Positions 1 to 35,439 of a DNA stretch of 35,439 nucleotides are shown here, one piece after another. The position numbers and the translations under genes are program-made. Below the pieces are notes generated by a model. That model worked only from the letters and a program-made list of their open reading frames with translations, searched no databases and was not told the origin of the DNA. How positions within the stretch are numbered: the stretch's first letter is position 1; each line of letters starts with the position of its first letter. The stretch is from Betaproteobacteria bacterium (GTDB taxonomy: Bacteria; Pseudomonadota; Gammaproteobacteria; Burkholderiales; SG8-39): contig VGIA01000016.1 in assembly GCA_016868105.1 (NCBI GenBank), forward strand, positions 1-35,439, in the 5' to 3' direction.

Positions 1-107
1 TGACCCCCTTCGGCGGCATCAAGGATTCGGGCCTGGGCTACAAGGAAGGCGTGCAGGAGTGCTGCAAGGCGTTCACCAACGTGAAGACGTATTCCATCCC
101 GTGGTAG
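1..107 (+). CDS. phnY: Aldehyde dehydrogenase C-terminus, probably phosphonoacetaldehyde dehydrogenase (partial)
   Basis: Only the last 34 codons are in the window, read in the frame starting at base 3 and stopping with TAG at 105-107. The tail begins [19 protein letters not shown] and ends in YSIPW, the usual C-terminal oligomerisation segment of NAD(P)-dependent aldehyde dehydrogenases. From memory this ending is especially close to PhnY, which oxidises phosphonoacetaldehyde to phosphonoacetate. The next genes (phosphate transporter, PbfA-like lyase) and the PhnW/importer genes on the other strand make that assignment attractive. No catalytic residue is visible, so the substrate is inferred from tail and context only. 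A phosphonoacetate hydrolase (PhnA) would be expected outside the left edge. Confidence 0.7.
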
Positions 108-121
108 GCGTGGCAGGGTAG

Positions 122-1795
122 ATGCAAACCCTGCTGAGTATCCTTTCCGGGGTTGCGCTCCTCGTCTGGGGTACGCACATCGTGCGCTCAGGGGTGTTGC
201 GCGTCTTCGGCGGCAACCTGCGCGCGATCCTCGCCGAGAGCGTGTCCAACCGCGGCCGCGCGTTCCTGGCGGGGCTGGGGGTGACGGCACTGGTGCAGTC
301 CTCCAGCGCCACCGCGCTGATCGCGAGTTCCTTCGTCTCGCGCGGCCTGATGGCGCTCGCGCCCGCGCTCGCCATCATGCTGGGCGCGGACGTGGGCACC
401 AGCCTGGTGGCGCAGCTCTTCTCGTTCGATCTTTCCTGGCTCGCACCGGTCGCGATCATGGGCGGGGTGATCCTGCACCTGTCGAGGAAGGCCACGCGCG
501 CGGGCCAGATCGGCCGCATCGCCATCGGCGTGGGCCTCATCATCGTCGCGCTGCAGACCATTCTCTCGGCCGCCAGGCCCTTCACGCAGGCCGCGGGCGT
601 CAAGGTGATCTTCGCCTCGCTCACAGGCGATGTCATGCTCGACCTGCTGATCGGCGCGCTGTTTGCCGTGATGGCGTGGTCGAGCCTCGCGGTGGTGCTC
701 CTGACCGCCGCGTTCGTGGCAAGCGGCCTCATCGGCCTGAAGGTGGCCTTGTTCCTCGTGCTCGGCGCGAACCTGGGCAGCGGCCTGCTCGGGGTGCTTG
801 CCACGGCCGGCGCCAACCCGGCCGGCCGCCGGGTCGCCATCGGCAACCTCGCCTTCAAGGCGGCGGGGTGCCTGCTCATGGTGCCGCTGATGCCCACCGT
901 GGAGGGCCTGCTCGCGCTCTTCGACCCGGACCCGCAGCGGCTGGTGGTCAATTTCCACACCGCGTTCAACGTGCTCCTCGCCGCCACGTTCCTCTTCTTC
1001 ACGGTGCCGGCGGCGCGGCTTATCACGCGCCTGGTTCCGGACGAGGCGGCGAAGTCGGCCGGCTCGCGGACGAAGAACCTCGACCCCGGCGCACTGGAGA
1101 CGCCGGTGCTTGCCCTTGCCAATGCCTCGCGCGAGGCGCTGCGCATCGGCGACATCGTCGAGGAGATGCTGGGCAACCTGGTGCGGGTGCTCAAGGAGAA
1201 CGACGGCAAGCTCGCGCGCGAGATCAAGAAAAAGGACGACGAGGTGGACGAGCTCTACACCGCGATCAAGTTCTACCTGACGCAGGTGAGCCGCGAGGCG
1301 CTGGATGAGCGCGAGAGCCGCCGCTGGGCCGAGATCATGTCCTTCACCATCAACCTCGAGCACGTGGGCGACATCATCGAGCACATCGTCGATGATGCCG
1401 AGGACAAGAAGATCTCCAAGGGCCGCTCCTTCTCCGCGGCCGGCATGCAGGAGATCGAGGAGCTGCACGGCCGGCTGATGACGACGCTGCGGCTCGCGCT
1501 CAACGTGTTCCTGCACGGCGACCTGAAGACCGCACAGATGCTGCTCGCGCAGAAGGTGGAGTTCCGCGACCTGGAGCGCCGCGGCCGCGCCGCGCACCTG
1601 GACCGCCTGCTCGGGCAGACCGCGCAGTCGATCGAGACCAGCTCGCTGCACCTGGACATCATCAACGACTTCAAGCGCATCAACTCGCACTTCTGCGCGC
1701 TCGCCTACCCGATCCTTGAGGCAGCCGGCGTTCTTGCGCCCTCGCGCCTGCGCGAGGACGTGGCGAACGGCGCGGCGAGGAACGGTCATGCCTGA
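122..1795 (+). CDS. Na+/phosphate cotransporter family protein with PhoU-like C-terminal domain
   Basis: The 557-residue product has an N-terminal Na/Pi (PF02690-type) membrane part, about residues 1-310, and a soluble helical PhoU-like tail, about 335-540. The first repeat carries the family motif QSSSAT at residues 59-64 followed by a GADVGTS loop near 93. The second repeat has GANLGSG near 215 but its QSSS box is replaced by AWSSLA near 187-192. The ATG lies 14 bases after the preceding stop, so it is probably co-transcribed with it. Family members move inorganic phosphate with sodium across the inner membrane. In a pathway that releases phosphate inside the cell, a role in phosphate balance, possibly efflux, is an inference and not visible in the sequence. 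Confidence 0.9.
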   Translation: MQTLLSILSGVALLVWGTHIVRSGVLRVFGGNLRAILAESVSNRGRAFLAGLGVTALVQSSSATALIASSFVSRGLMALAPALAIMLGADVGTSLVAQLFSFDLSWLAPVAIMGGVILHLSRKATRAGQIGRIAIGVGLIIVALQTILSAARPFTQAAGVKVIFASLTGDVMLDLLIGALFAVMAWSSLAVVLLTAAFVASGLIGLKVALFLVLGANLGSGLLGVLATAGANPAGRRVAIGNLAFKAAGCLLMVPLMPTVEGLLALFDPDPQRLVVNFHTAFNVLLAATFLFFTVPAARLITRLVPDEAAKSAGSRTKNLDPGALETPVLALANASREALRIGDIVEEMLGNLVRVLKENDGKLAREIKKKDDEVDELYTAIKFYLTQVSREALDERESRRWAEIMSFTINLEHVGDIIEHIVDDAEDKKISKGRSFSAAGMQEIEELHGRLMTTLRLALNVFLHGDLKTAQMLLAQKVEFRDLERRGRAAHLDRLLGQTAQSIETSSLHLDIINDFKRINSHFCALAYPILEAAGVLAPSRLREDVANGAARNGHA

Positions 1796-1826
1796 GAGGG
1801 CGGCCGAGGAGCGCACCCTGACCGAT

Positions 1827-1856
1827 TTCTGTACCTCGCCGGCGGGGCTCTATGAT
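1827..1856 (+). promoter_or_regulatory. Possible promoter before the PbfA-like gene
   Basis: In the 123-base gap before the class III PLP gene there is a TATGAT (1851-1856), five of six bases of a sigma-70 -10 box. A poor -35 (TTCTGT, 1827-1832) lies 18 bases upstream. It would put transcription start about 55 bases before the ATG at 1919. The weak -35 makes this tentative. Confidence 0.25.
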
Positions 1857-1918
1857 CCTTGCCACGGTGCGCTGGTGGCGGGGTAACCCCCGAAAGCTGG
1901 GCGAGCCTGGAATCGACG

Positions 1919-3247
1919 ATGCGCAAGGACAACCTGCGTTCGGAAGGTGATGTCAACCTCTCGCCGCTGCGCCAGCGCTGGCAGGACCAGCATGTCGGCC
2001 CCGCGTCCCGCGCGCTGCTCGCCGAGGACGCGAGGCACTTCCTGCACCAGTCGCTCTCGACGCCGTGCCTCGACACGGTGAAGTCCGCCTCGGGCATCTG
2101 GCTCGAGACCGCCGACGGACGGCGCATCATGGATTTCCACGGCAACAGCGTGCACCAGGTCGGCTACGGCCACCCGAAGGTGCTCGCCGCCGTCAGGCAG
2201 CAGCTCGATACGCTGCCGTTCTGTCCAAGGCGCTACACCAACGCCGCCGCGGTGGCGCTTGCCAGGCGCCTGGGCACCCTCGCGCCTGCGGGCCTCGACA
2301 AGGTTCTGTTCGCGCCGGGCGGCGCCGAGGCGATCGGCATGGCGCTGAAGCTCGCGCGCGTCGCCACCGGCCGCCACAAGACCGTATCGATGTGGGATGC
2401 GTTCCACGGCGCCTCCCTCGACGCCATTTCGGTGGGCGGTGAGGCGATCTTCCGCGCCGGCATCGGGCCGCTCCTCCCCGGCACCGAACACGCGCCGCCC
2501 TGCGATCCGGCGCATTGCCTGTACCGCTGCGGCCGGACCTGCGATGCGCGCTGCGCCGAGTACGTCGAGTACGTGCTGGCGAAGGAAGAAGACGTCGCCG
2601 CGGTGATGGTGGAGACCATCCGCGCCACCGACGTGCAGGTGCCGCCCAAGGCGTACTACGAAACCCTGCGCCGCGCCTGCGACCGGCACGGGGCGCTCTT
2701 GATCCTGGACGAGATTCCCACCTGCCTCGGCCGCACCGGGACGATGTTCGCCTTCGAGCGCTACGGCATCGTTCCGGACATGGTGGTGATCGGCAAGGGC
2801 CTGGGCGGCGCGGTGTTTCCGATGGCGGCGCTCATCGCGCGCAACGCTCTGGACCTCGCCGGCGACCGCGCGCTCGGGCACTACACGCACGAGAAGAGCT
2901 CAGTCGGATGCGCGGCGGCGCTCGCGACGCTGGATGTGATCGACGAAGAGAAGCTCCTCGAGCGCTCGCGCGAGCTCGGCGCGCGTGCGCTGGAGCGGCT
3001 GCGTGCCATGCGGGCGGCGAATCCGGCGATCGTGGATGTGCGCGGCGCGGGGCTCCTGCTCGCCATCGAAGTGAAGAGCGCGGAGATCGCGGACGCTGCG
3101 CTCTATGCAAGCCTTGCGAAAGGGCTTTCGTTCAAGGTCGGGCAGGGCAGCGTCATCGTGCTCGCTCCGCCGCTCGTGATCGACGAGCGCGACCTGGGCC
3201 GCGCGCTGGACATCCTCGAGGCCTCGCTGCGCGAGGCGGCGGCATGA
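1919..3247 (+). CDS. pbfA: Class III PLP enzyme, probable (R)-1-hydroxy-2-aminoethylphosphonate ammonia-lyase
   Basis: The 442-residue product has an aminotransferase class III fold: APGGAEA near 132-138, cofactor Asp264 in LILDEIPT, and Schiff-base Lys293 in IGKGLGG. Several segments are those I associate with PbfA rather than with ordinary transaminases: STPCLD near 47, MDFHGNSVHQVGYGHP at 71-86, RRYTN at 104-108 and GHYTHEKS near 320. PbfA eliminates ammonia from (R)-1-hydroxy-2-aminoethylphosphonate to give phosphonoacetaldehyde, the substrate of the PhnY-like enzyme just upstream. A Cys-rich loop (Cys195, 200, 204, 208, 212) lies in the middle. The open frame extends upstream to a TTG at 1859, but ATG 1919 fits the family start better. 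The stop overlaps the next gene's ATG by four bases. A plain aminotransferase is the alternative. Confidence 0.75.
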   Translation: MRKDNLRSEGDVNLSPLRQRWQDQHVGPASRALLAEDARHFLHQSLSTPCLDTVKSASGIWLETADGRRIMDFHGNSVHQVGYGHPKVLAAVRQQLDTLPFCPRRYTNAAAVALARRLGTLAPAGLDKVLFAPGGAEAIGMALKLARVATGRHKTVSMWDAFHGASLDAISVGGEAIFRAGIGPLLPGTEHAPPCDPAHCLYRCGRTCDARCAEYVEYVLAKEEDVAAVMVETIRATDVQVPPKAYYETLRRACDRHGALLILDEIPTCLGRTGTMFAFERYGIVPDMVVIGKGLGGAVFPMAALIARNALDLAGDRALGHYTHEKSSVGCAAALATLDVIDEEKLLERSRELGARALERLRAMRAANPAIVDVRGAGLLLAIEVKSAEIADAALYASLAKGLSFKVGQGSVIVLAPPLVIDERDLGRALDILEASLREAAA

Positions 3248-4083
3248 CCACCGAACTGAGCCTGGAGGTGACCCTCGCGGTGCTTGGCGCGGCGCTTATG
3301 CATGCGACCTGGAATGCGATGGTGAAGAGCGCCGGGGACAAGCTGCTCGACACCGCGCTGGTCTGCATCGGCGGTGCGGCCGTGGTGGTCCCGTTCATGT
3401 TCGTGGTTGCAGTGCCGGCGCCGGCCGCCTGGCCCTGGCTGGCGGGCTCGATGCTCGCGCATGTGGCCTACTTTTTCTGCCTTGTCGGCGCCTACAAGTC
3501 GGGCGATCTTTCGCACGGTTACCCGATCATGCGCGGCACGGCGCCGCTGCTGGTCGCCGGCATCGCGTTCCTTTGGCTGGGCGAGTCGATTTCCGCGACG
3601 GTCTGGGCCGGGATTCTCCTCATCTGCGGCGGCGTGCTGTCGCTCGGGCTGGCGGGCAAGCCGACGCGCACCGGACTCGCCTGGTCGCTCGGCAACGGCG
3701 CGATCATCGCCGTGTACACCATGGTGGACGCAGCCGGGGTGCGCGCCTCGGGCGACGCCGCGAGCTATGTCACCTGGATGTTCGTGCTCGACTGCGTGCC
3801 CTTCGGTCTCATCGTGCTGTTGTGGCGGGGTCGGGCATTGGTCGACTACCTGCGCGCCAACATCGTTCGCGGCATCGTCGGCGGTATCTGCTCCTCCGGC
3901 GCCTACGGCATCGCGATCTGGGCCATGGCGCGAGCCCCGGTGGCGTCGGTCGCGGCGCTGCGCGAAACCGCGGTGGTGTTCGGCGCGCTGATCGGCGCCT
4001 GGTTCCTCAAGGAAGGGCACCTGCGCGCGAGGCTTTCGGGCGCCGTCGTGGTGGCCGCCGGCATCGCGGCGATCAAGTCATGA
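3244..4083 (+). CDS. DMT-superfamily (EamA) permease
   Basis: The 279-residue protein is almost entirely hydrophobic, with about ten predicted membrane helices arranged as two EamA repeats (roughly 5-135 and 145-278). The start ATG overlaps the stop of the preceding gene in an ATGA junction, so the two are translationally coupled. Each repeat ends in the typical pattern of a helix holding a Gly-rich stretch plus a Glu (LGES near 119, LKEGH near 257). Family members export or import small metabolites and amino acids across the inner membrane. Its place behind the PbfA-like gene suggests transport of a phosphonate or of a product such as an amine, but the substrate cannot be read from the sequence. 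Confidence 0.85.
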   Translation: MTTELSLEVTLAVLGAALMHATWNAMVKSAGDKLLDTALVCIGGAAVVVPFMFVVAVPAPAAWPWLAGSMLAHVAYFFCLVGAYKSGDLSHGYPIMRGTAPLLVAGIAFLWLGESISATVWAGILLICGGVLSLGLAGKPTRTGLAWSLGNGAIIAVYTMVDAAGVRASGDAASYVTWMFVLDCVPFGLIVLLWRGRALVDYLRANIVRGIVGGICSSGAYGIAIWAMARAPVASVAALRETAVVFGALIGAWFLKEGHLRARLSGAVVVAAGIAAIKS

Positions 4084-4101
4084 GCGCGGCGCCTCAGGCG
4101 G

Positions 4102-4130
4102 CGCTTGCCTTGGCAGCGCGCAGGCAAGCG
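4102..4130. repeat. 9-bp perfect inverted repeat (hairpin) between DMT and FAD genes
   Basis: CGCTTGCCT (4102-4110) and AGGCAAGCG (4122-4130) are exact reverse complements around an 11-base loop. They sit in the 82-base gap between the permease stop and the FAD-oxidoreductase start. No T-run follows, so it is not a textbook terminator. It could be an mRNA-processing or attenuation hairpin that separates expression of the two parts of the operon. Confidence 0.5.
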
Positions 4131-4165
4131 GATTGGCCGTTTAGCCGCCCGGCTGCCTGAAGAAA

Positions 4166-6490
4166 ATGAGTGACATCGCTCTTCCGCACCACGCGAACAT
4201 CGTCATCGTCGGCGGCGGCATCGTCGGCGTGAGCGTCGCCTACCACCTGGCGAAGCTCGGGCGCAAAGACGTGCTGCTGCTGGAACAGGGCTCGCTCACC
4301 TGCGGCACCACCTGGCATGCGGCGGGGCTGGTCGGCCAGATGCGCCCCAACCGCTCGATGACCCGCATGAGCCGCTATGGCACGGAGCTCTACGCCACGC
4401 TGGAAGCGGAAACGGGCCTTGCCACCGGATGGAAACGCTGCGGCAGCGTGAATGTCGCAAGGACGCCCGAGCGCTGGATCGTCTACCAGCGCCAGGCGGC
4501 GATGGCGAAGAGCTTCGGCATCGAGGTGCACCTCATCTCGCCGAAGGAAGCCGCCGAGCGCTGGCCGCTCCTGCGCACCGACGACCTGCAGGGCGGTCTC
4601 TGGTTCCCGCAGGACGGCAAGGCGAATCCGGCGGACCTCACGCAGTCGCTCGCGCGCGGTGCGCGGGCGTCAGGGGTGAAGATTGTGCAGGGAGTCAAAG
4701 TCCAGGGCGTGGAACTGAAGAACGCGGCGGTCAAGGGAATTCAGACCACTCTAGGCAGGGTTTCCTGCGACATCCTGGTCAATTGCACCGGCCAGTGGGC
4801 GCGCGCCTTCGGCGCCAAGGCCGGCGTCAACGTGCCGCTGCATTCGGCCGAGCACTTCTACATCGTCACCGAGAAGATCGCCGGCGTCACGCCGGATCTG
4901 CCGGTGATGCGCGACCCGGACGGCTACACCTACTTCAAGGAGGAGGTGGGCGGCCTGCTCATGGGCGGCTTCGAGCCGGCGGCGAAGCCCTGGGGCATGG
5001 ACGGTATCCCGGAGAAGTTCGAGTTCCAGCTGCTGCCGGAGGACTGGGACCACTTCGAGATCCTGATGCGCAACGCCATTCACCGTGTGCCGGCGCTGGA
5101 AACAGCGGGCATCAAGACCTTTCTCAACGGGCCGGAGAGCTTCACGCCGGACGGCAACTTCATCCTCGGCGAGGCGCCGGAGGTGAAGAACTACTTTATC
5201 GCCGCGGGCTTCAACTCCGCCGGCATCGCCAACGCCGGCGGCGCGGGAAAGCTCCTCGCCGAGTGGATCGAGGCGGGCGAAGCGCCGATGGACCTCTTCG
5301 AAGTCGACATCCGGCGCTTCGGCCCCTATGCCGCGGACGCAGATTGGCTGCGCGCGCGCACCGTGGAGTCGCTCGGCCTGCATTACGCGATGCGCTGGCC
5401 GCGGCACGAGCTGGAATCCGGCCGCCCCCTGAGGACTTCGCCGCTCTATGAGCGACTGAGGGCGACGGGCGCGCAGTTCGGCTCGAAGATGGGCTGGGAA
5501 CGGGCAAACTGGTTTGGCCCCTCCTCGCCCTACACCCTGGGAAGGCCCGAGTGGCTTACGAGCGTGATCAAGGAGCAATTCGCGATCCGCAACGCGGCCG
5601 GGGTCATCGACCAGACTTCCTTCGGCAAGCTGCGCGTTACCGGGCGCGGCGCGCGCAGGCTGCTCGAGCGGGTCTGCGCGAACCGCATCGGCGAGCTCAC
5701 GTACACGCCGATGCTCAACCGCAAGGGCGGCTACGAAAGCGACATCACGGTGCAGCGCTGGGCCGAGAACGACTACTTCATCGTCACCGGTTCGGCGCAG
5801 CCGATTCGCGATGCGGCCTGGCTGAGAGGAAATATTCAGGATGAGGAAGTCAGAATCGAAGACCTGACCGCGGAGTGGTCGGTGATTTCGGTGCTCGGCC
5901 CGCAGTCCGGTTCTTTGTTGTCAGGGATAGACCTCGGAAACGCCAGAGCGGTACCCGCCTCCTATGCCGGAGGCCCTGGAACGGAGTTGTACGTCCCGAT
6001 TGCGGAGGCCGCAGCGCTGTACGACAGGATCTGCGGCGCGGGAGAGGTGAAGAATTGTGGCTACTACGCGCTCGATGCGTTGCGCATCGAGGCCGGTCGC
6101 CGCGCGTTTCCGAGCGAGCTTTCGCCCGACTGCACGCCTTGGGAGGCTGGCCTTGGCTTCACGGTGAAGCTCGACAAGGGCGAGTTCCTCGGCCGCGACG
6201 CGCTGCTGAAGGCGCCCCGCGGCAAGCTGACGACCCGCCTCCTCCAGTTCACTTTCCCCGCGACCGAGCTGTTCGCCTGGGGCGGCGAGCCGATCCTGAG
6301 GGACGGCGCGCCGGTGGGTGAGCTTTCTTCGGTCGGCTACAGCGCGGCGCTTGATGCAATGGTGGCCCTGGGTTTTGTGCGGAGCGCCCGCCCCGAGGAC
6401 CGGGACGAAATCCTGCGCGGCGCCTACTCGATCGAGATTTCTGGCACCACGGTAGCGGCGCACGCCATGCTGAAGGCGCCTTGGCCATGA
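4166..6490 (+). CDS. FAD-dependent amine oxidoreductase fused to GcvT/aminomethyltransferase domains (dimethylglycine/sarcosine dehydrogenase family)
   Basis: The 774-residue protein starts with a DAO Rossmann domain: IVGGGIVG at 14-21 and acidic Glu40 for the FAD ribose. It then has GTTWHAAGL around His51, the position where dimethylglycine and sarcosine dehydrogenases attach FAD covalently through histidine. A short linker domain follows (about 375-425), then GCV_T (about 430-690) and GCV_T_C folate-binding domains. Such enzymes oxidise N-methyl or secondary amines and pass the one-carbon unit to tetrahydrofolate in the cytoplasm. The substrate is unknown; context among phosphonate genes allows a methylated aminophosphonate as well as sarcosine or dimethylglycine, which is inference. 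The ribosome-binding site is weak (GAAGAA just before ATG). The stop overlaps the next start (ATGA). Confidence 0.88.
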   Translation: MSDIALPHHANIVIVGGGIVGVSVAYHLAKLGRKDVLLLEQGSLTCGTTWHAAGLVGQMRPNRSMTRMSRYGTELYATLEAETGLATGWKRCGSVNVARTPERWIVYQRQAAMAKSFGIEVHLISPKEAAERWPLLRTDDLQGGLWFPQDGKANPADLTQSLARGARASGVKIVQGVKVQGVELKNAAVKGIQTTLGRVSCDILVNCTGQWARAFGAKAGVNVPLHSAEHFYIVTEKIAGVTPDLPVMRDPDGYTYFKEEVGGLLMGGFEPAAKPWGMDGIPEKFEFQLLPEDWDHFEILMRNAIHRVPALETAGIKTFLNGPESFTPDGNFILGEAPEVKNYFIAAGFNSAGIANAGGAGKLLAEWIEAGEAPMDLFEVDIRRFGPYAADADWLRARTVESLGLHYAMRWPRHELESGRPLRTSPLYERLRATGAQFGSKMGWERANWFGPSSPYTLGRPEWLTSVIKEQFAIRNAAGVIDQTSFGKLRVTGRGARRLLERVCANRIGELTYTPMLNRKGGYESDITVQRWAENDYFIVTGSAQPIRDAAWLRGNIQDEEVRIEDLTAEWSVISVLGPQSGSLLSGIDLGNARAVPASYAGGPGTELYVPIAEAAALYDRICGAGEVKNCGYYALDALRIEAGRRAFPSELSPDCTPWEAGLGFTVKLDKGEFLGRDALLKAPRGKLTTRLLQFTFPATELFAWGGEPILRDGAPVGELSSVGYSAALDAMVALGFVRSARPEDRDEILRGAYSIEISGTTVAAHAMLKAPWP

Positions 6491-7485
6491 AGGCGGTCCG
6501 TACCGATCGCGAACTGGAGATGGGCGGCCTCGACGCGGCGCTGCGCGCGCGCGGGGTCGAAGTCGTGCTGTTGCCCGACGGCGCGCCGGAGGAGACGATC
6601 ATCCGTGAGCTGCGGGACGCCGACCTCCTCCTGATGTGCTACACACCGGTGAGCGCCCGCATCATCGCATCGGCGCCGAAACTGAAGGGCATCGTCAAGT
6701 ACGGCGTCGGCATCGATGCGATCGATATCCCGGCGGCGCGCGCGCGCGGCATTCCGGTGGTGAACGTGCCGGCCTATGCCGAGGAAACCGTGGCCGAGGG
6801 CGCCTTCGCCCTGATGCTGGGCCTCGCCAGGCGTTTCAAGGCCATCCAGCACGAGATCGACGCTTCCGGCTGGGCCTGGCCGACGGCGCGCTGGCTCGGA
6901 CAGGATCTCTCCGGCGCAACGCTCGGGCTGGTGGGCGTGGGCAGGATCGGGCGCAGCATGGCTCGCATGGCGGCGGCGTTCCGCATGCGCGTGCTGGGGT
7001 TTGACCCTCGGCTGGCGGCGGATTTTCCAGGAGAGAGGCGGGAAGACCTGGTGTCGATGCTTGCCGAGTGCGATTTCGTCTCGATCCACTGCGTGCTGAA
7101 CGCGCAGACGCGCCACCTCGTCGGCGCGGCCGAAATCGCGGCGATGAAGCCCTTGGCCTTCCTCATCAACGTCTCCCGCGGTGAGATCGTGGACGAGGCG
7201 GCGCTGCTCGCAGCCCTGCAGGCAAAGCGAATTGCCGGCGCGGCGCTCGATGTCTACGGCCGCGAACCGCTGGCGAGGAACAGTCATCCGCTCTCCGGCC
7301 TCTATGCCATGGACAACGTCATCCTCTGGCCGCACCTCACCTTCTACACGCGCCAGGCGATGCACCGGCTGGAGGAGGAGACGCTCGCGCGTTGCGTCGA
7401 GATCCTCGAGGGCAAACCGGTGCTGGTGAAGTCGACCGACCCGCGGCTGCGGGCGCAAACCCAGGGCGTGCGCTTCCCCGACTAG
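6487..7485 (+). CDS. D-isomer-specific 2-hydroxyacid dehydrogenase
   Basis: The 332-residue NAD(P)-dependent enzyme has the split catalytic/Rossmann architecture of the D-2-hydroxyacid dehydrogenase family. The nucleotide loop is GVGRIG at 150-155. The catalytic triad is recognisable as Arg231 (NVSRGE), Glu260 (YGREPL) and His283 (LWPHL). The segment KYGVGIDAID at 71-80 resembles phosphoglycerate/glyoxylate-type members. A start at TTG 6481 is possible, but ATG 6487 overlaps the upstream stop exactly as elsewhere in this operon. Likely role: reduction or oxidation of a small 2-oxo/2-hydroxy acid (glyoxylate, hydroxypyruvate or similar) made by the upstream amine oxidoreductase; the exact substrate is not determinable. 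Its stop overlaps the stop of the convergent aldehyde dehydrogenase by three bases. Confidence 0.88.
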   Translation: MKAVRTDRELEMGGLDAALRARGVEVVLLPDGAPEETIIRELRDADLLLMCYTPVSARIIASAPKLKGIVKYGVGIDAIDIPAARARGIPVVNVPAYAEETVAEGAFALMLGLARRFKAIQHEIDASGWAWPTARWLGQDLSGATLGLVGVGRIGRSMARMAAAFRMRVLGFDPRLAADFPGERREDLVSMLAECDFVSIHCVLNAQTRHLVGAAEIAAMKPLAFLINVSRGEIVDEAALLAALQAKRIAGAALDVYGREPLARNSHPLSGLYAMDNVILWPHLTFYTRQAMHRLEEETLARCVEILEGKPVLVKSTDPRLRAQTQGVRFPD

Positions 7486-8843
7486 CGGCGCAGGTGCCAG
7501 GCCTTTGGCCGGGTGAAAGCCAGGATGCCGTAAGTGGAAAGCGTGACGCCGACCCCGGAGTGCCCGATGCCCGACCAGGGCAGGCGCGGGCTGACGCGGT
7601 CGCAGCAATTCCAGTAGACGGAGCCCGAGTTGACGCGGGCGAGGATGAGCTTCGCGCGCGCCTCGTTCGGTGTGTAGACGCCCGCTGTCAGGCCGTACTC
7701 GGTGTCGTTCATCAGCGCCAGTGCTTCGTCGTCGTTCTTCACTTTCTCGATGCCGATCACCGGTCCGAAGCTCTCCTCGCGCATCAACGACATGCGGTGG
7801 TTCGCGTTCGCAACCACGGTCGGCTCGAACCAGTTGCCCGGCTGCGCGATGCGCTTGCCGCCTGTCAGCAATACCCCGCCCTTGGCGATCGCGTCGGCGA
7901 TCTGGGCTTCCAGCACCCCAAGCTGCGGCGCCCGTGCGAGCGGCCCGTAGTAGGTGTCGTCCGCAGACGGATCGCCCGTCTTCCAGCCTCGTACGGTCTT
8001 CAAGAAGTGCTCGACGAAGGCGTCATAGATCTTCTCGTGCACGTAGAGGCGCTCCACCGCGCAGCAGCTCTGGCCGGCGTTGTACATCGCGCCGTCGGCC
8101 AGCGATTCCGCGGCGGTTGCCACATCCGCGTCTTCGCAGACGTAGACTGGGTCCTTGCCGCCCAGTTCGAGCTGCAGCTTCACCATGCGCGGCGCGCAAA
8201 CGGCGGCGATCTTGGCGCCGGTGGCGTAGGATCCGGTGAAGAACACGCCGTCAACCGGCTGCTGGATGAGCGCGGTGCCGGTTGCACCGGCGCCGACCAC
8301 GACCTGGAACACGTCGGCGGGCACCCCTGCGCCGTGCAGCAGCTCGCCGATGGCAAGCCCCGTGAGCGTGGCGAATTCGGAGGGCTTGTAGAGCACCGCG
8401 TTGCCCGCGGCGAGCGCCGGGACGATCACGTTGCCGCCGACGAACCAGGGGTAGTTCCAGGCCGAGATGTTGGCGATCACGCCGAGCGGCTCATGCGTGA
8501 TCTGTTCCTTGAGATCCGTTTCCTCGAGAACGGTTTCAGCCGCCAGCACGCCTTCGGTGTTCTCGAGGAAGAACTTCAACCGCCCATCGAAAGACTCCAG
8601 CTCGGCACGCGCCTGGCGGATCGGCTTGCCGGTTTCCTGGGTCAGCGTGCGCGCCAGGCGCTCGCGCTGCCGTTGCACGGCATCCCGGAACAGGGCGAGT
8701 TTCTCGAGGCGCTCCGCAAGCGGAGTCGCCGCCCAGGCCGGGTGCGATGCCCGCGCGCGGGCATACTTCGCCGCCACCGCCGCGGCGGAGTCTTCCGCGA
8801 TCTCGCGGATGAGCGAACCGTCAGCGGGGTTGCAGACGTTCAA
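7482..8843 (-). CDS. NAD(P)+-dependent aldehyde dehydrogenase
   Basis: The product of about 453 residues carries the aldehyde dehydrogenase signature set: SAWNYPW with Asn130, cofactor Lys153 (YKPSE), general base Glu226 (LELGGK) and nucleophile Cys260 (NAGQSC). Upstream in frame there is no convincing ATG. TTG at 8843 (MNVCNPADG) fits the family N-terminus and overlaps the end of the gamma-glutamyl hydrolase gene by 23 bases. As the last gene of the ligase-ADH-hydrolase-ALDH set, it probably oxidises a gamma-glutamyl-aminoaldehyde to the acid, analogous to PuuC. That substrate is inferred from neighbours. Alternatives include succinate-semialdehyde or betaine-aldehyde type activities. It is a different gene from the PhnY-like tail at the left edge. 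Confidence 0.88.
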   Translation of the reverse strand: MNVCNPADGSLIREIAEDSAAAVAAKYARARASHPAWAATPLAERLEKLALFRDAVQRQRERLARTLTQETGKPIRQARAELESFDGRLKFFLENTEGVLAAETVLEETDLKEQITHEPLGVIANISAWNYPWFVGGNVIVPALAAGNAVLYKPSEFATLTGLAIGELLHGAGVPADVFQVVVGAGATGTALIQQPVDGVFFTGSYATGAKIAAVCAPRMVKLQLELGGKDPVYVCEDADVATAAESLADGAMYNAGQSCCAVERLYVHEKIYDAFVEHFLKTVRGWKTGDPSADDTYYGPLARAPQLGVLEAQIADAIAKGGVLLTGGKRIAQPGNWFEPTVVANANHRMSLMREESFGPVIGIEKVKNDDEALALMNDTEYGLTAGVYTPNEARAKLILARVNSGSVYWNCCDRVSPRLPWSGIGHSGVGVTLSTYGILAFTRPKAWHLRR

Positions 8844-9567
8844 CGAATTCGCGCAGCAGAGGCGCCGCGTCCAGGACCGGGTTGGGATTGTCGTGCAGGA
8901 ACTCGGGATGCCACTGCACGCCGACGAGGTATTGGGAGTCCTCCAGGCGGATCGCTTCCACCAGTCCGTCATCGACGGACACCGCCTCCACCCGCAGCCC
9001 GGGCGCGAGCTTATGGATGGCCTGGTGGTGCAGCGTGTTCACCCGTGCGCGCTGCACCCCCGGGTAGAGCGCGGCGATACCGCCGCCGGGCACGATCTCG
9101 ATGTCGTGGTAGTTCTCGTCGTAGATCGCCGGGTTCTGGTGGACCCGCGCGCCGGCTTTCTGGCTCGCCGCGTCCTGGTAAAGCGTGCCGCCGAGCGCCA
9201 CGTTGATGAGTTGCTGGCCGCGGCAGACGCCAAGAACCGGCTTCTTCAGGTCCAGAAAACGCCGCAGCAGCTCGAGCTCATAGCGGTCGCGCGTCGGATC
9301 GCCCGCCCATTCGGGCCGCAGTGGCGCTTCTCCATAGGCTTCGGGCGCGATGTCCGTGCCGCCCTGCAGCACCAACCCGTCCAGTTCGGCGGCGTACTCG
9401 GCGAGGCCCGCGCCGGCATCGGGTACCAGGAACACCAACGCGCCGGAAGACTGGAGCCAGCGCGCGAACGACTGTTCGAGGTAGAAGACGTTCTTTTTCA
9501 GGTAACCGGGCCTGGCAGCGTCGCCGTACTGAATGCGCGCTGAAACGCCGATGCGAGGCCGCCTCAT
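8821..9567 (-). CDS. Class I glutamine amidotransferase-like gamma-glutamyl hydrolase (PuuD family)
   Basis: The 248-residue cytoplasmic hydrolase of the peptidase C26 family has its nucleophile elbow GVCRGQQ with Cys115 and the His/Glu pair in WHPE (His220, Glu222). The oxyanion region is LQGGTDI near 67-73. PuuD enzymes split gamma-glutamyl-GABA into glutamate and GABA. Here the neighbours are a glutamine-synthetase-like ligase and two dehydrogenases, so it should remove the glutamyl cap from the final oxidised amine product. Its ATG overlaps the stop of the Fe-alcohol dehydrogenase gene (TGATG type), and its own end overlaps the aldehyde dehydrogenase start, which argues for strict co-translation. 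Family call is firm; the exact amide is inferred. Confidence 0.88.
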   Translation of the reverse strand: MRRPRIGVSARIQYGDAARPGYLKKNVFYLEQSFARWLQSSGALVFLVPDAGAGLAEYAAELDGLVLQGGTDIAPEAYGEAPLRPEWAGDPTRDRYELELLRRFLDLKKPVLGVCRGQQLINVALGGTLYQDAASQKAGARVHQNPAIYDENYHDIEIVPGGGIAALYPGVQRARVNTLHHQAIHKLAPGLRVEAVSVDDGLVEAIRLEDSQYLVGVQWHPEFLHDNPNPVLDAAPLLREFVERLQPR

Positions 9568-10685
9568 AGCGCAGCGGCGAACAGGCGCTCGAAGTCCGCG
9601 CGCGTGCAGGGACGCGGGTTGGTTTGATGGCAGATGTCCTTCTCGGCCACCTCCACCAGGCGCGGGATGTGCTCGGACCTGACCCTGAGCTCCGAGAGCC
9701 TGGCGGGGATACCGATCGTCTTCTTCAAGGTTGCGAGGTAGCTGACAAAGTCGGCAGTCCCGATCACCCGCTCCAGCTCCCGGAATTTCTCCAGCGCCGC
9801 TTCACGATTGAATTTCATCACGTGGTCGATCATCACGCCGTTGGCCAGGCCGTGGTGCAAGTCGTTGACGGTGGACAGTGCGTGCGCGCAGGAGTGCACC
9901 GCGCCCAGGTCTTTCTGAAACGCGATCGCGCCCATCATCGATCCCATGAGCATGTCGGAGCGCGCTTGCAGGTCTGTTGCGTTCTTCCACACCAAAGGCA
10001 AGGCACGGGCGACGATGCGCACGCCCTCGAGCGCGATGCCGTCGCACAAGGGGTGGTAGGCGGGAGAGAGGTAGGACTCGACGTTGTGCGTCAGCGCGTC
10101 CATGCCTGTGGCGGCGGTGATCGCGGGCGGCAGCCCGAGTGTCAGCTCCGGATCGGCAAATACCGCCTTTGCCAGAATGGCAGGGGAGAAAATGATGCGC
10201 TTCACGTGGGTATCGTCTTCCGACACCACGCTCGAGCGTCCGACTTCGCTGCCGGTGCCTGCGGTCGTCGGCAGCGCGACGAAATGTGGCAGCGGATTTT
10301 CGATCGGCCGCACTTGCGGATGGTCCCAGGCGTATTCGAGCACCTCGCCCGGGTGCGTTGCCATGAGTGCCACGGCCTTGGCGACATCCAGCGCCGCGCC
10401 CCCGCCAAAGCCGACGACGGCGTCCGCGCCATGTGCCCGGTACGCCGCCGCGCCCGCCATCACCTGTGATGCCACGGGGTTGCCCTGGAGGCCGGAGAAG
10501 ACGCAGGTCTGCAGGTCCTTCAGCTCTGAGACGAAGTTCCTCAATAAGGGCAGGCCCGACAATCCCCTGTCGGTCACGATCAACGGCCGGTCGCATCCGG
10601 CGGCCTTGAGGTTTGCGCCGACGAGTTTTCTTGCCCCCGGCCCGAAGTGGATCGCGGTCGGGAAGGCAAAGCGGTGGATCGTCAT
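9564..10685 (-). CDS. Iron-containing alcohol dehydrogenase
   Basis: The 373-residue product belongs to the group III metal-dependent alcohol dehydrogenases. It shows the NAD-binding GFGGGAALDVAK at 92-103, the PTTAGTGSE box at 139-147, and metal ligands including Asp196 and His200 (MDALTHNVE) plus later His residues in AVHSCAHAL and DLHHGLANG. Its ATG overlaps the stop of the ligase gene. A classical Puu (putrescine) operon uses an FAD oxidase at this step and has no alcohol dehydrogenase. Its presence here therefore suggests that the glutamylated substrate carries a hydroxyl group, such as a gamma-glutamyl amino alcohol. That is inference. It could also be a general aldehyde reductase. Confidence 0.87.
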   Translation of the reverse strand: MTIHRFAFPTAIHFGPGARKLVGANLKAAGCDRPLIVTDRGLSGLPLLRNFVSELKDLQTCVFSGLQGNPVASQVMAGAAAYRAHGADAVVGFGGGAALDVAKAVALMATHPGEVLEYAWDHPQVRPIENPLPHFVALPTTAGTGSEVGRSSVVSEDDTHVKRIIFSPAILAKAVFADPELTLGLPPAITAATGMDALTHNVESYLSPAYHPLCDGIALEGVRIVARALPLVWKNATDLQARSDMLMGSMMGAIAFQKDLGAVHSCAHALSTVNDLHHGLANGVMIDHVMKFNREAALEKFRELERVIGTADFVSYLATLKKTIGIPARLSELRVRSEHIPRLVEVAEKDICHQTNPRPCTRADFERLFAAAL

Positions 10686-12055
10686 CAGATGATTTCGAAG
10701 TAGCGGCGCATTTCCCAGTCGGTGACGGCGTCCTGGTACTGGCGCCATTCCCACTCCCGCGTGCGCGCGAAGTGCTCGACGAAGGTCTCGCCGAAGAGTT
10801 CCTTCGCGGCGCTGGAGCGCCTGAAGTTGGCGGTCGCATCGCGCAGGTCGCGCGGCAGGCGCGGGATCTTGGCGGCGAGCGCCGCGTCGCCTGCGAGCGG
10901 CGCGTCCTTGAGCTTCAATTTCTTCTCGATTCCCCAGAGGCCGGCGCCGACCGCGGCGGCAAGCGCGAGGTAGGGGTTGCTGTCGGAGCCTGGGCAGCGC
11001 GTCTCCAGGCGCGTCGACTTGGCCGATCCCGGGATCACGCGCAGGCTCGCGGTGCGGTTGTCGACGCCCCAGGTGCGCTTCACCGGCGCCCACATGCCGT
11101 CGACGAGGCGCTTGTAGCTGTTCACCGTCGGCGCGAACAGGCACTGGATGTCTTGCAGCAGCGCGAGCTGCCCCGCCAGGTAGCTCTCGAAGAGCTTCGA
11201 CATCCGGTAGGGATGGCGCGCGTCGTAGAAAAGGTTCTTCTTGCCGTCGGACAGGCTCTGGTGGACGTGGCCGCTGCAACCAGGGTATTTCGTGCTCCAC
11301 TTGGCCATGAAGCTCGGCATGATGCCGAAGCGCTGGCCGATGTCCTTCGCTGCGCTCTTGAACAGCACGCCGCGATCCGCCGACTCCACCCCGGCGCTGT
11401 AGAGGATCGCCGCCTCGAACACGCCGGGCCCGGTCTCGGTGTGCAGGCCCTCGACCGGCACGCCGAACTTTTCCATGTCCACCATCAGCGCTTCGAAGTA
11501 AGGCTGGTTCTGGCCGGCGCGGAGGAGCGAGTAGCCGAACATGCCGGGCGTGATCGGCTCCGGGTTGGCGTAGCCCTTGGCCGCGAGCGTCTGTGGCGTC
11601 TCGCGGAAATTGAACCACTCGTACTCCAGTCCGGTGAAGGCCTGAAAACCCGCCTTCTCGGCGCGAGCCAGCACGCGCTTGAACACCTGGCGCGGGCAGA
11701 CGGGGTTCGGCGCGCCCGAGGGCTCGACGAAATCGCCCAGGAAAAACGGCACGTCGCCGTCCCAGGGCACGCGGCGGAAGGTGGCCAGGTCGAGCTGCAC
11801 CATCGCGTCCGGAAACCCGGTGTGCCAGCCGGTCCACGCCGTGTTGTCGTAGGGCGCGTCGTTCGCATCCCAGCCGAAGACCACGTTGCAGAAGCCGAAC
11901 CCGCTCTCGGCGGCGGCAAAGAACTTGTCGCGGTGCAGGTACTTGCCGCGCAGGACGCCGTCGGTGTCGGTGACCGCGACCTTGACGCGCGTTGCGTTCG
12001 AACGGCGGATCTCTTCGAGCACCCGGCGCGCATCGGCGGGCTTCAACTGCGGCAT
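10685..12055 (-). CDS. Glutamine-synthetase-like gamma-glutamyl-amine ligase
   Basis: The 456-residue protein is a full-length GlnA-fold ATP-dependent ligase with metal/substrate residues Glu144 and Glu146 (GLEYEWF), Glu207 and Glu214 (ETGPGVFE), His263/His265 (GHVHQSL), NSYKR and NRTASLRV. It lacks the adenylylated-Tyr segment (LYxLPPEE) of housekeeping GlnA. Together with the three catabolic genes behind it, this points to gamma-glutamylation of an amine (PuuA, IpuC or gamma-glutamylethanolamide synthetase type) rather than ammonia assimilation. A strong Shine-Dalgarno (AGGGGGAA) precedes the ATG. A 10-bp palindrome lies 32-41 bases upstream of it, between it and the Nudix gene, so the set probably has its own regulated promoter. 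The amine is not identifiable from sequence. Confidence 0.85.
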   Translation of the reverse strand: MPQLKPADARRVLEEIRRSNATRVKVAVTDTDGVLRGKYLHRDKFFAAAESGFGFCNVVFGWDANDAPYDNTAWTGWHTGFPDAMVQLDLATFRRVPWDGDVPFFLGDFVEPSGAPNPVCPRQVFKRVLARAEKAGFQAFTGLEYEWFNFRETPQTLAAKGYANPEPITPGMFGYSLLRAGQNQPYFEALMVDMEKFGVPVEGLHTETGPGVFEAAILYSAGVESADRGVLFKSAAKDIGQRFGIMPSFMAKWSTKYPGCSGHVHQSLSDGKKNLFYDARHPYRMSKLFESYLAGQLALLQDIQCLFAPTVNSYKRLVDGMWAPVKRTWGVDNRTASLRVIPGSAKSTRLETRCPGSDSNPYLALAAAVGAGLWGIEKKLKLKDAPLAGDAALAAKIPRLPRDLRDATANFRRSSAAKELFGETFVEHFARTREWEWRQYQDAVTDWEMRRYFEII

Positions 12056-12086
12056 CGTTCCCCCTTGGCTATCTGCACGGCAAATC

Positions 12087-12096
12087 GCAACGTTGC
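12087..12096. promoter_or_regulatory. GCAACGTTGC palindrome, putative operator of the gamma-glutamyl set
   Basis: A perfect 10-bp palindrome with a central AACGTT sits in the 42-base gap between the Nudix stop and the ligase start. The identical sequence recurs at 21087-21096 in a divergent promoter region. A central CG with flanking A/T is typical of LacI-type operators, but the regulator is not in the window, so the family is a guess. Confidence 0.55.
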
Positions 12097-12097
12097 A

Positions 12098-12922
12098 TTA
12101 TCTCCCCGAAGCCCGGCCCGTGCGGCCGGCGCCCGCCCGCGCGGCCAGCCGCTCGCTGCGCGCCAGAGCGCGCCGCAGCGCCGGCCTGCCCGCGCCGGCA
12201 CGCGCGAGCCAGTCATGCACGATCAGCGCCGCCTCGGCGGTGAATGCGCCCTGCGCCAGGCGCCGCACGAGGCCCGCACAGCCGCTTCTTTCGAACGCAG
12301 ACACTTCGCCGTCGAGGTTGCGCGGCCGGAAGCCGGCGCCGACCTCGAGGTCGTAGACGAACAGAATCTCCCGGTGCAGGCCCTCCGGCACAATGCGTTC
12401 GATCATCAGCGCCTTGACGAAGCGCGCCCGCCGCGCGCGCGCCGCTTCGATTCCCGCCTCTTCGCGCGCCTCCTTGAGGAGCGTCTGCCAGGCGCTGAGG
12501 CCGGCGGCGATGCCGCCGCCGACGAGCGTGTCCCACAAGCCCGGATCGATGGGCTTGGCGGCCGAACGCCGCGCGATCCACATGCGCCGGCGCGCGCCCC
12601 GGCCACTGAAGACGTTGGCGTGGGCGGCGTGCGAAAGAAGGCCGAAACGGCGCATCGCGGCGCGCTCGATGCAAAAGAGCGGCCCGCCGCCGGGAGCGTG
12701 CACGGCATAGAGCTCGCCGCGCCAGCCTTGGATCCAGCCGGTGCGCGCCAGCTCGCGCGTCGCCTCGGCAAGCGCATCGCTGCGCTTTCGCTCGTCGGCC
12801 GGAACCAGCGCCACGCCGCCGGCGTCGAACGCGAACACGGCGGGCCAGCCGCGCAGGGCTCGGGCGAAATCCGGCCGCAGCGCGCCGATGACCTGTGTCC
12901 CGGCGCGAAACGGCACCAGCAT
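12098..12922 (-). CDS. DUF4743/Nudix hydrolase (Tnr3-like)
   Basis: The 274-residue protein has an N-terminal DUF4743-like domain (about 1-120) and a Nudix domain (about 125-255). Its Nudix box runs GGGIAAG...KEAREEAGI; the usual Glu after the first Gly cluster is replaced by Leu-Ser, as I recall for the Tnr3/YJR142W type, which hydrolyses damaged thiamine diphosphate analogues. The ATG overlaps the HAD stop (TGATG). It does not fit an obvious phosphonate step. It may be a housekeeping repair enzyme carried in the operon, or may act on a diphosphate intermediate. The C-terminus is Arg/Ala-rich, probably from the high GC content. Confidence 0.75.
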   Translation of the reverse strand: MLVPFRAGTQVIGALRPDFARALRGWPAVFAFDAGGVALVPADERKRSDALAEATRELARTGWIQGWRGELYAVHAPGGGPLFCIERAAMRRFGLLSHAAHANVFSGRGARRRMWIARRSAAKPIDPGLWDTLVGGGIAAGLSAWQTLLKEAREEAGIEAARARRARFVKALMIERIVPEGLHREILFVYDLEVGAGFRPRNLDGEVSAFERSGCAGLVRRLAQGAFTAEAALIVHDWLARAGAGRPALRRALARSERLAARAGAGRTGRASGR

Positions 12923-13596
12923 CACGCTGCGCGACGGCGCAGGCGCAGCACCGGCCAGCCGCGCTCGAGCGCGAGGCGCTCGAGCCGCGGATCGGGATCC
13001 ACCGCCACCGGGTGCGTGGCGCGTTCGAGCAGAGGCGCGTCGTTGATGGAATCGCTGTAGAAACGCACGATGGGAAAATCCTCCGCCGACTTGCCGCGCC
13101 CCGCGAGCCAGCCCGCCAGGCGCTCGATCTTGCCCTCGCGGAAGCAGGGCGTGCCCGCGACGCGGCCGGTAAAGCGGCCCTGCTCGATTTCGGGCTCCGT
13201 CGCGATCAGGTTCGGCACCCCGAGCTCGGCTGCGATCGGCTCGGTCAGGAAACGATTGGTGGCGGTGATGATGAGGCACAGCTCGCGGCGGTGCGCGGCG
13301 ATCAGCTCGCGCGCCGCGGCGGAAACACGAGGCAGGATGCGCTCGCGCACGAATCGCTCGCGCCAAGCGAGCAGCCGTTCCATGCTGTGCGGCACGTAGC
13401 TGCGCAGGAAGAACTCGCAGAATTCGATCGCGCCGGCAGCGCCTTCCCGGTAGCGGCGCATGAGGCGCTCTTTTGCGGCGAACTCGGTGTCGCGGTCCAG
13501 CGCCTCCTCGGCGATCAGGAACTCGAGCCACTCTTCGTCGCTGTCGCCCTCCAGCAGCGTGTTATCGAGGTCGAAGAGGACGAGCTCTCCGGCCAT
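12922..13596 (-). CDS. HAD-IB family phosphatase (SerB-like)
   Basis: The 224-residue HAD hydrolase has motif I FDLDNT (nucleophile Asp9, acid/base Asp11), motif II ITATN near 110-114, Lys156, and motif III SDSINDAP near 181-188. The helical cap sits between motifs I and II, as in the SerB/HAD-IB class. It starts one base after the PhnW stop and ends in a TGATG overlap with the Nudix gene. It is not the phosphonatase PhnX, whose motif I and cap differ, so carbon-phosphorus cleavage is unlikely. A phosphomonoesterase role on a small phosphorylated metabolite is the safest call; the link to aminoethylphosphonate metabolism is only by position. Confidence 0.82.
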   Translation of the reverse strand: MAGELVLFDLDNTLLEGDSDEEWLEFLIAEEALDRDTEFAAKERLMRRYREGAAGAIEFCEFFLRSYVPHSMERLLAWRERFVRERILPRVSAAARELIAAHRRELCLIITATNRFLTEPIAAELGVPNLIATEPEIEQGRFTGRVAGTPCFREGKIERLAGWLAGRGKSAEDFPIVRFYSDSINDAPLLERATHPVAVDPDPRLERLALERGWPVLRLRRRAA

Positions 13597-13597
13597 T

Positions 13598-14752
13598 TCA
13601 GGCGGCGGCCCTGCTCGGGGACCCGCTCCTCACCCCCATTGCCGTCAGCGACTGCCCGACCGCGGCAACCGCGCCGGCCAATCCTGGCGCGCCGGCATGA
13701 TCGCCGTACCAGCCGATGCAGCCCACGCGAAAGGTTTCGATCTGGGTGAGCTTCCCCGGATAGAGGATGTAGCCGCGCTTCTTCACCTCGGCATAGAAGC
13801 GCTTGAATTCATAAGCCGGATCCGCCGGCGCGTGGAAGGTGACGATGATCGGTGCCTGGATCGCGGCCGGCAGGAAGCAGCGGAAGCCGAGCGCCTCCAT
13901 CCCCGTTACCAGCTCGCGGCAGTTGCGGGCATAGCGGGCGCCGCGCGCCGGCAGGCCGCCTTCCTCCCAGTATTGCGCGAGCGCTTCGGCCAGCGCCGCC
14001 ACGACATGGGTGGGTGGCGTGAAGCGCCACTGCGTCGTCTTCTGCATGTATACCCACTGGTCGTACAGGTCCATGGCGAGCGAATGGCAGTTGCCCTGCG
14101 CCTTTTCCAGCGCGGCGCGGCGGGCGAGCACGAATCCCATGCCCGGGACGCCTTCCAGGCACTTGCCGGAGGCCGCGATCACGGCGTCGAACGGCGTCTT
14201 GCGCGCGTCGATCTCCAGCGCGCCGAAGGAGCTCATCGCATCCACGATCAGGCCGCGGCCGTGGCGAGCAGCGACCTCGGCGATCTCGTGCAGCGGGTTG
14301 AGGATTCCGGTGCCGGTCTCGCAGTGCACCAACGCGACGTGCGTGATCGAGGGGTCCGCGGCCAGCAGACGCTCGACCTCGCCGGCGCCGATCGGCTGGT
14401 GCTCCGGCACCTGAAGCGTCGTGAGCTTGCGGCCGATCACCCGGCAGATCTTCGCGATGCGCTCGCAATAGGCGCCGTTTACCGGAACCAGCACGTGCCC
14501 GTCGTGCGGGACCAGCGTACCGATCGCGGCCTCGACCGCGAAGGTGCCCGAGCCTTGGAGCGGAACGCAATCGTGCGTGCCCTCCCCCCGGATGATCCGC
14601 AGCAGCTCTGCGCGGATGCGGCCGGTGATGCGGTTGAAATCCGCATCCCAGGAGCCCCAGTCGCGCAGCATCGCCTGCTTCGTGCGGCGCGAGGTGCTCA
14701 ACGGGCCCGGCGTGAGCAGGATCGGCTCTTCGAGGATGTCGACTTGTTTCAA
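13598..14752 (-). CDS. phnW: 2-aminoethylphosphonate:pyruvate transaminase
   Basis: The 384-residue class V PLP aminotransferase matches PhnW throughout: [10 protein letters not shown] near 12-21, LQGSGT at 65-70, [11 protein letters not shown] near 143-153, cofactor Asp171 (IVDAMSSFG) and Schiff-base Lys197 ([14 protein letters not shown]). It transfers the amino group of 2-aminoethylphosphonate to pyruvate, giving phosphonoacetaldehyde and alanine in the cytoplasm. The best start is TTG at 14752, overlapping the permease stop (TTGA), with GGAGA about nine bases upstream; no ATG fits the conserved N-terminus. It directly follows the importer genes. Together with the PhnY-like tail at the left edge this supports a PhnW-PhnY route; no phnX is present in the window. 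Confidence 0.95.
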
Positions 14753-16458
14753 GCGGGCTTTCTCCAGGTTTGCGTGCGGCGCTCGACCAGCCAGCCGAGG
14801 CCGAGGTAGAGGATACACACCACCAGCGAGGTGGCTGCGATCAGCACCGCCACGGCGGCGGCGGCGCCGGGCTCGCCCGCTTCGTCGAGGTTGAGGATCG
14901 CGATCGAGGCCAGGCGGGTATCGGGGGAATACAGGAACACCACCGCGGAAATCGTGGTCATGGCGTTGATGAAGAAGTAGCGGCTGATGTCCACCAGCGC
15001 CGGGGTGCAGATCGGCAGCGTCACGCGCCAGGCCGTCTTCCAGAACGGCACCTTGAGCGAGGCGGAGACCGACTCGAACTCGGCATCGAGAGCCTTGAGC
15101 GCGGTGACCGCGGTGAGCTGGCCGGTGGTGTAGAAGTGGACCACGGTGCAGGCCACCAGGATCGCCATCGAGTGATAAAGGAAGTTCAGCGGATTGTCCG
15201 GCGCGTTGAAGAAGAAGATGTAGCCCAGTCCCAGCACCAGTCCCGGCACCGCCATGGGCAACAGACCCAGGAACTGCACCGTGGCGCGAAGCCACGCCGC
15301 GCCCCGCAGCTTCTCGGTCAGGTAGGCCCCCGCGAACACGGTGGCCGTGCCGGCGAGCGCGGTGGCGAACGCGAGCTTCAGGCTGTTGCCGAAGGCGGTG
15401 CCCGCCTCGTTGTCGACCAGCCCCAGCACATAGTGCCGCAGGCTGAAGGAGAGGTCGTAAGGCCAGAATTTCACGAACGAGGCGTACACCGCCATGCCGA
15501 ACACCGCCAGCATCAGCAGCACCACCACCGAGCAATAGGCGGTGATCGCGGCGTCGAAGCCCCGGCTCGCGCGCGGCGCGTAGGGCACGGCTCGAGCCGA
15601 GAGCATGGAAGTCTGCTTGCGCTGGACCATCCGGTCGACCACGAAAGTGAGCAACGCCGGTGCGAGCAGGAACACCGCCACCACCGCACCTTTCTGAAAG
15701 TCCTGCTGGCCGATGACCAGCTTGAACACGTCGGTGGCGAGGACGTTGAAGTTGCCCCCGATCACCTTCGGTATGCCGAAGTCCGTGATCACCAGCGTGA
15801 AGCTCACCATTGCCGCGCTGGCAAGGCCGTACTTCGCGCCGGGCAGCGTGATGGTGAAGAACTTGCGGGCGTCTCCGGTGCCGAGGGCGTCGGCGGCCTC
15901 ATACAGGCGCGCATCCGCCAACGACAGCGCTGTGATGAGGATCATGAGCGCGTGCGGGAAGACGCTGAACGCCTGCGCCAGCACGATGCCGGGGGCGCCG
16001 TAGATCTGCTCGATACCGAGCGCCTGCATCCACTCCTTGAGCACGCCCTGGTTGCCGAACCAGTAGATGAACGAGATGGCGGCGAGCAGCGACGGGGCGA
16101 GGAGCGGCGTCAGCGCGACGGTGCGGAACACGCCTTTCAGCGGCATGCAGCTGCGCGTGAGGCCGTAGGCGAAAGCGAAGGCCGCCGGCACCACCAAAGC
16201 GGTGACCAGCAGCGATACCCAGACGCTGTTCCAGAGCGAATGCGCCAGCGCCGGCGTCTCGAAATAGGCGAAGTAGTTATCCAGGCCGATCACGCGGCCG
16301 CGCGCGTCCTCAATGCTCTGCAGCAGGATCGCGGCCAACGGCGCGACAAGGAACGCGGCAAGCGCCGCGGCGAGCGCGGCGAGCATCAGCTCGCCCGCAC
16401 GATCGGTCCAGTGCACGCGCTGGCGCGCAACTGCGCGCGCGCCCAGAACGGCGGCCAT
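14749..16458 (-). CDS. phnU: Fused double-domain ABC permease, putative 2-aminoethylphosphonate importer
   Basis: The 569-residue protein contains two binding-protein-dependent permease domains in one chain, with about twelve membrane helices. Each half has an ATPase-contact (EAA-type) loop: [14 protein letters not shown] near 187-200, and a second [16 protein letters not shown] about 90 residues before the C-terminus. This matches the fused permease described for putative 2-aminoethylphosphonate transporters (PhnU2 type), where one polypeptide replaces PhnU and PhnV. It starts in a TGATG overlap with the ATPase gene and ends overlapping phnW. Distantly it resembles Fe3+ and spermidine permeases; the specificity assignment relies on the phnW neighbour and the binding protein. 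Confidence 0.88.
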
Positions 16459-17534
16459 CAGGCCTCGAACACGCGCATGCGCTCCGCGAGCACACGCAGG
16501 CGCAGCCTGCTGCCTTGCGCGAGGCCCTGCTCGGAGAGGAAGTTGAGCGACAGGTAGACGGTCAGCGGCTGCTCCTCCATCCCGGCTGCCCGAACGCGGA
16601 CCAGGCAGTACGAGCCCAGGAATTCGATCTTCTCGATCGTGGCCTCGAATACATTGGCGTCGCTCTCGGCGATCGGCCGCGCCACGATGTCCTCCGGGCG
16701 CAGGTAGGCGCGCACGCTGCGGCCGGCGGCCTTATCGACCGCGACTCCGGTGAAGGTCTGGCCGGCCACCTGCACCCGGCCCGGGCCCCGCACCGTGGCG
16801 GCAAGCATGTTCACCTTGCCGACGAAATCGGCGACGAAGGGCGTCGCCGGTTCGCGATAGATTTCCAGCGGCGAGCCCACCTGGTCGATCGCGCCGTGGT
16901 CCATGACCACGATTCGGTCGGCCATCGACAGCGCCTCCTCCTGATCGTGGGTCACCATGATGGTGGTGACGCCCAGGCGCTGGTGCAGCGCCCGGACTTC
17001 GGAGCGCAGGTGCACGCGCACGATCGCATCGAGCGCCGAGAGCGGCTCGTCGAGCAGCAGCAGCCCTGGCGAGGTGGCGAGTGCCCGGGCGAGGGCCACG
17101 CGCTGCTGCTGGCCGCCGGAGAGCTGCGCCGGGTACTTCGCGCCCGCCTCCGGCAGCCCGACCAGCCGGAGCAGCTCGGCGACGCGCGCCGCGATCGCCT
17201 CGCGCCCGGCGCGGCGGTTGACCAGGCCGTAGGCGACGTTGTCGTAGGTCGTCAGGTTGGGGAACAGCGCGTAGGACTGGAACACGATGCCGTAGTCGCG
17301 CTCCGCGGGCGGCAGCCGCGAGATGTCGCGCCCGTCCTGGTGGAGTGTCCCCGCGCTCTGGGTCTCCAGGCCCGCGATGATGCGAAGCAGCGTCGTCTTG
17401 CCGCAGCCCGAGGGGCCGAGGAAGCAGACGAACTCGCCCCGTGCGACCTCCAGCCGGATGTCGCGCAGGGCGTTGAAACTGCCGAAGTCCTTGCGGATCC
17501 CCTCCAGCCGCAGGAAGGGCGCGCCGCCAGCCAC
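16458..17534 (-). CDS. phnT: ABC transporter ATP-binding protein, putative 2-aminoethylphosphonate importer
   Basis: The 358-residue ATPase has Walker A GPSGCGKTT at 40-48, Q-loop FQSYALFP near 85-92, signature LSGGQQQR at 138-145, Walker B LLLLDEP at 158-164 and the switch His in MVTHDQEEA. A C-terminal TOBE-like regulatory domain follows (about 270-350). It belongs to the MalK/PotA-like importer class. The start is GTG at 17534, one base after the TAG of the binding-protein gene, so translation is coupled. Partner permease and binding protein are adjacent. It energises uptake at the inner membrane. Confidence 0.92.
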   Translation of the reverse strand: MAGGAPFLRLEGIRKDFGSFNALRDIRLEVARGEFVCFLGPSGCGKTTLLRIIAGLETQSAGTLHQDGRDISRLPPAERDYGIVFQSYALFPNLTTYDNVAYGLVNRRAGREAIAARVAELLRLVGLPEAGAKYPAQLSGGQQQRVALARALATSPGLLLLDEPLSALDAIVRVHLRSEVRALHQRLGVTTIMVTHDQEEALSMADRIVVMDHGAIDQVGSPLEIYREPATPFVADFVGKVNMLAATVRGPGRVQVAGQTFTGVAVDKAAGRSVRAYLRPEDIVARPIAESDANVFEATIEKIEFLGSYCLVRVRAAGMEEQPLTVYLSLNFLSEQGLAQGSRLRLRVLAERMRVFEA

Positions 17535-17535
17535 C

Positions 17536-18558
17536 CTACTTTCTCGGCTCGGACTTGGCGTCGTAGCGCTTGGTCCACTCCGCGAGGATGCGCGCGCGCG
17601 ATTCCGCGACCTTCTTGAAGTCCATCTTCACCAGCCGCTGTTCATAGTCCTTGGGAATGTTGGGCAGCGGCTCGGCCACGCCTGGCTGCGCGGTGATCGC
17701 GAAGTTCTTGCCGTACAGGATCATCGCGTTCTTGCTGGAGGCCCAGTCGGCGAGGCGCCGGGCCGCCTCGAGCTTCTTGGTGCCTTTGTGGATCGCGAAG
17801 GCCTCCAGGTCCCAGCCCAGGCCCTCCTTCGGGAACACCAGGTCGATGGGCGCGCCCTTCGCCTTGTTGCTGTTGGCGCGGTACTCAAACGAGATGCCGA
17901 CGACGAATTCGCCGGCGGCGGCCTGGTTGCAGGGTTTCGAACCGGAGTGGGTGTATTGCGCTATGTTCTGGTGCAGCTTGTCCATGTACTCCCAGCCGCC
18001 CTTTTCGCCCCACAGCGTGAGCCACGCCACCACGTCGAAGAAGCCCGTGCCCGAGGAGGCCGGGTTGGGCATCACCACCTGCCCCTTGTAGGCCGGCTTG
18101 GTGAGGTCCTGCCAAGTTTCGGGTTTCGGGATGTTGCGCTTCTTCGCCTCCACGGTGTTGAAGCACACGGTCGCGCCCCAGACGTCCATCCCGAACCACG
18201 CCGGCGGGTTCTTCGAGTCCCGGTACTTGTTCATGATCGCATCGAGGTTGAGCGGCGCGTAGGGCTCGAGCATGCCGTTGGAATCGAGCAGGGCCAGGCT
18301 GGAGGCCGCCACGCCCATCACCGCGTCGGCCTGCGGGTTGGCCTTCTCCGCCAGGAGCCTCGCGGTGATCACGCCAGTGGAGTCGCGGACCCAGCGGATC
18401 TCGATGCCGGGGTGCTCGCGGTAAAAGCCCTGCTCGTAGGCCTTCAACTGGTCGGTCTCCAGCGCGGTGTAGACCAGGAGCTGGGTCTTGCCCTGCGCCT
18501 GGGCGCCGGAGGCGGCAAGGAGCGCCACGGCGGCAACGGCCAATCGGACGAATTTCAT
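17536..18558 (-). CDS. phnS: Periplasmic substrate-binding protein, putative 2-aminoethylphosphonate
   Basis: The 340-residue protein has a clear Sec signal peptide with a hydrophobic core and AQA cleavage site after about residue 21. A type II periplasmic-binding fold follows, of the Fe3+/spermidine family (extracellular solute-binding family 1): LLVYTALE near 27-34, DSTGVITARLLAEK near 60-73, NPASSGTGF near 163-171. The ATG is preceded by an excellent ribosome-binding site (GGGAGGAA at 18561-18568, complement). It heads a run of ten abutting genes going down to 7482. The 2-aminoethylphosphonate specificity follows from phnW two genes further on and from resemblance to the PhnS2 family; it is not proven by residues alone. 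Confidence 0.88.
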   Translation of the reverse strand: MKFVRLAVAAVALLAASGAQAQGKTQLLVYTALETDQLKAYEQGFYREHPGIEIRWVRDSTGVITARLLAEKANPQADAVMGVAASSLALLDSNGMLEPYAPLNLDAIMNKYRDSKNPPAWFGMDVWGATVCFNTVEAKKRNIPKPETWQDLTKPAYKGQVVMPNPASSGTGFFDVVAWLTLWGEKGGWEYMDKLHQNIAQYTHSGSKPCNQAAAGEFVVGISFEYRANSNKAKGAPIDLVFPKEGLGWDLEAFAIHKGTKKLEAARRLADWASSKNAMILYGKNFAITAQPGVAEPLPNIPKDYEQRLVKMDFKKVAESRARILAEWTKRYDAKSEPRK

Positions 18559-18583
18559 GGTTCCTCCCTTAGGATGGCGGTCG

Positions 18584-18605
18584 CGGGCCTGCCACGCGAG
18601 GCCCG
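18584..18605. repeat. 7-bp inverted repeat in the phnS leader
   Basis: CGGGCCT (18584-18590) and AGGCCCG (18599-18605) are exact reverse complements around an 8-base loop, lying 26-47 bases upstream of the phnS ATG. With the promoter proposed at 18622-18650 it would lie in the transcribed leader near the 5' end, where it could be an mRNA stem or an operator. Confidence 0.4.
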
Positions 18606-18621
18606 TCACCTTGGATGGTAG

Positions 18622-18656
18622 ACGATACACGCGGCCGCGCATCGGGGCAATTGCCC
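18622..18656 (-). promoter_or_regulatory. Putative promoter of the phnS operon with overlapping GGGCAATTGCCC palindrome
   Basis: On the minus strand, TTGCCC (18645-18650) and TATCGT (18622-18627) are spaced exactly 17 bases, each matching four of six sigma-70 consensus positions. The -35 lies inside a perfect 12-bp palindrome GGGCAATTGCCC (18645-18656), a plausible regulator site. A strong ribosome-binding site and phnS follow about 65 bases downstream. Confidence 0.45.
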
Positions 18657-18713
18657 GCCGCGATCCGGGGGCGCCAGATCGGGGCCCGGCGCGCGGCTTC
18701 GACCGAACCGGTT

Positions 18714-20057
18714 TCAGGACCCCGCATTGCCCGGGAGCGCCGCGTCGAAGGCGCGCGCGAGCTTGTCGACCAGTTCGTCGAGCTGTGCCTCGGCGACGAC
18801 GTAGGGCGGGGCGAGCAGGACGTGGTCGCCGCGCTCGCCATCGATCGTGCCGCCCATCGGGTAGCACAGCAGACCCGCTTGCATCGCGGCTGCCTTGACC
18901 CGGGCATGGATCTTCCGGGCCGGATCGAATGCCCGCTTGGTTGCACGGTCCTCGACCAACTCGATGCCCCAGAACAGCCCGCGGCCACGGATGTCGCCGA
19001 CGTGTGGGTGGCCGCCGAAGCGCTCGCGCAGGCGCGCCTCCAGCCGCGGGCCCAGTCCGCGCACCCGAGCGACGAGCCCGCGCTCGCGCAACGCTCTCTG
19101 CACCGCCAGCGCACCGGCACAGGCAGCCGCGTGGCCGATGTAGGTGTGGCCGTGCTGGAAGGATCCCGACCCGCGACTGATCGCATCGTGGACACGGTCC
19201 AGGACGAGGGCGGCGCCGATCGGCTGGTAGCCCGCGCCCAGCCCCTTCGCGATGCACACGATGTCGGGTGCGATGCCTTCCTGCTCGCAGGCGTAGAGCG
19301 AGCCGGTTCGGCCCATGCCGCACATGACCTCGTCCAGGATGAGCAGGATGCCGTGGCGGTCGCAGATGTCGCGCACCAGGCGGAAGTACCCCGGCACCGC
19401 CGGCACGGCACCGAGGGTGGCGCCGACCACCGGCTCGGCCACGAACGCGATCACCGAGTCCGGCCCGAGGCGCTGGATCTCGTCCTCCAGCTCGCGCGCG
19501 AGCCGCCGGGCGTAGTCCTGCGCCGTCTCCTCCGGCCGGCGGCCGCGGTACTCGTAGCAGGGCGAGACGTGGCTCACCTGCATCAGCAGCGGCTCGAACT
19601 GCCGCCGGCGCGCGAGGTTGCCGCCGACGCCGAGCGCGCCCAGGGTGTTGCCGTGATAGCTCTGCAGGCGCGAGATGACGCGCTTGCGCTGCGGCTCGCC
19701 GATCTCGAGGAAGTACTGGCGTGCGAGCTTGAGCGCGGCCTCCATCGCCTCCGAGCCGCCGGAAACGAAGAAAACGCGCTCTAAACCGGCCGGCGCGTGG
19801 CGCACCAGCTCGTCGGCCAGCGCCTCCGCCGGCTCGCTGCTGAAGAACGTGGTGTGCGCGTAAGGCATGCGGTCCAGCTGGGCCTTGATGGCATCGACCA
19901 CCGCGCGGTCGGAGTGCCCGAGGCAGGAGACCGCCGCGCCGCCGCTGCCGTCCAGGTAGCGCTTGCCGTTGGCGTCGACCAGGTAGCAGCCGTCGCCCGC
20001 GACGACGACCGGATAGCTCGCGCGCGAGCTGCGGTGCAGGATGCGGCTCACTGCCAC
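18714..20057 (-). CDS. Class III aminotransferase (aspartate aminotransferase family)
   Basis: The 447-residue PLP enzyme has the class III landmarks: VSGGSEAME at 98-106, SYHGNTLGALGVGG near 133-146, cofactor Asp242 (LILDEVMCGMGRTG) and Schiff-base Lys271 (IAKGLGAGYQPI). It is a different subgroup from the PbfA-like protein at 1919. The start is GTG at 20057, four bases after the stop of the Bug receptor gene; a second in-frame GTG lies two codons on. Members transaminate omega-amino acids, diamines, taurine or beta-alanine with pyruvate or 2-oxoglutarate. The divergent DoeB-like deacylase raises the possibility of a diaminobutyrate-like (DoeD-like) role, but nothing in the sequence fixes the substrate. 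Confidence 0.88.
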   Translation of the reverse strand: MAVSRILHRSSRASYPVVVAGDGCYLVDANGKRYLDGSGGAAVSCLGHSDRAVVDAIKAQLDRMPYAHTTFFSSEPAEALADELVRHAPAGLERVFFVSGGSEAMEAALKLARQYFLEIGEPQRKRVISRLQSYHGNTLGALGVGGNLARRRQFEPLLMQVSHVSPCYEYRGRRPEETAQDYARRLARELEDEIQRLGPDSVIAFVAEPVVGATLGAVPAVPGYFRLVRDICDRHGILLILDEVMCGMGRTGSLYACEQEGIAPDIVCIAKGLGAGYQPIGAALVLDRVHDAISRGSGSFQHGHTYIGHAAACAGALAVQRALRERGLVARVRGLGPRLEARLRERFGGHPHVGDIRGRGLFWGIELVEDRATKRAFDPARKIHARVKAAAMQAGLLCYPMGGTIDGERGDHVLLAPPYVVAEAQLDELVDKLARAFDAALPGNAGS

Positions 20058-20061
20058 GGCG

Positions 20062-21027
20062 TCACTGCGGCGTGATGCCCGCCTCGCGGATGAGCTTGCC
20101 CCACTTGTCGATCTGGGCGCGCAGGAAGTCGTCCAGCCCCTGCGGCGTCATCGGGCTCGCCTCGTAGCCGTCGCGCGCGTAGAGCTCGCGCAGCTCCGCG
20201 CTCGCCACCGCCCGGTTGACTTCGAGGTTCAGCCGCTGGATCACTTCCGCCGGGGCTTTCGCCGGCACGAACATCCCGAACCAGGACGCCGCTTCGAGGC
20301 CCCTGACCCCCATCTCGTGGAAGGTCGGCACCTCCGGCAGCGCGCTCGAGCGCCTCAACGCGGTGACGCCGATCGCGCGGGTGCGGCCGGCCGCGATCTG
20401 CGCGCGCGCGGGGCCGACGTTGTCGAACATCAGGTTCACCTGCCCGCCGATCAGGTCGGTGAGCGCCGGCGCGGCCCCCTTGTAGGGGATGTGGCGCAGC
20501 TCGATGCCGGCTTGGCGGTTGAGCATCTCCAGCGTGAGGTGCCCCATGCTGCCGGGGCCCGGCGTTGCGACGGTGAGTCCGCCCGCCCTGCTGCGCGCGA
20601 GCGCCAGCAACTCGGTGACCGAGGCTGCCGGCACCGACGGGTGCGCCACCATCACCACCGGCGCAAAGGCGACGAACGCCACACCGCGAAAATCGCGCAG
20701 GGTGTCGTAAGGGAGCTTGGCCACCAGCGCCGGGTTGGTGCCCATGGGCGTGGAGGTCAACAGCACCGTGTGTCCATCCGGATCCGCGCGCGACACCGCC
20801 TCCGTTCCGATCACGGAACCGGCGCCCGCCCGGTTCTCGACGATCACCGCCTGGCCCAGCGCCTCGGCCAGCTTGCGGCCGACCGCGCGTCCGAGCGTGT
20901 CGGCGGCACCGCCAGGGGGATAGGGCACCACCATCCGAACCGGGCGCGCGGGCCAGCTCTGGGCGCTGGCCGCCGAGGCGGAGAGGCCCAGCACCAGAGC
21001 TGCAAGGATCCACGATGTCCAGCGCAT
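20062..21027 (-). CDS. Orphan Bug/TctC-family periplasmic solute receptor
   Basis: The 321-residue protein has a signal peptide with cleavage after about residue 22 (ASA/QSW) and the Bug fold start WPARPVRMVVPYPPGGAADTLGR at about 25-47, shown by VVPYPPGG. Bug receptors bind carboxylates, amino acids or aromatic acids in the periplasm for tripartite (TctABC) transporters. No tctA/tctB lie next to it, so it is one of the orphan receptors common in Burkholderiales. A good ribosome-binding site (GGGAGGC) precedes the ATG. It shares a divergent promoter region with the DoeB-like gene and is followed, four bases after its stop, by an aminotransferase. The ligand is unknown. Confidence 0.92.
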   Translation of the reverse strand: MRWTSWILAALVLGLSASAASAQSWPARPVRMVVPYPPGGAADTLGRAVGRKLAEALGQAVIVENRAGAGSVIGTEAVSRADPDGHTVLLTSTPMGTNPALVAKLPYDTLRDFRGVAFVAFAPVVMVAHPSVPAASVTELLALARSRAGGLTVATPGPGSMGHLTLEMLNRQAGIELRHIPYKGAAPALTDLIGGQVNLMFDNVGPARAQIAAGRTRAIGVTALRRSSALPEVPTFHEMGVRGLEAASWFGMFVPAKAPAEVIQRLNLEVNRAVASAELRELYARDGYEASPMTPQGLDDFLRAQIDKWGKLIREAGITPQ

Positions 21028-21068
21028 GACTTGCCTCCCGGTCGCGATGACTATACTGCGACACTAAC

Positions 21069-21096
21069 GCAACGCTGCAGGTTGACGCAACGTTGC
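21069..21096. promoter_or_regulatory. Tandem GCAACG(C/T)TGC sites in a divergent promoter region
   Basis: Two copies lie 18 bases apart between the Bug receptor (start 21027) and the DoeB-like gene (start 21124): GCAACGCTGC at 21069-21078 (9 of 10) and the perfect palindrome GCAACGTTGC at 21087-21096. The second is identical to 12087-12096. TTGACG (21082-21087, plus strand) partly overlaps the second site and may be a -35. TATAGT on the minus strand (21050-21055) may be the -10 for the receptor gene. Confidence 0.6.
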
Positions 21097-21123
21097 TCAG
21101 GGTTCATTCCGGAAGGATTGCCG

Positions 21124-22140
21124 ATGACCGCCGCGACGCAGAACAAGAGCCTGATCTGGACCGAGATCGACTACGAGCGGGAGGGCAAGCAGGTCGGCTA
21201 CCTGCACCTGCCGCACTCGGTCACGCGCTCGGCCTACGGCACGATCGCGATCCCGATCGCGGTGATCCGCAACGGCGAGGGCCCGACGGTGTTCCTGATG
21301 GCCGGCAACCACGGCGACGAGTACGAGGGCCAGATCGTTCTCACCGGGCTGATCCGTTCGCTGGAGCCCGGGCAGATCCGCGGCCGCGTCATCGTCATGC
21401 CCGCGGCCAACCTGCCGGCGGCCATGGACGGCGCGCGTGTGTCGCCGATCGACGGCGGCAACCTCAACCGCGCCTTTCCCGGCGACCCCGAGGGCAGTCC
21501 GACCTTCGCCATCGCGCACTACATCAATACCACGCTCTACCCGATGGCCGACTACCACCACGATCTGCATTCGGGCGGCTCGTCGCTCGATTACCTGCCG
21601 TTCTGCTCGGCGCGCCTGGGGCCCGACGAGGAGCTGAACCGCAAGGCGCTCGCGGCGCTGCACGCCTTCGGCGCGCCGCTCAGCTTCGTCTGGGCCTATT
21701 CGCCCGACAACCGCCTCGCCGCCGCCTCGGCGATCGCCAACGGCGTGGTCGCGCTGGGCGGCGAATTCGGCGGCTGCGGGCGCGTGTCGATCGGCGGCGT
21801 GAAGATGGTCGAGCGCGGCGTGCGCAACCTGCTCGCCCATGCCGGCGTGCTCAGGGACTGGACCATCCAGCACGACGGCCCGACCCGCCTGGTCGAGCTG
21901 CGGGACAAGGACTACTACGTCTACGCGCCGGAGCCCGGCCTGTTCGAACCGTTCTGCGAGCTCGGCGAAACGGTGAAAAAGGGCCAGCCCTGCGGTCAGG
22001 TCCTCTTCCCCGACAATCCCGCGCGCGACCCGGTGCTGTGCCATTTCAAGCGCGACGCGCTGCTGGTGTGCAAACGCCACCCCGGCCGGGTCTTGCGCGG
22101 CGACTGCGTCGCCCATCTGGCGACCGATCGCGCGCGATGA
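21124..22140 (+). CDS. Zinc-dependent deacylase of the succinylglutamate desuccinylase/aspartoacylase (DoeB-like) family
   Basis: The 338-residue M14-like hydrolase has zinc ligands in GNHGDEYEG (His63, Glu66) and DLHSGG (His149), the substrate loop LNRAFPG at 114-120, and a catalytic Glu in LGGEFGG (Glu214). Overall it strongly resembles DoeB, the N-alpha-acetyl-diaminobutyrate deacetylase of ectoine degradation. However, no ectoine hydrolase (DoeA) or DoeC is seen here, so the acylated amine may differ. The ATG has GGAAGG eight bases upstream. Its stop overlaps the MFS start (ATGA), so a transporter for the acylated substrate or its product is made together with it. Cytoplasmic; no signal peptide. 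Confidence 0.87.
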   Translation: MTAATQNKSLIWTEIDYEREGKQVGYLHLPHSVTRSAYGTIAIPIAVIRNGEGPTVFLMAGNHGDEYEGQIVLTGLIRSLEPGQIRGRVIVMPAANLPAAMDGARVSPIDGGNLNRAFPGDPEGSPTFAIAHYINTTLYPMADYHHDLHSGGSSLDYLPFCSARLGPDEELNRKALAALHAFGAPLSFVWAYSPDNRLAAASAIANGVVALGGEFGGCGRVSIGGVKMVERGVRNLLAHAGVLRDWTIQHDGPTRLVELRDKDYYVYAPEPGLFEPFCELGETVKKGQPCGQVLFPDNPARDPVLCHFKRDALLVCKRHPGRVLRGDCVAHLATDRAR

Positions 22141-23351
22141 ACCTCGATCCCGGCGTCGCCCGCCGCGTCCTCGTCTACTCCTCCGCGGGCCATGCGCTGA
22201 TGCACCTGATGACCGCGTTCTACGCCGTCATCGTGCTCACGCTCGCGGTCGAATGGAAGCTGCCGGCCGAGCAGTTGCTGGCGCTCTATGCGCCCGCCAC
22301 CATCCTGCTCGGCGTCATGTCGCTGCCGGCGGGCTGGGCGTCCGACCGCTTCGGCGCGCCCGCGATGATGGTGGTGATGTTCCTCGGGCTCGGCCTGTCC
22401 TCGACCGCCTGCGGCCTGGTGCCGGCGGGCGACGCCTGGCTGCTGTCAGCCGGGCTGTGCGGTCTCGGCACCTTCGGCGCGATTTACCACTCGGTCGGCA
22501 TCGGCTGGATCATCCGCACCGCCAGCAGGCAGGGCCATGCGATGGGCGTGAACGGCCTGTGGGGGTCGGCCGGCCTTGCGCTCTACGGCATCGTCCCGGG
22601 CGTGCTGATCACGCTCGCCTCATGGCGCGCGGCCTTCATTGTCCCCGGCATCGTCTGTATCGTCCTCGGGCTGATGCTCTGGGTCGATCTCCTGCGCGGC
22701 CGCGTTGGCGACCGGCCGATGCCGGCGCGGGCAGGCGTTCAGCCGGGCAGGCGCCAGTTCTGGCGCGTCTTCTCCGTGCTCTCGGTCACCATGGCGCTGG
22801 AAGGCATCATCTGGCAGGCCGTCATGTTCGGCGCGGCGCTGGTGTTCGAGCAGCACGTGACGAACGTCCTGCTGCTGGGCCTCGCCACCTCGATGATCTA
22901 CGCCGTCTCCGGCCTGGCGCAGTACGCGCTCGGCCGGCGCATCATCGACCGCTACCCGCTGAAGACGACCTACGTCGTTGCCTCGGCATTGCAGATCGGC
23001 GCCATGCTGGCGCTGGCGGCGGGCAACGTCTGGCTGTCATTCGCAGGCGCGATCGCCTCTGCGGTGCTGTCGTCGGCCTCGGGGCCGATCGAGAACATCC
23101 TGATCGCGCGCTACACGCCGAGCCGCTACCACGGCCTGGGCTTCGGCGCCAAGTTCGTCGTCGCCTTCGGCGCCGCGCCGCTCGCCATCATGGCGATCGC
23201 CCGGATCCGCGAGGCGACCGGAAGCCTCGATCTGTTCTTCCTTGGGCTTGCCGGCGTCGCCGCGCTCGTCGCGGCTGTCGCGCTTTTGCTGCCGGCGAGC
23301 GATTTCGCGCGCGATGCAAGCGCGGCAACCGCGCCGGTTGCGGCCAAGTAG
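22137..23351 (+). CDS. MFS permease
   Basis: The 404-residue protein has about twelve hydrophobic helices in two six-helix halves, joined by a charged loop (residues about 185-205). The MFS loop motif between helices 2 and 3 appears as GWASDRFGAPAMM (residues about 65-77). Its ATG overlaps the deacylase stop. Members are proton-driven importers or exporters of small organic acids, sugars or drugs. Co-translation with a deacylase suggests transport of the acylated compound or the freed product. It ends before a convergent Crp/Fnr gene with a 142-base gap that contains a short hairpin and no gene. Confidence 0.88.
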   Translation: MNLDPGVARRVLVYSSAGHALMHLMTAFYAVIVLTLAVEWKLPAEQLLALYAPATILLGVMSLPAGWASDRFGAPAMMVVMFLGLGLSSTACGLVPAGDAWLLSAGLCGLGTFGAIYHSVGIGWIIRTASRQGHAMGVNGLWGSAGLALYGIVPGVLITLASWRAAFIVPGIVCIVLGLMLWVDLLRGRVGDRPMPARAGVQPGRRQFWRVFSVLSVTMALEGIIWQAVMFGAALVFEQHVTNVLLLGLATSMIYAVSGLAQYALGRRIIDRYPLKTTYVVASALQIGAMLALAAGNVWLSFAGAIASAVLSSASGPIENILIARYTPSRYHGLGFGAKFVVAFGAAPLAIMAIARIREATGSLDLFFLGLAGVAALVAAVALLLPASDFARDASAATAPVAAK

Positions 23352-23418
23352 CGGCTGCTGGCCGCCCCTTCTCGCCTGCTCGAGTCGCCGTGCAGGCCAA
23401 CCCCGGAGTCGGGCGCTT

Positions 23419-23434
23419 TTCGCGGATGCGCGAA
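23419..23434. repeat. Short hairpin between convergent genes, possible weak terminator
   Basis: TTCGCG-GATG-CGCGAA forms a 6-bp stem with a 4-base loop in the 142-base gap between the MFS stop (23351) and the Crp/Fnr stop (23494). Four T residues precede the stem on plus, giving A residues after it on minus, so no proper U-tract follows in either direction. Position between convergent genes is the main argument for a terminator role. Confidence 0.3.
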
Positions 23435-23493
23435 CCAGGGGAGCGGTGAGCTTCGGAAACGACAGCACCCACAGCCTGACCAGCCGCGCGCGT

Positions 23494-24192
23494 TCAGCGC
23501 CGATGCGTGAAGGCCTCGAGCGCCGCCGTGTCCGTGATCACGAGCGTACCGCGGCGGGACTGAAGCAAGCCGCGCTTTTTCAGGTCGCCGAGGGTCGCGT
23601 TCGTGAACTGGCGCGTCACCCCCGAAATGGCGGCGAGGTCCTCGTTGGTGAGCTTCAGGTCGATCTGCATGCCATGCGGCGTGGGTTGCGCGAAGCGCTC
23701 GGAAAGCGCGAGCAGGACCGTGCAAAGGCGCCCCGACGCATTCTGCGTCTCCAGCGAAACGGCGAGATGCGCGACCCAGCGCAAGCGCACCGAGAGTGCC
23801 CGGATGACCGCAAGCCCGACCTCCGGAAACCGGCGCACCAGCGCGTTGAACCGCTCGATCGACAGCGTGTAGATCACACAGGGCTCCAGGCAGCGTACCG
23901 TCATCTGGCGCGCGGTCGGAAGGCCGAGGTCCGCCGCGCCGAGCAGGTCACCCGGACCCCAGAACCCGGTGGTGCCGGTCCTGCCGTTGCGGCTCTGGTA
24001 GGACGACATGACGCGCCCACTCGAGAGAATGGCAACGTAATCGGCCGGCTGGCCCTGCGACCAGATGACACCGCCCTTCTGCAGCACGCGCCGTTCGCAC
24101 TGCTCGAGCACCGCGCTGCGGTACTCCAGGGGGATGGACCCGAGCACGTCGAGATGCCCGGAGGCGCGTGCGCTGGGCGAAGTGTCAGCCAT
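23494..24192 (-). CDS. Crp/Fnr-family transcriptional regulator
   Basis: The 232-residue regulator has a cyclic-nucleotide-binding-type beta barrel (about 20-130), a dimerisation helix (about 135-160) and a C-terminal winged helix (about 175-225) with recognition segment ISGVTRQFTNATL. It has no Fnr-type N-terminal Cys cluster, so it is not an obvious oxygen-sensing iron-sulfur Fnr. The start ATG at 24192 follows a strong ribosome-binding site (GGGGAGGGGG) and lies 17 bases after the TSUP stop, which makes it the last gene of the tctC-tctB-tctA-TSUP unit. It may regulate that unit or the neighbouring redox genes; the effector is unknown. Confidence 0.9.
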   Translation of the reverse strand: MADTSPSARASGHLDVLGSIPLEYRSAVLEQCERRVLQKGGVIWSQGQPADYVAILSSGRVMSSYQSRNGRTGTTGFWGPGDLLGAADLGLPTARQMTVRCLEPCVIYTLSIERFNALVRRFPEVGLAVIRALSVRLRWVAHLAVSLETQNASGRLCTVLLALSERFAQPTPHGMQIDLKLTNEDLAAISGVTRQFTNATLGDLKKRGLLQSRRGTLVITDTAALEAFTHRR

Positions 24193-24209
24193 CGGGCAAT
24201 CCCCCTCCC

Positions 24210-25091
24210 CTAGAACGCAACATAGTACAGACCGATGGCGAACAGCACCACGGCGATGAAGGTCTTCAGCGCGCGATCGTTCATGCGCCGGCTGGCGAGC
24301 GGACCGAACATCGAACCGACAACGATTCCCGGCACCTCGAACGCGAGCAGGCGCCAGTCGACGCGCACGTCGAGCGCGAAATAAGCGAGCACGCTTGCCA
24401 CGAGCGGCACCATCGACGCGACAAGGCTCGTTCCGGTCGCCAAGTAGACTGGGTAGAAAAGCACGCTTGCGAGGAACGGCGTGATCAGGAACCCGCCGGC
24501 AATGCCGAGCAGCGCGCCCACAAAGGCGATCGCGAACCCGCCCGCCGCGGCTGTCCAGGGACTGAAGTCGAAGTGCTCCCCGGCGAACCGCACGCGAATC
24601 TGCGTCAGACTGGTTTCGAGCGTGCGCGGCGCCTCCCTTGCCCCGTCCCGCGCCCCGCGCGAGGACGCCTCGCGCGCCCGGCGCAGGCGTGCATCGGCGG
24701 CGACCGCTGCCCCCCAGGCCTCGTAACCCACGCGTGCGGCCACCGCGAGCACGAGGAGCCCGAACGCGATACGGTACGCGCCGATGTCCGACAGCCACGC
24801 TTTCGAGGCCCAGGAACCGGCCACGGCCCCGAACGGCGCGCCGGCGCTGAAGGCGAGCGCAAGGCTCCACGAGATCCTGCGCTGCCGCTGGTAGAGCGGC
24901 ACCGCGACGATCCGGCTGGCGAACTCGAGGATCTGGTTCAGCACCTTGATCTGGTTCGCGTCGGCGATGCCGAGGATCGACAGGTGACCGATGCCGGCGA
25001 GGACGCCGCCGCCGCCCACGCCCATCGACATCACGAACCCCGCGAACACGCACCAGATGAACGCGACCCAGGGATCGAAGGTGAGCGGCAA
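24210..25091 (-). CDS. TSUP-family (TauE/SafE-type) membrane transporter
   Basis: The 293-residue protein has about eight to nine helices in two repeats, with Gly-rich turns GVGGGGVLAG near 24-33 and GIAGGFLITPF in the second half, typical of TauE/SafE/YfcA permeases. The proposed start is TTG at 25091, one base after the tctA stop; the first in-frame ATG would remove the first helix. A hydrophilic loop of about 45 residues (about 128-175) separates the halves. Family members move sulfonates, sulfite or organic anions, often as exporters. Coupling to a tripartite carboxylate importer suggests export of a product or counter-ion, which is inference. Confidence 0.88.
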   Translation of the reverse strand: MPLTFDPWVAFIWCVFAGFVMSMGVGGGGVLAGIGHLSILGIADANQIKVLNQILEFASRIVAVPLYQRQRRISWSLALAFSAGAPFGAVAGSWASKAWLSDIGAYRIAFGLLVLAVAARVGYEAWGAAVAADARLRRAREASSRGARDGAREAPRTLETSLTQIRVRFAGEHFDFSPWTAAAGGFAIAFVGALLGIAGGFLITPFLASVLFYPVYLATGTSLVASMVPLVASVLAYFALDVRVDWRLLAFEVPGIVVGSMFGPLASRRMNDRALKTFIAVVLFAIGLYYVAF

Positions 25092-25092
25092 G

Positions 25093-26592
25093 CTAGCGCC
25101 GCAGGCGCTGAACGAGCCGCCCCAGCTCCGGCCGCAGCGCCCAGAGGATGAAGCCGAAGGCGAGCGCCATCAGCACGCCGCTCTTCGGCCGCGTGAAGAA
25201 GATGGTCAGGTCGTTGGCGTAGTTCGCCATCGAGGTGAGGAAGTAACCCTCCGCGAGCGGCCCGAGAATCACGCCGAGGACCAGCGGCGCAGTCGGAAAG
25301 CCGAAGCGCTTCATGTAGAAACCGAGGATGCCGAAGGCGATGCAGATGTAGACGTCGGCGATGTTGTTGCGCACCCCGAAGGCGCCGACCAGGCTGAACA
25401 CGAGGATGAACGCGCAGATGATGGTCGGATCGGCGCGCATCAGCGTGGCGAATCCGCGCGCCACGAGGACCGAGATCACGATCATGAAGAGGTTGGCGAG
25501 CGTGAAGCTGGCGAAGATGGCGTACAGCATGTCCGGGCTCTTGGTGTAGAGCAGCGGCCCCGGCTGCACGCCGTGCAGCGTCAGCGCCGCGAGCATGATC
25601 GCCGCGGCCGCGCTGCCGGGAATCCCGAGCGTCAGCAGCGGAATCAGCGCAGTGCCGGTGGTGGCGTTCTTAGACGCTTCGGGTGCCGCGAGCCCGTCGG
25701 CGACACCGGTGCCGAACTCGCGACGTCGCGGATTCACCTGGCGCTCGATGCCGTAGGCCACGAGCGCGCCCACCGCCGCGCCGGCTCCCGGAATGATGCC
25801 GATGACGCTGCCGATGCCGGTGCCGCGGGCGACCGAACCGCGCAGCGCCCACAGCTCCCGCGGCCGCAGCACGCGCATGCGCGCCTTGTGCTTGGGTGCG
25901 AAACCGGCCGCCTGCCGCGCCGCGAGCGCATCCAGCACCTCGCCGATGGCGAAGATGCCGATCATCACGACGACGAAGTCGATGCCGTTGTCGAGGATCG
26001 GAACACCGAAGGTGAGCCGCGACACCCCGTACAGGGGATCGGTGCCGATCGAGCCGAGGACGATGCCGGTGAAGAGCGATACCAGCGACATCAGCAGATT
26101 GCCCTTGGCGATCGCCAGCACGCTGACCAGGCCGAGGAAGGTGGCGGCGAAGAACTCCGGCTGATCGAACGACAGCGCGAACTTCGCGAACGGTGGCGAC
26201 GCAAACGAGAGCAGCAGCGCGCTGAAGAGGCCGCCCACCGCGCTCGCCGTGATGGCGATCGACAGCGAGCGTTCGGGCCCTTCGCGCTGCGTGATCGGGT
26301 AGCCGTCCCAGCAGCTCGGCAGCGAATCCGGATCGCCCGGGATGTTCACCAGCAACGACGAAATCGAGCCGCCGAACACGCCGCCGACATAGATGCCACC
26401 GAGGAACAGCATCGCGAGCAGCGGCGACATGAAGTACGTGAACGGCAGGGCGATCGCCATCGCGTTGACGAACGAGATGCCCGGCAGCGCGCCTGCGATC
26501 ACGCCGACCAGGACGCCGACGACCATCACCGCGAGATTGAGCGGCTGCAGCGCGATCCAGATACCTTGGCCGAAGCCCGCGAGCGCGTCCAT
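25093..26592 (-). CDS. tctA: Tripartite tricarboxylate transporter large membrane subunit TctA
   Basis: The 499-residue protein has about twelve helices and the conserved TctA loops, including GVIAGALPGISFVNAMAIA near 30-48 and, in the second half, GSVIGIIPGAGAAVGALVAYG (start GSVIGIIPG). It is the channel subunit that uses the ion gradient to take up carboxylates handed over by TctC. The ATG lies 12 bases after the tctB stop, and its TAG is one base from the TSUP start. All three transporter subunits are intact and contiguous here, in receptor-small-large order. Substrate is determined by the receptor and is unknown. Confidence 0.95.
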   Translation of the reverse strand: MDALAGFGQGIWIALQPLNLAVMVVGVLVGVIAGALPGISFVNAMAIALPFTYFMSPLLAMLFLGGIYVGGVFGGSISSLLVNIPGDPDSLPSCWDGYPITQREGPERSLSIAITASAVGGLFSALLLSFASPPFAKFALSFDQPEFFAATFLGLVSVLAIAKGNLLMSLVSLFTGIVLGSIGTDPLYGVSRLTFGVPILDNGIDFVVVMIGIFAIGEVLDALAARQAAGFAPKHKARMRVLRPRELWALRGSVARGTGIGSVIGIIPGAGAAVGALVAYGIERQVNPRRREFGTGVADGLAAPEASKNATTGTALIPLLTLGIPGSAAAAIMLAALTLHGVQPGPLLYTKSPDMLYAIFASFTLANLFMIVISVLVARGFATLMRADPTIICAFILVFSLVGAFGVRNNIADVYICIAFGILGFYMKRFGFPTAPLVLGVILGPLAEGYFLTSMANYANDLTIFFTRPKSGVLMALAFGFILWALRPELGRLVQRLRR

Positions 26593-26604
26593 TGCCCTGC
26601 CCCC

Positions 26605-27159
26605 TCAGTAGATGCCCAGCAGGCGGTAGAGGGTGATGGTCGCGGTCTCGAACGCACCCTTGCCGCGATCCAGCGGCATCAGCGACACCTTGACAAACAC
26701 GTAGAGCAGCGCCACGGTGCCGATGCCCGCCGTGAGCACCACCGTGCGCGGACGGCGCACGCCGCCCAGCAGCAGTACGGCGGCGATGAAGACGGCGGTG
26801 GAAAACGCGAACCCGGCGATCGGCAGCGCCCAGGCGTACGCGAGCAGCACAGCGATCGCCGCAGCGCCACGACCTTCGTGATACTCGCCCTTGCCCCCGT
26901 CCACATCGTCGGGCACGCCTTTCGCGAACTGCCAGAGGCGGACGAGGAACACGACCGCCGCGCTCGCGAGCAGGCAGGCAAGCATGGCCTTCGGCCACAC
27001 CACCGGTCCGAGCGGGCCGCGCGTCATCGATGCGGTATCCACGCCCGGCGCGAGGTAAAAGGCGGAAAACACGCCCGCTGCGACGGCGACCGCCAGCGGT
27101 CCGGCGAGCCGGAGCAGCCGGGTTACGCGGAACTGCCGGCCCGGCGCGTGTGCAGGCAT
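26605..27159 (-). CDS. tctB: Tripartite tricarboxylate transporter small membrane subunit TctB
   Basis: The 184-residue, four-helix protein lies between the receptor and large subunit, as tctB does. Family features are the first helix followed by a short periplasmic stretch with FYLAPG, and the paired helices toward the C-terminus. It is seven bases downstream of the tctC stop, with a G-run (GGGGGG) as ribosome-binding site. TctB is poorly conserved in sequence, so identification rests on size, topology and the tctC/tctA neighbours. Confidence 0.9.
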   Translation of the reverse strand: MPAHAPGRQFRVTRLLRLAGPLAVAVAAGVFSAFYLAPGVDTASMTRGPLGPVVWPKAMLACLLASAAVVFLVRLWQFAKGVPDDVDGGKGEYHEGRGAAAIAVLLAYAWALPIAGFAFSTAVFIAAVLLLGGVRRPRTVVLTAGIGTVALLYVFVKVSLMPLDRGKGAFETATITLYRLLGIY

Positions 27160-27166
27160 GCCCCCC

Positions 27167-28132
27167 CTACTTCACCATCCCGTACTCTTTCATGAACCGC
27201 GTCACGTCCGCCGAGTTCTGCACAACGAACTTGAGCGTCTGTTCCGGCGACATGCGATCGATGCACGAGTACGTTTCAGCACAGAGCTTCTTCCATTCCG
27301 GGGAATCGAGCGCCCTGGCCGCGGCGGCGCGCAGTGTCGCGAGGGCCTCGGCCGGCACCTTTGCGGAGGCGACCACGCCTCGCCAGTTGGGCAGGTCGAT
27401 GTGCTGCCCGAACTCGGCTGACGCCGGCGTATCCGGGAAGGACGGGTGGCGCTTGGGCGCGAACACCACGAGCGGACGGTACTGCTTGGACTCGAGGAAC
27501 TGCACCACGTCGCCCGGCTCCTCGAACAGGACCTCGCTGTGACCTCCGAGCGGCGAGGCATAGCGCTCGCCCGGCTTCGCGAACGGCACGTTGACCATCG
27601 GGAAGCCCTGGGTGCCGAGGAACTTCACCGCGATGTCGTCGAGCGTGCCGTAGCCTGCGGTGGCAACGCGGATCTTGCCGGGATTCGCCTTTGCCTCGTC
27701 GAGCAACGCCTTGTAGTCCTTGAACCGGCTCGCGGCCGGCACGAAGAGCATGGAAGGAGAGGACTGGCCGATCGCGATATAGGAGAAATCCGGGATCTGC
27801 ATCTTTCCCAGTCCGCTCGCCCAGGCGGAAATCGTCAGCCCGGTCATGGTACCGATGGTGTAGCCGTCGGGCGTGCTGGTGAGGACCTTGGTGAGTCCCG
27901 CGTTGCCCGACGCGCCAGCGACGTTGGCCACCGGCACCGGTACGCCGAGGATCGGTTCCATGATCTTCGCCATCGCGCGGCCGATCTGGTCGGCGCCACC
28001 GCCCGGGCCGAAGTTGACGATCATGTCGATCGGCCGGGACGGGAACTTGCCCTGGGCATGCGCCGCGAGCGGCACTACGGAAATGCATGCCGCTGCCATG
28101 ACGACTGCGCGCGCGATCGTGATTCTCATCAT
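27167..28132 (-). CDS. tctC: Tripartite tricarboxylate transporter periplasmic receptor TctC (Bug family)
   Basis: The 321-residue receptor has a signal peptide ending AHA/QGKF after about residue 26, then the Bug-family start FPSRPIDMIVNFGPGGGADQIGR, shown by NFGPGGGADQ. It captures an organic acid in the periplasm for the TctAB channel encoded next. Two ATG codons in tandem (28132 and 28129) follow GGAGGGGG; an upstream in-frame ATG at 28195 is rejected because it would bury the signal peptide. It heads the operon tctC-tctB-tctA-TSUP-Crp/Fnr and has a promoter with a 16-bp palindrome about 90-130 bases upstream. Confidence 0.94.
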   Translation of the reverse strand: MMRITIARAVVMAAACISVVPLAAHAQGKFPSRPIDMIVNFGPGGGADQIGRAMAKIMEPILGVPVPVANVAGASGNAGLTKVLTSTPDGYTIGTMTGLTISAWASGLGKMQIPDFSYIAIGQSSPSMLFVPAASRFKDYKALLDEAKANPGKIRVATAGYGTLDDIAVKFLGTQGFPMVNVPFAKPGERYASPLGGHSEVLFEEPGDVVQFLESKQYRPLVVFAPKRHPSFPDTPASAEFGQHIDLPNWRGVVASAKVPAEALATLRAAAARALDSPEWKKLCAETYSCIDRMSPEQTLKFVVQNSADVTRFMKEYGMVK

Positions 28133-28223
28133 TTTGGGCCCCCTCCGGTCCGCTTGACGATGCCTGAACGGATGCCGGCTTCGTTCGGCCGGCACACATC
28201 CCCGACTCCCTTACTGAGGCATG

Positions 28224-28263
28224 CTAATTCTGATTCCCTGCCGCCGATGTCAACTAGTTGACA
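28224..28263 (-). promoter_or_regulatory. Promoter of the tct operon with 16-bp palindromic operator
   Basis: TGTCAACTAGTTGACA (28248-28263) is a perfect 16-bp palindrome. Its minus-strand TTGACA (28248-28253) is a consensus -35, followed 18 bases later by AATTAG (28224-28229) as a weak -10. The tctC start lies about 90 bases further on. A regulator bound here would cover the -35, suggesting repression. The same arrangement recurs at 33695-33734. No gene lies in the 209-base gap 28133-28341. Confidence 0.7.
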
Positions 28264-28341
28264 GCGCCAGGGCGACACCGGACCCCGAATGCAGCACGTT
28301 CCGCGTGCCGCGGGTTTGCGCGGCGGTCGTGTGCCCACCGC

Positions 28342-31278
28342 TCACGGCGCTCGCGTGACGCGGCACAGCAGGGTCTTCAGGTTGGTCTGGTCGGAGATCG
28401 GATCCCGCTGCGTCGGGTCGGTGAGGAAGTTCACCGAGCGCCAGGGATGGAAGGGCTGCCGTTCGCCCCAACCGATCGGCACGAACACGCTCGACTCGCG
28501 GATATTCGGCGTCACCCAGGCCACCGCTTCGATCGCGCCGTGCGCGGTCTCGATCCGCGCCCGGGCACCGTCTGCGATGCCGGCAGCGGCCGCGCGCAGC
28601 GGATGGATCTGCACGTACAGGTCGGACCACATTTCCTGCGCCTGCCAGAAGTAGTGGGTCCAGCTGTGAAACTGCGGCGCGGGCGGCCGTCCGGTGATGA
28701 GCTCGAGGTCGAACCCCCCCGCGCGCAGGCGCGCGCCCGGGGAATCGGCGCCCGGCTGCCGGATGCGCGCCGGCGAGGCGCAGACCGGCGTCTTCGTGAA
28801 GGGGGTCAGCACCCCCGCGGCGTCGTCGCCCTCGTCGAAGCTCACGTAAGGGAGGTCGATCAGCTGCTCGCGCTCGCTGTAGAACTCCGGCAGCGCGGAG
28901 AGGCCCATGGCGCGGAACTTCGCTTCCATCGCTTCGGTGTAGAACTCGAGCCTGCCGCTCGGGGTCGGAAAGCGCTTTCCGGGATGGCCATGGGGCGAGC
29001 TTCCCTCGAGGAACAGCGTCTCTTGCTCGGCGGCGTCCTCTTGCGCGAGCGGAAAGCGCACCCAGCGCCACGGAGCCGCGTGAAGGCGCTTCTGCGTGAT
29101 GCCGCGCATCTGCGGGTTGTCGATGCACATCTCGTCCCAGAAGCGCGCCGAGTCCTTGTACTCCTCCTTCAGCACGTCGTCGAAGCCGAAGCGCTTGCCC
29201 AGTTCGATCCAGATCCAGTCGTCGGACCGCGCCTCGCCCGGCGGCTCGATCATCTTGTCGATCCACACCACGCGACGGTCGTCGGTGGAGCGCGCGATCT
29301 CGCCCTTCTCGATGCCGGTGGCGGCCGGCAGTACGTAGTCGGCGAAAGCCGAGGTCTCGTTGGCGAAGAGCTCGATGTGCACCAGCAGGTCGAGCGCGAG
29401 GAACGCTTCCCGCGCCGCCTGCTGTCCCGGCCAGTTCGACATCGGGTTGTTGCAAGCGATCATCGCCCTGAGGGGGTAGGGCTTGCCCTTGCGCATCGAT
29501 TCGATCCAGCCGGTCGGGCTGCGGCGGATCATCGGGCGCTCGACTTTCGCCCGCCGCGCCGGCGGCGCGGCGGGCGAGATCGGTGCGCCGATCGACAGGT
29601 TGAGGAAAGCGCCCCCGCGCCGGCCCCAGTTGCCGGTGATCGCCGCAAGAAACATCAGCGCGCGGTTGGTCTGCACAGCATTGGTGTGCTGGTTGATGCC
29701 GCGGCTGGCGAAGAGCACGCAGCCGTCCGCGCCGGCAATCTCCGCGGCCAGTCGCCGGATGTCCGCTGCCGCGATCCCTGTGATCGGCGCCGCCCAGTCG
29801 GGCGTGTAGCCGCGCTCCGCGATGAAGTCGCGCCACCGCTCCCAGCCCTCGACCCATTGCTCGCAGAAGCGCCGGTCGTGCAGGCCCTCCTCGAGGATGT
29901 GATTCGCCATCGCCAGCGCGAGCGCCAGGTCGGTCCCGCTGCGGATCGGCAGCCAGCGGTCCGCCTTGCTGGCGGTGACGGTGTACCGCGGGTCGACCAC
30001 CACCATCCGCGCACGGTTGCGCACGCGCCAGTCGTTGATCATGCCGAAATTGACCGGACGTGCCTCGGCCTGGTTCTCGCCGAAGTAGACGTACATCGAC
30101 GCGCTGCCGAGGTCGGCCGCCGTGTAGCTGTTAGGGCAGGTGGTGTCCCCTTGCGTCAGCTCGTAGGCGAGGTGTTTGCCGGCGGCGCAGAACGGATCGG
30201 TGCCTTCGACGTTCGGCGTTCCCCACATCTGCGCGAAGAGACGGATGTAGCCGTTGCGGGTAATCGTGCCGGTGCGCGTGCCGGCAAAGATGCCAAGCGC
30301 TTCGGCCCCCCAGGTCTCGCGCGCGCGCCGCATGCGCGCCGCGATCTCGTCGAGTGCCTGGTCCCAGGAGACCGGCTCGAAGCGCCCCTCGCCGCGTTCG
30401 CCGACGCGCTTCAGCGGCCGCGTCAGCCGCTGTGGATTGTTGTAGAGCTGCACCGTGAGTTGCGACTTCGGGCAGACCTTGCCGCGCAACACGGGGTCCT
30501 CCTCGTTCCCGGTGACCCGCACCAGCCGGTCGCCGCGAAAGTGGTACTTCGTGGAGCAGCCGTTGAAGCAGATGTTGCACCCGCCCGGCACTACCCGGTC
30601 GGCCTCTCGTTCCTCGCGCCGCACGCGGTAGGGGAAATCCGGCCGCGTCCCCTGCAGGCTGCCGCTCATCAGCGCCGGGCGCCGCCGGCCCTCGACCGCG
30701 TCCGCGACCGCGCCGCCGCGGGCCGGCGTTTCACGCGGCAGGCGATCGAGGTACACGGTCGCCGGCCCCATCAGGAAGTGGTCCTGGTCGCGCACCGTGC
30801 GGCCCTCGGCGGCCGCCTGCTTCAGGTGGCCGCTGCGGGGGCCGAAGGAAATGGCGTGACCCGGACAGACGCTCGCGCAGGCGGTGCTCGCGGCGCCGGC
30901 CGCGCGGCTCTCGGCGCACAGGTCGCATTTCACCGCGTGGTGATCCACGCGGTCGTAACCCATCGCACCGTACGGGCAGGCAATCACGCACTCGCCGCAG
31001 CCGGTGCAGCGGTCCTCGACCACCCGCACCACACCGGTGGCCGGATCCTTCTCGATCGCCTTCGGGTTAACCGGGCAGGCGCGCAGGCATGCAGGCCGCT
31101 CGCAATGCTGGCAGGTGACGGTGAGGAAATCGAGCGCCGGTGCGGCTGCGTCGCCCAGCCACACCACCTTGTTGCGGTATTCGCCCGGCCCGAGGCCGTG
31201 TTCCTGCTTGCACGCGGCCTCGCAGCTCTTGCAGCCGATGCAGCGCTCGAGGTCGATCATGAGGGCGAGACGGTCCAT
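28342..31278 (-). CDS. Fused four-cluster ferredoxin / molybdopterin bis-MGD oxidoreductase
   Basis: One 978-residue frame holds what are usually two subunits. Residues 1-200 form a DmsB/PhsB-like protein with four cysteine sets: C13/16/19/23, C56/59/64/68, C91/94/97/101 and C118/121/134/138. From about 205 to the end is a DMSO-reductase-family catalytic chain with an N-terminal [4Fe-4S] set (C234, C237, C241, C269) and a candidate molybdenum ligand Cys364 in GTDPFCAAGKH. No twin-arginine signal is present, so the active site probably faces the cytoplasm. Met204 (ATG at 30669) could have been the start of a separate catalytic subunit. It follows a cytochrome b-like gene by two bases, suggesting a membrane quinone-linked enzyme. 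The substrate is unknown. Confidence 0.85.
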   Translation of the reverse strand: MDRLALMIDLERCIGCKSCEAACKQEHGLGPGEYRNKVVWLGDAAAPALDFLTVTCQHCERPACLRACPVNPKAIEKDPATGVVRVVEDRCTGCGECVIACPYGAMGYDRVDHHAVKCDLCAESRAAGAASTACASVCPGHAISFGPRSGHLKQAAAEGRTVRDQDHFLMGPATVYLDRLPRETPARGGAVADAVEGRRRPALMSGSLQGTRPDFPYRVRREEREADRVVPGGCNICFNGCSTKYHFRGDRLVRVTGNEEDPVLRGKVCPKSQLTVQLYNNPQRLTRPLKRVGERGEGRFEPVSWDQALDEIAARMRRARETWGAEALGIFAGTRTGTITRNGYIRLFAQMWGTPNVEGTDPFCAAGKHLAYELTQGDTTCPNSYTAADLGSASMYVYFGENQAEARPVNFGMINDWRVRNRARMVVVDPRYTVTASKADRWLPIRSGTDLALALAMANHILEEGLHDRRFCEQWVEGWERWRDFIAERGYTPDWAAPITGIAAADIRRLAAEIAGADGCVLFASRGINQHTNAVQTNRALMFLAAITGNWGRRGGAFLNLSIGAPISPAAPPARRAKVERPMIRRSPTGWIESMRKGKPYPLRAMIACNNPMSNWPGQQAAREAFLALDLLVHIELFANETSAFADYVLPAATGIEKGEIARSTDDRRVVWIDKMIEPPGEARSDDWIWIELGKRFGFDDVLKEEYKDSARFWDEMCIDNPQMRGITQKRLHAAPWRWVRFPLAQEDAAEQETLFLEGSSPHGHPGKRFPTPSGRLEFYTEAMEAKFRAMGLSALPEFYSEREQLIDLPYVSFDEGDDAAGVLTPFTKTPVCASPARIRQPGADSPGARLRAGGFDLELITGRPPAPQFHSWTHYFWQAQEMWSDLYVQIHPLRAAAAGIADGARARIETAHGAIEAVAWVTPNIRESSVFVPIGWGERQPFHPWRSVNFLTDPTQRDPISDQTNLKTLLCRVTRAP

Positions 31279-31280
31279 GC

Positions 31281-32063
31281 TCACCACGCCCTGAGGTGCC
31301 ACCACGTGATCGGGCCGCCGTCGGCGACATAGCCCGCGAAGAAGGTCACCGTCACGACGTGGATCAGCAGGCCGATCACGAGAAGTGCTGCGAGCGCCAG
31401 ATGCAGCGGGCGCCACCAGGCCTGATCCATGCCGACCGATGCGCGCGTGCCCACGAGGCGGTTCTCCTCCCGCACGAGCCTTAGATATGCGAGCGTCAGC
31501 CACGGCGCGCGCACCCAGTGCGCGAGGGAGGGCGAAAACGTCGCCTCGTTCGCCGCCGGGTCGAGCGCGGCGAGGACCGCGCGCTTGCGCGAGATGAGGT
31601 CGGCCAGCGCAGCCCGGTCCACGGCCGGCGTGACGCGGAATCCGCGCTCCTTGCTGCCGAAGGTCGCCGCCATGCGGGCCGAAAGCCGTACGCGCGCCCA
31701 GACCCCGAGAACGGCGAGACCGAGCAGCGCGAGCAGCAACAGCGCCGGTGGGCGCCGCAGGAACCCGCCCGAGTGCACCGCCACCAGCACTGCGCCGGCG
31801 CACGCGCACACGACGTGCGCCACGAACCACGCCGGCGCCGCGTGTCCGCGGCCCGAGCGCTTCACGATCAGGAATGCCACCGAGACGAGCAGCAGCCCCG
31901 CCCCAGCGACGCCGGCAAGGTACAGCTCCGGGCTGCCGGGCGTGTGCCACGCCTCCGGCGCGAAGGGTCGCAGCAGCGTGAACCAGGCCGCGATTGCGAA
32001 TGCGGCCCCGCCGACCAGCGCGACGAGCAGGCGATCGGGCAGGTCGGGATGGTGTCCGGACAT
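31281..32063 (-). CDS. Membrane cytochrome b-like subunit, probable di-haem quinone anchor
   Basis: The 260-residue protein has about five hydrophobic helices. Two of them carry a His pair 14 residues apart: H...H in VAHVVCACAGAVLVAVH near 84-98, and again in PLHLALAALLVIGLLIH near 223-237. That is the spacing of axial haem ligands across a four-helix b-type cytochrome bundle. It is two bases upstream of the fused iron-sulfur/molybdenum gene, so it likely passes electrons between the quinone pool and that enzyme, like NarI or FdnI. I did not recognise a closer family. Haem binding is predicted from His spacing only. Confidence 0.7.
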   Translation of the reverse strand: MSGHHPDLPDRLLVALVGGAAFAIAAWFTLLRPFAPEAWHTPGSPELYLAGVAGAGLLLVSVAFLIVKRSGRGHAAPAWFVAHVVCACAGAVLVAVHSGGFLRRPPALLLLALLGLAVLGVWARVRLSARMAATFGSKERGFRVTPAVDRAALADLISRKRAVLAALDPAANEATFSPSLAHWVRAPWLTLAYLRLVREENRLVGTRASVGMDQAWWRPLHLALAALLVIGLLIHVVTVTFFAGYVADGGPITWWHLRAW

Positions 32064-32097
32064 CCGCCCGATCCTACCCGGTGGGGCGCGGCTCCGG

Positions 32098-33294
32098 CTA
32101 TGCCCTGAGCTGCAGGGCGTCGATCGCCGCGCGCGAGAAGAAGTTGATGCGCGAGCGCTGGTCCATGTCGCCGAAGGTCTGCAGATAGCGCACGACGCCA
32201 GACACCCCGCTCGAATCCCAGTGCGGGTAGTCGCTCGTGCAGGCCATGTTGCGGCCCTCGAACCACTTCATCGTCTCGGCGAGGAGCGCTTCCTCGGGCT
32301 CGAAGGAGCAGATCACGCACTGGCGCTTGAAGTACTCGGAGGGCGCCATCTTCAGGCCGATCATCTCCTTGGGCCGCGCCGTGTAGTGATTGTCGAGGCG
32401 GAACAGCATGTACGGCACCCAGGTCGCGCCCGCTTCGGCGAACATGACCATCAGCTTGGGATGCCGCTCGAGCACGCCGTAACCGAGCAGCCCGGCCACT
32501 CCGGTCGCCATCTCGAGCGGATGCGAGACGGCATGGGCGATCCAGTAACGGTCGTACTTGTAGTCGGTGCTGTAGGTCGCGTTGTACGTGCCGGTCGCCT
32601 CGTGGAACATCAGCGCCATGCCGAGGTCGGTCATCGTCTTCCAGACGATATCCCAGTCTTCGTTCCAATAGCGCACGCCCTGCATCACGTTTGGACGCAT
32701 CCAGACCGCGGTCGCGCCCATTTTGTGGCAGCGCTTGATCTCGTCGACCGCCCACTTCGGCTTGAGCGGGATCGTGGCGCACCAGAAATGGCGCTTGCCG
32801 GTGGCGAAATCCTTGCTGGTCCAGTCGTTCAGCGCCCGCATCACCGCGTATTGGAAGTCCGCGTTCGTGATATCGGGCGTGAACAGTCCGAGCGTCGGGA
32901 ACCAGACCGCACAGTCGATCCCTGACAGGTCCATGTCGATGTCGCGGTACTTGAAGCAGTGCTCGTGCGCATGCTGGTAGGAGAGGCCCTCGCCGCGCGG
33001 ACGCTGGTCACCGCAACCCTCGGTGCGCCCGGGACCCCAGCCGGTCATCTTCTGGTACACGCGGCCCTCGATCAGCATCCGGGGCGCCCCGCGGTTGTCG
33101 GTCACGGGCTTGGGCGCCATGTGCTGCCATTCCTTGTCGAGGTACTTCGTGAACGCCTCGGGCGGCTCGATGATGTGGCGGTCGCAGTCGATGACGAAGT
33201 ACTCCTTGCCGACCTTCTTCTTCGGCGAACGGTACTTCGCCTCGACCGCTGCGTAGTAGTCCTCGAGCTTCTGCTTGCGCACTGCCTGTCCCAT
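32098..33294 (-). CDS. Amidohydrolase family 2 protein (ACMSD-like metal-dependent hydrolase/decarboxylase)
   Basis: The 398-residue TIM-barrel protein has an N-terminal metal motif IDCDRHIIEP (residues about 34-43), a mid-barrel MFHEATGT, and the catalytic Asp region TSDYPHWD near the C-terminus. These fit the Amidohydro_2/ACMSD group, which includes non-oxidative decarboxylases of aromatic or muconic acids as well as hydrolases. A strong ribosome-binding site (GGAGGAG) precedes the ATG. It lies between a small [2Fe-2S] ferredoxin gene and a cytochrome b-like gene in one operon. Together with the co-regulated carboxylate importer, a decarboxylase or ring-cleavage hydrolase role is reasonable, but the substrate cannot be named. 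Confidence 0.85.
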   Translation of the reverse strand: MGQAVRKQKLEDYYAAVEAKYRSPKKKVGKEYFVIDCDRHIIEPPEAFTKYLDKEWQHMAPKPVTDNRGAPRMLIEGRVYQKMTGWGPGRTEGCGDQRPRGEGLSYQHAHEHCFKYRDIDMDLSGIDCAVWFPTLGLFTPDITNADFQYAVMRALNDWTSKDFATGKRHFWCATIPLKPKWAVDEIKRCHKMGATAVWMRPNVMQGVRYWNEDWDIVWKTMTDLGMALMFHEATGTYNATYSTDYKYDRYWIAHAVSHPLEMATGVAGLLGYGVLERHPKLMVMFAEAGATWVPYMLFRLDNHYTARPKEMIGLKMAPSEYFKRQCVICSFEPEEALLAETMKWFEGRNMACTSDYPHWDSSGVSGVVRYLQTFGDMDQRSRINFFSRAAIDALQLRA

Positions 33295-33342
33295 GTGCTC
33301 CTCCGTGCTAGGTGGTTACCGATGCCGCGACGCCGCCCGGCG

Positions 33343-33663
33343 TCAGGCGATGTTGTCGATCAGCAGGTGTTCGACGACCTGGCCACCGACGATGTGCTTT
33401 TCCAGGACCTCCTGCGCGTCCTGCTTGGTCGGCACGTGGTACCAGGTGCCTTCCGGATAGACAACGACGGTCGGTCCGTGTTCGCAGTGATCGAGGCAAC
33501 CGGCGCGATTGATGCGCACCTCGCCCTTCAGGCCGGCCTTCGCGGCCCCGCTCTTCAGGTGATTGAAAATATCTTCGCTGGCGCGGCCCAGGCAGCAGCC
33601 GCGCGGATGGCCGGCGGGCCGCTCGTTGAGGCAGACGAAGACGTGTCGCTTAAATCCGGCCAT
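33343..33663 (-). CDS. Thioredoxin-like [2Fe-2S] ferredoxin
   Basis: The 106-residue protein begins FKRHVFVCLNERPAGHP and has cysteines at 10, 22 and 23 (the last two in RGCCL), then AGCLDHCEHGPTVVVYPEGTWY, with the C-x3-C pair that completes the cluster. It is the small Shethna-like ferredoxin common in betaproteobacteria, a soluble electron carrier. ATG 33663 is chosen; a TTG two codons earlier is possible and neither has a strong ribosome-binding site. It is the first gene behind the second copy of the 16-bp palindrome and leads the amidohydrolase, cytochrome and molybdoenzyme genes, so it probably serves that pathway. Confidence 0.9.
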   Translation of the reverse strand: MAGFKRHVFVCLNERPAGHPRGCCLGRASEDIFNHLKSGAAKAGLKGEVRINRAGCLDHCEHGPTVVVYPEGTWYHVPTKQDAQEVLEKHIVGGQVVEHLLIDNIA

Positions 33664-33694
33664 CGGCAATTCTAGTGTGAATCGAGTCGCAACC

Positions 33695-33734
33695 CTAATC
33701 GCACGGCCGCGCGCGCGCTGTCAACTACTTGACA
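33695..33734 (-). promoter_or_regulatory. Promoter of the ferredoxin-amidohydrolase-molybdoenzyme operon, second copy of the operator
   Basis: TGTCAACTACTTGACA (33719-33734) matches the palindrome at 28248-28263 in 15 of 16 positions. On the minus strand TTGACA (33719-33724) is followed after 18 bases by GATTAG (33695-33700), the same spacing and nearly the same -10 as at the first site. The ferredoxin ATG lies about 32 bases downstream. The site is also upstream of the divergent Rieske gene. Confidence 0.68.
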
Positions 33735-33817
33735 CGAGGCTTCGTTTTCCAAGAGGACGCGCGATTGCCATGGTTACAATCCGCCCCTCGTCGCATCGTC
33801 CGAACGGGGGCCCCAGC

Positions 33818-34144
33818 GTGGCGAAGAAGGTGGCGAAGAAGGCGAAGGGAACAGTGCTGTGCAAGGCCGATGCGGTACCGGCCGATGGCCTGCTGCAATG
33901 CGCAGCGGGCAGTCTGAAAGTCTGCGTCGCGCGCTCCGGCAAGGACTTCTACGCCTTCCAGTCCGAGTGCCCGCACAAGCGCACGCCGCTGTGCGACGGC
34001 GCGCTTGACGGGCACGTGCTCACCTGCCTCGATCATATGTGGCAGTGGGACATCCGCAGCGGCGAACCCGAGGGCCTTGCCGAGCAGCCGATCAGGACGT
34101 TCAAGCTGCGGCGCGACGGCGACAGCCTCGTGCTCGTCGAATAG
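33818..34144 (+). CDS. Rieske [2Fe-2S] ferredoxin
   Basis: The 108-residue soluble protein carries the Rieske ligands Cys51-x-His53 (CPHKRT) and Cys70-x2-His73 (CLDHMW), with no catalytic oxygenase domain, so it is an electron-transfer ferredoxin. GTG 33818 is preceded by GGGGG at good spacing and by a TACAAT at 33775-33780 that could be a -10 box. An in-frame ATG at 33770 would add 16 residues of unlikely composition and erase that box. It is divergent from the ferredoxin-amidohydrolase operon across the shared palindrome and is followed by the triple-Mop gene. Its partner oxygenase or reductase is not in the window. Confidence 0.85.
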   Translation: MAKKVAKKAKGTVLCKADAVPADGLLQCAAGSLKVCVARSGKDFYAFQSECPHKRTPLCDGALDGHVLTCLDHMWQWDIRSGEPEGLAEQPIRTFKLRRDGDSLVLVE

Positions 34145-34171
34145 AAGTCGCGGAATCGAGGAGGGAATCCG

Positions 34172-34792
34172 ATGGAGATCAGCGCCTGCAACAGCATCGA
34201 CGGGACCGTCACGTCGATGAAGAAGGGAAAGGCGACCACCGATCTGCGCATGTCGAGCGCGATCGGCGAACTTGCGCTGGTCGTGACGAGCTCCGCCGTC
34301 GAGGCGCTGGCGCTTGCGCCTGGGGACACGGTGGTCGCGTACTTCCGCGAGATCGACGTCATGCTGACGGCCGGAGGCGGTACGATCAGCACCAAGAACC
34401 GCTTTCCCGCGCGCGTCGTCGGTGAGGTCAAGAAGGGGAACGTCACGGCCGAGTTCCAGCTCGCCCTCGCTGGCGGCAGGACGATCACCGCCGTGGTCGC
34501 CCGGGCGGCTGCGGAGGACATGGGTCTCGCGCCAGGCAGCGAAGTCCTCGCCTGCGTGCGCGAAGGCGACCTGCTGCTCGCCAAGGGCGGCCAGCTGAGC
34601 GTGCGCAATCGCAGCACGGGTACGATCACCGACCTGCGCCCGGGAACGGTGACCACCGAGGTCACCGTCGCGGTGGAGGGGGGTACCGTGCAGGCGTTGC
34701 TCGCCCGTTCCACCGCGGAGGCGATGCGCCTCGCGATGGGCGACCGCGTGCAGGCCCTGTCGCGTGAGCGCGACACCCTGCTCGCGCGCTGA
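34172..34792 (+). CDS. Triple TOBE/Mop-domain molybdate-binding protein
   Basis: The 206-residue protein consists of three tandem molbindin-like repeats of about 65 residues (roughly 3-66, 73-137 and 142-206). Each begins with SxxNxxxG(T/E)(V/I) and later shows the pattern LAPGDxVxAxxRExDxLL. Molbindins bind molybdate or tungstate oxyanions in the cytoplasm, usually with one or two such repeats per chain. GGAGGG precedes the ATG by six bases, 27 bases after the Rieske gene. Its neighbourhood contains a molybdopterin enzyme, so it plausibly stores molybdate for cofactor supply. No DNA-binding (ModE) or ABC domain is attached. Confidence 0.85.
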   Translation: MEISACNSIDGTVTSMKKGKATTDLRMSSAIGELALVVTSSAVEALALAPGDTVVAYFREIDVMLTAGGGTISTKNRFPARVVGEVKKGNVTAEFQLALAGGRTITAVVARAAAEDMGLAPGSEVLACVREGDLLLAKGGQLSVRNRSTGTITDLRPGTVTTEVTVAVEGGTVQALLARSTAEAMRLAMGDRVQALSRERDTLLAR

Positions 34793-34796
34793 ATCG

Positions 34797-34997
34797 GCGC
34801 GCGGGCCGCCCACGATAGCCGCTCGAGGCGGCGGCAAGTCCCTGACGCAGCGGCGCCGCGCGACCCCGGTCTGCGCGTCGAAGGGGCTCGTCGAGGGCGG
34901 GCCGGGCGTTCGCTTCGAGGCGACCTGGGTGGGCGACCCCTGGCCGGCGTTCCTCGTGCGCTTCGAGGGGCGCGTCTACGGATACCTGAACCGCTGC
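34797..34997 (+). pseudogene. Truncated Rieske-type ferredoxin remnant
   Basis: The frame reads ATPVCASKGL, then GVRFEATW, then PAFLVRFEGRVYGYLNRC. That is the usual N-terminal half of small Rieske proteins, up to the first cluster cysteine. The expected continuation (C-x-H and the second C-x2-H) is missing. Instead, after the codon for Cys at 34995-34997, the similarity changes to a different protein in another frame, and this frame stops at 35009. No convincing start codon is visible within 34797-34850. It appears to be the surviving 5' part of a deleted gene. Confidence 0.7.
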
Positions 34998-35344
34998 AGG
35001 AGTACCTGAGCGACATTTACGAGGAGGCTGACGAGCCGGCGTGGTCGGTGCCGCAGATCACCGAGACTCGCGCGGCGCTCGCGCGCCTGCTCGGCATCAA
35101 CCCGGCCGAGATCGCGTTCACCAAGAACACCACCGAGGGGCTGACGATCGCTGCCCACGCATTCGACCTCGCGGCCGGCGACAACATCGTGCTCACCGAC
35201 ATGGAGCACGTCGCCAAAGTCTGGGTGTGGAAGCACTGGCAGGCGAAGGGAGTGGAGATCCGCGTCGCGCGCAACCGCGCCGGCCGGCTGCCGGCGGAGG
35301 CGTTCGAGGAGGGCCTGCGCCACGCGCGCGCAGGCCGGGGCTAA
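34997..35344 (+). pseudogene. Internal fragment of a class V aminotransferase
   Basis: The frame reads EYLSDIYEEADEP, then ARLLGINPAEIAFTKNTTEGL, then DNIVLTDMEHVAKVWVW. These are N-terminal-half motifs of isopenicillin-N-epimerase/cysteine-desulfurase-like class V PLP enzymes. About 115 codons remain, without the N-terminus, the PLP lysine or the C-terminal domain, and the frame ends in TAA at 35342-35344. It abuts the Rieske remnant directly at about 34997, so both are probably products of one deletion. It cannot encode an active enzyme. Confidence 0.72.
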
Positions 35345-35439
35345 AGCCGCTTCCCCGGCAGCGCCTGAATGCGTCCCTGCACGTAGGTCGCGGCGACACA
35401 GCGGTCGTCGCCGAGCATGATGAGGGCGAACAGCTTCTC
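35341..35439 (-). CDS. C-terminal end of an unidentified protein (partial)
   Basis: Read on the minus strand, 32 codons ending in TAG at 35341-35343 give EKLFALIMLGDDRCVAATY followed by VQGRIQALPGKRL. The pattern of a short hydrophobic strand, GDDR, then VxATYVxGR, resembles the closing beta strands of amidohydrolase/deaminase composite domains. The fragment is too short to name. It overlaps the stop of the aminotransferase remnant by three bases. Confidence 0.55.
   Translation of the reverse strand, partial: EKLFALIMLGDDRCVAATYVQGRIQALPGKRL

Follow-up and report, generated by a model that had tools for sequence, protein, structure and literature searches.

A conserved TGTCA-N6-TGACA operator joins a tct transport operon and an amidohydrolase operon and points to a Crp/Fnr-family regulator

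Genes at the locus

We analysed a stretch of DNA of 35,439 nucleotides (the window) from contig VGIA01000016.1 of a betaproteobacterial assembly (GCA_016868105.1). It holds two minus-strand operons, ordered fdx-amidohydrolase-membrane protein-fused Fe-S/molybdopterin ORF and tctC-tctB-tctA-TSUP-Crp/Fnr, with a Rieske gene diverging from the first, which is the arrangement that an earlier interpretation of the letters (the sequence-only reading) had described. The genes are as follows.

23494..24192, minus: regulator of the Crp/Fnr family, proposed to bind both operators (PF00027 and PF13545; orthologs 66% and 68%)
24210..25091, minus: TSUP/TauE-family transporter, candidate sulfite exporter (PF01925; orthologs 62% and 57%)
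25093..26592, minus: tctA (PF01970; orthologs 82% and 71%)
26605..27159, minus: tctB (PF07331)
27167..28132, minus: tctC, periplasmic binding protein (TTT receptor) (PF03401; orthologs 74% and 64%)
28342..31278, minus: fused 4Fe-4S subunit and DMSO-reductase-family molybdoenzyme, one ORF
31281..32063, minus: small membrane protein, no Pfam match
32098..33294, minus: PF04909 amidohydrolase/decarboxylase-type enzyme (orthologs about 80% in two other genomes)
33343..33663, minus: [2Fe-2S] ferredoxin (fdx) (matched by NCBIfam 2Fe-2S ferredoxin models under their cut-off; orthologs at 69% and 64%)
33818..34144, plus: Rieske ferredoxin, divergent (PF00355 in the window and G048; present at all three loci)
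34172..34792, plus: triple TOBE/Mop molybdate-pterin-binding protein, downstream of Rieske

The small membrane protein, the candidate cytochrome of the sequence-only reading, directly precedes the molybdoenzyme in five other genomes as well.

Two palindromic operators and their conservation

Two 16-bp sites that differ at one base had been noticed earlier, and both are present:

28248..28263, strandless: operator 1, TGTCAACTAGTTGACA, a perfect palindrome of 16 bp with the CRP/FNR-type pattern TGTCA-N6-TGACA, located upstream of tctC
33719..33734, strandless: operator 2, TGTCAACTACTTGACA, between the divergent fdx and Rieske genes

With up to three mismatches allowed, the window holds no third match to these palindromes (shuffles expect 0.01), and a scan of the assembly (2.51 Mb, 190 contigs, 96% complete) at the same threshold adds a single three-mismatch match on another contig. 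The genome-wide search proposed by the sequence-only reading returned these operators as the only exact sites: TGTCA-N6-TGACA occurs twice in the 2.5-Mb assembly, both times here, and the backward control pattern does not occur in it. Two exact sites were reached in none of 300 window shuffles.

The operator also occurs twice at the homologous locus of each of two relatives that carry the same genes, G048 and G484. TGTCAACTGGTTGACA precedes fdx in G048, while G484 has TGTCAAGTATATGACA at the position homologous to operator 2 and a 16-mer identical to TGTCAACTAGTTGACA about 390 bases before the TSUP start. All six sites of the three genomes show the inverted repeat of 5-base half-sites around a 6-base spacer, an invariance that is partly built in for G484 because its sites were retrieved with TGTCA-N6-TGACA itself (exact or up to one mismatch). 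Compared pairwise, the six operators agree at 12–16 of 16 bases, the 20 bases upstream at 1–9 of 20 and the 45 bases downstream at 8–20 of 45; conservation does not extend from the operator into its flanks.

An alternative is that the palindromes have no part in regulation and are repeats, either mobile or structural, or arose by chance. G048 has five more exact sites outside the locus, three of them in copies of a dispersed 359–407-bp repeat that contains one TGTCA-N6-TGACA variant, and the backward control pattern has one match in G484. The remaining two off-locus sites overlap open frames, one beside a DUF3592 frame, and the G048 stretches with off-locus sites hold no homolog of the module except a 32% tctC-type match on one. 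We regard this explanation as extremely improbable, given that the flanks of the operon sites share little similarity, that the position before homologous genes is conserved, and that chance would yield such sites at about 0.01 per window.

The module in other genomes

When about 85,000 species were scanned with two peptide patterns, loci with an amidohydrolase ortholog were found, besides the window's own, only in G048 and G484, and the module was found in these three genomes only. Comparison of 219 window ORFs (stop to stop, at least 80 aa) with the stretches fetched around the other two loci identified fdx, the amidohydrolase, tctC, tctB, tctA, TSUP, Rieske and Crp/Fnr as common to all three. 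In one of the two relatives, fdx, the amidohydrolase and tctCBA-TSUP form a single run behind one operator. The earlier proposal that the tct and fdx units form one small regulon is supported by a shared operator that is conserved in two genomes with the same genes.

Among 101 relatives, G000 and G048 are the only two with an amidohydrolase that exceeds about 40% identity across most of the protein; their two matches stand at 80% and 100%, the next full-length match being at 33%. The Crp ortholog occurs in two of 98 family genomes, the same G000 and G048 (the two samples overlap in part). Plasmids gave amidohydrolase matches of only 30–32%, in three cyanobacterial records.

The molybdoenzyme, which had been counted as part of the regulon, lies in this operon only in the window and was rejected as a fixed member. 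Its orthologs in G048 and G484 (70–72%) sit on different contigs, preceded by PhaC- or PPK2-like genes, and the stretches fetched around them contain no exact operator; the best site near the relatives' molybdoenzymes is a one-mismatch site in L071, about 4 kb past the gene end. The enzyme is also found in three family genomes without the regulator, and its co-occurrence with the regulator in the family is above chance (2/2 vs 3/96, p 0.002). MmgE/PrpD (G484) and an M20 peptidase (G048) were likewise not counted as core pathway members, because each was found at a single locus.

The Crp/Fnr protein as the likely regulator

TGTCA-N6-TGACA is laid out as 5-6-5, like operators of the CRP/FNR superfamily. 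Within the fetched stretches, the sole DNA-binding protein common to the three loci is the Crp/Fnr protein. The likely regulator is therefore this protein and not one of MarR or GntR type, which corrects the candidates named before.

The protein combines an N-terminal cNMP_binding domain (PF00027, 5.6e-16) with a C-terminal Crp-type HTH (PF13545, 5e-16), and a structure model, itself of low confidence (mean pLDDT 65, TM-scores about 0.4), agrees with a CRP-like fold. GlxR and mycobacterial CRP are its best solved-structure matches, over nearly the whole length, with E. coli CRP lower in the list; the two-domain architecture and the class II spacing predicted below are common to these systems. 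PMC10127613 describes the RE(T/M)VGR recognition motif of CRP and places E181 among the residues that contact DNA; outside the main CRP cluster E181 is variable. This motif is absent here, where the orthologs read R-Q-F-(T/A)-N-(A/T), and the recognition helix carries R194-Q195-F196, R-Q-F in all three, instead of the R-E-T of CRP-type proteins; R194 is invariant and aligns with the R of RETVN (CRP position 180). CooA reportedly has a Gln (Gln178) at the position of CRP E181. The conserved half-site together with the R-Q of the helix is one more observation on operator recognition by CRP/FNR proteins.

The cAMP pocket of the cAMP-dependent CRP proper has a Glu (E72) with Arg-Ser/Thr (R82-S83). 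In the alignments the Glu is replaced by Ala86, the Arg is kept as Arg95, and the next residue is Gln or Met. FNR, an Fe-S oxygen sensor, has an N-terminal cysteine cluster; the invariant cysteines of the three orthologs are C32, C101, C105 and C157, none of them within the N-terminal 30 residues.

CooA, the CO sensor of the superfamily, has the 16-bp operator TGTCGGCNNGCCGACA, and a D. vulgaris site is given as TGTCGGCTAGCCGACA (PMC545781). It resembles the present system in its CRP fold, in its 16-bp palindrome of outer TGTC/GACA (PMC545781) and, as proposed here, in being an activator, and CooA structures are among the PDB matches of the window regulator. The inner bases differ, however (AAC/GTT here, GGC/GCC in CooA), the two proteins are only distantly similar (2hkx match, E 3.7e-13), and the targets here are not CO genes. 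The heme ligands of CooA, reported as Pro2 and His77 (PMC12937710), are not conserved in the three orthologs, in which residue 2 is A, P or L and the only invariant His is H13. CprK, described as a halorespiration activator that responds to o-chlorophenol-type ligands, offers a parallel to the activator proposed here, as a CRP/FNR protein dedicated to one catabolic unit; its operator differs in having a 4-base spacer (PMC2610375). It is a weak fold match to the window regulator, at 15% identity. The CprK gene is said to adjoin its targets. One literature search for a betaproteobacterial Crp operator with TGTCAA/TTGACA found no paper.

Crp/Fnr-type operators could also be bound by another paralog (global CRP, FNR or DNR), placing the genes under global redox or carbon control and leaving the local protein with other targets. 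CRP/FNR sites often integrate global signals, and a first look at the window's own genome gave five candidates for a Crp query, the local protein among them. A global regulator would have many sites, however, and the assembly has only two exact ones; the TGTCA half-site is unlike the usual TGTGA of CRP and TTGAT of FNR; and the local regulator is present with the module in each of the three genomes and absent from every other genome sampled. We consider binding by a paralog very unlikely, and prefer the local Crp/Fnr protein.

Promoter spacing

The predicted promoter elements are:

28221..28226, minus: TAGCAT, predicted -10 for tctC, which puts the operator centre at -41.5 and the predicted start at about 28214
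33692..33697, minus: TAGGGT, predicted -10 for fdx, which puts the operator centre at -41.5 and the predicted start at about 33685
33775..33780, plus: TACAAT, predicted -10 for the Rieske gene, which puts the operator centre at -60.5 (class I-like)

A TANNNT -10 lies 21 or 22 bases past the operator in four of the five promoters that face fdx, tctC or TSUP, with a chance of about 6e-6 after 35 slots, the five promoters having been chosen after looking; with all nine gene-facing directions counted it is found in 4/9 (chance about 1.5e-4). The exception, the G484 TSUP promoter, has just CAGATT at this offset. For the Rieske promoter, TAGAAT is found at a similar distance in G048 and none in G484, and the Rieske (G484) and M20 peptidase (G048) directions showed no convincing -10. 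CRP class II sites are described as centred at -41.5 and class I sites at -61.5 (PMC5957442). The predicted TANNNT offset centres the operator at -41.5 or -42.5, which is class II activator geometry.

The sequence-only reading had proposed that the TTGACA end of each palindrome is a -35, followed after 18 bases by an (A/G)ATTAG -10. On the minus strand past both window palindromes, 18 bases are indeed followed by AATTAG or GATTAG, so the pattern is present in the window; the relatives read GCGCTA, GCGTAT and GGGCAG at this offset, and neither hexamer nor TTGACA is conserved. We place the -10 instead at the conserved TANNNT, 3–4 bases further down and at class II activator spacing, which shifts the expected starts of transcription by three bases. 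Neither the tctC nor the fdx promoter was reported when 27000–35439 was scanned with a plain sigma-70 consensus.

These comparisons bear on whether the palindromes are instead repressor operators (MarR, GntR or other, with the regulator elsewhere) that block an ordinary promoter using the TTGACA half-site as its -35. Repressor sites overlapping a -35 are common, TTGACA is a perfect -35, and (A/G)ATTAG follows after 18 bases at both window sites. AATTAG and GATTAG match TATAAT at just 3/6 positions, however, and the G484 fdx site reads ATGACA, TGTCA/TGACA being the part that is conserved. In the stretches fetched around the three loci, no MarR or GntR protein is common to all; G484 has a GntR gene about 5 kb from its second site, with no counterpart matched in the window. 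We rejected a repressor as the best explanation, and hold it to be unlikely, because TTGACA and ATTAG are unconserved while TGTCA/TGACA and TANNNT at +21/22 (4/5) are conserved.

Proposed circuit

From these sequence features we infer that both palindromes are probably binding sites of the Crp/Fnr protein encoded at 23494–24192, which would activate genes for the import and breakdown of an acid. A Crp/Fnr dimer would place one recognition helix on each TGTCA half-site. With the operator centred at -41.5, the dimer bound at the tctC and fdx promoters (class II) would adjoin RNA polymerase, stand in for a poor -35 contact and recruit polymerase to the TANNNT -10. The regulator gene sits in a controlled operon, as the last gene of the tct operon, so the circuit should self-amplify. 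The two palindromes thereby become a testable circuit of one regulator gene, two operators and up to three promoters.

A lead to the substrate

TctABC would import an organic acid, to be processed by the amidohydrolase with the ferredoxin and Rieske electron carriers, and TSUP probably exports sulfite freed from an organosulfur substrate. TSUP is present at 3/3 loci. Only in G048 is it directly followed by a SoxC-type sulfite dehydrogenase (TIGR04555, 641 bits vs a cut-off of 420) and a cytochrome c, which extend the operon; the window's own assembly has no SoxC match. This extension in one relative, together with the TauE-family exporter, suggests with moderate confidence that the substrate is an organosulfur acid, and provides a first lead to the substrate of this uptake and breakdown module. 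TTT transporters are known for sulfolactate.

For organosulfur degraders such as Advenella and Variovorax, TTT receptors and TauE are discussed in one paper, as is a molybdopterin oxidoreductase for sulfite in Variovorax, and the main text of that paper makes no mention of an amidohydrolase or Crp (PMC5373536). The present system differs further in that its own assembly lacks the SoxC match. None of the core genes matched a family named as desulfonase, and the amidohydrolase matches PF04909 only. The known 4-sulfomuconolactone hydrolase is an amidohydrolase. A SoeABC sulfite dehydrogenase would have an NrfD-like membrane subunit (SoeC type); we found none in 28342–32063, the product of 31281–32063 having no Pfam match at 1e-3.

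A bolder reading, which we hold to be doubtful, makes the Crp/Fnr protein the first of a so far undescribed superfamily branch, a pathway-specific sensor switched by an organosulfur acid, sulfite or redox state. It would run a mobile module in which a PF04909 enzyme and two ferredoxins degrade an imported organosulfur acid by a new route. The features setting such a branch apart would be its TGTCA half-site, the missing cAMP Glu and heme ligands, and invariant cysteines at four positions (C32, C101, C105, C157).

A SuyB-like gene (GD_AH domains) near the G484 TSUP was considered as proof of a sulfolactate pathway and rejected, as it lies on the opposite strand, beside the GntR gene. Succinate-dehydrogenase-like genes also neighbour it, and in G048 its ortholog (82%) is carried by a different contig.

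Paired palindromes in the window

Both palindromes were re-located in the window at the positions of the sequence-only reading, 28248–28263 before tctC (operator 1) and 33719–33734 between the divergent ferredoxin and Rieske genes (operator 2), and they differ at one base. The surrounding genes are as follows.

33343–33663, minus strand: [2Fe-2S] ferredoxin (fdx)
32098–33294, minus strand: PF04909 amidohydrolase
31281–32063, minus strand: small membrane protein without a Pfam match
28342–31278, minus strand: 4Fe-4S subunit fused to a DMSO-reductase-family molybdoenzyme, one open reading frame
27167–28132, minus strand: tctC, downstream of operator 1
following tctC, minus strand: tctB, tctA and a TauE-type TSUP gene, in this order
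23494–24192, minus strand: Crp/Fnr protein, after TSUP
plus strand: Rieske ferredoxin, then a triple-Mop protein

The molybdoenzyme frame ends 78 bases ahead of operator 1, so read-through into the tct genes is possible. Elsewhere in the window, a second tctC-type receptor gene (20062–21027), with a 39% match on a stretch fetched from a genome with the same genes (L056), adjoins an MFS-type transporter frame (21093–23351, plus strand).

No third copy of the palindrome with up to three mismatches is present in the window (0.01 expected), and the whole assembly adds one match, with three mismatches. Across 2.5 Mb there are two exact TGTCA-N6-TGACA sites, both in the window, and none for the backward control; none of 300 first-order shuffles of the window contained two such sites.

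Conservation of the operators in homologous loci

Amidohydrolase orthologs of ~80% identity were found in two other genomes only, G048 and G484. A search of 101 relatives returned the G048 ortholog, the next full-length match being 33%, and a survey of roughly 85,000 species with two peptide patterns, which may overlook distant relatives, found the gene in JACPYS010000058.1 (G048) and JAHFRL010000159.1 (G484), both betaproteobacterial MAGs, of which the former carries a groundwater isolate name. In overlapping samples, of which those for order and phylum were thinned, the Crp/Fnr ortholog was present in 2 of 98 family genomes; among 399 genomes of the order it occurred in the window's own only, and among 199 around G484 in G484 only. 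The amidohydrolase was likewise limited to the own genome among 398 of the phylum sample. Among 13 genomes of the genus, some of the others incomplete, only the window's carries the regulator; the module is therefore patchy, as expected of something transferred between lineages.

In G048, one operator, TGTCAACTGGTTGACA, precedes a single run of fdx, amidohydrolase, tctC, tctB, tctA and TSUP, followed by a SoxC-type sulfite dehydrogenase, a cytochrome c and then Crp, and a second operator lies between the divergent Rieske gene and an M20 peptidase. The G484 locus occupies two contig ends that are probably adjacent, since each carries part of the amidohydrolase (residues 1–307 and 316–398). Its order is TSUP fragment, Crp, Rieske, operator TGTCAAGTATATGACA, fdx and amidohydrolase, then a second tct set, an MmgE/PrpD protein, tctB, tctA, tctC, operator TGTCAACTAGTTGACA and TSUP; the latter operator stands ~390 bases before TSUP and is overlapped by an open frame without assignment. 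The operator has thus been retained while gene order changed. The C-terminal TSUP fragment beside Crp in G484 (L048:6924–7103), with the full TSUP on another contig, is a trace of operon rearrangement.

The six operators share 12–16 of 16 positions pairwise, compared with 1–9 of the preceding 20 bases and 8–20 of the following 45. TGTCA-N6-TGACA is common to all six, the two G484 sites having been retrieved with this pattern itself and the G048 sites with the 16-mer. G048 has five further exact sites elsewhere and G484 one match of the backward control, so that single sites in these larger genomes are no proof. The proposal that the two units of the window form one regulon withstood a check of palindrome conservation in G048 and G484, and gains support from it. 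Away from the module, TGTCATCAACTTGACA, which matches the operator pattern, lies in a dispersed repeat of 359–407 bp (L059, L060; C29 and C56 of G048).

A Crp/Fnr protein as the candidate regulator

In its half-sites and spacer, TGTCA-N6-TGACA has the architecture of a CRP/FNR operator; for CooA, the operator is described as a 16-bp palindrome, TGTCGGCNNGCCGACA (PMC545781). When 219 window ORFs (stop to stop, at least 80 amino acids) were compared with the sequence retrieved at the G048 and G484 loci, setting aside antisense shadows and a second, weak tctC match, Crp/Fnr was the sole DNA-binding gene common to all three. On these two grounds, Crp/Fnr replaces the MarR and GntR types named earlier as candidates.

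All three orthologs carry the recognition helix R-Q-F-(T/A)-N-(A/T)-T-L, whereas the nearest solved CRPs have R-E-T-V-N-K. The contact residues given for CRP are R180, E181 and R185; for Sinorhizobium meliloti Clr, E181 is stated not to be conserved, with Q184, R195 and N199 reading TGT (PMC10127613). In our reading of the alignments, N198 of the regulator lies at the position of Clr N199. We take the putative code here to be Gln for Glu in the helix, paired with C for G in the half-site; CooA may have the same pairing. The regulator has Ala86 at the cAMP-pocket Glu position, and the three orthologs lack the CooA heme ligands. They share four invariant cysteines, C32, C101, C105 and C157, which are presumably not at the FNR positions. 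Local CRP/FNR regulons are a known type; this one differs by its unusual half-site and by the rarity of its module.

Promoter geometry

The sequence-only reading had taken the TTGACA end of each palindrome as a −35 element, followed after 18 bases by AATTAG or GATTAG. These bases are literally present in the window; the promoter assignment is corrected here, with −10 offsets counted from the end of the palindrome.

Candidate −10 hexamers downstream of the operators
Window tctC: TAGCAT, +21
Window fdx: TAGGGT, +21
G484 fdx: TATCTT, +21
G048 fdx: TACTGT, +22
G484 TSUP: CAGATT, in place of TANNNT

With a TANNNT at +21 or +22, the middle of the operator falls at −41.5 or −42.5; Escherichia coli CRP motifs are reported to cluster at −41.5 (class II) and −61.5 (class I) (PMC5957442). 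With the background rate estimated from these same intergenic stretches, four of five in any two-position slot has a chance of ~6e-6 after 35 slots, or ~1.5e-4 when all nine gene-facing directions are counted. Because of this spacing, we infer that the bound operator would activate, as class II, the fdx and tctC promoters. Autoactivation is probable in the window, since the regulator gene is the last of a controlled operon. The Rieske promoters appear class I-like, with TACAAT and the operator at −60.5 in the window and TAGAAT and −59.5 in G048; no such hexamer was found toward Rieske in G484 or toward M20 in G048. A sigma-70 consensus scan reported neither window promoter, which fits activator-dependent promoters but is no proof of them.

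Regulon content and candidate substrate

The core in all three genomes comprises the ferredoxin, amidohydrolase, TctABC, TSUP, Rieske protein and regulator. The molybdoenzyme, earlier counted as an operon member, is one in the window only, its G048 and G484 orthologs (70–72%) being located elsewhere. Three family genomes without the regulator also have orthologs (69–72%), and all five, which match over nearly the full length, keep the subunit fusion and the same preceding membrane-protein gene. Within the family the molybdoenzyme is over-represented with the regulator (2 of 2 against 3 of 96, p 0.002).

The SoxC-type sulfite dehydrogenase of G048 (TIGR04555, 641 bits, cut-off 420) starts 13 bases past the TSUP stop and is followed by the cytochrome c. 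A paper cited by both PMC5373536 and PMC12421959 names TauE in its title as the sulfite exporter of C2-sulfonate metabolism; for organosulfur degraders, PMC5373536 treats TTT receptors and TauE alongside molybdopterin sulfite oxidation. We therefore tentatively favour an organosulfur acid as the likeliest substrate class, ahead of simple aromatic or aliphatic acids. Points to the contrary are the lack of a known desulfonase among the core genes and of a SoxC match in the own assembly, the scores of the window molybdoenzyme far below the cut-offs of formate dehydrogenase and thiosulfate reductase models, and its best solved relative, a polysulfide/thiosulfate reductase. The pathway is narrowed, not solved.

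The SoxC-type and cytochrome c genes (L034:8072–9869) form the tail of the homologous operon; a further SoxC-like gene (57%) is present elsewhere in G048. In the window, the triple TOBE/Mop protein (34172–34792) directly behind the Rieske gene, which has no match in the sequence retrieved at the G048 and G484 loci, may serve the molybdoenzyme as a molybdate store.
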